Below are positions 1-64,000 of a stretch of DNA of 64,000 nucleotides, in pieces. Numbering within the stretch: the first letter of the stretch is position 1; every line of letters begins with the position of its first letter. This stretch comes from Tetradesmus obliquus (taxonomy: Eukaryota; Chlorophyta; Chlorophyceae; Sphaeropleales; Scenedesmaceae). The stretch is taken from assembly GCA_030272155.1 (NCBI GenBank), contig CP126191.1:4486501-4550500 (forward strand). Direction: 5' to 3'. The position numbers and the translations under genes were made by a program. The notes beneath the pieces were generated by a model. The model was given only the letters and a program-made list of their open reading frames with translations, did no database searches and was not told the DNA's origin.

Positions 1-185
1 CGCTACGGTCGAATTTTCCGGCCGGCACGCCTAGTGGCCCATTTTGGAAAGGTGCTGGGTGTGCATCGTGAAAGTTAATTTATTGTGTTATCTGTTTGTA
101 ATATGTTGATTTATCAAATTTGAAGCCGTTTCAATGTCCTGGCTGCGGGATCAGGGTTGGCAAGGGTGTCGGTGCACCGCCACTA

Positions 186-225
186 TTTTTTTTATTTTTT
201 TTTATTTTTTTTTTGAAGCAAATAA
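186..225 (-). mobile_element. Ultra-short retroposed insert (micro-insert), type example
   Basis: Inside the monomer, the 13 bp tgcaccgccacta occurs at 173-185 and again at 226-238. Between the copies are only a T-rich tract and gaagcaaataa. Read on the minus strand this is an 11-nt element end, TTATTTGCTTC, followed by a poly(A) tail broken by single T's. The flanking repeat is a target-site duplication, and monomers without the insert show the empty site (caccgccactagaaactc, for example at 1340-1360). The same insert recurs in dozens of monomers, with tails that vary in length and in the pattern of interrupting bases, so it predates the amplification. It shares its last 7 nt (TTGCTTC) with the LINE below. 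Confidence 0.85.
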
Positions 226-477
226 TGCACCGCCACTAGAAACTCACTGGTCGGCTAAAATTCCTACTGGACGGTTTTGTCCCGTACGTTGCATCAACAA
301 ACAGATGAGGCCCTCACCTGCCTAGGACCGACATGCGAAAGGAAGCGCAGCGGCCTTTGCAGCGTCGCTACGGTCGAATTTTCCGGCCGGCACGCCTAGT
401 GGCCCATTTTGGAAAGGTGCTGGGTGTGCATCGTGAAAGTTAATTTATTGTGTTATCTGTTTGTAATATGTTGATTT

Positions 478-890
478 TTTTTTATTTTTTTTTTTTTTTG
501 AAGCAAGAAAGTTACAAGGGCTGACCTACATAACTTTGCACTTGCTCCACAAAAAGATCCATTGAGAGAGTGAGGCAACCTGTTCCGCACTCACCCCACA
601 GGTCTCTTGTACCAAGAGACGCTGTCACACGATCATGCAGACAGCCCCGTGCGGGGCAGCCCCGAAAGGCATCCAGGACCTGACCGAGTGCCCAGACTCC
701 ACTAAAATCACAGTCACGCAATGACGTCCTGTGATGTGTGACAGACCGTGACTGGCCCTTGAAACAAAAGCTGTCCATAGTGTAGCTGTCAGCTATCCAT
801 GCATGGTGACTTGCACACCTCTAAAAGCTGCACCTTACAGGCAGCATTACGACACACACACAAGACGCCTATTTATAGGTGACTGATTGT
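478..890 (-). mobile_element. B insert: 5'-truncated LINE 3' end, type example
   Basis: A 413 bp insertion between two copies of taatatgttgattt (464-477 and 891-904), a 14 bp target-site duplication. On the minus strand it ends ...CCCTTGTAACTTTCTTGCTTC plus poly(A), with the algal polyadenylation signal TGTAA 14 nt before the tail. Its 5' end is cut at ACAATC, whereas fuller copies (13.1-14.2 kb) continue further. It contains two perfect hairpins (gtctcttg/caagagac at about 600-620 and gccccgtgcggggc at about 643-656) and a TATAAATA box on the minus strand at 870-877. The minus-strand 88-codon frame at 512-778 lies in it. Insertion by target-primed reverse transcription explains the tail, the duplication and the truncation. 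Confidence 0.9.
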
Positions 891-2264
891 TAATATGTTG
901 ATTTATCAAATTTGAAGCCGTTTCAATGTCCTGGCTGCGGGATCAGGGTTGGCAAGGGTGTCGGTGCACCGCCACTATTTTTTTTATTTTATTTTATTTT
1001 ATTTTATTTTTTGAAGCAAATAATGCACCGCCACTAGAAACTCACTGGTCGGCTAAAATTCCTACTGGACGGTTTTGTCCCGTACGTTGCATCAACAAAC
1101 ATATGAGGCCCTCACCTGCCTAGGACCGACATGCGAAAGGAAGCGCAGCGGCCTTTGCAGCGTCGCTACGGTCGAATTTTCCGGCCGGCACGCCTAGTGG
1201 CCCATTTTAAAAAGGTGCTGGGTGTGCATCGTGAAAGTTAATTTATTGTTTTATCTGTTTGTAATATGTTGATTTATCAAATTTGAAGCCGTTTCAATGT
1301 CCTGGCTGCGGGATCAGGGTTGGCAAGGGTGTCGGTGCACCGCCACTAGAAACTCACTGGTCGGCTAAAATTCCTACTGGACGGTTTTGTCCCGTACGTT
1401 GCATCAACAAACATATGAGGCCCTCACCTGCCTAGGACCGACATGCGAAAGGAAGCGCAGCGGCCTTTGCAGCGTCGCTACGGTCGAATTTTCCGGCCGG
1501 CACGCCTAGTGGCCCATTTTGGAAAGGTGCTGGGTGTGCATCGTGAAAGTTAATTTATTGTTTTATCTGTTTGTAATATGTTGATTTATCAAATTTGAAG
1601 CCGTTTCAATGTCCTGGCTGCGGGATCAGGGTTGGCAAGGGTGTCGGTGCACCGCCACTAGAAACTCACTGGTCGGCTAAAATTCCTACTGGACGGTTTT
1701 GTCCCGTACGTTGCATCAACAAACATATGAGGCCCTCACCTGCCTAGGACCGACATGCGAAAGGAAGCGCAGCGGCCTTTGCAGCGTCGCTACGGTCGAA
1801 TTTTCCGGCCGGCACGCCTAGTGGCCCATTTTGGAAAGGTGCTGGGTGTGCATCGTGAAAGTTAATTTATTGTGTTATCTGTTTGTAATATGTTGATTTA
1901 TCAAATTTGAAGCCGTTTCAATGTCCTGGCTGCGGGATCAGGGTTGGCAAGGGTGTCGGTGCACCGCCACTATTTTTTTTATTTTTTTTTATTTTTTTTT
2001 TGAAGCAAATAATGCACCGCCACTAGAAACTCACTGGTCGGCTAAAATTCCTACTGGACGGTTTTGTCCCGTACGTTGCATCAACAAACATATGAGGCCC
2101 TCACCTGCCTAGGACCGACATGCGAAAGGAAGCGCAGCGGCCTTTGCAGCGTCGCTACGGTCGAATTTTCCGGCCGGCACGCCTAGTGGCCCATTTTGGA
2201 AAGGTGCTGGGTGTGCATCGTGAAAGTTAATTTATTGTGTTATCTGTTTGTAATATGTTGATTT

Positions 2265-2678
2265 TTTTTTATTTTTTTTTTTTTTTTGAAGCAAGAAAGT
2301 TACAAGGGCTGACCTACATAACTTTGCACTTGCTCCACAAAAAGATCCATTGAGAGAGTGAGGCAACCTGTTCCGCACTCACCCCACAGGTCTCTTGTAC
2401 CAAGAGACGCTGTCACACGATCATGCAGACAGCCCCGTGCGGGGCAGCCCCGAAAGGCATCCAGGACCTGACCGAGTGCCCAGACTCCACTAAAATCACA
2501 GTCACGCAATGACGTCCTGTGATGTGTGACAGACCGTGACTGGCCCTTGAAACAAAAGCTGTCCATAGTGTAGCTGTCAGCTATCCATGCATGGTGACTT
2601 GCACACCTCTAAAAGCTGCACCTTACAGGCAGCATTACGACACACACACAAGACGCCTATTTATAGGTGACTGATTGT
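2265..2678 (-). mobile_element. B insert, copy 2
   Basis: Same junctions and same 14 bp target duplication as at 478-890. The preceding monomer carries a micro-insert. Confidence 0.88.
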
Positions 2679-4418
2679 TAATATGTTGATTTATCAAATT
2701 TGAAGCCGTTTCAATGTCCTGGCTGCGGGATCAGGGTTGGCAAGGGTGTCGGTGCACCGCCACTATTTTTTTTATTTTATTTTATTTTATTTTTTGAAGC
2801 AAATAATGCACCGCCACTAGAAACTCACTGGTCGGCTAAAATTCCTACTGGACGGTTTTGTCCCGTACGTTGCATCAACAAACATATGAGGCCCTCACCT
2901 GCCTAGGACCGACATGCGAAAGGAAGCGCAGCGGCCTTTGCAGCGTCGCTACGGTCGAATTTTCCGGCCGGCACGCCTAGTGGCCCATTTTAAAAAGGTG
3001 CTGGGTGTGCATCGTGAAAGTTAATTTATTGTTTTATCTGTTTGTAATATGTTGATTTATCAAATTTGAAGCCGTTTCAATGTCCTGGCTGCGGGATCAG
3101 GGTTGGCAAGGGTGTCGGTGCACCGCCACTAGAAACTCACTGGTCGGCTAAAATTCCTACTGGACGGTTTTGTCCCGTACGTTGCATCAACAAACATATG
3201 AGGCCCTCACCTGCCTAGGACCGACATGCGAAAGGAAGCGCAGCGGCCTTTGCAGCGTCGCTACGGTCGAATTTTCCGGCCGGCACGCCTAGTGGCCCAT
3301 TTTGGAAAGGTGCTGGGTGTGCATCGTGAAAGTTAATTTATTGTTTTATCTGTTTGTAATATGTCGATTTATCAAATTTGAAGCCGTTTCAATGTCCTGG
3401 CTGCGGGATCAGGGTTGGCAAGGGTGTCGGTGCACCGCCACTATTTTTTTTATTTTTTTTTATTTTTTTTTTTTTTTTGAAGCAAATAATGCACCGCCAC
3501 TAGAAACTCACTGGTCGGCTAAAATTCCTACTGGACGGTTTTGTCCCGTACGTTGCATCAACAAACATATGAGGCCCTCACCTGCCTAGGACCGACATGC
3601 GAAAGGAAGCGCAGCGGCCTTTGCAGCATCGCTACGGTCGAATTTTCCGGCCGGCACGCCTAGTGGCCCATTTTGGAAAGGTGCTGGGTGTGCATCGTGA
3701 AAGTTAATTTATTGTTTTATCTGTTTGTAATATGTTGATTTATCAAATTTGAAGCCGTTTCAATGTCCTGGCTGCGGGATCAGGGTTGGCAAGGGTGTCG
3801 GTGCACCGCCACTAGAAACTCACTGGTCGGCTAAAATTCCTACTGGACGGTTTTGTCCCGTACGTTGCATCAACAAACATATGAGGCCCTCACCTGCCTA
3901 GGACCGACATGCGAAAGGAAGCGCAGCGGCCTTTGCAGCGTCGCTACGGTCGAATTTTCCGGCCGGCACGCCTAGTGGCCCATTTTGGAAAGGTGCTGGG
4001 TGTGCATCGTGAAAGTTAATTTATTGTGTTATCTGTTTGTAATATGTTGATTTATCAAATTTGAAGCCGTTTCAATGTCCTGGCTGCGGGATCAGGGTTG
4101 GCAAGGGTGTCGGTGCACCGCCACTATTTTTTTATTTTTTTTTTATTTTTTTTTTGAAGCAAATAATGCACCGCCACTAGAAACTCACTGGTCGGCTAAA
4201 ATTCCTACTGGACGGTTTTGTCCCGTACGTTGCATCAACAAACATATGAGGCCCTCACCTGCCTAGGACCGACATGCGAAAGGAAGCGCAGCGGCCTTTG
4301 CAGCGTCGCTACGGTCGAATTTTCCGGCCGGCACGCCTAGTGGCCCATTTTGGAAAGGTGCTGGGTGTGCATCGTGAAAGTTAATTTATTGTGTTATCTG
4401 TTTGTAATATGTTGATTT

Positions 4419-4831
4419 TTTTTTATTTTTTTTTTTTTTTGAAGCAAGAAAGTTACAAGGGCTGACCTACATAACTTTGCACTTGCTCCACAAAAAGATC
4501 CATTGAGAGAGTGAGGCAACCTGTTCCGCACTCACCCCACAGGTCTCTTGTACCAAGAGACGCTGTCACACGATCATGCAGACAGCCCCGTGCGGGGCAG
4601 CCCCGAAAGGCATCCAGGACCTGACCGAGTGCCCAGACTCCACTAAAATCACAGTCACGCAATGACGTCCTGTGATGTGTGACAGACCGTGACTGGCCCT
4701 TGAAACAAAAGCTGTCCATAGTGTAGCTGTCAGCTATCCATGCATGGTGACTTGCACACCTCTAAAAGCTGCACCTTACAGGCAGCATTACGACACACAC
4801 ACAAGACGCCTATTTATAGGTGACTGATTGT
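4419..4831 (-). mobile_element. B insert, copy 3
   Basis: Same junctions as the first copy. The monomer after it has an almost uninterrupted T tract in its micro-insert (4918-4945), unlike the TTTTA pattern after most B copies. Confidence 0.88.
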
Positions 4832-5521
4832 TAATATGTTGATTTATCAAATTTGAAGCCGTTTCAATGTCCTGGCTGCGGGATCAGGGTTGGCAAGGGT
4901 GTCGGTGCACCGCCACTATTTTTTTTTTTTTTTTATTTTATTTTTTGAAGCAAATAATGCACCGCCACTAGAAACTCACTGGTCGGCTAAAATTCCTACT
5001 GGACGGTTTTGTCCCGTACGTTGCATCAACAAACATATGAGGCCCTCACCTGCCTAGGACCGACATGCGAAAGGAAGCGCAGCGGCCTTTGCAGCGTCGC
5101 TACGGTCGAATTTTCCGGCCGGCACGCCTAGTGGCCCATTTTAAAAAGGTGCTGGGTGTGCATCGTGAAAGTTAATTTATTGTTTTATCTGTTTGTAATA
5201 TGTTGATTTATCAAATTTGAAGCCGTTTCAATGTCCTGGCTGCGGGATCAGGGTTGGCAAGGGTGTCGGTGCACCGCCACTAGAAACTCACTGGTCGGCT
5301 AAAATTCCTACTGGACGGTTTTGTCCCGTACGTTGCATCAACAAACATATGAGGCCCTCACCTGCCTAGGACCGACATGCGAAAGGAAGCGCAGCGGCCT
5401 TTGCAGCGTCGCTACGGTCGAATTTTCCGGCCGGCACGCCTAGTGGCCCATTTTGGAAAGGTGCTGGGTGTGCATCGTGAAAGTTAATTTATTGTGTTAT
5501 CTGTTTGTAATATGTTGATTT

Positions 5522-5933
5522 TTTTTTATTTTTTTTTTTTTTGAAGCAAGAAAGTTACAAGGGCTGACCTACATAACTTTGCACTTGCTCCACAAAAAGA
5601 TCCATTGAGAGAGTGAGGCAACCTGTTCCGCACTCACCCCACAGGTCTCTTGTACCAAGAGACGCTGTCACACGATCATGCAGACAGCCCCGTGCGGGGC
5701 AGCCCCGAAAGGCATCCAGGACCTGACCGAGTGCCCAGACTCCACTAAAATCACAGTCACGCAATGACGTCCTGTGATGTGTGACAGACCGTGACTGGCC
5801 CTTGAAACAAAAGCTGTCCATAGTGTAGCTGTCAGCTATCCATGCATGGTGACTTGCACACCTCTAAAAGCTGCACCTTACAGGCAGCATTACGACACAC
5901 ACACAAGACGCCTATTTATAGGTGACTGATTGT
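5522..5933 (-). mobile_element. B insert, copy 4
   Basis: Same junctions. Only 1,102 bp after copy 3, the closest spacing in the window, showing loss of monomers by unequal exchange. Confidence 0.88.
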
Positions 5934-7735
5934 TAATATGTTGATTTATCAAATTTGAAGCCGTTTCAATGTCCTGGCTGCGGGATCAGGGTTGGCAAGG
6001 GTGTCGGTGCACCGCCACTATTTTTTTTATTTTATTTTATTTTTTTTTTTGAAGCAAATAATGCACCGCCACTAGAAACTCACTGGTCGGCTAAAATTCC
6101 TACTGGACGGTTTTGTCCCGTACGTTGCATCAACAAACATATGAGGCCCTCACCTGCCTAGGACCGACATGCGAAAGGAAGCGCAGCGGCCTTTGCAGCG
6201 TCGCTACGGTCGAATTTTCCGGCCGGCACGCCTAGTGGCCCATTTTGGAAAGGTGCTGGGTGTGCATCGTGAAAGTTAATTTATTGTTTTATCTGTTTGT
6301 AATATGTCGATTTATCAAATTTGAAGCCGTTTCAATGTCCTGGCTGCGGGATCAGGGTTGGCAAGGGTGTCGGTGCACCGCCACTATTTTTTTATTTTTT
6401 TTTTATTTTTTTTTTTATTTTTTGAAGCAAATAATGCACCGCCACTAGAAACTCACTGGTCGGCTAAAATTCCTACTGGACGGTTTTGTCCCGTACGTTG
6501 CATCAACAAACATATGAGGCCCTCACCTGCCTAGGACCGACATGCGAAAGGAAGCGCAGCGGCCTTTGCAGCGTCGCTACGGTCGAATTTTCCGGCCGGC
6601 ACGCCTAGTGGCCCATTTTGGAAAGGTGCTGGGTGTGCATCGTGAAAGTTAATTTATTGTTTTATCTGTTTGTAATATGTCGATTTATCAAATTTGAAGC
6701 CGTTTCAATGTCCTGGCTGCGGGATCAGGGTTGGCAAGGGTGTCGGTGCACCGCCACTATTTTTTTTAATTTTTTTTTATTTTTTTTTTTTTTTTTGAAG
6801 CAAATAATGCACCGCCACTAGAAACTCACTGGTCGGCTAAAATTCCTACTGGACGGTTTTGTCCCGTACGTTGCATCAACAAACATATGAGGCCCTCACC
6901 TGCCTAGGACCGACATGCGAAAGGAAGCGCAGCGGCCTTTGCAGCGTCGCTACGGTCGAATTTTCCGGCCGGCACGCCTAGTGGCCCATTTTGGAAAGGT
7001 GCTGGGTGTGCATCGTGAAAGTTAATTTATTGTTTTATCTGTTTGTAATATGTTGATTTATCAAATTTGAAGCCGTTTCAATGTCCTGGCTGCGGGATCA
7101 GGGTTGGCAAGGGTGTCGGTGCACCGCCACTAGAAACTCACTGGTCGGCTAAAATTCCTACTGGACGGTTTTGTCCCGTACGTTGCATCAACAAACATAT
7201 GAGGCCCTCACCTGCCTAGGACCGACATGCGAAAGGAAGCGCAGCGGCCTTTGCAGCGTCGCTACGGTCGAATTTTCCGGCCGGCACGCCTAGTGGCCCA
7301 TTTTGGAAAGGTGCTGGGTGTGCATCGTGAAAGTTAATTTATTGTGTTATCTGTTTGTAATATGTTGATTTATCAAATTTGAAGCCGTTTCAATGTCCTG
7401 GCTGCGGGATCAGGGTTGGCAAGGGTGTCGGTGCACCGCCACTATTTTTTTTATTTTTTTTTATTTTTTTTTTGAAGCAAATAATGCACCGCCACTAGAA
7501 ACTCACTGGTCGGCTAAAATTCCTACTGGACGGTTTTGTCCCGTACGTTGCATCAACAAACATATGAGGCCCTCACCTGCCTAGGACCGACATGCGAAAG
7601 GAAGCGCAGCGGCCTTTGCAGCGTCGCTACGGTCGAATTTTCCGGCCGGCACGCCTAGTGGCCCATTTTGGAAAGGTGCTGGGTGTGCATCGTGAAAGTT
7701 AATTTATTGTGTTATCTGTTTGTAATATGTTGATT

Positions 7736-8149
7736 TTTTTTTATTTTTTTTTTTTTTTGAAGCAAGAAAGTTACAAGGGCTGACCTACATAACTTTGCAC
7801 TTGCTCCACAAAAAGATCCATTGAGAGAGTGAGGCAACCTGTTCCGCACTCACCCCACAGGTCTCTTGTACCAAGAGACGCTGTCACACGATCATGCAGA
7901 CAGCCCCGTGCGGGGCAGCCCCGAAAGGCATCCAGGACCTGACCGAGTGCCCAGACTCCACTAAAATCACAGTCACGCAATGACGTCCTGTGATGTGTGA
8001 CAGACCGTGACTGGCCCTTGAAACAAAAGCTGTCCATAGTGTAGCTGTCAGCTATCCATGCATGGTGACTTGCACACCTCTAAAAGCTGCACCTTACAGG
8101 CAGCATTACGACACACACACAAGACGCCTATTTATAGGTGACTGATTGT
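7736..8149 (-). mobile_element. B insert, copy 5
   Basis: Same junctions. It follows a run of micro-insert monomers (6.2-7.6 kb) with unusually long T tracts. Confidence 0.88.
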
Positions 8150-10634
8150 TAATATGTTGATTTATCAAATTTGAAGCCGTTTCAATGTCCTGGCTGCGGG
8201 ATCAGGGTTGGCAAGGGTGTCGGTGCACCGCCACTATTTTTTTTATTTTATTTTATTTTATTTTTTGAAGCAAATAATGCACCGCCACTAGAAACTCACT
8301 GGTCGGCTAAAATTCCTACTGGACGGTTTTGTCCCGTACGTTGCATCAACAAACATATGAGGCCCTCACCTGCCTAGGACCGACATGCGAAAGGAAGCGC
8401 AGCGGCCTTTGCAGCGTCGCTACGGTCGAATTTTCCGGCCGGCACGCCTAGTGGCCCATTTTAAAAAGGTGCTGGGTGTGCATCGTGAAAGTTAATTTAT
8501 TGTTTTATCTGTTTGTAATATGTTGATTTATCAAATTTGAAGCCGTTTCAATGTCCTGGCTGCGGGATCAGGGTTGGCAAGGGTGTCGGTGCACCGCCAC
8601 TAGAAACTCACTGGTCGGCTAAAATTCCTACTGGACGGTTTTGTCCCGTACGTTGCATCAACAAACATATGAGGCCCTCACCTGCCTAGGACCGACATGC
8701 GAAAGGAAGCGCAGCGGCCTTTGCAGCGTCGCTACGGTCGAATTTTCCGGCCGGCACGCCTAGTGGCCCATTTTGGAAAGGTGCTGGGTGTGCATCGTGA
8801 AAGTTAATTTATTGTGTTATCTGTTTGTAATATGTTGATTTATCAAATTTGAAGCCGTTTCAATGTCCTGGCTGCGGGATCAGGGTTGGCAAGGGTGTCG
8901 GTGCACCGCCACTATTTTTTTTATTTTATTTTATTTTTTTTTTTTGAAGCAAATAATGCACCGCCACTAGAAACTCACTGGTCGGCTAAAATTCCTACTG
9001 GACGGTTTTGTCCCGTACGTTGCATCAACAAACATATGAGGCCCTCACCTGCCTAGGACCGACATGCGAAAGGAAGCGCAGCGGCCTTTGCAGCGTCGCT
9101 ACGGTCGAATTTTCCGGCCGGCACGCCTAGTGGCCCATTTTGGAAAGGTGCTGGGTGTGCATCGTGAAAGTTAATTTATTGTTTTATCTGTTTGTAATAT
9201 GTCGATTTATCAAATTTGAAGCCGTTTCAATGTCCTGGCTGCGGGATCAGGGTTGGCAAGGGTGTCGGTGCACCGCCACTATTTTTTTTATTTTTTTTTT
9301 TTATTTTTTTTTTTTTTTTTGAAGCAAATAATGCACCGCCACTAGAAACTCACTGGTCGGCTAAAATTCCTACTGGACGGTTTTGTCCCGTACGTTGCAT
9401 CAACAAACATATGAGGCCCTCACCTGCCTAGGACCGACATGCGAAAGGAAGCGCAGCGGCCTTTGCAGCGTCGCTACGGTCGAATTTTCCGGCCGGCACG
9501 CCTAGTGGCCCATTTTGGAAAGGTGCTGGGTGTGCATCGTGAAAGTTAATTTATTGTTTTATCTGTTTGTAATATGTCGATTTATCAAATTTGAAGCCGT
9601 TTCAATGTCCTGGCTGCGGGATCAGGGTTGGCAAGGGTGTCGGTGCACCGCCACTATTTTTTTTATTTTTTTTTATTTTTTTTTTTTTTTTTTTGAAGCA
9701 AATAATGCACCGCCACTAGAAACTCACTGGTCGGCTAAAATTCCTACTGGACGGTTTTGTCCCGTACGTTGCATCAACAAACATATGAGGCCCTCACCTG
9801 CCTAGGACCGACATGCGAAAGGAAGCGCAGCGGCCTTTGCAGCGTCGCTACGGTCGAATTTTCCGGCCGGCACGCCTAGTGGCCCATTTTGGAAAGGTGC
9901 TGGGTGTGCATCGTGAAAGTTAATTTATTGTTTTATCTGTTTGTAATATGTTGATTTATCAAATTTGAAGCCGTTTCAATGTCCTGGCTGCGGGATCAGG
10001 GTTGGCAAGGGTGTCGGTGCACCGCCACTAGAAACTCACTGGTCGGCTAAAATTCCTACTGGACGGTTTTGTCCCGTACGTTGCATCAACAAACATATGA
10101 GGCCCTCACCTGCCTAGGACCGACATGCGAAAGGAAGCGCAGCGGCCTTTGCAGCGTCGCTACGGTCGAATTTTCCGGCCGGCACGCCTAGTGGCCCATT
10201 TTGGAAAGGTGCTGGGTGTGCATCGTGAAAGTTAATTTATTGTGTTATCTGTTTGTAATATGTTGATTTATCAAATTTGAAGCCGTTTCAATGTCCTGGC
10301 TGCGGGATCAGGGTTGGCAAGGGTGTCGGTGCACCGCCACTATTTTTTTTATTTTTTTTTTATTTTTTTTTTGAAGCAAATAATGCACCGCCACTAGAAA
10401 CTCACTGGTCGGCTAAAATTCCTACTGGACGGTTTTGTCCCGTACGTTGCATCAACAAACATATGAGGCCCTCACCTGCCTAGGACCGACATGCGAAAGG
10501 AAGCGCAGCGGCCTTTGCAGCGTCGCTACGGTCGAATTTTCCGGCCGGCACGCCTAGTGGCCCATTTTGGAAAGGTGCTGGGTGTGCATCGTGAAAGTTA
10601 ATTTATTGTGTTATCTGTTTGTAATATGTTGATT

Positions 10635-11048
10635 TTTTTTTATTTTTTTTTTTTTTTGAAGCAAGAAAGTTACAAGGGCTGACCTACATAACTTTGCACT
10701 TGCTCCACAAAAAGATCCATTGAGAGAGTGAGGCAACCTGTTCCGCACTCACCCCACAGGTCTCTTGTACCAAGAGACGCTGTCACACGATCATGCAGAC
10801 AGCCCCGTGCGGGGCAGCCCCGAAAGGCATCCAGGACCTGACCGAGTGCCCAGACTCCACTAAAATCACAGTCACGCAATGACGTCCTGTGATGTGTGAC
10901 AGACCGTGACTGGCCCTTGAAACAAAAGCTGTCCATAGTGTAGCTGTCAGCTATCCATGCATGGTGACTTGCACACCTCTAAAAGCTGCACCTTACAGGC
11001 AGCATTACGACACACACACAAGACGCCTATTTATAGGTGACTGATTGT
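10635..11048 (-). mobile_element. B insert, copy 6
   Basis: Same junctions. The segment around it (10.28-11.3 kb) is repeated 7,644 bp downstream around 18.3 kb. Confidence 0.88.
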
Positions 11049-13114
11049 TAATATGTTGATTTATCAAATTTGAAGCCGTTTCAATGTCCTGGCTGCGGGA
11101 TCAGGGTTGGCAAGGGTGTCGGTGCACCGCCACTATTTTTTTTATTTTATTTTATTTTATTTTTTGAAGCAAATAATGCACCGCCACTAGAAACTCACTG
11201 GTCGGCTAAAATTCCTACTGGACGGTTTTGTCCCGTACGTTGCATCAACAAACATATGAGGCCCTCACCTGCCTAGGACCGACATGCGAAAGGAAGCGCA
11301 GCGGCCTTTGCAGCGTCGCTACGGTCGAATTTTCCGGCCGGCACGCCTAGTGGCCCATTTTAAAAAGGTGCTGGGTGTGCATCGTGAAAGTTAATTTATT
11401 GTTTTATCTGTTTGTAATATGTTGATTTATCAAATTTGAAGCCGTTTCAATGTCCTGGCTGCGGGATCAGGGTTGGCAAGGGTGTCGGTGCACCGCCACT
11501 AGAAACTCACTGGTCGGCTAAAATTCCTACTGGACGGTTTTGTCCCGTACGTTGCATCAACAAACATATGAGGCCCTCACCTGCCTAGGACCGACATGCG
11601 AAAGGAAGCGCAGCGGCCTTTGCAGCGTCGCTACGGTCGAATTTTCCGGCCGGCACGCCTAGTGGCCCATTTTGGAAAGGTGCTGGGTGTGCATCGTGAA
11701 AGTTAATTTATTGTGTTATCTGTTTGTAATATGTTGATTTATCAAATTTGAAGCCGTTTCAATGTCCTGGCTGCGGGATCAGGGTTGGCAAGGGTGTCGG
11801 TGCACCGCCACTATTTTTTTTATTTTATTTTATTTTTTTTTGAAGCAAATAATGCACCGCCACTAGAAACTCACTGGTCGGCTAAAATTCCTACTGGACG
11901 GTTTTGTCCCGTACGTTGCATCAACAAACATATGAGGCCCTCACCTGCCTAGGACCGACATGCGAAAGGAAGGGCAGCGGCCTTTGCAGCGTCGCTACGG
12001 TCGAATTTTCCGGCCGGCACGCCTAGTGGCCCATTTTGGAAAGGTGCTGGGTGTGCATCGTGAAAGTTAATTTATTGTTTTATCTGTTTGTAATATGTTG
12101 ATTTATCAAATTTGAAGCCGTTTCAATGTCCTGGCTGCGGGATCAGGGTTGGCAAGGGTGTCGGTGCACCGCCACTAGAAACTCACTGGTCGGCTAAAAT
12201 TCCTACTGGACGGTTTTGTCCCGTACGTTGCATCAACAAACATATGAGGCCCTCACCTGCCTAGGACCGACATGCGAAAGGAAGCGCAGCGGCCTTTGCA
12301 GCGTCGCTACGGTCGAATTTTCCGGCCGGCACGCCTAGTGGCCCATTTTGGAAAGGTGCTGGGTGTGCATCGTGAAAGCTAATTTATTGTGTTATCTGTT
12401 TGTAATATGTTGATTTATCAAATTTGAAGCCGTTTCAATGTCCTGGCTGCGGGATCAGGGTTGGCAAGGGTGTCGGTGCACCGCCACTATTTTTTTTATT
12501 TTATTTTATTTTTTTTTGAAGCAAATAATGCACCGCCACTAGAAACTCACTGGTCGGCTAAAATTCCTACTGGACGGTTTTGTCCCGTACGTTGCATCAA
12601 CAAACATATGAGGCCCTCACCTGCCTAGGACCGACATGCGAAAGGAAGCGCAGCGGCCTTTGCAGCGTCGCTACGGTCGAATTTTCCGGCCGGCACGCCT
12701 AGTGGCCCATTTTGGAAAGGTGCTGGGTGTGCATCGTGAAAGTTAATTTATTGTTTTATCTGTTTGTAATATGTCGATTTATCAAATTTGAAGCCGTTTC
12801 AATGTCCTGGCTGCGGGATCAGGGTTGGCAAGGGTGTCGGTGCACCGCCACTATTTTTTTTATTTTTATTTTTATTTTTTTTATTTTTTTTGAAGCAAGA
12901 AAGTTACAAGGGCTGACCTACATAACTGTGCACTTGCTCCACAAAAAGATCCATTGAGAGAGTGAGGCAACCTGTTCCGCACTCACCCCACAGGTCTCTT
13001 GTACCAAGAGACGCTGTCACACGATCATGCAGACAGCCCCGTGCGGGGCAGCCCCGAAAGGCATCCAGGACCTGACCGAGTGCCCAGACTCCACTAAAAT
13101 CACAGTCACGCAAT

Positions 13115-13793
13115 TTTTTTTATTTTTTTTTTTTTTTTTTTTGTGAAGCAAGAAAGTTACAAGGGCTGACCTACATAACTGTGCACTTGCTCCACAAAAA
13201 GATCCATTGAGAGAGTGAGGCAACCTGTTCCGCACTCACCCCACAGGTCTCTTGTACCAAGAGACGCTGTCACACGATCATGCAGACAGCCCCGTGCGGG
13301 GCAGCCCCGAAAGGCATCCAGGACCTGACCGAGTGCCCAGACTCCACTAAAATCACAGTCACGCAATGACGTCCTGTGATGTGTGACAGACCGTGACTGG
13401 CCCTTGAAACAAAAGCTGTCCATAGTGTAGCTGTCAGCTATCAATGCATGGTGACTTGCACACCTCTAAAAGCTGCACCTTACAGGCAGCATTACGACAC
13501 ACACACAAGACGCCTATTTATAGGTGACTGATTGTCGACACAGACAATCGCCACCTGTCTATTCATAGACTCTCCACTTCATGCAAAGCACATCCTGCTA
13601 TTGACCGAACATACCCCTATGAGACATGTGGCAATATGTAAAAAAAATGACACCAACACAGACACACATATACACACACGCAAACTTATCAGCACATGCC
13701 TGCGCACATAATCATACTCTGCTACCACATAATCATACTCTGCTACAGTCACGCAATGACGTCCTGTGATGTGTGACAGACCGTGACTGGCCC
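13115..13793 (-). mobile_element. LINE copy with template-jump 5' end (type I)
   Basis: From its tail this copy runs through the 3' UTR to ...cataatcatactctgctac. It then repeats that 19-21 bp stretch in tandem (13,707-13,746) and jumps to a second copy of a downstream segment, cagtcacg...gactggccc (about 13,745-13,793), which normally lies near 13,359-13,405. It ends against the CTG run of an older LINE. A 5' end made of a re-copied internal segment is what reverse transcriptase template switching produces. The same structure recurs at 33,482-34,263 and 45,327-46,106, where the older LINE's CTG run is seen on both sides, so the insertion site lay inside that run. Confidence 0.75.
13157..13444 (-). 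other. Recurrent 88-95 codon frame in LINE 3' end (doubtful CDS)
   Basis: A minus-strand frame starting [16 protein letters not shown] and ending [12 protein letters not shown] recurs in every B insert and LINE 3' end (as 88 codons where the upstream ATG is changed). Two features make it more than a chance frame. A TATAAATA box lies about 75-80 bp upstream on the same strand, and the stop codon TAA is part of the TGTAA polyadenylation signal. Against it: the copies are recent duplicates, so conservation means little; the product matches nothing I know; and it lies where a LINE 3' UTR is expected. Differences between copies (Q/H near the end, several changes in the 32.8 and 37.9 kb copies) do not clearly favour coding. 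Confidence 0.2.
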
Positions 13794-14246
13794 TGCTGCT
13801 GCTGTTGCTGTTGTCCTCCGCACCGCTGTTGCTGTGGCTCTGCGATTGCAAACTGTTGCCTGCATTGCGGCTGCTGCCGCCATCGCTACCACCCGCACTG
13901 GCCACAGTCACGCCAGCCCTGCTGCTGCTGCAGCGCACCACCCAAATGGATTCCAACAGCAGCAGACGCAGCTGCGTCCACAACTGCTGCTGCCCTGCTG
14001 GCGGCGCCCACACACTGAAGTCATCCAGCAGCAGCAGACGGCTGTTATTAACAGGGACCACTGCTCCTGGCTGCACAAGCTGCCACACCTGTTGCGCATA
14101 CCACTGCCACACTGCTGCAGCTGTTGGGCACTCCACAAACAAGTGGGTGAGGGTCTCCAGTTGCTGCGGCTGCTGACACTGCTGTGCTGGGCATGCAAAG
14201 TGAGCCGGCGCGCGCCTGCTGGATGCCAGCATGCGCCGTGCGCCTA

Positions 14247-14280
<34 letters not shown>

Positions 14281-15311
14281 AAGCAAGAAAGTTACAAGGG
14301 CTGACCTACATAACTGTGCACTTGCTCCACAAAAAGATCCATTGAGAGAGTGAGGCAACCTGTTCCGCACTCACCCCACAGGTCTCTTGTACCAAGAGAC
14401 GCTGTCACACGATCATGCAGACAGCCCCGTGCGGGGCAGCCCCGAAAGGCATCCAGGACCTGACCGAGTGCCCAGACTCCACTAAAATCACAGTCACGCA
14501 ATGACGTCCTGTGATGTGTGACAGACCGTGACTGGCCCTTGAAACAAAAGCTGTCCATAGTGTAGCTGTCAGCTATCAATGCATGGTGACTTGCACACCT
14601 CTAAAAGCTGCACCTTACAGGCAGCATTACGACACACACACAAGACGCCTATTTATAGGTGACTGATTGTCGACACAGACAATCGCCACCTGTCTATTCA
14701 TAGACTCTCCACTTCATGCAAAGCACATCCTGCTATTGACCGAACATACCCCTATGAGACATGTGGCAATATGTAAAAAAAATGACACCAACACAGACAC
14801 ACATATACACACACGCAAACTTATCAGCACATGCCTGCGCACATAATCATACTCTGCTACCCACGCGCATGCATACATAACGTAACCCAGCCATCAACTT
14901 AGCCTTTGCCATTCTATTTTGCAACACATTACAACGAGGAACGACAACCACTACTCCAACGAATGCATTGCATATCCTGCCCGAGCCGTCAAAACAGACC
15001 ACCACGCCACCTATACCCGTGCCCAACCCATCACTCACATGCCAGCCGTGCCGGCCCGAATCTTGATGCGACCATCGGTGCCCACCCTATACAGTGCTCC
15101 CCACTTCTGCCAAAAGTCAACAAGTTTGATCTCAGGCGACCTTCCTTGCAGCCATGCAAACGGTATCCCACAACCCAACCTAACATCTACTTCCACCCTA
15201 TCCCATTCCCTCTGAATTTGCTGCCGTAGCTCTGCCAGAAACCTGCACGCCACAGCCTTAGCAGCGTATGAAGAGCTGCCCGGCTCGCCAGCTGCAAACC
15301 GTTGGCTGCCC

Positions 15312-15348
<37 letters not shown>

Positions 15349-15552
15349 TGTTGTCCTCCGCACCGCTGTTGCTGTGGCTCTGCGATTGCAAACTGCTGCC
15401 TGCATTGCGGCTGCTGCCGCCCTCGCTACCACCCGCACTGGCCACAGTCACGCCAGCCCTGCTGCTGCTGCAGCGCACCACCCAAATGGATTCCAGCAGC
15501 AGCAGACGCAGCTGCGTCCACAACTGCTGCTGCCCTGCTGGCGGCGCCCACA

Positions 15553-15553
<1 letters not shown>

Positions 15554-15616
<63 letters not shown>

Positions 15617-15672
15617 AAGCAAGAAAGTTACAAGGGCTGACCTACATAACTGTGCACTTGCTCCACAAAAAA
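15554..15672 (-). mobile_element. Short LINE 3' end inserted in LINE ORF
   Basis: About 61 T's followed by gaagcaag and roughly 50 nt of the element, flanked by gcccacac (15,546-15,553 and 15,673-15,680), an 8 bp duplication. It is absent from the other four LINE blocks (compare 38.7 kb), so it arose in L1 after the blocks separated. Confidence 0.8.
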
Positions 15673-16211
15673 GCCCACACACTGAAGTCATCCAGCAGCA
15701 GCAGACGGCTGTTATTAACAGGGACCACTGCTCCTGGCTGCACACGCTGCCACACCTGTTGCGCATACCACTGCCACACTGCTGCAGCTATTGGGCACTC
15801 CACAAACAAGTGGGTGAGGGTCTCCAGTTGCTGCGGCTGCTGACACTGCTGTGCTGGGCAGGCAAAGTGAGCCGGCGCGCGCCTGCTGGATGCCAGCATG
15901 CGCCGTGCGCCTACCTTCACTCCTGCATGCAGAAGCCGCCAGCCAAACACTCGCAGCCGCCTCGGCAGCTGGGTGTCTTTCAGCCTCTGATAACTCGCCA
16001 CCCAGCGGTGCTGCCTGGCATTGGCAGCACCCATGGATTGAGTGATCGGGTCCAGTAGATCATTGTGTGCTGGGCAGCTGATGCGCTGCTGTTGCTGCTC
16101 CTGTTGCTGCCGCTGAGCCGTGACCACTGCTGCTGCTGTTGCTGCGCGCTGTCTTGGCAGCTCCCGCTCCCTGGACGGATCCATCCAGGACGCATGGTAA
16201 GCTGCCATCAT

Positions 16212-16233
16212 CAAAAAAAAATCAAAAAAAAAA
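16212..16233 (+). mobile_element. 22-bp poly(A)-only insertion in LINE ORF
   Basis: The sequence C-A9-TC-A10 lies between two copies of ctgccatcat (16,202-16,211 and 16,234-16,243). Only the tail of a retroposed RNA, in plus orientation, is left. It breaks the LINE frame and is shared by all five LINE blocks (near 35,015, 39,268, 46,858 and 51,112), so it predates their amplification; two blocks have one A fewer. Confidence 0.75.
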
Positions 16234-16807
16234 CTGCCATCATAGCTGCATCGCTAAACCGCTGGCTGTCACTGCTGCTGCTGCTGCGATTGCCAGGCGC
16301 CTCGCTACTGTGCTGCATTTGCTGGAAAGACCGTTTCTGAGCTGCCTCCATCTCCTGCAAGCCGTCCTGTGGCGCCTCAGCACCCAGGCGGTTGCGCCAC
16401 AGCCGCGGGCGCATGCCTACACCTGACACCCACCCCTCTTTGCACTGCCGGCTGCATTGCTCCTGCAGCAGCCTGCATGTTGCCACCCGAATTTATCAAA
16501 TTTGAAGCCGTTTCAATGTCCTGGCTGCGGGATCAGGGTTGGCAAGGGTGTCGGTGCACCGCCACTAGAAACTCACTGGTCGGCTAAAATTCCTACTGGA
16601 CGGTTTTGTCCCGTACGTTGCATCAACAAACAGATGAGGCCCTCACCTGCCTAGGACCGACATGCGAAAGGAAGCGCAGCGGCCTTTGCAGCGTCGCTAC
16701 GGTCGAATTTTCCGGCCGGCACGCCTAGTGGCCCATTTTGGAAAGGTGCTGGGTGTGCATCGTGAAAGTTAATTTATTGTGTTATCTGTTTGTAATATGT
16801 TGATTTT

Positions 16808-17221
16808 TTTTATTATTTTTTTTTTTTTTTGAAGCAAGAAAGTTACAAGGGCTGACCTACATAACTTTGCACTTGCTCCACAAAAAGATCCATTGAGAGA
16901 GTGAGGCAACCTGTTCCGCACTCACCCCACAGGTCTCTTGTACCAAGAGACGCTGTCACACGATCATGCAGACAGCCCCGTGCGGGGCAGCCCCGAAAGG
17001 CATCCAGGACCTGACCGAGTGCCCAGACTCCACTAAAATCACAGTCACGCAATGACGTCCTGTGATGTGTGACAGACCGTGACTGGCCCTTGAAACAAAA
17101 GCTGTCCATAGTGTAGCTGTCAGCTATCCATGCATGGTGACTTGCACACCTCTAAAAGCTGCACCTTACAGGCAGCATTACGACACACACACAAGACGCC
17201 TATTTATAGGTGACTGATTGT
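16808..17221 (-). mobile_element. B insert, copy 7
   Basis: Same junctions; the T tract contains a tattattttt pattern shared only with the copies after L2 and L4 (35.6 and 47.45 kb), which marks these three as homologous. Confidence 0.88.
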
Positions 17222-18278
17222 TAATATGTTGATTTATCAAATTTGAAGCCGTTTCAATGTCCTGGCTGCGGGATCAGGGTTGGCAAGGGTGTCGGTGCAC
17301 CGCCACTATTTTTTTTATTTTATTTTATTTTATTTTTTGAAGCAAATAATGCACCGCCACTAGAAACTCACTGGTCGGCTAAAATTCCTACTGGACGGTT
17401 TTGTCCCGTACGTTGCATCAACAAACATATGAGGCCCTCACCTGCCTAGGACCGACATGCGAAAGGAAGCGCAGCGGCCTTTGCAGCGTCGCTACGGTCG
17501 AATTTTCCGGCCGGCACGCCTAGTGGCCCATTTTAAAAAGGTGCTGGGTGTGCATCGTGAAAGTTAATTTATTGTTTTATCTGTTTGTAATATGTTGATT
17601 TATCAAATTTGAAGCCGTTTCAATGTCCTGGCTGCGGGATCAGGGTTGGCAAGGGTGTCGGTGCACCGCCACTAGAAACTCACTGGTCGGCTAAAATTCC
17701 TACTGGACGGTTTTGTCCCGTACGTTGCATCAACAAACATATGAGGCCCTCACCTGCCTAGGACCGACATGCGAAAGGAAGCGCAGCGGCCTTTGCAGCG
17801 TCGCTACGGTCGAATTTTCCGGCCGGCACGCCTAGTGGCCCATTTTGGAAAGGTGCTGGGTGTGCATCGTGAAAGTTAATTTATTGTGTTATCTGTTTGT
17901 AATATGTTGATTTATCAAATTTGAAGCCGTTTCAATGTCCTGGCTGCGGGATCAGGGTTGGCAAGGGTGTCGGTGCACCGCCACTATTTTTTTTATTTTT
18001 TTTTTATTTTTTTTTTGAAGCAAATAATGCACCGCCACTAGAAACTCACTGGTCGGCTAAAATTCCTACTGGACGGTTTTGTCCCGTACGTTGCATCAAC
18101 AAACATATGAGGCCCTCACCTGCCTAGGACCGACATGCGAAAGGAAGCGCAGCGGCCTTTGCAGCGTCGCTACGGTCGAATTTTCCGGCCGGCACGCCTA
18201 GTGGCCCATTTTGGAAAGGTGCTGGGTGTGCATCGTGAAAGTTAATTTATTGTGTTATCTGTTTGTAATATGTTGATT

Positions 18279-18692
18279 TTTTTTTATTTTTTTTTTTTTT
18301 TGAAGCAAGAAAGTTACAAGGGCTGACCTACATAACTTTGCACTTGCTCCACAAAAAGATCCATTGAGAGAGTGAGGCAACCTGTTCCGCACTCACCCCA
18401 CAGGTCTCTTGTACCAAGAGACGCTGTCACACGATCATGCAGACAGCCCCGTGCGGGGCAGCCCCGAAAGGCATCCAGGACCTGACCGAGTGCCCAGACT
18501 CCACTAAAATCACAGTCACGCAATGACGTCCTGTGATGTGTGACAGACCGTGACTGGCCCTTGAAACAAAAGCTGTCCATAGTGTAGCTGTCAGCTATCC
18601 ATGCATGGTGACTTGCACACCTCTAAAAGCTGCACCTTACAGGCAGCATTACGACACACACACAAGACGCCTATTTATAGGTGACTGATTGT
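18279..18692 (-). mobile_element. B insert, copy 8
   Basis: Same junctions, 1,471 bp after copy 7; its neighbourhood matches the one around 10.65 kb. Confidence 0.88.
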
Positions 18693-19393
18693 TAATATGT
18701 TGATTTATCAAATTTGAAGCCGTTTCAATGTCCTGGCTGCGGGATCAGGGTTGGCAAGGGTGTCGGTGCACCGCCACTATTTTTTTTATTTTATTTTATT
18801 TTATTTTTTGAAGCAAATAATGCACCGCCACTAGAAACTCACTGGTCGGCTAAAATTCCTACTGGACGGTTTTGTCCCGTACGTTGCATCAACAAACATA
18901 TGAGGCCCTCACCTGCCTAGGACCGACATGCGAAAGGAAGCGCAGCGGCCTTTGCAGCGTCGCTACGGTCGAATTTTCCGGCCGGCACGCCTAGTGGCCC
19001 ATTTTAAAAAGGTGCTGGGTGTGCATCGTGAAAGTTAATTTATTGTTTTATCTGTTTGTAATATGTTGATTTATCAAATTTGAAGCCGTTTCAATGTCCT
19101 GGCTGCGGGATCAGGGTTGGCAAGGGTGTCGGTGCACCGCCACTAGAAACTCACTGGTCGGCTAAAATTCCTACTGGACGGTTTTGTCCCGTACGTTGCA
19201 TCAACAAACATATGAGGCCCTCACCTGCCTAGGACCGACATGCGAAAGGAAGCGCAGCGGCCTTTGCAGCGTCGCTACGGTCGAATTTTCCGGCCGGCAC
19301 GCCTAGTGGCCCATTTTGGAAAGGTGCTGGGTGTGCATCGTGAAAGTTAATTTATTGTGTTATCTGTTTGTAATATGTTGATTTATCAAATTT

Positions 19394-19931
19394 CATTTTT
19401 CATTTTTTGTACATATTGCCACATGTCTCATAGGGGTATGTTCGGTCAATAGCAGGATGTGCTTTGCATGAAGTGGAGAGTCTATGAATAGACAGGTGGC
19501 GATTGTCTGTGTCGACAATCAGTCACCTATAAATAGGCGTCTTGTGTGTGTGTCGTAATGCTGCCTGTAAGGTGCAGCTTTTAGAGGTGTGCAAGTCACC
19601 ATGCATTGATAGCTGACAGCTACACTATGGACAGCTTTTGTTTCAAGGGCCAGTCACGGTCTGTCACACATCACAGGACGTCATTGCGTGACTGTGATTT
19701 TAGTGGAGTCTGGGCACTCGGTCAGGTCCTGGATGCCTTTCGGGGCTGCCCCGCACGGGGCTGTCTGCATGATCGTGTGACAGCGTCTCTTGGTACAAGA
19801 GACCTGTGGGGTGAGTGCGGAACAGGTTGCCTCACTCTCTCAATGGATCTTTTTGTGGAGCAAGTGCACAGTTATGTAGGTCAGCCCTTGTAACTTTCTT
19901 GCTTCAAAAAAAAAAAAAAAAAAAAAAAAAA
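19394..19931 (+). mobile_element. LINE 3' end inserted in plus orientation
   Basis: The only long plus-strand copy in the array. It is flanked by atttatcaaattt (19,381-19,393 and 19,932-19,944), a 13 bp duplication at the same AT-rich spot of the monomer used by the B insert. It starts within the 3' UTR (cattttttgtacatattg), runs through the 95-codon frame (19,606-19,893) and ends cttgtaactttcttgcttc plus about 30 A's. It is seen once, so it is younger than the spread of the B insert. Confidence 0.92.
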
Positions 19932-21726
19932 ATTTATCAAATTTGAAGCCGTTTCAATGTCCTGGCTGCGGGATCAGGGTTGGCAAGGGTGTCGGTGCAC
20001 CGCCACTATTTTTTTTATTTTATTTTATTTTATTTTTTTGAAGCAAATAATGCACCGCCACTAGAAACTCACTGGTCGGCTAAAATTCCTACTGGACGGT
20101 TTTGTCCCGTACGTTGCATCAACAAACATATGAGGCCCTCACCTGCCTAGGACCGACATGCGAAAGGAAGCGCAGCGGCCTTTGCAGCGTCGCTACGGTC
20201 GAATTTTCCGGCCGGCACGCCTAGTGGCCCATTTTGGAAAGGTGCTGGGTGTGCATCGTGAAAGTTAATTTATTGTTTTATCTGTTTGTAATATGTCGAT
20301 TTATCAAATTTGAAGCCGTTTCAATGTCCTGGCTGCGGGATCAGGGTTGGCAAGGGTGTCGGTGCACCGCCACTATTTTTTTTATTTTTTTTTTATTTTT
20401 ATTTTTTTTTTTTGAAGCAAATAATGCACCGCCACTAGAAACTCACTGGTCGGCTAAAATTCCTACTGGACGGTTTTGTCCCGTACGTTGCATCAACAAA
20501 CATATGAGGCCCTCACCTGCCTAGGACCGACATGCGAAAGGAAGCGCAGCGGCCTTTGCAGCGTCGCTACGGTCGAATTTTCCGGCCGGCACGCCTAGTG
20601 GCCCATTTTGGAAAGGTGCTGGGTGTGCATCGTGAAAGTTAATTTATTGTTTTATCTGTTTGTAATATGTCGATTTATCAAATTTGAAGCCGTTTCAATG
20701 TCCTGGCTGCGGGATCAGGGTTGGCAAGGGTGTCGGTGCACCGCCACTATTTTTTTTATTTTTTTTTTATTTTTTTTTTTTTTTTTTTGAAGCAAATAAT
20801 GCACCGCCACTAGAAACTCACTGGTCGGCTAAAATTCCTACTGGACGGTTTTGTCCCGTACGTTGCATCAACAAACATATGAGGCCCTCACCTGCCTAGG
20901 ACCGACATGCGAAAGGAAGCGCAGCGGCCTTTGCAGCGTCGCTACGGTCGAATTTTCCGGCCGGCACGCCTAGTGGCCCATTTTGGAAAGGTGCTGGGTG
21001 TGCATCGTGAAAGTTAATTTATTGTTTTATCTGTTTGTAATATGTTGATTTATCAAATTTGAAGCCGTTTCAATGTCCTGGCTGCGGGATCAGGGTTGGC
21101 AAGGGTGTCGGTGCACCGCCACTAGAAACTCACTGGTCGGCTAAAATTCCTACTGGACGGTTTTGTCCCGTACGTTGCATCAACAAACATATGAGGCCCT
21201 CACCTGCCTAGGACCGACATGCGAAAGGAAGCGCAGCGGCCTTTGCAGCGTCGCTACGGTCGAATTTTCCGGCCGGCACGCCTAGTGGCCCATTTTGGAA
21301 AGGTGCTGGGTGTGCATCGTGAAAGTTAATTTATTGTGTTATCTGTTTGTAATATGTTGATTTATCAAATTTGAAGCCGTTTCAATGTCCTGGCTGCGGG
21401 ATCAGGGTTGGCAAGGGTGTCGGTGCACCGCCACTATTTTTTTATTTTTTTTTATTTTTTTTTTGAAGCAAATAATGCACCGCCACTAGAAACTCACTGG
21501 TCGGCTAAAATTCCTACTGGACGGTTTTGTCCCGTACGTTGCATCAACAAACATATGAGGCCCTCACCTGCCTAGGACCGACATGCGAAAGGAAGCGCAG
21601 CGGCCTTTGCAGCGTCGCTACGGTCGAATTTTCCGGCCGGCACGCCTAGTGGCCCATTTTGGAAAGGTGCTGGGTGTGCATCGTGAAAGTTAATTTATTG
21701 TGTTATCTGTTTGTAATATGTTGATT

Positions 21727-22140
21727 TTTTTTTATTTTTTTTTTTTTTTGAAGCAAGAAAGTTACAAGGGCTGACCTACATAACTTTGCACTTGCTCCAC
21801 AAAAAGATCCATTGAGAGAGTGAGGCAACCTGTTCCGCACTCACCCCACAGGTCTCTTGTACCAAGAGACGCTGTCACACGATCATGCAGACAGCCCCGT
21901 GCGGGGCAGCCCCGAAAGGCATCCAGGACCTGACCGAGTGCCCAGACTCCACTAAAATCACAGTCACGCAATGACGTCCTGTGATGTGTGACAGACCGTG
22001 ACTGGCCCTTGAAACAAAAGCTGTCCATAGTGTAGCTGTCAGCTATCCATGCATGGTGACTTGCACACCTCTAAAAGCTGCACCTTACAGGCAGCATTAC
22101 GACACACACACAAGACGCCTATTTATAGGTGACTGATTGT
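21727..22140 (-). mobile_element. B insert, copy 9
   Basis: Same junctions; it opens copy 1 of the 4,343 bp unit. Confidence 0.88.
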
Positions 22141-22294
22141 TAATATGTTGATTTATCAAATTTGAAGCCGTTTCAATGTCCTGGCTGCGGGATCAGGGTT
22201 GGCAAGGGTGTCGGTGCACCGCCACTATTTTTTTTATTTTATTTTATTTTATTTTTTGAAGCAAATAATGCACCGCCACTAGAAACTCACTGGT

Positions 22295-22303
22295 TTCTTG
22301 CTT

Positions 22304-22337
<34 letters not shown>
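22295..22337 (+). mobile_element. 43-bp retroposed tail with 10 nt of element
   Basis: ttcttgcttc plus 33 A's between two copies of gaaactcactggt (22,282-22,294 and 22,338-22,350). The ten bases match the LINE 3' end exactly, so this is the same element with almost all of its body missing. It lies a few bases from a minus-strand micro-insert in the same monomer, giving opposed T and A tracts. Confidence 0.88.
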
Positions 22338-22339
<2 letters not shown>

Positions 22340-24600
22340 AACTCACTGGTCGGCTAAAATTCCTACTGGACGGTTTTGTCCCGTACGTTGCATCAACAAA
22401 CATATGAGGCCCTCACCTGCCTAGGACCGACATGCGAAAGGAAGCGCAGCGGCCTTTGCAGCGTCGCTACGGTCGAATTTTCCGGCCGGCACGCCTAGTG
22501 GCCCATTTTAAAAAGGTGCTGGGTGTGCATCGTGAAAGTTAATTTATTGTTTTATCTGTTTGTAATATGTTGATTTATCAAATTTGAAGCCGTTTCAATG
22601 TCCTGGCTGCGGGATCAGGGTTGGCAAGGGTGTCGGTGCACCGCCACTAGAAACTCACTGGTCGGCTAAAATTCCTACTGGACGGTTTTGTCCCGTACGT
22701 TGCATCAACAAACATATGAGGCCCTCACCTGCCTAGGACCGACATGCGAAAGGAAGCGCAGCGGCCTTTGCAGCGTCGCTACGGTCGAATTTTCCGGCCG
22801 GCACGCCTAGTGGCCCATTTTGGAAAGGTGCTGGGTGTGCATCGTGAAAGTTAATTTATTGTGTTATCTGTTTGTAATATGTTGATTTATCAAATTTGAA
22901 GCCGTTTCAATGTCCTGGCTGCGGGATCAGGGTTGGCAAGGGTGTCGGTGCACCGCCACTATTTTTTTTATTTTATTTTATTTTATTTTTGAAGCAAATA
23001 ATGCACCGCCACTAGAAACTCACTGGTCGGCTAAAATTCCTACTGGACGGTTTTGTCCCGTACGTTGCATCAACAAACATATGAGGCCCTCACCTGCCTA
23101 GGACCGACATGCGAAAGGAAGGGCAGCGGCCTTTGCAGCGTCGCTACGGTCGAATTTTCCGGCCGGCACGCCTAGTGGCCCATTTTGGAAAGGTGCTGGG
23201 TGTGCATCGTGAAAGTTAATTTATTGTGTTATCTGTTTGTAATATGTTGATTTATCAAATTTGAAGCCGTTTCAATGTCCTGGCTGCGGGATCAGGGTTG
23301 GCAAGGGTGTCGGTGCACCGCCACTAGAAACTCACTGGTCGGCTAAAATTCCTACTGGACGGTTTTGTCCCGTACGTTGCATCAACAAACATATGAGGCC
23401 CTCACCTGCCTAGGACCGACATGCGAAAGGAAGCGCAGCGGCCTTTGCAGCGTCGCTACGGTCGAATTTTCCGGCCGGCACGCCTAGTGGCCCATTTTGG
23501 AAAGGTGCTGGGTGTGCATCGTGAAAGCTAATTTATTGTGTTATCTGTTTGTAATATGTTGATTTATCAAATTTGAAGCCGTTTCAATGTCCTGGCTGCG
23601 GGATCAGGGTTGGCAAGGGTGTCGGTGCACCGCCACTATTTTTTTTATTTTTTTTTTTTTTTGAAGCAAATAATGCACCGCCACTAGAAACTCACTGGTC
23701 GGCTAAAATTCCTACTGGACGGTTTTGTCCCGTACGTTGCATCAACAAACATATGAGGCCCTCACCTGCCTAGGACCGACATGCGAAAGGAAGCGCAGCG
23801 GCCTTTGCAGCGTCGCTACGGTCGAATTTTCCGGCCGGCACGCCTAGTGGCCCATTTTGGAAAGGTGCTGGGTGTGCATCGTGAAAGTTAATTTATTGTT
23901 TTATCTGTTTGTAATATGTTGATTTATCAAATTTGAAGCCGTTTCAATGTCCTGGCTGCGGGATCAGGGTTGGCAAGGGTGTCGGTGCACCGCCACTAGA
24001 AACTCACTGGTCGGCTAAAATTCCTACTGGACGGTTTTGTCCCGTACGTTGCATCAACAAACATATGAGGCCCTCACCTGCCTAGGACCGACATGCGAAA
24101 GGAAGCGCAGCGGCCTTTGCAGCGTCGCTACGGTCGAATTTTCCGGCCGGCACGCCTAGTGGCCCATTTTGGAAAGGTGCTGGGTGTGCATCGTGAAAGT
24201 TAATTTATTGTGTTATCTGTTTGTAATATGTTGATTTATCAAATTTGAAGCCGTTTCAATGTCCTGGCTGCGGGATCAGGGTTGGCAAGGGTGTCGGTGC
24301 ACCGCCACTATTTTTTTTTATTTTTTTATTTTTTTTTTGAAGCAAATAATGCACCGCCACTAGAAACTCACTGGTCGGCTAAAATTCCTACTGGACGGTT
24401 TTGTCCCGTACGTTGCATCAACAAACATATGAGGCCCTCACCTGCCTAGGACCGACATGCGAAAGGAAGCGCAGCGGCCTTTGCAGCGTCGCTACGGTCG
24501 AATTTTCCGGCCGGCACGCCTAGTGGCCCATTTTGGAAAGGTGCTGGGTGTGCATCGTGAAAGTTAATTTATTGTGTTATCTGTTTGTAATATGTTGATT

Positions 24601-25014
24601 TTTTTTTATTTTTTTTTTTTTTTGAAGCAAGAAAGTTACAAGGGCTGACCTACATAACTTTGCACTTGCTCCACAAAAAGATCCATTGAGAGAGTGAGGC
24701 AACCTGTTCCGCACTCACCCCACAGGTCTCTTGTACCAAGAGACGCTGTCACACGATCATGCAGACAGCCCCGTGCGGGGCAGCCCCGAAAGGCATCCAG
24801 GACCTGACCGAGTGCCCAGACTCCACTAAAATCACAGTCACGCAATGACGTCCTGTGATGTGTGACAGACCGTGACTGGCCCTTGAAACAAAAGCTGTCC
24901 ATAGTGTAGCTGTCAGCTATCCATGCATGGTGACTTGCACACCTCTAAAAGCTGCACCTTACAGGCAGCATTACGACACACACACAAGACGCCTATTTAT
25001 AGGTGACTGATTGT
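24601..25014 (-). mobile_element. B insert, copy 10
   Basis: Same junctions, 2,874 bp after copy 9. Confidence 0.88.
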
Positions 25015-26069
25015 TAATATGTTGATTTATCAAATTTGAAGCCGTTTCAATGTCCTGGCTGCGGGATCAGGGTTGGCAAGGGTGTCGGTGCACCGCCACT
25101 ATTTTTTTTATTTTATTTTATTTTATTTTTTGAAGCAAATAATGCACCGCCACTAGAAACTCACTGGTCGGCTAAAATTCCTACTGGACGGTTTTGTCCC
25201 GTACGTTGCATCAACAAACATATGAGGCCCTCACCTGCCTAGGACCGACATGCGAAAGGAAGCGCAGCGGCCTTTGCAGCGTCGCTACGGTCGAATTTTC
25301 CGGCCGGCACGCCTAGTGGCCCATTTTAAAAAGGTGCTGGGTGTGCATCGTGAAAGTTAATTTATTGTTTTATCTGTTTGTAATATGTTGATTTATCAAA
25401 TTTGAAGCCGTTTCAATGTCCTGGCTGCGGGATCAGGGTTGGCAAGGGTGTCGGTGCACCGCCACTAGAAACTCACTGGTCGGCTAAAATTCCTACTGGA
25501 CGGTTTTGTCCCGTACGTTGCATCAACAAACATATGAGGCCCTCACCTGCCTAGGACCGACATGCGAAAGGAAGCGCAGCGGCCTTTGCAGCGTCGCTAC
25601 GGTCGAATTTTCCGGCCGGCACGCCTAGTGGCCCATTTTGGAAAGGTGCTGGGTGTGCATCGTGAAAGTTAATTTATTGTGTTATCTGTTTGTAATATGT
25701 TGATTTATCAAATTTGAAGCCGTTTCAATGTCCTGGCTGCGGGATCAGGGTTGGCAAGGGTGTCGGTGCACCGCCACTTTTTTTTTTTATTTTTTTATTT
25801 TTTTTTTGAAGCAAATAATGCACCGCCACTAGAAACTCACTGGTCGGCTAAAATTCCTACTGGACGGTTTTGTCCCGTACGTTGCATCAACAAACATATG
25901 AGGCCCTCACCTGCCTAGGACCGACATGCGAAAGGAAGCGCAGCGGCCTTTGCAGCGTCGCTACGGTCGAATTTTCCGGCCGGCACGCCTAGTGGCCCAT
26001 TTTGGAAAGGTGCTGGGTGTGCATCGTGAAAGTTAATTTATTGTGTTATCTGTTTGTAATATGTTGATT

Positions 26070-26483
26070 TTTTTTTATTTTTTTTTTTTTTTGAAGCAAG
26101 AAAGTTACAAGGGCTGACCTACATAACTTTGCACTTGCTCCACAAAAAGATCCATTGAGAGAGTGAGGCAACCTGTTCCGCACTCACCCCACAGGTCTCT
26201 TGTACCAAGAGACGCTGTCACACGATCATGCAGACAGCCCCGTGCGGGGCAGCCCCGAAAGGCATCCAGGACCTGACCGAGTGCCCAGACTCCACTAAAA
26301 TCACAGTCACGCAATGACGTCCTGTGATGTGTGACAGACCGTGACTGGCCCTTGAAACAAAAGCTGTCCATAGTGTAGCTGTCAGCTATCCATGCATGGT
26401 GACTTGCACACCTCTAAAAGCTGCACCTTACAGGCAGCATTACGACACACACACAAGACGCCTATTTATAGGTGACTGATTGT
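26070..26483 (-). mobile_element. B insert, copy 11
   Basis: Same junctions; it opens copy 2 of the 4,343 bp unit. Confidence 0.88.
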
Positions 26484-26637
26484 TAATATGTTGATTTATC
26501 AAATTTGAAGCCGTTTCAATGTCCTGGCTGCGGGATCAGGGTTGGCAAGGGTGTCGGTGCACCGCCACTATTTTTTTTATTTTATTTTATTTTATTTTTT
26601 GAAGCAAATAATGCACCGCCACTAGAAACTCACTGGT

Positions 26638-26646
26638 TTCTTGCTT

Positions 26647-26680
<34 letters not shown>
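26638..26680 (+). mobile_element. 43-bp retroposed tail, duplicated copy
   Basis: Identical in length and flanks to 22,295-22,337; it was copied with the 4,343 bp unit rather than inserted again. Confidence 0.88.
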
Positions 26681-26682
<2 letters not shown>

Positions 26683-28948
26683 AACTCACTGGTCGGCTAA
26701 AATTCCTACTGGACGGTTTTGTCCCGTACGTTGCATCAACAAACATATGAGGCCCTCACCTGCCTAGGACCGACATGCGAAAGGAAGCGCAGCGGCCTTT
26801 GCAGCGTCGCTACGGTCGAATTTTCCGGCCGGCACGCCTAGTGGCCCATTTTAAAAAGGTGCTGGGTGTGCATCGTGAAAGTTAATTTATTGTTTTATCT
26901 GTTTGTAATATGTTGATTTATCAAATTTGAAGCCGTTTCAATGTCCTGGCTGCGGGATCAGGGTTGGCAAGGGTGTCGGTGCACCGCCACTAGAAACTCA
27001 CTGGTCGGCTAAAATTCCTACTGGACGGTTTTGTCCCGTACGTTGCATCAACAAACATATGAGGCCCTCACCTGCCTAGGACCGACATGCGAAAGGAAGC
27101 GCAGCGGCCTTTGCAGCGTCGCTACGGTCGAATTTTCCGGCCGGCACGCCTAGTGGCCCATTTTGGAAAGGTGCTGGGTGTGCATCGTGAAAGTTAATTT
27201 ATTGTGTTATCTGTTTGTAATATGTTGATTTATCAAATTTGAAGCCGTTTCAATGTCCTGGCTGCGGGATCAGGGTTGGCAAGGGTGTCGGTGCACCGCC
27301 ACTATTTTTTTTATTTTATTTTATTTTATTTTTGAAGCAAATAATGCACCGCCACTAGAAACTCACTGGTCGGCTAAAATTCCTACTGGACGGTTTTGTC
27401 CCGTACGTTGCATCAACAAACATATGAGGCCCTCACCTGCCTAGGACCGACATGCGAAAGGAAGGGCAGCGGCCTTTGCAGCGTCGCTACGGTCGAATTT
27501 TCCGGCCGGCACGCCTAGTGGCCCATTTTGGAAAGGTGCTGGGTGTGCATCGTGAAAGTTAATTTATTGTGTTATCTGTTTGTAATATGTTGATTTATCA
27601 AATTTGAAGCCGTTTCAATGTCCTGGCTGCGGGATCAGGGTTGGCAAGGGTGTCGGTGCACCGCCACTAGAAACTCACTGGTCGGCTAAAATTCCTACTG
27701 GACGGTTTTGTCCCGTACGTTGCATCAACAAACATATGAGGCCCTCACCTGCCTAGGACCGACATGCGAAAGGAAGCGCAGCGGCCTTTGCAGCGTCGCT
27801 ACGGTCGAATTTTCCGGCCGGCACGCCTAGTGGCCCATTTTGGAAAGGTGCTGGGTGTGCATCGTGAAAGCTAATTTATTGTGTTATCTGTTTGTAATAT
27901 GTTGATTTATCAAATTTGAAGCCGTTTCAATGTCCTGGCTGCGGGATCAGGGTTGGCAAGGGTGTCGGTGCACCGCCACTATTTTTTTTATTTTTTTTTT
28001 TTTTTTTTTGAAGCAAATAATGCACCGCCACTAGAAACTCACTGGTCGGCTAAAATTCCTACTGGACGGTTTTGTCCCGTACGTTGCATCAACAAACATA
28101 TGAGGCCCTCACCTGCCTAGGACCGACATGCGAAAGGAAGCGCAGCGGCCTTTGCAGCGTCGCTACGGTCGAATTTTCCGGCCGGCACGCCTAGTGGCCC
28201 ATTTTGGAAAGGTGCTGGGTGTGCATCGTGAAAGTTAATTTATTGTTTTATCTGTTTGTAATATGTTGATTTATCAAATTTGAAGCCGTTTCAATGTCCT
28301 GGCTGCGGGATCAGGGTTGGCAAGGGTGTCGGTGCACCGCCACTAGAAACTCACTGGTCGGCTAAAATTCCTACTGGACGGTTTTGTCCCGTACGTTGCA
28401 TCAACAAACATATGAGGCCCTCACCTGCCTAGGACCGACATGCGAAAGGAAGCGCAGCGGCCTTTGCAGCGTCGCTACGGTCGAATTTTCCGGCCGGCAC
28501 GCCTAGTGGCCCATTTTGGAAAGGTGCTGGGTGTGCATCGTGAAAGTTAATTTATTGTGTTATCTGTTTGTAATATGTTGATTTATCAAATTTGAAGCCG
28601 TTTCAATGTCCTGGCTGCGGGATCAGGGTTGGCAAGGGTGTCGGTGCACCGCCACTATTTTTTTTTATTTTTTTATTTTTTTTTTGAAGCAAATAATGCA
28701 CCGCCACTAGAAACTCACTGGTCGGCTAAAATTCCTACTGGACGGTTTTGTCCCGTACGTTGCATCAACAAACATATGAGGCCCTCACCTGCCTAGGACC
28801 GACATGCGAAAGGAAGCGCAGCGGCCTTTGCAGCGTCGCTACGGTCGAATTTTCCGGCCGGCACGCCTAGTGGCCCATTTTGGAAAGGTGCTGGGTGTGC
28901 ATCGTGAAAGTTAATTTATTGTGTTATCTGTTTGTAATATGTTGATTT

Positions 28949-29362
28949 TTTTTTTATTTTTTTTTTTTTTTGAAGCAAGAAAGTTACAAGGGCTGACCTA
29001 CATAACTTTGCACTTGCTCCACAAAAAGATCCATTGAGAGAGTGAGGCAACCTGTTCCGCACTCACCCCACAGGTCTCTTGTACCAAGAGACGCTGTCAC
29101 ACGATCATGCAGACAGCCCCGTGCGGGGCAGCCCCGAAAGGCATCCAGGACCTGACCGAGTGCCCAGACTCCACTAAAATCACAGTCACGCAATGACGTC
29201 CTGTGATGTGTGACAGACCGTGACTGGCCCTTGAAACAAAAGCTGTCCATAGTGTAGCTGTCAGCTATCCATGCATGGTGACTTGCACACCTCTAAAAGC
29301 TGCACCTTACAGGCAGCATTACGACACACACACAAGACGCCTATTTATAGGTGACTGATTGT
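28949..29362 (-). mobile_element. B insert, copy 12
   Basis: Same junctions. Its right-hand part corresponds to the right-hand part of the hybrid copy at 40,115-40,530, which makes it the left partner of the 11.85 kb duplication. Confidence 0.88.
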
Positions 29363-30417
29363 TAATATGTTGATTTATCAAATTTGAAGCCGTTTCAATG
29401 TCCTGGCTGCGGGATCAGGGTTGGCAAGGGTGTCGGTGCACCGCCACTATTTTTTTTATTTTTTTTTATTTTATTTTTTGAAGCAAATAATGCACCGCCA
29501 CTAGAAACTCACTGGTCGGCTAAAATTCCTACTGGACGGTTTTGTCCCGTACGTTGCATCAACAAACATATGAGGCCCTCACCTGCCTAGGACCGACATG
29601 CGAAAGGAAGCGCAGCGGCCTTTGCAGCGTCGCTACGGTCGAATTTTCCGGCCGGCACGCCTAGTGGCCCATTTTAAAAAGGTGCTGGGTGTGCATCGTG
29701 AAAGTTAATTTATTGTTTTATCTGTTTGTAATATGTTGATTTATCAAATTTGAAGCCGTTTCAATGTCCTGGCTGCGGGATCAGGGTTGGCAAGGGTGTC
29801 GGTGCACCGCCACTAGAAACTCACTGGTCGGCTAAAATTCCTACTGGACGGTTTTGTCCCGTACGTTGCATCAACAAACATATGAGGCCCTCACCTGCCT
29901 AGGACCGACATGCGAAAGGAAGCGCAGCGGCCTTTGCAGCGTCGCTACGGTCGAATTTTCCGGCCGGCACGCCTAGTGGCCCATTTTGGAAAGGTGCTGG
30001 GTGTGCATCGTGAAAGTTAATTTATTGTGTTATCTGTTTGTAATATGTTGATTTATCAAATTTGAAGCCGTTTCAATGTCCTGGCTGCGGGATCAGGGTT
30101 GGCAAGGGTGTCGGTGCACCGCCACTATTTTTTTTTATTTTTTTATTTTTTTTTTGAAGCAAATAATGCACCGCCACTAGAAACTCACTGGTCGGCTAAA
30201 ATTCCTACTGGACGGTTTTGTCCCGTACGTTGCATCAACAAACATATGAGGCCCTCACCTGCCTAGGACCGACATGCGAAAGGAAGCGCAGCGGCCTTTG
30301 CAGCGTCGCTACGGTCGAATTTTCCGGCCGGCACGCCTAGTGGCCCATTTTGGAAAGGTGCTGGGTGTGCATCGTGAAAGTTAATTTATTGTGTTATCTG
30401 TTTGTAATATGTTGATT

Positions 30418-30831
30418 TTTTTTTATTTTTTTTTTTTTTTGAAGCAAGAAAGTTACAAGGGCTGACCTACATAACTTTGCACTTGCTCCACAAAAAGATC
30501 CATTGAGAGAGTGAGGCAACCTGTTCCGCACTCACCCCACAGGTCTCTTGTACCAAGAGACGCTGTCACACGATCATGCAGACAGCCCCGTGCGGGGCAG
30601 CCCCGAAAGGCATCCAGGACCTGACCGAGTGCCCAGACTCCACTAAAATCACAGTCACGCAATGACGTCCTGTGATGTGTGACAGACCGTGACTGGCCCT
30701 TGAAACAAAAGCTGTCCATAGTGTAGCTGTCAGCTATCCATGCATGGTGACTTGCACACCTCTAAAAGCTGCACCTTACAGGCAGCATTACGACACACAC
30801 ACAAGACGCCTATTTATAGGTGACTGATTGT
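30418..30831 (-). mobile_element. B insert, copy 13
   Basis: Same junctions, 1,469 bp after copy 12. Confidence 0.88.
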
Positions 30832-32703
30832 TAATATGTTGATTTATCAAATTTGAAGCCGTTTCAATGTCCTGGCTGCGGGATCAGGGTTGGCAAGGGT
30901 GTCGGTGCACCGCCACTATTTTTTTTATTTTATTTTATTTTATTTTTTGAAGCAAATAATGCACCGCCACTAGAAACTCACTGGTCGGCTAAAATTCCTA
31001 CTGGACGGTTTTGTCCCGTACGTTGCATCAACAAACATATGAGGCCCTCACCTGCCTAGGACCGACATGCGAAAGGAAGCGCAGCGGCCTTTGCAGCGTC
31101 GCTACGGTCGAATTTTCCGGCCGGCACGCCTAGTGGCCCATTTTAAAAAGGTGCTGGGTGTGCATCGTGAAAGTTAATTTATTGTTTTATCTGTTTGTAA
31201 TATGTTGATTTATCAAATTTGAAGCCGTTTCAATGTCCTGGCTGCGGGATCAGGGTTGGCAAGGGTGTCGGTGCACCGCCACTAGAAACTCACTGGTCGG
31301 CTAAAATTCCTACTGGACGGTTTTGTCCCGTACGTTGCATCAACAAACATATGAGGCCCTCACCTGCCTAGGACCGACATGCGAAAGGAAGCGCAGCGGC
31401 CTTTGCAGCGTCGCTACGGTCGAATTTTCCGGCCGGCACGCCTAGTGGCCCATTTTGGAAAGGTGCTGGGTGTGCATCGTGAAAGTTAATTTATTGTGTT
31501 ATCTGTTTGTAATATGTTGATTTATCAAATTTGAAGCCGTTTCAATGTCCTGGCTGCGGGATCAGGGTTGGCAAGGGTGTCGGTGCACCGCCACTATTTT
31601 TTTTATTTTATTTTATTTTATTTTTGAAGCAAATAATGCACCGCCACTAGAAACTCACTGGTCGGCTAAAATTCCTACTGGACGGTTTTGTCCCGTACGT
31701 TGCATCAACAAACATATGAGGCCCTCACCTGCCTAGGACCGACATGCGAAAGGAAGGGCAGCGGCCTTTGCAGCGTCGCTACGGTCGAATTTTCCGGCCG
31801 GCACGCCTAGTGGCCCATTTTGGAAAGGTGCTGGGTGTGCATCGTGAAAGTTAATTTATTGTGTTATCTGTTTGTAATATGTTGATTTATCAAATTTGAA
31901 GCCGTTTCAATGTCCTGGCTGCGGGATCAGGGTTGGCAAGGGTGTCGGTGCACCGCCACTAGAAACTCACTGGTCGGCTAAAATTCCTACTGGACGGTTT
32001 TGTCCCGTACGTTGCATCAACAAACATATGAGGCCCTCACCTGCCTAGGACCGACATGCGAAAGGAAGCGCAGCGGCCTTTGCAGCGTCGCTACGGTCGA
32101 ATTTTCCGGCCGGCACGCCTAGTGGCCCATTTTGGAAAGGTGCTGGGTGTGCATCGTGAAAGCTAATTTATTGTGTTATCTGTTTGTAATATGTTGATTT
32201 ATCAAATTTGAAGCCGTTTCAATGTCCTGGCTGCGGGATCAGGGTTGGCAAGGGTGTCGGTGCACCGCCACTATTTTTTTTATTTTATTTTATTTTTTTT
32301 TGAAGCAAATAATGCACCGCCACTAGAAACTCACTGGTCGGCTAAAATTCCTACTGGACGGTTTTGTCCCGTACGTTGCATCAACAAACATATGAGGCCC
32401 TCACCTGCCTAGGACCGACATGCGAAAGGAAGCGCAGCGGCCTTTGCAGCGTCGCTACGGTCGAATTTTCCGGCCGGCACGCCTAGTGGCCCATTTTGGA
32501 AAGGTGCTGGGTGTGCATCGTGAAAGTTAATTTATTGTTTTATCTGTTTGTAATATGTCGATTTATCAAATTTGAAGCCGTTTCAATGTCCTGGCTGCGG
32601 GATCAGGGTTGGCAAGGGTGTCGGTGCACCGCCACTATTTTTTTTATTTTTATTTTTATTTTTTTTTTTTTTTTTGAAGCAAGAAAGTTACAAGGGCTGA
32701 CCT

Positions 32704-32802
32704 GTGGGGTGAGTGCGGAACAGGTTGCCTCACTCTCTCAATGGATCTTTTTGTGGAGCAAGTGCACAGTTATGTAGGTCAGCCCTTGTAACTTTCTTGC
32801 TT

Positions 32803-32837
<35 letters not shown>
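32704..32837 (+). mobile_element. Plus-strand LINE end making a fold-back
   Basis: A 134 bp copy (gtggggtgag...cttgcttc plus about 34 A's) inserted in a minus-strand copy of the same sequence, with a 14 bp duplication acaagggctgacct (32,690-32,703 and 32,838-32,851). About 85 bp of the insert is the inverted complement of the sequence just right of it, so the DNA or a transcript could fold into a long hairpin with an A-rich loop. L3 and L5 show the empty site. Confidence 0.92.
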
Positions 32838-32839
<2 letters not shown>

Positions 32840-33442
32840 AAGGGCTGACCTACATAACTGTGCACTTGCTCCACAAAAAGATCCATTGAGAGAGTGAGGC
32901 AACCTGTTCCGCACTCACCCCACAGGTCTCTTGTACCAAGAGACGCTGTCACACGATCATGCAGACAGCCCCGTGCGGGGCAGCCCCGAAAGGCATCCAG
33001 GACCTGACCGAGTGCCCAGACTCCCCTAAAATCACAGTTACGCAATGACGTCCTGTGATGTATGACAGACCGTGACTGGCCCTTGAGACAAAAGCTGTCC
33101 ATAGTGTAGCTGTCAGCTATCAATGCATGGTGACTTGCACACCTCTGAAAGCTGCACCTCACAGGCAGCATTACGATACACACACACAAGACGCCTATTT
33201 ATAGGTGACTGATTGTCGACACAGACAATCACCACCTGTCTATTAAGTCAACAAGTTTGATCTCAGGCGACCTTCCTTGCAGCCATGCAAACGGTATCCC
33301 ACAACCCAACCTAACATCTACTTCCACCCTATCCCATTCCCTCTGAATTTGCTGCCGTAGCTCTGCCAGAAACCTGCACGCCACAGCCTTAGCAACGTAT
33401 GATGAGCTGCCCGGCTCGCCAGCTGCAAACCGTTGGCTGCCC

Positions 33443-33481
<39 letters not shown>

Positions 33482-33519
<38 letters not shown>

Positions 33520-34263
33520 CTGAAGCAAGAAAGTTACAAGGGCTGACCTACATAACTGTGCACTTGCTCCACAAAAAGATCCATTGAGAGAGTGAGGCAA
33601 CCTGTTCCGCACTCACCCCACAGGTCTCTTGTACCAAGAGACGCTGTCACACGATCATGCAGACAGCCCCGTGCGGGGCAGCCCCGAAAGGCATCCAGGA
33701 CCTGACCGAGTGCCCAGACTCCACTAAAATCACAGTCACGCAATGACGTCCTGTGATGTGTGACAGACCGTGACTGGCCCTTGAAACAAAAGCTGTCCAT
33801 AGTGTAGCTGTCAGCTATTTTTTTTTTTTTTTTTTTTTTTTTTGAAGCAAGAAAGTTACAAGGGCTGACCTACATAACTGTGCACTTGCTCCGCTGTCAG
33901 CTGTCAGCTATCAATGCATGGTGACTTGCACACCTCTAAAAGCTGCACCTTACAGGCAGCATTACGACACACACACAAGACGCCTATTTATAGGTGACTG
34001 ATTGTCGACACAGACAATCGCCACCTGTCTATTCATAGACTCTCCACTTCATGCAAAGCACATCCTGCTATTGACCGAACATACCCCTATGAGACATGTG
34101 GCAATATGTAAAAAAAATGACACCAACACAGACACACATATACACACACGCAAACTTATCAGCACATGCCTGCGCACATAATCATACTCTGCTACCACAT
34201 AATCATACTCTGCTACAGTCACGCAATGACGTCCTGTGATGTGTGACAGACCGTGACTGGCCC
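33482..34263 (-). mobile_element. Type I LINE copy inserted in CTG run (L2)
   Basis: About 38 T's and then the LINE 3' end, followed by the tandem tctgctaccacataatc repeat and template-jump segment described for 13,115-13,793. CTG repeats of the host LINE lie on both sides. L3 (38,488-38,525) is the uninterrupted version of this site, which fixes the limits of the insertion. Confidence 0.85.
33819..33898 (-). mobile_element. 80-bp LINE end nested in type I copy
   Basis: Poly(T) plus about 50 nt of element between two copies of agctgtcagctat (33,806-33,818 and 33,899-33,911). It is absent from the type I copy in L1 (13,430-13,445), so it came after L1 and L2 split. Confidence 0.9.
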
Positions 34264-35017
34264 TGCTGCTGCTGTTGCTGTTGTCCTCCGCACCGCTGTT
34301 GCTGTGGCTCTGCGATTGCAAACTGTTGCCTGCATTGCGGCTGCTGCCGCCATCGCTACCACCCGCACTGGCCACAGTCACGCCAGCCCTGCTGCTGCTG
34401 CAGCGCACCACCCAAATGGATTCCAACAGCAGCAGACGCAGCTGCGTCCACAACTGCTGCTGCCCTGCTGGCGGCGCCCACACACTGAAGTCATCCAGCA
34501 GCAGCAGACGGCTGTTATTAACAGGGACCACTGCTCCTGGCTGCACAAGCTGCCACACCTGTTGCGCATACCACTGCCACACTGCTGCAGCTGTTGGGCA
34601 CTCCACAAACAAGTGGGTGAGGGTCTCCAGTTGCTGCGGCTGCTGACACTGCTGTGCTGGGCATGCAAAGTGAGCCGGCGCGCGCCTGCTGGATGCCAGC
34701 ATGCGCCGTGCGCCTACCTTCACTCCTGCATGCAGAAGCCGCCAGCCAAACACTCGCAGCCGCCTCGGCAGCTGGGTGTCTTTCAGCCTCTGATAACTCG
34801 CCACCCAGCGGTGCTGCCTGGCATTGGCAGCACCCATGGATTGAGTGATCGGGTCCAGTAGATCATTGTGTGCTGGGCAGCTGATGCACTGCTGTTGCTG
34901 CTCCTGTTGCTGCCGCTGAGCCGTGACCACTGCTGCTGCTGTTGCTGCGCGCTGTCTTGGCAGCTCCCGCTCCCTGGACGGATCCATCCAGGACGCATGG
35001 TAAGCTGCCATCATCAA
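34049..35017 (-). pseudogene. LINE zf-RVT C-terminal frame, L2 copy
   Basis: A minus-strand frame of 322 codons from MMMAAYHASWMD through the zf-RVT region (residues about 85-155: LRVFGWRLLHAGV, CPAQQC, THLFVEC, VWQWYAQQVW). It then runs past the type I junction into 3' UTR sequence, so its last 70 or so residues (after [13 protein letters not shown]) are not LINE protein. The upstream part of the LINE frame (35,014-35,289) is separated by the 22 bp poly(A) insert. Confidence 0.7.
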
Positions 35018-35291
35018 AAAAAAATCAAAAAAAAAACTGCCATCATAGCTGCATCGCTAAACCGCTGGCTGTCACTGCTGCTGCTGCTGCGATTGCCAGG
35101 CGCCTCGCTACTGTGCTGCATTTGCTGGAAAGACCGTTTCTGAGCTGCCTCCATCTCCTGCAAGCCGTCCTGTGGCGCCTCAGCACCCAGGCGGTTGCGC
35201 CACAGCCGCGGGCGCATGCCTACACCTGACACCCACCCCTCTTTGCACTGCCGGCTGCATTGCTCCTGCAGCAGCCTGCATGTTGCCACCC

Positions 35292-37829
35292 GAATTTATC
35301 AAATTTGAAGCCGTTTCAATGTCCTGGCTGCGGGATCAGGGTTGGCAAGGGTGTCGGTGCACCGCCACTAGAAACTCACTGGTCGGCTAAAATTCCTACT
35401 GGACGGTTTTGTCCCGTACGTTGCATCAACAAACAGATGAGGCCCTCACCTGCCTAGGACCGACATGCGAAAGGAAGCGCAGCGGCCTTTGCAGCGTCGC
35501 TACGGTCGAATTTTCCGGCCGGCACGCCTAGTGGCCCATTTTGGAAAGGTGCTGGGTGTGCATCGTGAAAGTTAATTTATTGTGTTATCTGTTTGTAATA
35601 TGTTGATTTTTTTTATTATTATTTTTTTTTTTGAAGCAAGAAAGTTACAAGGGCTGACCTACATAACTTTGCACTTGCTCCACAAAAAGATCCATTGAGA
35701 GAGTGAGGCAACCTGTTCCGCACTCACCCCACAGGTCTCTTGTACCAAGAGACGCTGTCACACGATCATGCAGACAGCCCCGTGCGGGGCAGCCCCGAAA
35801 GGCATCCAGGACCTGACCGAGTGCCCAGACTCCACTAAAATCACAGTCACGCAATGACGTCCTGTGATGTGTGACAGACCGTGACTGGCCCTTGAAACAA
35901 AAGCTGTCCATAGTGTAGCTGTCAGCTATCCATGCATGGTGACTTGCACACCTCTAAAAGCTGCACCTTACAGGCAGCATTACGACACACACACAAGACG
36001 CCTATTTATAGGTGACTGATTGTTAATATGTTGATTTATCAAATTTGAAGCCGTTTCAATGTCCTGGCTGCGGGATCAGGGTTGGCAAGGGTGTCGGTGC
36101 ACCGCCACTATTTTTTTTATTTTATTTTATTTTATTTTTTGAAGCAAATAATGCACCGCCACTAGAAACTCACTGGTCGGCTAAAATTCCTACTGGACGG
36201 TTTTGTCCCGTACGTTGCATCAACAAACATATGAGGCCCTCACCTGCCTAGGACCGACATGCGAAAGGAAGCGCAGCGGCCTTTGCAGCGTCGCTACGGT
36301 CGAATTTTCCGGCCGGCACGCCTAGTGGCCCATTTTGGAAAGGTGCTGGGTGTGCATCGTGAAAGTTAATTTATTGTTTTATCTGTTTGTAATATGTTGA
36401 TTTATCAAATTTGAAGCCGTTTCAATGTCCTGGCTGCGGGATCAGGGTTGGCAAGGGTGTCGGTGCACCGCCACTATTTTTTTTATTTTATTTTATTTTA
36501 TTTTTGAAGCAAATAATGCACCGCCACTAGAAACTCACTGGTCGGCTAAAATTCCTACTGGACGGTTTTGTCCCGTACGTTGCATCAACAAACATATGAG
36601 GCCCTCACCTGCCTAGGACCGACATGCGAAAGGAAGCGCAGCGGCCTTTGCAGCGTCGCTACGGTCGAATTTTCCGGCCGGCACGCCTAGTGGCCCATTT
36701 TGGAAAGGTGCTGGGTGTGCATCGTGAAAGTTAATTTATTGTTTTATCTGTTTGTGATATGTCGATTTATCAAATTTGAAGCCGTTTCAATGTCCTGGCT
36801 GCGGGATCAGGGTTGGCAAGGGTGTCGGTGCACCGCCACTAGAAACTCACTGGTCGGCTAAAATTCCTGCTGGACGGTTTTGTCCCGTACGTTGCATCAA
36901 CAAACATATGAGGCCCTCACCTGCCTAGGACCGACATGCGAAAGGAAGCGCAGCGGCCTTTGCAGCGTCGCTACGGTCGAATTTTCCGGCCGGCACGCCT
37001 AGTGGCCCATTTTGGAAAGGTGCTGGGTGTGCATCGTGAAAGTTAATTTATTGTGTTATCTGTTTGTAATATGTTGATTTATCAAATTTGAAGCCGTTTC
37101 AATGTCCTGGCTGCGAGATCAGGGTTGGCAAGGGTGTCGGTGCACCGCCACTAGAAACTCACTGGTCGGCTAAAATTCCTACTGGACGGTTTTGTCCCGT
37201 ACGTTGCATCAACAAACATATGAGGCCCTCACCTGCCTAGGACCGACATGCGAAAGGAAGCGCAGCGGCCTTTGCAGCGTCGCTACGGTCGAATTTTCCG
37301 GCCGGCACGCCTAGTGGCCCATTTTGGAAAGGTGCTGGGTGTGCATCGTGAAAGCTAATTTATTGTGTTATCTGTTTGTAATATGTTGATTTATCAAATT
37401 TGAAGCCGTTTCAATGTCCTGGCTGCGGGATCAGGGTTGGCAAGGGTGTCGGTGCACCGCCACTATTTTTTTTATTTTATTTTATTTTTTTTTGAAGCAA
37501 ATAATGCACCGCCACTAGAAACTCACTGGTCGGCTAAAATTCCTACTGGACGGTTTTGTCCCGTACGTTGCATCAACAAACATATGAGGCCCTCACCTGC
37601 CTAGGACCGACATGCGAAAGGAAGCGCAGCGGCCTTTGCAGCGTCGCTACGGTCGAATTTTCCGGCCGGCACGCCTAGTGGCCCATTTTGGAAAGGTGCT
37701 GGGTGTGCATCGTGAAAGTTAATTTATTGTTTTATCTGTTTGTAATATGTCGATTTATCAAATTTGAAGCCGTTTCAATGTCCTGGCTGCGGGATCAGGG
37801 TTGGCAAGGGTGTCGGTGCACCGCCACTA
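35292..37829. repeat. 312-bp satellite array, block 3
   Basis: Eight or so monomers, one split by a B insert. It includes monomers with private changes (tttgtgatatgtcg at 36,755; cctgctggacgg at 36,868; ctgcgagatcagg at 37,114) that recur at an offset of about 11,843 bp in block 5 and nowhere else. These private changes support the segmental duplication. Confidence 0.95.
35610..36023 (-). mobile_element. B insert, copy 14
   Basis: Same junctions; the T tract has ttattattatt, homologous to copies 7 and 16. Confidence 0.88.
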
Positions 37830-38486
37830 TTTTTTTTATTTTTTTTTTTTTATTTTTTTTTTTTTTTGAAGCAAGAAAGTTACAAGGGCTGACCTACATA
37901 ACTGTGCACTTGCTCCACAAAAAGATCCATTGAGAGAGTGAGGCAACCTGTTCCGCACTCACCCCACAGGTCTCTTGTACCAAGAGACGCTGTCACACGA
38001 TCATGCAGACAGCCCCGTGCGGGGCAGCCCCGAAAGGCATCCAGGACCTGACCGAGTGCCCAGACTCCCCTAAAATCACAGTTACGCAATGACGTCCTGT
38101 GATGTATGACAGACCGTGACTGGCCCTTGAGACAAAAGCTGTCCATAGTGTAGCTGTCAGCTATCAATGCATGGTGACTTGCACACCTCTGAAAGCTGCA
38201 CCTCACAGGCAGCATTACGATACACACACACAAGACGCCTATTTATAGGTGACTGATTGTCGACACAGACAATCACCACCTGTCTATTAAGTCAACAAGT
38301 TTGATCTCAGGCGACCTTCCTTGCAGCCATGCAAACGGTATCCCACAACCCAACCTAACATCTACTTCCACCCTATCCCATTCCCTCTGAATTTGCTGCC
38401 GTAGCTCTGCCAGAAACCTGCACGCCACAGCCTTAGCAACGTATGATGAGCTGCCCGGCTCGCCAGCTGCAAACCGTTGGCTGCCC

Positions 38487-38529
<43 letters not shown>

Positions 38530-39541
38530 TGTTGTCCTCCGCACCGCTGTTGCTGTGGCTCTGCGATTGCAAACTGTTGCCTGCATTGCGGCTGCTGCCG
38601 CCATCGCTACCACCCGCACTGGCCACAGTCACGCCAGCCCTGCTGCTGCTGCAGCGCACCACCCAAATGGATTCCAACAGCAGCAGACGCAGCTGCGTCC
38701 ACAACTGCTGCTGCCCTGCTGGCGGCGCCCACACACTGAAGTCATCCAGCAGCAGCAGACGGCTGTTATTAACAGGGACCACTGCTCCTGGCTGCACAAG
38801 CTGCCACACCTGTTGCGCATACCACTGCCACACTGCTGCAGCTGTTGGGCACTCCACAAACAAGTGGGTGAGGGTCTCCAGTTGCTGCGGCTGCTGACAC
38901 TGCTGTGCTGGGCATGCAAAGTGAGCCGGCGCGCGCCTGCTGGATGCCAGCATGCGCCGTGCGCCTACCTTCACTCCTGCATGCAGAAGCCGCCAGCCAA
39001 ACACTCGCAGCCGCCTCGGCAGCTGGGTGTCTTTCAGCCTCTGATAACTCGCCACCCAGCGGTGCTGCCTGGCATTGGCAGCACCCATGGATTGAGTGAT
39101 CGGGTCCAGTAGATCATTGTGTGCTGGGCAGCTGATGCACTGCTGTTGCTGCTCCTGTTGCTGCCGCTGAGCCGTGACCACTGCTGCTGCTGTTGCTGCG
39201 CGCTGTCTTGGCAGCTCCCGCTCCCTGGACGGATCCATCCAGGACGCATGGTAAGCTGCCATCATCAAAAAAAAATCAAAAAAAAACTGCCATCATAGCT
39301 GCATCGCTAAACCGCTGGCTGTCACTGCTGCTGCTGCTGCGATTGCCAGGCGCCTCGCTACTGTGCTGCATTTGCTGGAAAGACCGTTTCTGAGCTGCCT
39401 CCATCTCCTGCAAGCCGTCCTGTGGCGCCTCAGCACCCAGGCGGTTGCGCCACAGCCGCGGGCGCATGCCTACACCTGACACCCACCCCTCTTTGCACTG
39501 CCGGCTGCATTGCTCCTGCAGCAGCCTGCATGTTGCCACCC
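37830..39541 (-). mobile_element. LINE block L3 (type II, uninterrupted CTG run)
   Basis: The simplest of the five blocks: poly(T), LINE 3' end, the type II 3' UTR deletion, then the open frame up to the common right end. It shows the empty sites for the fold-back, type I and 80 bp insertions found in L2 and L4, and so gives the ancestral arrangement. Confidence 0.9.
38273..39268 (-). pseudogene. LINE zf-RVT C-terminal frame, L3 copy
   Basis: 331 codons on the minus strand: N-terminal Gln/Ala-rich stretch, zf-RVT-like region at residues about 85-155, a Ser run encoded by the CAG repeat (about residues 248-260), then a C-terminal part with LAELRQQIQREWDRVEVDV and FAWLQGRSPEIKLVD. The frame ends at VDLIDRW in the fused 3' UTR, where the fuller L1 copy continues VDFWQKWGALYRVG. 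Reverse transcriptase and endonuclease are missing. The enzyme context is inferred from the zf-RVT pattern alone. Confidence 0.75.
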
Positions 39542-39931
39542 GAATTTATCAAATTTGAAGCCGTTTCAATGTCCTGGCTGCGGGATCAGGGTTGGCAAGG
39601 GTGTCGGTGCACCGCCACTAGAAACTCACTGGTCGGCTAAAATTCCTACTGGACGGTTTTGTCCCGTACGTTGCATCAACAAACAGATGAGGCCCTCACC
39701 TGCCTAGGACCGACATGCGAAAGGAAGCGCAGCGGCCTTCGCAGCGTCGCTACGGTCGAATTCTCGGGCCGGCACGCCTAGTGGCCCATTTTGGAAAGGT
39801 GCTGGGTGTGCATCGTGAAAGTTAGTTTATTGTTTTATCTCTTTGTAATATGTTAACTAATCAAATTTGAAGCCGTTCCAATGTCCTGGCTGCAGGATGA
39901 GGGTTGGCAAGGGTGACGCTGGGCATGTCCA
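39542..39931. repeat. Decayed end monomer (unit 1)
   Basis: One normal monomer, then one with many changes (ttctcgggccgg, agttagttta, atgttaactaatc, gttccaatgtc). It breaks off at ggcaagggtgacg. The same sequence ends unit 2 at 51,388-51,777. Divergence at an array edge, away from exchange, is the usual pattern for satellites. Confidence 0.85.
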
Positions 39932-39999
39932 CCACCTGACCAAGTGGCAAGAATCGACTATAATCACAGCCATTCGACGAACAACTGTGATGTGTACGT
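39932..39999 (-). mobile_element. Old LINE relic (unit 1 copy)
   Basis: acctgaccaagtgg and cagccattcgacg...ctgtgatgtgtac align along their length with the LINE 3' region (acctgaccgagtgc; cagtcacgcaatgacg...ctgtgatgtgtgac), with roughly one base in four changed by eye. It is much older than the other copies and has no visible tail. Confidence 0.6.
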
Positions 40000-40114
40000 T
40001 GAAACTATCCCTAAACACCAAACATGTGCATGGTCCAGAACCAAACAATGCTTTTTCTTGATCTTGTGGTCATGCATGGCAGTCAGTGCTAGCGTCCGTT
40101 GACCTGCTGCCAAA
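40000..40114 (-). pseudogene. Duplicated 3' flank of the NAD kinase gene
   Basis: Identical to 51,846-51,960. On the minus strand it carries the codons for the original kinase C-terminus (..QVNGR, stop at 40,089-40,091) and downstream flank, with no gene body beside it. It was carried here by the 11.85 kb duplication. Confidence 0.75.
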
Positions 40115-40530
40115 TTTTTTTTTTTTTTTTTTTTTTTTTGAAGCAAGAAAGTTACAAGGGCTGACCTACATAACTGTGCACTTGCTCCACAAAAAGATCC
40201 ATTGAGAGAGTGAGGCAACCTGTTCCGCACTCACCCCACAGGTCTCTTGTACCAAGAGACGCTGTCACACGATCATGCAGACAGCCCCGTGCGGGGCAGC
40301 CCCGAAAGGCATCCAGGACCTGACCGAGTGCCCAGACTCCACTAAAATCACAGTCACGCAATGACGTCCTGTGATGTGTGACAGACCGTGACTGGCCCTT
40401 GAAACAAAAGCTGTCCATAGTGTAGCTGTCAGCTATCCATGCATGGTGACTTGCACACCTCTAAAAGCTGCACCTTACAGGCAGCATTACGACACACACA
40501 CAAGACGCCTATTTATAGGTGACTGATTGT
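40115..40530 (-). mobile_element. Hybrid LINE 3' end at the duplication junction
   Basis: The left side matches the LINE inserted at the end of NAD kinase (flank ctgctgccaaa, then T's, then aactgtgcac). The right side matches a B insert (ctatccatgc and the truncation at gattgttaatatg). The switch lies between about 40,170 and 40,375, within sequence common to both. This is the expected product of unequal crossing-over between two LINE copies in direct orientation. Confidence 0.85.
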
Positions 40531-43500
40531 TAATATGTTGATTTATCAAATTTGAAGCCGTTTCAATGTCCTGGCTGCGGGATCAGGGTTGGCAAGGGTG
40601 TCGGTGCACCGCCACTATTTTTTTTATTTTATTTTATTTTATTTTTTGAAGCAAATAATGCACCGCCACTAGAAACTCACTGGTCGGCTAAAATTCCTAC
40701 TGGACGGTTTTGTCCCGTACGTTGCATCAACAAACATATGAGGCCCTCACCTGCCTAGGACCGACATGCGAAAGGAAGCGCAGCGGCCTTTGCAGCGTCG
40801 CTACGGTCGAATTTTCCGGCCGGCACGCCTAGTGGCCCATTTTAAAAAGGTGCTGGGTGTGCATCGTGAAAGTTAATTTATTGTTTTATCTGTTTGTAAT
40901 ATGTTGATTTATCAAATTTGAAGCCGTTTCAATGTCCTGGCTGCGGGATCAGGGTTGGCAAGGGTGTCGGTGCACCGCCACTAGAAACTCACTGGTCGGC
41001 TAAAATTCCTACTGGACGGTTTTGTCCCGTACGTTGCATCAACAAACATATGAGGCCCTCACCTGCCTAGGACCGACATGCGAAAGGAAGCGCAGCGGCC
41101 TTTGCAGCGTCGCTACGGTCGAATTTTCCGGCCGGCACGCCTAGTGGCCCATTTTGGAAAGGTGCTGGGTGTGCATCGTGAAAGTTAATTTATTGTGTTA
41201 TCTGTTTGTAATATGTTGATTTATCAAATTTGAAGCCGTTTCAATGTCCTGGCTGCGGGATCAGGGTTGGCAAGGGTGTCGGTGCACCGCCACTATTTTT
41301 TTTTATTTTTTTATTTTTTTTTTGAAGCAAATAATGCACCGCCACTAGAAACTCACTGGTCGGCTAAAATTCCTACTGGACGGTTTTGTCCCGTACGTTG
41401 CATCAACAAACATATGAGGCCCTCACCTGCCTAGGACCGACATGCGAAAGGAAGCGCAGCGGCCTTTGCAGCGTCGCTACGGTCGAATTTTCCGGCCGGC
41501 ACGCCTAGTGGCCCATTTTGGAAAGGTGCTGGGTGTGCATCGTGAAAGTTAATTTATTGTGTTATCTGTTTGTAATATGTTGATTTTTTTTTATTTTTTT
41601 TTTTTTTTGAAGCAAGAAAGTTACAAGGGCTGACCTACATAACTTTGCACTTGCTCCACAAAAAGATCCATTGAGAGAGTGAGGCAACCTGTTCCGCACT
41701 CACCCCACAGGTCTCTTGTACCAAGAGACGCTGTCACACGATCATGCAGACAGCCCCGTGCGGGGCAGCCCCGAAAGGCATCCAGGACCTGACCGAGTGC
41801 CCAGACTCCACTAAAATCACAGTCACGCAATGACGTCCTGTGATGTGTGACAGACCGTGACTGGCCCTTGAAACAAAAGCTGTCCATAGTGTAGCTGTCA
41901 GCTATCCATGCATGGTGACTTGCACACCTCTAAAAGCTGCACCTTACAGGCAGCATTACGACACACACACAAGACGCCTATTTATAGGTGACTGATTGTT
42001 AATATGTTGATTTATCAAATTTGAAGCCGTTTCAATGTCCTGGCTGCGGGATCAGGGTTGGCAAGGGTGTCGGTGCACCGCCACTATTTTTTTTATTTTA
42101 TTTTATTTTATTTTTTGAAGCAAATAATGCACCGCCACTAGAAACTCACTGGTCGGCTAAAATTCCTACTGGACGGTTTTGTCCCGTACGTTGCATCAAC
42201 AAACATATGAGGCCCTCACCTGCCTAGGACCGACATGCGAAAGGAAGCGCAGCGGCCTTTGCAGCGTCGCTACGGTCGAATTTTCCGGCCGGCACGCCTA
42301 GTGGCCCATTTTAAAAAGGTGCTGGGTGTGCATCGTGAAAGTTAATTTATTGTTTTATCTGTTTGTAATATGTTGATTTATCAAATTTGAAGCCGTTTCA
42401 ATGTCCTGGCTGCGGGATCAGGGTTGGCAAGGGTGTCGGTGCACCGCCACTAGAAACTCACTGGTCGGCTAAAATTCCTACTGGACGGTTTTGTCCCGTA
42501 CGTTGCATCAACAAACATATGAGGCCCTCACCTGCCTAGGACCGACATGCGAAAGGAAGCGCAGCGGCCTTTGCAGCGTCGCTACGGTCGAATTTTCCGG
42601 CCGGCACGCCTAGTGGCCCATTTTGGAAAGGTGCTGGGTGTGCATCGTGAAAGTTAATTTATTGTGTTATCTGTTTGTAATATGTTGATTTATCAAATTT
42701 GAAGCCGTTTCAATGTCCTGGCTGCGGGATCAGGGTTGGCAAGGGTGTCGGTGCACCGCCACTATTTTTTTTATTTTATTTTATTTTATTTTTGAAGCAA
42801 ATAATGCACCGCCACTAGAAACTCACTGGTCGGCTAAAATTCCTACTGGACGGTTTTGTCCCGTACGTTGCATCAACAAACATATGAGGCCCTCACCTGC
42901 CTAGGACCGACATGCGAAAGGAAGGGCAGCGGCCTTTGCAGCGTCGCTACGGTCGAATTTTCCGGCCGGCACGCCTAGTGGCCCATTTTGGAAAGGTGCT
43001 GGGTGTGCATCGTGAAAGTTAATTTATTGTGTTATCTGTTTGTAATATGTTGATTTATCAAATTTGAAGCCGTTTCAATGTCCTGGCTGCGGGATCAGGG
43101 TTGGCAAGGGTGTCGGTGCACCGCCACTAGAAACTCACTGGTCGGCTAAAATTCCTACTGGACGGTTTTGTCCCGTACGTTGCATCAACAAACATATGAG
43201 GCCCTCACCTGCCTAGGACCGACATGCGAAAGGAAGCGCAGCGGCCTTTGCAGCGTCGCTACGGTCGAATTTTCCGGCCGGCACGCCTAGTGGCCCATTT
43301 TGGAAAGGTGCTGGGTGTGCATCGTGAAAGTTAATTTATTGTGTTATCTGTTTGTAATATGTTGATTTATCAAATTTGAAGCCGTTTCAATGTCCTGGCT
43401 GCGGGATCAGGGTTGGCAAGGGTGTCGGTGCACCGCCACTATTTTTTTTATTTTATTTTATTTTATTTTTGAAGCAAATAATGCACCGCCACTAGAAACT

Positions 43501-44481
43501 CACTGGTCGGCTAAAATTCCTACTGGACGGTTTTGTCCCGTACGTTGCATCAACAAACATATGAGGCCCTCACCTGCCTAGGACCGACATGCGAAAGGAA
43601 GGGCAGCGGCCTTTGCAGCGTCGCTACGGTCGAATTTTCCGGCCGGCACGCCTAGTGGCCCATTTTGGAAAGGTGCTGGGTGTGCATCGTGAAAGTTAAT
43701 TTATTGTGTTATCTGTTTGTAATATGTTGATTTATCAAATTTGAAGCCGTTTCAATGTCCTGGCTGCGGGATCAGGGTTGGCAAGGGTGTCGGTGCACCG
43801 CCACTAGAAACTCACTGGTCGGCTAAAATTCCTACTGGACGGTTTTGTCCCGTACGTTGCATCAACAAACATATGAGGCCCTCACCTGCCTAGGACCGAC
43901 ATGCGAAAGGAAGCGCAGCGGCCTTTGCAGCGTCGCTACGGTCGAATTTTCCGGCCGGCACGCCTAGTGGCCCATTTTGGAAAGGTGCTGGGTGTGCATC
44001 GTGAAAGCTAATTTATTGTGTTATCTGTTTGTAATATGTTGATTTATCAAATTTGAAGCCGTTTCAATGTCCTGGCTGCGGGATCAGGGTTGGCAAGGGT
44101 GTCGGTGCACCGCCACTATTTTTTTTATTTTATTTTATTTTTTTTTGAAGCAAATAATGCACCGCCACTAGAAACTCACTGGTCGGCTAAAATTCCTACT
44201 GGACGGTTTTGTCCCGTACGTTGCATCAACAAACATATGAGGCCCTCACCTGCCTAGGACCGACATGCGAAAGGAAGCGCAGCGGCCTTTGCAGCGTCGC
44301 TACGGTCGAATTTTCCGGCCGGCACGCCTAGTGGCCCATTTTGGAAAGGTGCTGGGTGTGCATCGTGAAAGTTAATTTATTGTTTTATCTGTTTGTAATA
44401 TGTCGATTTATCAAATTTGAAGCCGTTTCAATGTCCTGGCTGCGGGATCAGGGTTGGCAAGGGTGTCGGTGCACCGCCACT
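40531..44481. repeat. 312-bp satellite array, block 4
   Basis: Copies the arrangement of 29.36-32.64 kb. A 677 bp unit (one micro-insert monomer with ggaagggcagc plus one plain monomer) at 42.67-43.34 kb is immediately repeated at 43.35-44.02 kb, whereas unit 1 has it once. Confidence 0.96.
41586..41999 (-). mobile_element. B insert, copy 15
   Basis: Same junctions; homologous to copy 13 at an offset of 11,168 bp. Confidence 0.88.
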
Positions 44482-44647
44482 ATTTTTTTTATTTTTATTT
44501 TTATTTTTTTTTTTTTTTTTGAAGCAAGAAAGTTACAAGGGCTGACCTGTGGGGTGAGTGCGGAACAGGTTGCCTCACTCTCTCAATGGATCTTTTTGTG
44601 GAGCAAGTGCACAGTTATGTAGGTCAGCCCTTGTAACTTTCTTGCTT

Positions 44648-44684
<37 letters not shown>

Positions 44685-45287
44685 AAGGGCTGACCTACAT
44701 AACTGTGCACTTGCTCCACAAAAAGATCCATTGAGAGAGTGAGGCAACCTGTTCCGCACTCACCCCACAGGTCTCTTGTACCAAGAGACGCTGTCACACG
44801 ATCATGCAGACAGCCCCGTGCGGGGCAGCCCCGAAAGGCATCCAGGACCTGACCGAGTGCCCAGACTCCCCTAAAATCACAGTTACGCAATGACGTCCTG
44901 TGATGTATGACAGACCGTGACTGGCCCTTGAGACAAAAGCTGTCCATAGTGTAGCTGTCAGCTATCAATGCATGGTGACTTGCACACCTCTGAAAGCTGC
45001 ACCTCACAGGCAGCATTACGATACACACACACAAGACGCCTATTTATAGGTGACTGATTGTCGACACAGACAATCACCACCTGTCTATTAAGTCAACAAG
45101 TTTGATCTCAGGCGACCTTCCTTGCAGCCATGCAAACGGTATCCCACAACCCAACCTAACATCTACTTCCACCCTATCCCATTCCCTCTGAATTTGCTGC
45201 CGTAGCTCTGCCAGAAACCTGCACGCCACAGCCTTAGCAACGTATGATGAGCTGCCCGGCTCGCCAGCTGCAAACCGTTGGCTGCCC

Positions 45288-45365
<78 letters not shown>

Positions 45366-47134
45366 AAGCAAGAAAGTTACAAGGGCTGACCTACATAACT
45401 GTGCACTTGCTCCACAAAAAGATCCATTGAGAGAGTGAGGCAACCTGTTCCGCACTCACCCCACAGGTCTCTTGTACCAAGAGACGCTGTCACACGATCA
45501 TGCAGACAGCCCCGTGCGGGGCAGCCCCGAAAGGCATCCAGGACCTGACCGAGTGCCCAGACTCCACTAAAATCACAGTCACGCAATGACGTCCTGTGAT
45601 GTGTGACAGACCGTGACTGGCCCTTGAAACAAAAGCTGTCCATAGTGTAGCTGTCAGCTATTTTTTTTTTTTTTTTTTTTTTTTTTGAAGCAAGAAAGTT
45701 ACAAGGGCTGACCTACATAACTGTGCACTTGCTCCGCTGTCAGCTGTCAGCTATCAATGCATGGTGACTTGCACACCTCTAAAAGCTGCACCTTACAGGC
45801 AGCATTACGACACACACACAAGACGCCTATTTATAGGTGACTGATTGTCGACACAGACAATCGCCACCTGTCTATTCATAGACTCTCCACTTCATGCAAA
45901 GCACATCCTGCTATTGACCGAACATACCCCTATGAGACATGTGGCAATATGTAAAAAAAATGACACCAACACAGACACACATATACACACACGCAAACTT
46001 ATCAGCACATGCCTGCGCACATAATCATACTCTGCTACCACATAATCATACTCTGCTACAGTCACGCAATGACGTCCTGTGATGTGTGACAGACCGTGAC
46101 TGGCCCTGCTGCTGCTGTTGCTGTTGTCCTCCGCACCGCTGTTGCTGTGGCTCTGCGATTGCAAACTGTTGCCTGCATTGCGGCTGCTGCCGCCATCGCT
46201 ACCACCCGCACTGGCCACAGTCACGCCAGCCCTGCTGCTGCTGCAGCGCACCACCCAAATGGATTCCAACAGCAGCAGACGCAGCTGCGTCCACAACTGC
46301 TGCTGCCCTGCTGGCGGCGCCCACACACTGAAGTCATCCAGCAGCAGCAGACGGCTGTTATTAACAGGGACCACTGCTCCTGGCTGCACAAGCTGCCACA
46401 CCTGTTGCGCATACCACTGCCACACTGCTGCAGCTGTTGGGCACTCCACAAACAAGTGGGTGAGGGTCTCCAGTTGCTGCGGCTGCTGACACTGCTGTGC
46501 TGGGCATGCAAAGTGAGCCGGCGCGCGCCTGCTGGATGCCAGCATGCGCCGTGCGCCTACCTTCACTCCTGCATGCAGAAGCCGCCAGCCAAACACTCGC
46601 AGCCGCCTCGGCAGCTGGGTGTCTTTCAGCCTCTGATAACTCGCCACCCAGCGGTGCTGCCTGGCATTGGCAGCACCCATGGATTGAGTGATCGGGTCCA
46701 GTAGATCATTGTGTGCTGGGCAGCTGATGCACTGCTGTTGCTGCTCCTGTTGCTGCCGCTGAGCCGTGACCACTGCTGCTGCTGTTGCTGCGCGCTGTCT
46801 TGGCAGCTCCCGCTCCCTGGACGGATCCATCCAGGACGCATGGTAAGCTGCCATCATCAAAAAAAAATCAAAAAAAAAACTGCCATCATAGCTGCATCGC
46901 TAAACCGCTGGCTGTCACTGCTGCTGCTGCTGCGATTGCCAGGCGCCTCGCTACTGTGCTGCATTTGCTGGAAAGACCGTTTCTGAGCTGCCTCCATCTC
47001 CTGCAAGCCGTCCTGTGGCGCCTCAGCACCCAGGCGGTTGCGCCACAGCCGCGGGCGCATGCCTACACCTGACACCCACCCCTCTTTGCACTGCCGGCTG
47101 CATTGCTCCTGCAGCAGCCTGCATGTTGCCACCC
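44482..47134 (-). mobile_element. Compound LINE block L4
   Basis: Duplicate of L2 with the same nested insertions: fold-back at 44,549-44,682, type I copy at 45,327-46,106 and 80 bp insert at 45,662-45,741. It differs from L2 mainly in homopolymer lengths; for instance, L2 has an extra C before tgaagcaag at 33,520. Confidence 0.88.
45892..46860 (-). pseudogene. LINE zf-RVT C-terminal frame, L4 copy
   Basis: Same 322-codon frame as the L2 copy with the same non-LINE end. The zf-RVT residues are unchanged. Confidence 0.7.
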
Positions 47135-49671
47135 GAATTTATCAAATTTGAAGCCGTTTCAATGTCCTGGCTGCGGGATCAGGGTTGGCAAGGGTGTCGG
47201 TGCACCGCCACTAGAAACTCACTGGTCGGCTAAAATTCCTACTGGACGGTTTTGTCCCGTACGTTGCATCAACAAACAGATGAGGCCCTCACCTGCCTAG
47301 GACCGACATGCGAAAGGAAGCGCAGCGGCCTTTGCAGCGTCGCTACGGTCGAATTTTCCGGCCGGCACGCCTAGTGGCCCATTTTGGAAAGGTGCTGGGT
47401 GTGCATCGTGAAAGTTAATTTATTGTGTTATCTGTTTGTAATATGTTGATTTTTTTTATTATTTTTTTTTTTTTTGAAGCAAGAAAGTTACAAGGGCTGA
47501 CCTACATAACTTTGCACTTGCTCCACAAAAAGATCCATTGAGAGAGTGAGGCAACCTGTTCCGCACTCACCCCACAGGTCTCTTGTACCAAGAGACGCTG
47601 TCACACGATCATGCAGACAGCCCCGTGCGGGGCAGCCCCGAAAGGCATCCAGGACCTGACCGAGTGCCCAGACTCCACTAAAATCACAGTCACGCAATGA
47701 CGTCCTGTGATGTGTGACAGACCGTGACTGGCCCTTGAAACAAAAGCTGTCCATAGTGTAGCTGTCAGCTATCCATGCATGGTGACTTGCACACCTCTAA
47801 AAGCTGCACCTTACAGGCAGCATTACGACACACACACAAGACGCCTATTTATAGGTGACTGATTGTTAATATGTTGATTTATCAAATTTGAAGCCGTTTC
47901 AATGTCCTGGCTGCGGGATCAGGGTTGGCAAGGGTGTCGGTGCACCGCCACTATTTTTTTTATTTTATTTTATTTTATTTTTTGAAGCAAATAATGCACC
48001 GCCACTAGAAACTCACTGGTCGGCTAAAATTCCTACTGGACGGTTTTGTCCCGTACGTTGCATCAACAAACATATGAGGCCCTCACCTGCCTAGGACCGA
48101 CATGCGAAAGGAAGCGCAGCGGCCTTTGCAGCGTCGCTACGGTCGAATTTTCCGGCCGGCACGCCTAGTGGCCCATTTTGGAAAGGTGCTGGGTGTGCAT
48201 CGTGAAAGTTAATTTATTGTTTTATCTGTTTGTAATATGTTGATTTATCAAATTTGAAGCCGTTTCAATGTCCTGGCTGCGGGATCAGGGTTGGCAAGGG
48301 TGTCGGTGCACCGCCACTATTTTTTTTATTTTATTTTATTTTATTTTTGAAGCAAATAATGCACCGCCACTAGAAACTCACTGGTCGGCTAAAATTCCTA
48401 CTGGACGGTTTTGTCCCGTACGTTGCATCAACAAACATATGAGGCCCTCACCTGCCTAGGACCGACATGCGAAAGGAAGCGCAGCGGCCTTTGCAGCGTC
48501 GCTACGGTCGAATTTTCCGGCCGGCACGCCTAGTGGCCCATTTTGGAAAGGTGCTGGGTGTGCATCGTGAAAGTTAATTTATTGTTTTATCTGTTTGTGA
48601 TATGTCGATTTATCAAATTTGAAGCCGTTTCAATGTCCTGGCTGCGGGATCAGGGTTGGCAAGGGTGTCGGTGCACCGCCACTAGAAACTCACTGGTCGG
48701 CTAAAATTCCTGCTGGACGGTTTTGTCCCGTACGTTGCATCAACAAACATATGAGGCCCTCACCTGCCTAGGACCGACATGCGAAAGGAAGCGCAGCGGC
48801 CTTTGCAGCGTCGCTACGGTCGAATTTTCCGGCCGGCACGCCTAGTGGCCCATTTTGGAAAGGTGCTGGGTGTGCATCGTGAAAGTTAATTTATTGTGTT
48901 ATCTGTTTGTAATATGTTGATTTATCAAATTTGAAGCCGTTTCAATGTCCTGGCTGCGAGATCAGGGTTGGCAAGGGTGTCGGTGCACCGCCACTAGAAA
49001 CTCACTGGTCGGCTAAAATTCCTACTGGACGGTTTTGTCCCGTACGTTGCATCAACAAACATATGAGGCCCTCACCTGCCTAGGACCGACATGCGAAAGG
49101 AAGCGCAGCGGCCTTTGCAGCGTCGCTACGGTCGAATTTTCCGGCCGGCACGCCTAGTGGCCCATTTTGGAAAGGTGCTGGGTGTGCATCGTGAAAGCTA
49201 ATTTATTGTGTTATCTGTTTGTAATATGTTGATTTATCAAATTTGAAGCCGTTTCAATGTCCTGGCTGCGGGATCAGGGTTGGCAAGGGTGTCGGTGCAC
49301 CGCCACTATTTTTTTTATTTTATTTTATTTTTTTTTGAAGCAAATAATGCACCGCCACTAGAAACTCACTGGTCGGCTAAAATTCCTACTGGACGGTTTT
49401 GTCCCGTACGTTGCATCAACAAACATATGAGGCCCTCACCTGCCTAGGACCGACATGCGAAAGGAAGCGCAGCGGCCTTTGCAGCGTCGCTACGGTCGAA
49501 TTTTCCGGCCGGCACGCCTAGTGGCCCATTTTGGAAAGGTGCTGGGTGTGCATCGTGAAAGTTAATTTATTGTTTTATCTGTTTGTAATATGTCGATTTA
49601 TCAAATTTGAAGCCGTTTCAATGTCCTGGCTGCGGGATCAGGGTTGGCAAGGGTGTCGGTGCACCGCCACT
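47135..49671. repeat. 312-bp satellite array, block 5
   Basis: Counterpart of block 3, with the same private monomer changes (48,598; 48,711; 48,957). It includes one B insert. Confidence 0.95.
47453..47866 (-). mobile_element. B insert, copy 16
   Basis: Same junctions; homologous to copy 14 at an offset of 11,843 bp. Confidence 0.88.
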
Positions 49672-50329
49672 ATTTTTTTTATTTTTTTTTTTTTATTTTT
49701 TTTTTTTTTTGAAGCAAGAAAGTTACAAGGGCTGACCTACATAACTGTGCACTTGCTCCACAAAAAGATCCATTGAGAGAGTGAGGCAACCTGTTCCGCA
49801 CTCACCCCACAGGTCTCTTGTACCAAGAGACGCTGTCACACGATCATGCAGACAGCCCCGTGCGGGGCAGCCCCGAAAGGCATCCAGGACCTGACCGAGT
49901 GCCCAGACTCCCCTAAAATCACAGTTACGCAATGACGTCCTGTGATGTATGACAGACCGTGACTGGCCCTTGAGACAAAAGCTGTCCATAGTGTAGCTGT
50001 CAGCTATCAATGCATGGTGACTTGCACACCTCTGAAAGCTGCACCTCACAGGCAGCATTACGATACACACACACAAGACGCCTATTTATAGGTGACTGAT
50101 TGTCGACACAGACAATCACCACCTGTCTATTAAGTCAACAAGTTTGATCTCAGGCGACCTTCCTTGCAGCCATGCAAACGGTATCCCACAACCCAACCTA
50201 ACATCTACTTCCACCCTATCCCATTCCCTCTGAATTTGCTGCCGTAGCTCTGCCAGAAACCTGCACGCCACAGCCTTAGCAACGTATGATGAGCTGCCCG
50301 GCTCGCCAGCTGCAAACCGTTGGCTGCCC

Positions 50330-50375
<46 letters not shown>

Positions 50376-51387
50376 TGTTGTCCTCCGCACCGCTGTTGCT
50401 GTGGCTCTGCGATTGCAAACTGTTGCCTGCATTGCGGCTGCTGCCGCCATCGCTACCACCCGCACTGGCCACAGTCACGCCAGCCCTGCTGCTGCTGCAG
50501 CGCACCACCCAAATGGATTCCAACAGCAGCAGACGCAGCTGCGTCCACAACTGCTGCTGCCCTGCTGGCGGCGCCCACACACTGAAGTCATCCAGCAGCA
50601 GCAGACGGCTGTTATTAACAGGGACCACTGCTCCTGGCTGCACAAGCTGCCACACCTGTTGCGCATACCACTGCCACACTGCTGCAGCTGTTGGGCACTC
50701 CACAAACAAGTGGGTGAGGGTCTCCAGTTGCTGCGGCTGCTGACACTGCTGTGCTGGGCATGCAAAGTGAGCCGGCGCGCGCCTGCTGGATGCCAGCATG
50801 CGCCGTGCGCCTACCTTCACTCCTGCATGCAGAAGCCGCCAGCCAAACACTCGCAGCCGCCTCGGCAGCTGGGTGTCTTTCAGCCTCTGATAACTCGCCA
50901 CCCAGCGGTGCTGCCTGGCATTGGCAGCACCCATGGATTGAGTGATCGGGTCCAGTAGATCATTGTGTGCTGGGCAGCTGATGCACTGCTGTTGCTGCTC
51001 CTGTTGCTGCCGCTGAGCCGTGACCACTGCTGCTGCTGTTGCTGCGCGCTGTCTTGGCAGCTCCCGCTCCCTGGACGGATCCATCCAGGACGCATGGTAA
51101 GCTGCCATCATCAAAAAAAAATCAAAAAAAAACTGCCATCATAGCTGCATCGCTAAACCGCTGGCTGTCACTGCTGCTGCTGCTGCGATTGCCAGGCGCC
51201 TCGCTACTGTGCTGCATTTGCTGGAAAGACCGTTTCTGAGCTGCCTCCATCTCCTGCAAGCCGTCCTGTGGCGCCTCAGCACCCAGGCGGTTGCGCCACA
51301 GCCGCGGGCGCATGCCTACACCTGACACCCACCCCTCTTTGCACTGCCGGCTGCATTGCTCCTGCAGCAGCCTGCATGTTGCCACCC
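49672..51387 (-). mobile_element. LINE block L5 (type II)
   Basis: Duplicate of L3 without nested insertions. Its CTG run is one triplet longer than in L3, adding one Ser to the encoded frame. Confidence 0.9.
50116..51114 (-). pseudogene. LINE zf-RVT C-terminal frame, L5 copy
   Basis: 332 codons, as in L3 apart from the added Ser in the CAG-encoded run. It has the longest LINE-derived frame in the window, but is still only the C-terminal part. Confidence 0.75.
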
Positions 51388-51777
51388 GAATTTATCAAAT
51401 TTGAAGCCGTTTCAATGTCCTGGCTGCGGGATCAGGGTTGGCAAGGGTGTCGGTGCACCGCCACTAGAAACTCACTGGTCGGCTAAAATTCCTACTGGAC
51501 GGTTTTGTCCCGTACGTTGCATCAACAAACAGATGAGGCCCTCACCTGCCTAGGACCGACATGCGAAAGGAAGCGCAGCGGCCTTCGCAGCGTCGCTACG
51601 GTCGAATTCTCGGGCCGGCACGCCTAGTGGCCCATTTTGGAAAGGTGCTGGGTGTGCATCGTGAAAGTTAGTTTATTGTTTTATCTCTTTGTAATATGTT
51701 AACTAATCAAATTTGAAGCCGTTCCAATGTCCTGGCTGCAGGATGAGGGTTGGCAAGGGTGACGCTGGGCATGTCCA
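51388..51777. repeat. Right edge of the satellite array
   Basis: One normal and one strongly changed, incomplete monomer, ending at about 51,765 (ggcaagggtgacg). No monomer sequence is seen to the right. The array therefore ends roughly 160 bp beyond the original stop codon of the NAD kinase gene. Confidence 0.85.
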
Positions 51778-51845
51778 CCACCTGACCAAGTGGCAAGAAT
51801 CGACTATAATCACAGCCATTCGACGAACAACTGTGATGTGTACGT
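51778..51845 (-). mobile_element. Old LINE relic at array edge
   Basis: Same relic as at 39,932-39,999. It aligns with the middle of the B region and is strongly diverged, so elements of this family were landing here long before the recent copies. Confidence 0.6.
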
Positions 51846-51960
51846 TGAAACTATCCCTAAACACCAAACATGTGCATGGTCCAGAACCAAACAATGCTTT
51901 TTCTTGATCTTGTGGTCATGCATGGCAGTCAGTGCTAGCGTCCGTTGACCTGCTGCCAAA

Positions 51961-52212
51961 TTTTTTTTTTTTTTTTTTTTTTTTGAAGCAAGAAAGTTAC
52001 AAGGGCTGACCTACATAACTGTGCACTTGCTCCACAAAAAGATCCATTGAGAGAGTGAGGCAACCTGTTCCGCACTCACCCCACAGGTCTCTTGTACCAA
52101 GAGACGCTGTCACACGATCATGCAGACAGCCCCGTGCGGGGCAGCCCCGAAAGGCATCCAGGACCTGACCGAGTGCCCAGACTCCACTAAAATCACAGTC
52201 ACGCAATGACGT
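51961..52212 (-). mobile_element. LINE 3' end inserted in the last codons of NAD kinase
   Basis: A 252 bp insert: T's, gaagcaag and LINE sequence cut at cacgcaatgacgt. It lies between two copies of cctgctgccaaa (51,949-51,960 and 52,213-52,224), a 12 bp duplication. It is in the same sense as the kinase. It supplies the final residues DVIA, a stop codon (52,199-52,201), a TGTAA signal and a poly(A) tract, replacing the native end VNGR-stop still readable at 51,935-51,948. Confidence 0.92.
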
Positions 52213-55200
52213 CCTGCTGCCAAAATTGGCTGCCCGGCACACCCGGGGCTACGGGTGGCACAGCACTGAATGTGCCGGCAGTGCTGCCAGCAGCCACGTC
52301 ATCGTCAGTGCCACCATGCCCATTGCTGCTGCCTCTTGCAGTGCGCAACAATGTGTGCAGTGATGGGCTGGAGAGGTTGCCTGCAGCTGCTGCCCTGCCA
52401 GGTGCACCGCGGATAGTCTGGTTCCACTTGAGCTTGTGGGTGATGCCCTGGTCACATGAAAACAGCGGCAATACAAACCAGAGTGTGTTGGTCCACCAAT
52501 GCAGGACAGCAGACATGTGCAGGTCGTGCATGTGCAGCAGCACTGTGTGCACAACATGTGTGACATGGCTGCGGCGGTGGAGGCAGCGCATCAGGGCACC
52601 TCCAGCAAAGAGTGGTCACCGACCACAACGAGCTGCGTGGCAGCAGCGTGCGCACCTCGTACCAGTCTCTGTCCAAGCTGCCGATGTTGATCAGCGGCAG
52701 TGGGCACAGCGATGTCTGGAAGTGCACCGAGCCGCCGCGCTCAATGCGCATGGGGTGCTTGCCGTCAAAGGACGCCCTGCGCAACACAGCACCCGCAGGA
52801 CCACTTAGCATATGGCTTTCAACAAAACATGGGGCAGCTTGAGGCACGTGGGGCCTGCAGATGCTAACACGATTGCAGGCGTGTCTTGCAGCTCACTGCG
52901 TGGTGCTGGGCCTCACCGCGCATGTGACCTCGCGTTGCGCGGCAGGCGCACCAGCAGGTCGGCGTTCTCAGGGATGATGAGCGGCCTGAAGGACAGGCTG
53001 TGCGGCGACAGCGGCGTCAGCAGCGTGCACGGCACGCTGGGCGCCACCATGGAGCCGCCTGTAGCCGCAGCAGGCACATGGCGCAATTTTCAGCAGCATG
53101 AGCACAGCTCTAATCATGAGTACTCTGATGCTGAGCGCTGCTGGTTGAGCAGGAACAGGTGCTGGAGATAACGTGTAATTGGGCACAGCACAGTTCCATC
53201 CTCCTTGCGGCGCCCTCGCCCCCTGCTCACCGGCAGACATGGAGTAGGCGGTTGAGCCGCTGGGCGTGGCGATGATCAGCCCGTCAGCCTCGGCAGCTGC
53301 ACACGCGGCAGGACAACACGACACGTTGCAGAAGGGTGTGGGATGTTTGTCGCGTTGCAGCAGTGTTGGCCATAGCCCTCTAGCTACAGACAGTGCCTGA
53401 GGCACCCACACACATTCCACCATCATCAGTCTGCAGCACAGTGCAAGGCCACGTCTTGCAGGCACAGCCAGCTTGCAGGAGGCCGCCGCGCCGCCCCACC
53501 TGTGACGAAGCCGCCGTCGATGTACACCTCCAGGAACACGCTGCTGGGGAAGGCGCCCCTGCAGGGCGCGGCAGCAGGCAAGGGCAGGGCGAGAGCAGGT
53601 GGGTGTGGCGGGACAGCCAACCAAACAGTGCAGCCCAACTTATGAGGGCACATGCACACTCTTCTATGGCAGCAGCGGCATCACCCTGCGGTAGTTCCTC
53701 AGCCTGCGTGCTCCCCACCAGGAGGTGACAGCCCCAATAAGAGCAACGCCGGCAGGCCAGGCCTGGGCGGCTGCATGCCACCGTGTGTGCCCGCCTCACC
53801 TGTCGATGACGCACTCGTTAAGGATGTGGTGCACGCGCAGCAGCTCGCCAGCAGCATTCAGCACAGCGCAGCGCTTGCGCGTGCGCAGCGTGCAGTACAG
53901 GTGCTCACGGTTGGCTGCCAGCACCCACTGCAGGCAGGCCCTGCAGCGCACACCACAGCAACTGATAGCCCTCAGGCATACTCATGCGTGCTACAGGATG
54001 ACCTCAGGAGGCACAGCAGCATGCCCACAACCCTGCAGCTCCACCGACACTGCAAGGCAAGCTACACGCTGCAGCAACACAAGCGTTCTGGAGATGCTGC
54101 AGACTGCAAGTTATGGTTTGAAAAGCTCAACATTCTGATGAGATGTGAAGGCAGGGGTTCCTGCCTCCCTACAGCGCTTCCTCCCAAAGTATTTTTTTTT
54201 TGAAGCAAGAAAGTTACAAGGGCTGACCTACATAACTGTGCACTTGCTCCACAAAAAGATCCATTGAGAGAGCGAGGCAACCTGTTCCGCGCTCACCCCA
54301 CAGGTCTCTTGTACCAAGAGACGCTGTCACACGATCATGCAGACAGCCCCGTGCGGGGCAGCCCCGAAAGGCATCCAGGACCTGACCGAGTGCCCAGACT
54401 CCACTAAAATCACAGTCACGCAATGACGTCCTGTGATGTGTGACAGACCGTGACTGGCCCTTGAAACAAAAGCTGTCCATAGTGTAACTGTCAGCTATCA
54501 ATGCATGGTGACTTGCACACCTCTAAAAGCTGCACCTTACAGGCAGCATTACGACACACACACAAGACGCCTGTTTATAGGTGAGGGATTGTCGGCACAG
54601 ACAATCACCACCTGACTATTCCTAGATATTCCACTTTATGCAAAGCACATCCTGCTATTGACCAAACATACACCAATGGGACATGTGGCATTATGTCATC
54701 AATGCCAACAATACAGACACACACAAACACACACACAGACTTGTCTGCGCCTCCCAAAGTATCCCGTCACCCTGACGCGCCCCCACCCCTAGCCCCAAGC
54801 CCCATCCACCCCCTGCTGCCCACCTGTACTGGGTGGCGTCGAAGGGCGTGAGGAAGCCCAGCGTGCCCATAGCAAAGCACATCACGGGCGGCAGCGGCAC
54901 GTCCCCGGTGAACAGCGATGCCAGGTAGCTGTCAGGCGGCAAGCCGCAGGCAGGCACGGCAGCCACGGTGAGCCATGAAAACAGAAGTCAGGGTCAGAGA
55001 GCATACACAGCAATGGATAAAACAGCTGAGCAGCTGCACGCAGCAGCTGCAAGTCAGTCAAATCAACTGGATGCTTTCTAGAACAAAAAAAAAAAAAGAA
55101 ATGCTGACTTGCAATGTAGCAGAAAGACCTGCTCTCATGCAAGTGCATTCTGCTCCGTAAATTGTATTGCACGCAGTTGCATCACTTGCATCTGCAGGCA

Positions 55201-56939
55201 GCATGCTGTCAAGGACTTCTTTCTGGGAGTCTGACAGCTTGCTGCATCATTGATGAAAGCTGCTGTTTGTCGCTGCTGCTGCCACCCCTGCTGCTGCTGC
55301 CAGTGTTCCCGCTGCTGCTGCTGCTTGCAGATGTCTGCGTGTGGCGCCACTCACAGTACTGTGCCGTCGCCGCCCAGCGTGATGGCAAAGTCGATGTCTG
55401 TTGTTGCCGGGTCAAAGGGCGCAAATTGCGGGAACTCCTGCTGGTGCACAGCACGCTCCACAAACACCTGCCCGCACAGCAGTCACAAGCAGCAGAAGCC
55501 AAGAGAGTGTTGCCGAGGCGACAGGGCACAGCAGTGTGGCCAGGAAACAAGCAAGCAACGCACCTGCCCTGATGACACAGACGCTGCCACAAGTAGCAGC
55601 ACCCCGCAGCTGTACTGCTGCAGCCGACGTCATCCCACTCTTGCACAGCACCATGTCACCTGCGCTTGGAGCTCCAAGGGCAGGTGGAGCCAGATGCACA
55701 GCACTGCTATGAGCCCATTGCGAGCCGCTGCAGCCCTTGACTCAGCCTGCAGCTGCACTGGCTGCCACATGTCACTGAGTCAGCCCTCCCCCAGCACGCC
55801 CACCTGCAGCCCCTGCTGCTGCAGCCAGGTCGCCATCTCCTCCAGCTGCGCCCCTGCTGCTGGCACGGGCTTCTTCACAATCAGCACGCGCCTGGGGCCA
55901 CCCTGCAGGTGCAAGTGCACAGGCACAGGGTGGGGCCAGCCCCAGCAGGCAGCGCAGGTCAGCACAGCGCTACCACCCATTGCTGTGCGCCATCACGCCA
56001 GGAAGCATGTGCCCACTCTTACTGCACAAACAGCTGCATAGCAGAGTCATGGCAGCAAGCTGGCGAAGCTGCGTGCCAGCTATAGCCACAGCTAGCCGCC
56101 CACAGCACAGACACAGGCACGCTGCGCCCTCCCCCCCTGCCCCCTTTATGCCCCACCTGCTCCCAGACCAGCATGGCGCGCCGCCGCAGGCGCAGCGCTG
56201 CGCTGTCGCTGAAGCGCAGCGTGGCGCCGTAGATGAGCCCACGCACGGCATCGTCTGCGCCATAAGCACTGTCCAGCGGAGCAACAGCTATGCTGCTGCC
56301 GCTGCTGCTGCTGCTGCTGCTACTACTGCTCAACACCTGCTGCATCTGCTGGTGCTGATGTTGATCCTGCTGCTGCTGCTGCTGCTGTTGAGGATCTTGC
56401 TGCTGCAGCTGCTGCTGCCCCCGCAAGGTCTGATCCTGCTGCATGCTGGTAGTGCTATCAGGCCCCGCCTCAAGTTCAGGTGGCGATGCTTCTGTGCACT
56501 GCATGGTGTCCGCCAGCCCGCCATTAGACACAGCTGTCGCAGAACTCGGAGGCTGCAGCTGTGGCTGGCACACTGATTGGGGCGGAACTTGCCGCCGTGG
56601 TTGCTTGGCTGCAGGCTGCTGCAGCCCTTTACTGCTGCTGCTGCTGCGGCTCCTGGTTCGTCGTCTGCAAGTGCTAGAGCTGACTCTGGTTGTGCTGCTG
56701 CTGCCGCTGCTGCTGGTGCTCCTGCCAGTGCACTGGCATACTGTGCGTGGAGCGCCCACCAGCCAGTTGCAGCAGTACACATCCGGCCACTGACCTCCAT
56801 GCACTGAGCTACCATAGCCTTGCAGTGCACTAGTAAAAGGCAGCAGACGGGGTCTGTACACTTTTGCAAGCACGTCAGTACAACACCGTGATGTATGCCC
56901 GGCACCTAAGCCACTGCTGCCTGCTAGGGCTCTGTGCAT
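52199..56939 (-). CDS. NAD kinase
   Basis: Phosphorylates NAD+ to NADP+ with ATP. Exons, read on the minus strand: 56,939-56,157; 55,902-55,804; 55,467-55,355; 54,928-54,824; 53,940-53,800; 53,558-53,500; 53,296-53,231; 53,058-52,929; 52,776-52,656; 52,447-52,199. All introns are GT-AG and the reading phase is kept, giving about 621 residues. Family motifs in order: RRVLIVKKP, the catalytic [66 protein letters not shown], and [13 protein letters not shown] at the end of the fold. The first 240 or so residues are Gln/Ser-rich and not recognisable; a plastid or other targeting role is possible but not shown. The start is uncertain: the ATG at 56,939 has a TATATA 49 bp upstream, but the frame stays open to 57,083. 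The C-terminal tail beyond the fold is Gly/Ser-rich and ends in LINE-derived codons. Confidence 0.93.
54193..54749 (-). mobile_element. LINE 3' end in NAD kinase intron 4
   Basis: A 557 bp insert between two copies of cctcccaaagtat (54,180-54,192 and 54,750-54,762), in the sense of the gene. It reaches further into the 3' UTR than the B insert. It differs from array copies at many sites (gagcgaggc, ctgtttataggtgaggg, ccaatgggacatgtgg) and its tail is down to about 10 T's, so it is older. Its TGTAA signal is intact, so it could cause early polyadenylation within the intron. Confidence 0.92.
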
Positions 56940-57442
56940 AGTAATTCTGCAGGCTGCAATACAGCGGGAAACGACTTTAAAGCTGATTATATAGCTTAGA
57001 TGTGGAACGGGACTGCTACTGGTGCTGTATTTGCGACTCCCGACGAAACGTGAAGGGCACTTCGATCGATTGGTGTGTGTCAAGCACTGATCATGTAAAA
57101 GAAACTGACGAAAAGCAAATACATGTAGGCGGTTTGGCTACGCCTGTGGTGAGAGACAGCAAGGCTCTCGTGTTTAGGGTTGCAGTTCAAGCACATCATC
57201 AGCACGCCCTGTCACCCAAATGCTGCGGTGATATGCATAGGCATTCCATACAATGTCCTACAATCCTTTGTTCTGTACAAGATGGAAGCGGAAACATCAA
57301 CATAATCCGTACATTGCACTTAACAACAGCAGCAGCACAGTTGAGGTTGCCCGTGCAGTACCTGACACACACACCGAAACATTTTCAGCAATGGCTATCT
57401 GTAGCTGAGTCTCAGGACTTACACGGCTAGCACGCCATCCAG
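56940..57442. promoter_or_regulatory. Divergent promoter region, NAD kinase / unknown gene
   Basis: About 500 bp between two divergent starts. TATATA at 56,988-56,993 is suitably placed for the kinase. No comparable box is clear for the rightward gene. Base composition is less GC-rich than in the genes on either side. The rightward 142-codon frame at 57,002-57,430 shows no protein-like signal. Confidence 0.45.
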
Positions 57443-60400
57443 ATGCCGCCAGCCGCTGCTACTTGGCTGGCTGGCGATGCGCTCAACAATGGCACCATCA
57501 AGGAGTACCTGAAACGCTACAGCCCGCAGGAATGGCCCGAGGTCACCAAGCTCACGCTGATTTACGGCATAGTGGCTCTGCAGCACAGCTGTGAGGGCCG
57601 CCTGCTGAGCCTGCGCGAGTTGCGGCAGGCAGTTGAGACCAGCAACACCACGCTGGTGGTGCAGCGTAACGTGCCTCAGTTGCAGCGCCAAATACTGCAG
57701 CTGCAAAGCCAATTGGACAGTGTCTTTGACAAGTTGACCCCTGAGGTACAGTTGTCTTGGACTACAGTTGCGCATGCTGCTGGCTGCTGGTTCATTGCTG
57801 TTCCTGCAGCAGACAGTGCCAGCAGCTGTCGGTTGGAGCTCTGCCGCCCAGCCACTTAGCTACCCTGCGCTCTACCAGCCAGCTGCCATATTGACTTGAT
57901 GCTGTCTTCAGCCATGCGCCCCGAGGCCAGACTCAGCAGTGCAGCCTGTGCGTGCATGCAGGGGCCAGCCTCAACTGGGCAAGCAAAGGAGCGGCAGCAG
58001 CAGCAGCCGTCACAGGGCAGAGCTGCTGCTGCGCTGCTTCGTGGAAGGCAGGGGCGGGTGCGCCAGCCTGCAGTGGCCCACCCCAAGCCTTCTGATGCTT
58101 GGAGGCAGGGCGAGCCGTCAGGCTACACCTCACCGCCACGCAGCAAGGCACACCCATTGTGCCGCTCAACAGGTACGGCAGCCAACTCAACAATAGCGGC
58201 AGCAATGAGCAGCACTGTTGTTGCCTGCACACACCTGTTGCATTGCAGCTAGCTGCTGGCAGCCACCCTTCGCAGTGCCGCAGACCGCTGCTGGCCTTCG
58301 AGTGCAGATTTCTTATGCAGCAGCACTGACAGCAGCTTGCTCTGCGTGTGCCGCAGACAACCAGGGTGCCACCAATCCCATCTACCCAGACTGGTGGCTG
58401 GCAGAGCCTGATGCGCAGCAGGCTGCAGACCAGCAGCAGCAGCAGTCGCCGCGGCTGGTGCACCCTCTGCAGGAGCAACAGCAGCAACTGGTGAGAGCAG
58501 TGCCACCAGGAAACAGAATGATGAAAAGCAGCAAATAGACCGTGTGCATGGCAGCTGCTATTGGCACAACTGGCTGCCAAGGTGTGCCAATGATGCTACT
58601 GCCCTATGTCCGTCAACCCTTGCCTTACCTCGCCTGTTGTACCCAATTGCTGGCGCTCACAGCCTGCCGGTCACTGCTCTCCGCTTGCGCAGGCCATCAG
58701 CACCTTTGGGATGCCAGGAGCACAGCAGCAGCAACAGGAGCAGCTGCTGAAAGGTGGCCTGGAGTTTGAGCCTACTCTGCTGCTGCGCCCAGCTGACGCT
58801 GCCGCCAGCCAGGGCCAGCAGCAGCAGGCCGAACTGCCGTGGGGCTGGCAGGGGCTCGCAGGGGCCAGCACAGCTGACGCGGGCCCCAGCAGGGCCCCTG
58901 CTGCTGCTGCGCGTGCGCGGCGCCCTGCTGCTGCTGTGCTGGGGCGTGGCCTGCCCAGCCTGAGGCACGTGGAGTCAAAGATCAAGCAGTCGGTGGCAGC
59001 ATCACGGCAGAAGGCGGCTGCTACGCAGCAGCAACGGCACCAGTTGCTATCGTCTGTCGTGGCCACCAGCAGCAGCCACACCCCTGGGCAGCAGCAGCAG
59101 CAGATGAGGCCAGCAGAGCTTGAGGAGGCCTGCCCGCCGGCTGCCACTGCAGACCAGTTCATCTCCAACCCCTGGACCAGCTGGTTCGTGCCTGGCGCGC
59201 CAGCAGACCGCTCAGCCCCTGCGGCGGCAGCAGCAGCAGCAGCTGCAGTCACTGCAGCTGATGAAGGTAGCAGCAGTGACGATGAGCACAGCAGCGATGG
59301 TGCGCTGCCAGGCATTGAGACCTTGTCAGCAGACTCAGCAGCAGCAGCAGGCAGCCGTGGTGCCCTGCAGGACATCACTGGCGGCCTGAATCAGCTGACA
59401 TGCAGCAGCAGCGGTGGCATTGCAGCTGCTGAGCCCCTCACAGGGGATGCTTGGGGCCTGGCCAGCAGCAGCTTCAGCTTTGCAGCAGGCAGCGCAGCGC
59501 AGAAACACACAGCCAGCAGACAGCCAGAACTGCACGACGCAGCAGCCGCAGCAGGTTTGCAGTGGCAGCAGCTACCACCTCAACAGCAGCAGCAGCAGCA
59601 GCAGCAACCATGGGCTGCTGATTTTGGTCACCTTGACTCGCCACAGCTGGATGCGGCAGCCCAGCAGGCTGCCGCTGCTGCTGCTACCGGGCAGCGGCGT
59701 GCTGGCCCCCACCAGCAGCGGCAGCAGTGGAGGCAGCGCTGGGTGGGCAACTTCGGGCATCTGGAAGGGTGAGCAGGGAGAGCAGCAGCAGCAGCAGCAC
59801 TAGTTGGCCAGCATGCACTTGCCCTTAAGGTGCATGGACTGCACAAGCGAGCAGCGAGCACTGATGCTGTGTGTTGCCAGGCACCTCCCCATCTGCATAA
59901 CGTCTGCCACACCTGCCACGCTGCTGCAGGCTGCGCCGTCCAGCGCCCTTCAGCCACCACCAACAGCAGCAGGCATCGGCAGCCGATGCCGATGATGCCG
60001 ATGATGATGAAGCCCACCTCGCAGCTGATGCAGCACCCACGACTGCTGCTGGCAGTGGGCTGCTGCTGTCTCCTGCTGACCTGCAAGACTTGCTGGGGTC
60101 AGCTGCTGCCGCTGCCCAGGTGGCAGCAGCTGCCAAGGTGTTTGCTGGTGACTCATCAACGGAGAAGGAAGGCAGAGGGGCAGGTGGTCAGGGTGTTGAG
60201 GCTGCCAGCTACGCTGCAATGGCTGCAGCTGAAGCTGAAGCAGCAGACGTTGAGGGCGAGCTGGCAGCTGCCAGTGATCCAGGCCCCAGCTTCGGAGCTG
60301 AAGCGCTGCGGCTGCATGGCGAGCTGCGCGCCACCAGCAGCCCTACCAAGCGAGCAGCAGCAGCAGCAGCCACCGAGTTTGAAGGTGGCTTTGCACTTGA

Positions 60401-60752
60401 GTCGGTGGCAGCAGGCAGTGCTGCAGAGGAGCAGCTGGGCGCGAGTGACGCTGGCGCTGCTGGTGGGCCTGAGGAGGCTGACCTGGCTGGCAGCCTGCTG
60501 GAGGGGCTGGGCGACACATCAGCCGCGCTGCGTGCCGCACTGGCCCAGCACGGCAGCGTGATGGCGCTGGTGGGGCTGCTGGACAGCCTGGGCGGCCAGC
60601 CTGGCCAAGCAGCTGCTGTACATGAGGATGCTGGGCAGCAGGAGGCAGGCGGGCAGTGGGGTGGAGCTGCAGCGCAGACAGCTGCGTGGGTTGCTGCCAC
60701 GGCCGGTGGCGCGGACAGCGGCGCCAGTGGAGCAGCAGCGGGCGGCGTGTGA
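57443..60752 (+). CDS. Unknown protein, helical N-terminus and long disordered Gln/Ala-rich region
   Basis: Exons 57,443-57,745; 57,962-58,172; 58,357-58,490; 58,693-59,768; 59,930-60,752 join in phase across GT-AG introns to give 848 residues. The first 100 residues are the only compact part: WLAGDALNNGTIKEYLKRYS, EWPEVTKLTLIYGIVALQ, then a likely coiled coil (QLQRQILQLQSQLDSVFDKL). I do not recognise the family. The rest is mainly Gln, Ala, Ser and Gly runs, with short islands such as NPIYPDWWLAEP, SLRHVESKIKQSVAASRQK, ISNPWTSWFVPG, two similar motifs WAADFGHLDS and WVGNFGHLEG, an acidic ADADDADDDEAHL and LLSPADLQDLLGS. A scaffold or cytoskeletal adaptor is conceivable but is a guess. Exon 2's acceptor was chosen to keep phase; another at 57,912 is possible. 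Confidence 0.72.
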
Positions 60753-61517
60753 GGAGGGCATCCTCCCTCGCACCCTGTGAAGTGCAGTCAGTGTGCCTCC
60801 AGCTGCAGCGGCGCTGCCTCCCAGGTTCACAGTCATCTGCTTCGGTTGCATGTGTGCGACGTCGTGTGACACCTGTACAAAGCTTTATCATTGGCATCGA
60901 GCAGTTGATTTCAAGGCAAAGCAGCGCCAACCCTTTGCAGTGTGCAGAAAGATGCCGTGCAGTAGCTAAGCGGAGGAGGGCTGCTGTACGTGTACTCAGG
61001 GTTGCTAAATGCCATAGTGCAGCCTGCCAGTGTGCTAGCGTCGCTGGCTCCAATCCAGTTGATGGCCTACGGAACAGGTGGTTGCCCAATGAGCCTGTCA
61101 TTGGCTCGAACAAGGGCTGTGTTCCCGTCGCGCGAACACGCATATCGTGAATTGGGCCAAGCTGCCAATGCATGGCGGGTTGCTGCTGAAGAAGCTGCAC
61201 GGCTCAGGACGGTCGTGACTGGCGTGCCCACAATCAGGGCCTGCGGGATGCCAGGCTAGTGTTGTAACACAGCCGTGTTGTAACACAGCCGTTTCTTTGA
61301 AGTGATGTAACTAAGCTTTTGCTGATAAGCCTTGCTGAAGTGCTTCGGTTTCTGGCTTCATTGCAATGTCCATGTGCTGCCCGGTGCCACCACAGCAACT
61401 GTCACTGACAGTGTAACCCTGTTGTTACATAACGCATGATGATTGTGATGATGGAGCAGTATGAATTCAATTATAGTGACACTGCAACAGGTAACAACAA
61501 CTCAAGTTAGCAGGCTG
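60753..61517. terminator. Convergent 3' ends with TGTAA polyadenylation signals
   Basis: Plus-strand TGTAA at 61,263-61,267, 61,279-61,283, 61,306-61,310 and 61,412-61,416. The first two lie in a tandem 16 bp repeat (tgttgtaacacagccg). A minus-strand TGTAA at 61,425-61,429 is about 90 bp beyond the stop of the leftward gene. The plus-strand 3' UTR would be about 520 bp. No gene is seen here. Confidence 0.6.
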
Positions 61518-63214
61518 CTAGCGCAGCACCTGCCCTGCACTCAGCCACCACCAGGCAAATGCCACGCAGCCAGCACTGGTCGACAGTGCTGCCAGGGCGT
61601 TGACCTGGTTGTTGCTGAGGATGGGCTTGCCACTGATGTGCTGCACATGCGGCGCCGCCTGCGCCACCACCCTGTGCGTCTTGCTGCACCACCCTGAGTA
61701 CTGCAGCGTGGCGCCCAGCAGCGAATCTATGAGCGAGCCGGCACACCCAGCGCCTACGCCCAGCCCCATCCAGAAGCCAGCCCCCTGACATGCTGCAGCA
61801 GCAGGGCCCGCTGCCTGCCCCAGGCCTGGCGGCAGCTCCCCACTCAGCCAGCCGGCCACCCACGCCACCGCGCCCATGGCCAGGCCCCCTGCAGCACCTG
61901 CAGCCAGCCCCAGCAGCGTCACGCCGCCGTTGGTGCCTGGGGGCACGGCCGCCATGCTGCTGAGCAGGCGCGGCCTGCTGCTGCTGAGCATGCCCATCTC
62001 ACTGGCCCAGGTGTCAGCGCAGCAGCAGGCGTAGTGGCCCTGCGCAGCGCGCCAGCAGAGCAGGAGAGTTGATGGGCCAAGTTGAGCAGTAACACAATGT
62101 ACTGAATGTGGCACCACGACGTGCCACCAACCGCCACACACAGCTGTGCCGACATTGCAATCAGCGATGCAGAGCCAGTTGTTACTGCTCAGCTGTATTT
62201 TTCATGCCTGTGACTTGCTGTTGCTGCCACAGCTGCTGACGACACACAACACTTCCTTGCCATATACCGTCAAGCTGTTATCACAGCTGCTGCTGTTGGT
62301 TGCACGGCCAGCAGTGACTGCTCCACCAGCAGGTAGCGCACTCACCAGAAAGGCTGACCACGCCAGCAGCTGCAGCACTTGTCCCTGCTGGCTGCTGCTG
62401 CCCCCTGACCAGGCTGCCGCTGCAGCTGCAGCTGCTGCTGCTAGGGCTCCGCCTGCGCTGTTGCACAGCACCTGGCTCGCCCCGCGCTGCCCTCCCAGCC
62501 TGAAGCTGGCGTCACACGCGGCCTTCCTCTCCTGGCTCAGATGCGTCAGCTGCAGGCACACAGCAACACCAAGGCACACAAACACAGCGTTACAACCACT
62601 TCCACTGTTGCTTCTGGCAGGCGCTCACATCCATAACATGGCAAGCAGTGCAAGCCAGCAGGCTGTGGCTGCATATGCATGCTGCCAGGCTGCCACCAGC
62701 TCCATGTCACATGGGCCATGGGCCCTTTCTGGCCGGCTTTCCCCCGATTATTGACGGTCTGGCTGGCTGCAAGTTCGTCCGTGCCGCACCTTTGATGAAG
62801 AAAGAAAGAATGCTATCAACACGACGCCGAAGGTGTAGCCGCAGCCCATGTGCAACTGCAAACAGCACCATGAGGCAGAGGGCAGACTTCAGCAAGGGCA
62901 AAGCGAGGCGAGCAAATGCTTATCAGCCAGGCGATCTATAACGAACTGCATAAGTGTTTTTCACCCGTGACTTGACATGTATATCTGTTATTAGGACAGA
63001 GATGCGTGTCAGAACTTGTTGCAAGCATGCATTGCATGCAATAAGGCAGTTGCTGTCTCTGGTACTGCTGCTGCCCAGTACCCACCAGTCCTACAATGAA
63101 GGCTGCAACAGCTCCTGAAGGTGACAGGCTTTTGCGTTTTATTCCTCGTTTCGCCATGAGCACAGCCAACAACAGAGACCACATCAACCTGATCAGGGCT
63201 GTATGTGTCACCAT
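61518..63214 (-). CDS. TMEM19/DUF92 family integral membrane protein
   Basis: Exons, read on the minus strand: 63,214-63,086; 62,855-62,790; 62,549-62,346; 62,039-61,518. All are phase 0 with GT-AG introns, giving 306 residues, close to the usual size. Family signatures: SLSPSGAVAAFIVGL, MGCGYTFGVVLIAFFLSSSK, FRLGGQRGASQVLCN, ACCCADTWASEMG, PPGTNGGVTLLG and SLIDSLLGATLQYSG. About six or seven hydrophobic segments are visible, including one near the N-terminus and one at the C-terminus (AGCVAFAWWWL). Plant relatives are the PGR protein and, more distantly, the chloroplast phytyl-phosphate kinase VTE6; the order of motifs looks nearer to TMEM19/PGR, but substrate and membrane are not shown. The ATG at 63,214 has a good context (CCACCATGG); the frame is open to 63,277. 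An Ala run in exon 3 (about residue 92 onward) is a local expansion. Confidence 0.9.
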
Positions 63215-63573
63215 GGTGGTCGCTGTTTGTTTCGACCGCAGTTGGGTTCCCCACGTGCCTTTGTCTTTCATATACATTCACGAGTGCGTGTGAGCTTGAT
63301 CATGGACGACACGCACACAACAATACACAACCCTATGTTATGCTGTTGCCCGCCATGAACTCTGCATGTGAACAACACCTTGCAACAGGCTTAACGGACC
63401 ACGATTATTTAAAGTAAAGTGTTTAGACAACCAAAGCAGATATCTGCAGCACTGCTAAGCACACTGGTTGCGTGCCGTGAGCAGCGAACCATGTGGCGCA
63501 TGCATTTGTGACACTTTTCAACCGTAGAAACAGCTTAAAATCGACCACAAGTCATATAACAGTGCACTGCGCC
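63215..63573. promoter_or_regulatory. Divergent promoter region, TMEM19-like / downstream gene
   Basis: About 360 bp between two divergent starts. An AT-rich tatttaaagtaaag at about 63,406-63,419 could be a TATA-type element for the rightward gene. Nothing else is recognised. Confidence 0.4.
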
Positions 63574-64000
63574 ATGCTAGCCCACCTTCAAAGGTCCCTG
63601 CTGGCACCAGCAGCAGCAGCAGCATCTGGCCGGCAGTGCACATTGGCAATCAGGCCCACACAACTTCGCAGCAAGCAGCTTATTTGCCCACGCAGCAAAA
63701 GTCGAGATGCAGAGCCGGCTCCAGAGGCCACAGATGGTGGGTGGCACAGCTTGCCATGGGTTTGAAGCTGCTTCTGACAGGCACTGTTGCTGCTGCCGAC
63801 CCTTCTGCTGCCCAGACCTCTCATCCTAAGCGCCCCCTGCACTGCCACTCTGCAGAGGAGCTGCTGCGCCAGCTCAACTCTGGGCACCTGTGGCTGCCGG
63901 AGGAGTCTGATGACGACTTTGGCCTGGATGACGTGGCGGCGCACCTGGCCAACAGGAACCAGGCGCAGCGCTTGGACGTGGCAGCAGCAGGCAGGGCCGC
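63574..64000 (+). CDS. Unknown protein with probable organelle-targeting N-terminus (partial)
   Basis: The ATG at 63,574 (gccATGc) opens MLAHLQRSLLAPAAAAASG followed by a basic stretch with few acidic residues (RQCTLAIRPTQLRSKQL), typical of a mitochondrial or chloroplast transit peptide. Exon 1 ends at 63,736 (GATG/GTGGGT). Two acceptors keep the frame. One at 63,781 gives a very short 44 nt intron and adds TVAAADPSAAQTSHPK; one at 63,853 gives 116 nt. Both continue EELLRQLNSGHLWLPEESDD, DFGLDDVAAHLANRNQAQRL. The protein runs off the window and I do not recognise it. Confidence 0.6.

What the first reader, a model, noticed from the sequence alone, without database searches (positions are those of the whole stretch)
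51949..52224. A LINE insertion rewrote the last codons of NAD kinase and now provides its stop and poly(A) signal
Between the 12 bp duplicates cctgctgccaaa the LINE fragment starts inside the kinase's final codons. The present end is WQQ-DVIA-stop, with D-V-I-A and the stop from the LINE; the displaced native end WQQ-VNGR-stop is still readable next to the array. By chance both tails are four residues long. The insert is in the sense of the gene and brings TGTAA plus a poly(A) tract, so it may also set the transcript's 3' end. The conserved kinase fold ends earlier (THKLKWN), so the enzyme probably still works.
Basis: partly seen in the sequence, partly recalled or inferred. Interest (0 to 1): 0.8.

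Follow-up and report, generated by a model that had tools for sequence, protein, structure and literature searches.

The report
LINE insertion replaced NAD kinase's end
In what is probably a green alga, a young fragment of a jumping gene landed in the last codons of an enzyme gene beside a repeat cluster (probably the centromere), giving it a new stop and a likely new message end, and later seems to have helped copy the gene's old tail into the repeats.

Summary
A 5'-truncated LINE 3' end (228 nt plus poly(A), 51961-52212, sense of the gene) lies between perfect 12-nt duplicates in the last exon of an apparently intact 10-exon NAD kinase gene (minus strand, 56939-52199). It turns WQQ-VNGR-stop into WQQ-DVIA-stop. 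It brings UGUAAC starting 17 nt before the poly(A) tract, where the chlorophyte signal peaks (PMC1868727, passages), and the next TGTAA on that strand is 2.2 kb downstream. It is young: identical to 40 other scored places in the genome. These lie in one cluster per contig on 7 of 17 contigs, as Zepp-type LINEs do at green-algal centromeres. NAD kinase is the gene at the cluster's edge.

(1) The displaced tail exists twice: 11.85 kb away the same flank joins a hybrid LINE, so the insert apparently served as handle for an unequal crossing-over duplicating about 11.2 kb of array. (2) The native 3' flank is itself an old sense LINE relic. (3) Intron 4 holds another sense LINE with 13-nt duplicates and the same signal. 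Use of the new stop and poly(A) site in RNA is inferred. A clean new case of a known kind.

The parts
52199..56939 (-). NAD kinase gene as modelled: 10 exons, 621 aa, stop provided by the LINE insert (N-terminal start not tested)
   Evidence: exons 56939-56157, 55902-55804, 55467-55355, 54928-54824, 53940-53800, 53558-53500, 53296-53231, 53058-52929, 52776-52656, 52447-52199; 9 of 9 introns GT-AG, phases consistent. NAD_kinase_C 2.4e-29, NAD_kinase 1.6e-12; best solved relative 9cr4_A, 8.7e-57.
52213..52224 (.). Target-site duplicate, gene side (cctgctgccaaa)
51949..51960 (.). Target-site duplicate, array side (cctgctgccaaa)
51985..52212 (-). 5'-truncated LINE 3' end (228 nt), sense of the gene; encodes the end of D, then V-I-A and the stop at 52201-52199
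51961..51984 (-). Poly(A) tract of the insert (24 A on the minus strand)
51997..52001 (-). TGTAA poly(A)-signal candidate, first base 17 nt before the poly(A) tract
   Evidence: chlorophyte UGUAA peak around -17: PMC1868727, passages seen
51935..51948 (-). Displaced native end (rest of V, then N-G-R and stop TAG at 51937-51935)
51767..51906 (-). Old, diverged LINE 3'-UTR relic in the native 3' flank, sense of the gene
   Evidence: local score 87 for 51769-51948 against the LINE 3' UTR; 0 of 2000 dinucleotide shuffles reached it (max 63); antisense 27; introns 23-36
39903..40114 (.). Second copy of the native NAD kinase 3' flank (39903-40102) and array-side duplicate (40103-40114), inside the array
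   Evidence: (100% over 200 nt)
40115..40530 (-). Hybrid LINE: poly(A) side and left part as in the NAD kinase insert, right part and right flank as in LINE X
   Evidence: (232 of 232 with the insert; 404 of 405 with X)
28946..29362 (-). LINE X, the inferred crossing-over partner in the array
28946..40371 (.). Copy A of the tandem duplication
   Evidence: 11419 matches, 3 mismatches, one 677-nt indel and 7 further gap columns against 40115-52216
40115..52216 (.). Copy B of the tandem duplication, ending in the NAD kinase insert
54193..54749 (-). Another LINE insertion in NAD kinase intron 4, sense, with its own TGTAA (54218) and poly(A)
   Evidence: (96.3% over 431 nt), (54630-54748 part)
54180..54192 (.). 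13-nt target-site duplicate of the intron LINE (cctcccaaagtat), one side
54750..54762 (.). 13-nt target-site duplicate of the intron LINE, other side

Best explanation
A centromere-type L1 LINE inserted a 5'-truncated copy, by target-primed reverse transcription, into the last codons of the NAD kinase gene that borders its cluster (shown from sequence: poly(A) tail, duplicates, identity with many other copies, 4-nt microhomology at the 5' junction). The exon now runs into the LINE and stops after D-V-I-A (shown at DNA level). The mRNA is probably cleaved at the LINE's own poly(A) site, giving a 3' UTR of about 214 nt (inferred). The enzyme core is untouched, so activity is probably kept (inferred). 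Later the insert paired with a LINE in the array and an unequal crossing-over made an 11.2-kb tandem duplication, carrying a copy of the old gene tail into the array (inferred from the hybrid LINE and switched flanks).
For: Duplicates and poly(A). Insert identical to 40 other scored places. Empty-site reading VNGR, present reading DVIA. Gene intact: 9 of 9 introns GT-AG, both Pfam domains, solved relatives align to residues 543-553 of 621 for those that reach the end. UGUAAC at -17; the four TGTAA on the minus strand in 49000-57200 (54541, 54218, 52001, 49727) all lie in LINE copies. UGUAA rule: PMC1868727, passages. Duplication. Diagnostic base: 16 of 16 array LINEs with the TGTAATATGTTGA flank carry A, the insert and the hybrid carry C. 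LINE identity: RVT_1 1.8e-29 in an ORF followed by the same 3' UTR; solved relatives led by LINE-1 ORF2p-type proteins.
Against: No RNA: neither stop nor poly(A) use is shown. The tail's open frame is uninformative (0.42 by chance) and its codon score only weakly positive (+0.06 against -0.14 in the other frames). The intron-4 LINE carries the same signal in sense, so either that signal is bypassed or the gene already suffers premature ends. The diagnostic base C also occurs in 4 other LINE copies with other flanks (13145, 14280, 33522, 45365), so it is the flank, not the base alone, that ties the hybrid to NAD kinase. The native site has CAG-GT at the junction, so VNGR might have been spliced out. 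No relatives lacking the insert were available.
Confidence: 0.8

Rival explanations
1. The insertion is real, but the last-exon tail is not the main coding end: the transcript is spliced or ends before or around the insert, so the new stop and signal are rarely used.
For: The 69 codons between KWN and the insert would be open by chance 42% of the time. Relatives' folds end at residues 543-553. One paralogue (L010) ends about 10 residues after its HWN. The native junction CAG-GTCAAC looks like a weak donor (seen; motif recalled).
Against: No in-frame stop lies between KWN and the insert, so some use of the tail is forced unless an intron intervenes. Codon score favours the coding frame slightly. 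Another paralogue (L009) also has a long low-complexity tail, about 190 residues, after its RWSN (six-frame reading). The downstream flank is LINE relic and array, with no sign of another exon.
Confidence: 0.15
2. The gene is decaying: LINE insertions in intron 4 and the last exon cut its transcripts, and two other NAD kinase loci carry the function.
For: Three NAD kinase loci in the genome (4 exon matches in 3 loci). Sense LINE with TGTAA and poly(A) in intron 4.
Against: All 10 exons are open, 9 of 9 introns keep GT-AG, motifs GGDGT and NE and TPSGSTAYS are intact (motifs recalled). The insert is identical to other copies, so there has been little time for decay in either case.
Confidence: 0.12
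3. The second copy of the native tail arose otherwise: gene conversion, replication slippage, or an assembly artefact, not reciprocal unequal crossing-over.
For: The region is a repeat array, where assembly errors are common; crossing-over, conversion and break-induced replication leave similar marks in one assembly.
Against: The copies differ by 3 mismatches, a 677-nt unit and homopolymer lengths, not exactly as a duplicated contig would; the junction lies inside shared LINE sequence and both flanks switch as expected.
Confidence: 0.25

Closest known systems
Zepp (Coccomyxa subellipsoidea) and ZeppL-1_cRei (Chlamydomonas) L1 LINEs, clustered at putative centromeres (PMC3446292 and PMC8226300, passages seen)
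   Same: L1-type LINE with mostly 5'-truncated, nested copies; in the scored matches one cluster per contig on 7 of 17 contigs
   Different: Here LINE 3' ends are mixed with 312-nt satellite units, and copies have entered the bordering protein gene; family membership by tree was not tested, and one extra place lies at C5 4.67 Mb
LINE insertions that alter or end host transcripts (e.g. mammalian L1 insertions; papers seen only as listings)
   Same: Sense LINE sequence supplies stop and poly(A) signal
   Different: Chlorophyte UGUAA signal, and the insertion lies in the very last codons, so the protein changes by only about four residues
LINE-LINE nonallelic homologous recombination (PMC4344489, start of abstract seen)
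   Same: Two LINE copies serve as homologous substrates for a structural change
   Different: One partner sits in a gene's coding exon at a satellite border, the other in the array; the product is a duplication of the array plus the old gene tail

Membership tests
LINE retrotransposition product (target-primed reverse transcription) | Target-site duplicates flank the insert | tested here: met
   12/12 nt, 8 nt if the microhomology is left out
LINE retrotransposition product (target-primed reverse transcription) | 3' poly(A) tail and 5' truncation | tested here: met
   24 A on the minus strand; insert begins inside the LINE 3' UTR
L1-type LINE | Reverse transcriptase closest to L1 ORF2p | tested here: met
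   RVT_1 1.8e-29; solved relatives: LINE-1 ORF2p 1.6e-22, R2 4e-9
L1-type LINE | zf-RVT zinc-binding domain at the ORF end | tested here: inconclusive
   E 1.2e-5 to 5.3e-6 but 26.3-27.4 bits, just under the curated 27.5
Zepp/ZeppL centromeric LINE | One cluster per chromosome | tested here: inconclusive
   All 59 matches fall in one stretch per contig on 7 of 17 contigs; (ORF-side piece, 41 matches) shows 9 contigs and a second place on C5; only the best 40 candidates were scored in each
Zepp/ZeppL centromeric LINE | Branches with Zepp in the L1 tree | not tested
   No Zepp sequence was at hand
Zepp/ZeppL centromeric LINE | Binds centromeric histone | not testable with these tools
   Needs CENH3 ChIP
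NAD kinase | N- and C-terminal NAD kinase domains | tested here: met
Chlorophyte poly(A) signal | UGUAA about 10-30 nt before the cleavage site | tested here: met
   First base at -17 of the poly(A) tract (PMC1868727 passages); use in RNA not testable

The most novel reading that the evidence does not exclude
The gene at the edge of this LINE cluster is being drawn into it step by step: an old LINE relic became its 3' flank, a later LINE settled in intron 4, and a young one replaced its last codons and poly(A) site. That last LINE then became a recombination handle through which array growth copied the gene's discarded end into the repeats. Cluster LINEs would thus both end the border gene's transcript and let the array expand right up to it.
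Probability: 0.3. Interest if true: 0.55.

Novelty: new member of a known kind. Interest (0 to 1): 0.4.

Why it matters
It is a dated, readable series of events at a gene/centromere-like border: the empty-site sequence, the new end and the recombination product all survive in one assembly. It makes testable whether cluster-specific LINEs give bordering genes their 3' ends and whether such insertions seed expansion of the array.

Tried and rejected
Chance similarity instead of an insertion: rejected (12/12 duplicates, poly(A), 40 other identical places). 'Allele ended in DVIA before the LINE': made very unlikely by the identity of those codons with the LINE 3' UTR, but no relative could be checked. 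That the insert was copied from the array location to the gene: rejected, since only the gene site has duplicates on both sides and the gene DNA 52213-52640 has one place in the genome. Evidence that the tail is coding from its open length: no use. Searches for a species name and for a paper on this genome gave nothing specific, so the organism is only 'probably a chlorophyte'. Structure prediction was not run: without an alignment a disordered tail would say little.

Literature: no paper describing this locus or a LINE giving a green-algal gene its stop and UGUAA appeared in the listings; these are word searches of an open-access library, so absence is weak evidence.

Full report
What was checked. 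The window is G000:C1:4486501-4550500 of a 104.7-Mb assembly in 17 contigs. Four bases at the gene-side junction are shared by target and LINE, so the duplicate is 8 to 12 nt. Random flank pairs reach 12 nt in 12 of 20,000 draws.

The gene. My model has 10 exons on the minus strand, 56939 to 52199, with 9 of 9 introns GT-AG and consistent phases; the product is 621 aa. The start codon and the low-complexity N-terminus were not tested. Pfam finds NAD_kinase (276-374) and NAD_kinase_C (407-528). Twenty-one distinct solved sequences match; the best (9cr4_A, 8.7e-57) aligns to residue 550, and none of the listed stretches goes beyond 553. The 73 residues after KWN therefore lie outside the conserved fold, and the insertion changes only the last four. 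With the flanks joined the tail reads WQQVNGR-stop; as it stands, WQQDVIA-stop. That the tail is open says little: 42% of 5,000 random sequences of like dinucleotide make-up are open over the same length. A codon score trained on other exons is slightly positive for the coding frame (+0.062 against -0.142 and -0.143). Two further NAD kinase loci exist; one seems to end about 10 residues after HWN, the other to carry a long low-complexity tail, both by six-frame reading only.

Age and source. The 228-nt body is identical to 40 other places, and all 59 matches reported fall in one stretch per contig on C1, C5, C7, C8, C12, C16 and C17 (best of 961 candidates only). A search that caught the ORF side of the LINE gave 41 matches on 9 contigs, with a second place on C5 at 4.67 Mb. 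An 1178-aa ORF followed by the same 3' UTR has a reverse transcriptase domain (1.8e-29) whose solved relatives are led by L1-type proteins. This resembles Zepp and ZeppL clusters at putative centromeres (PMC3446292, PMC8226300; passages only). To the right of the insert, up to 64000 and 8 kb beyond, no 312-nt unit matched, and the only LINE match other than low-complexity CAG-type tracts was the one in intron 4. NAD kinase is thus the gene at the right edge of the cluster.

The poly(A) signal. On the minus strand between 49000 and 57200, TGTAA occurs at 54541, 54218, 52001 and 49727 only, each in a LINE copy. The one in the insert starts 17 nt before the poly(A) tract. In chlorophytes other than Pyramimonas UGUAA peaks sharply around -17, and UGUAAC was in 52.1% of Scenedesmus ends (PMC1868727, passages). 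So the insert brings a textbook site; the next one downstream is 2.2 kb away. AATAAA occurs at 51677, which might have served before. Against a simple reading, intron 4 has the same signal in sense and the gene still looks intact.

The native flank is not plain unique DNA. 51769-51948 aligns in sense with the LINE 3' UTR at score 87; none of 2,000 dinucleotide shuffles reached that (maximum 63), the antisense scored 27, and five intron stretches 23 to 36. The alignment begins about 29 nt after the native stop. An older relative of the same LINE already formed the gene's 3' flank.

The second LINE. Intron 4 holds a sense copy, 54193-54749, between 13-nt duplicates cctcccaaagtat (54180-54192, 54750-54762). 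Over 431 nt it is 96.3% identical to the copy at 49661, and over the part shared with the insert 225 of 227.

The duplication. The native flank has exactly two matches in the genome, here and at window 39903-40102, both 100% over 200 nt. At the second place the flank, one cctgctgccaaa and the poly(A) are followed by a LINE that does not stop at the insert's truncation point but runs on to 40530 and the array. 28946-40371 and 40115-52216 align with 11,419 matches, 3 mismatches, one 677-nt indel and 7 other gap columns. The LINE at 40115-40530 equals the NAD kinase insert over 232 of 232 bases and LINE X (28946-29362) over 404 of 405; at the one differing base it has the insert's letter. All 16 listed LINEs with the usual array flank carry the other letter (8 of 34 copies were left out there as opposite in strand or too different). 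Four copies with other flanks share the insert's letter, so the flank is the stronger evidence. The simplest account is an unequal crossing-over between the insert and LINE X, within about 190 nt of shared LINE, giving a tandem duplication of 11,168 nt plus a unit gained or lost later. Conversion or an assembly fault are not excluded.

Verdict. The type of event is known; the preservation of empty-site tail, new tail and recombination product at a cluster edge is what makes it worth keeping.

Noticed in passing
window 164-49330, many places: 53 places (one pattern match) where a T/A-rich run and GAAGCAAATAATGCACCGCCA interrupt the 312-nt array always after GTGCACCGCCAC; they look like very short LINE-type 3' tails inserted once at one satellite site and then amplified.
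   Followed up: partly
window 43032 region against 31186: Copy B of the duplication has 677 nt (one 312 + 365 unit) that copy A lacks.
   Followed up: partly
window 54193-54749: Sense LINE with its own 13-nt duplicates and TGTAA in NAD kinase intron 4.
   Followed up: partly
window 13705-13746, 34175-34216, 46018-46059: A 21-nt unit CACATAATCATACTCTGCTAC present as two exact copies at three places in the array.
   Followed up: no
L017-group matches, C5 4665712-4667225: LINE ORF-side matches at a second place on C5, 2 Mb from the main cluster.
   Followed up: no
window 58594-59772 and neighbours: Plus-strand gene-like ORFs rich in Q/A next to NAD kinase, divergent from it; no Pfam match for the largest.
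   Followed up: no
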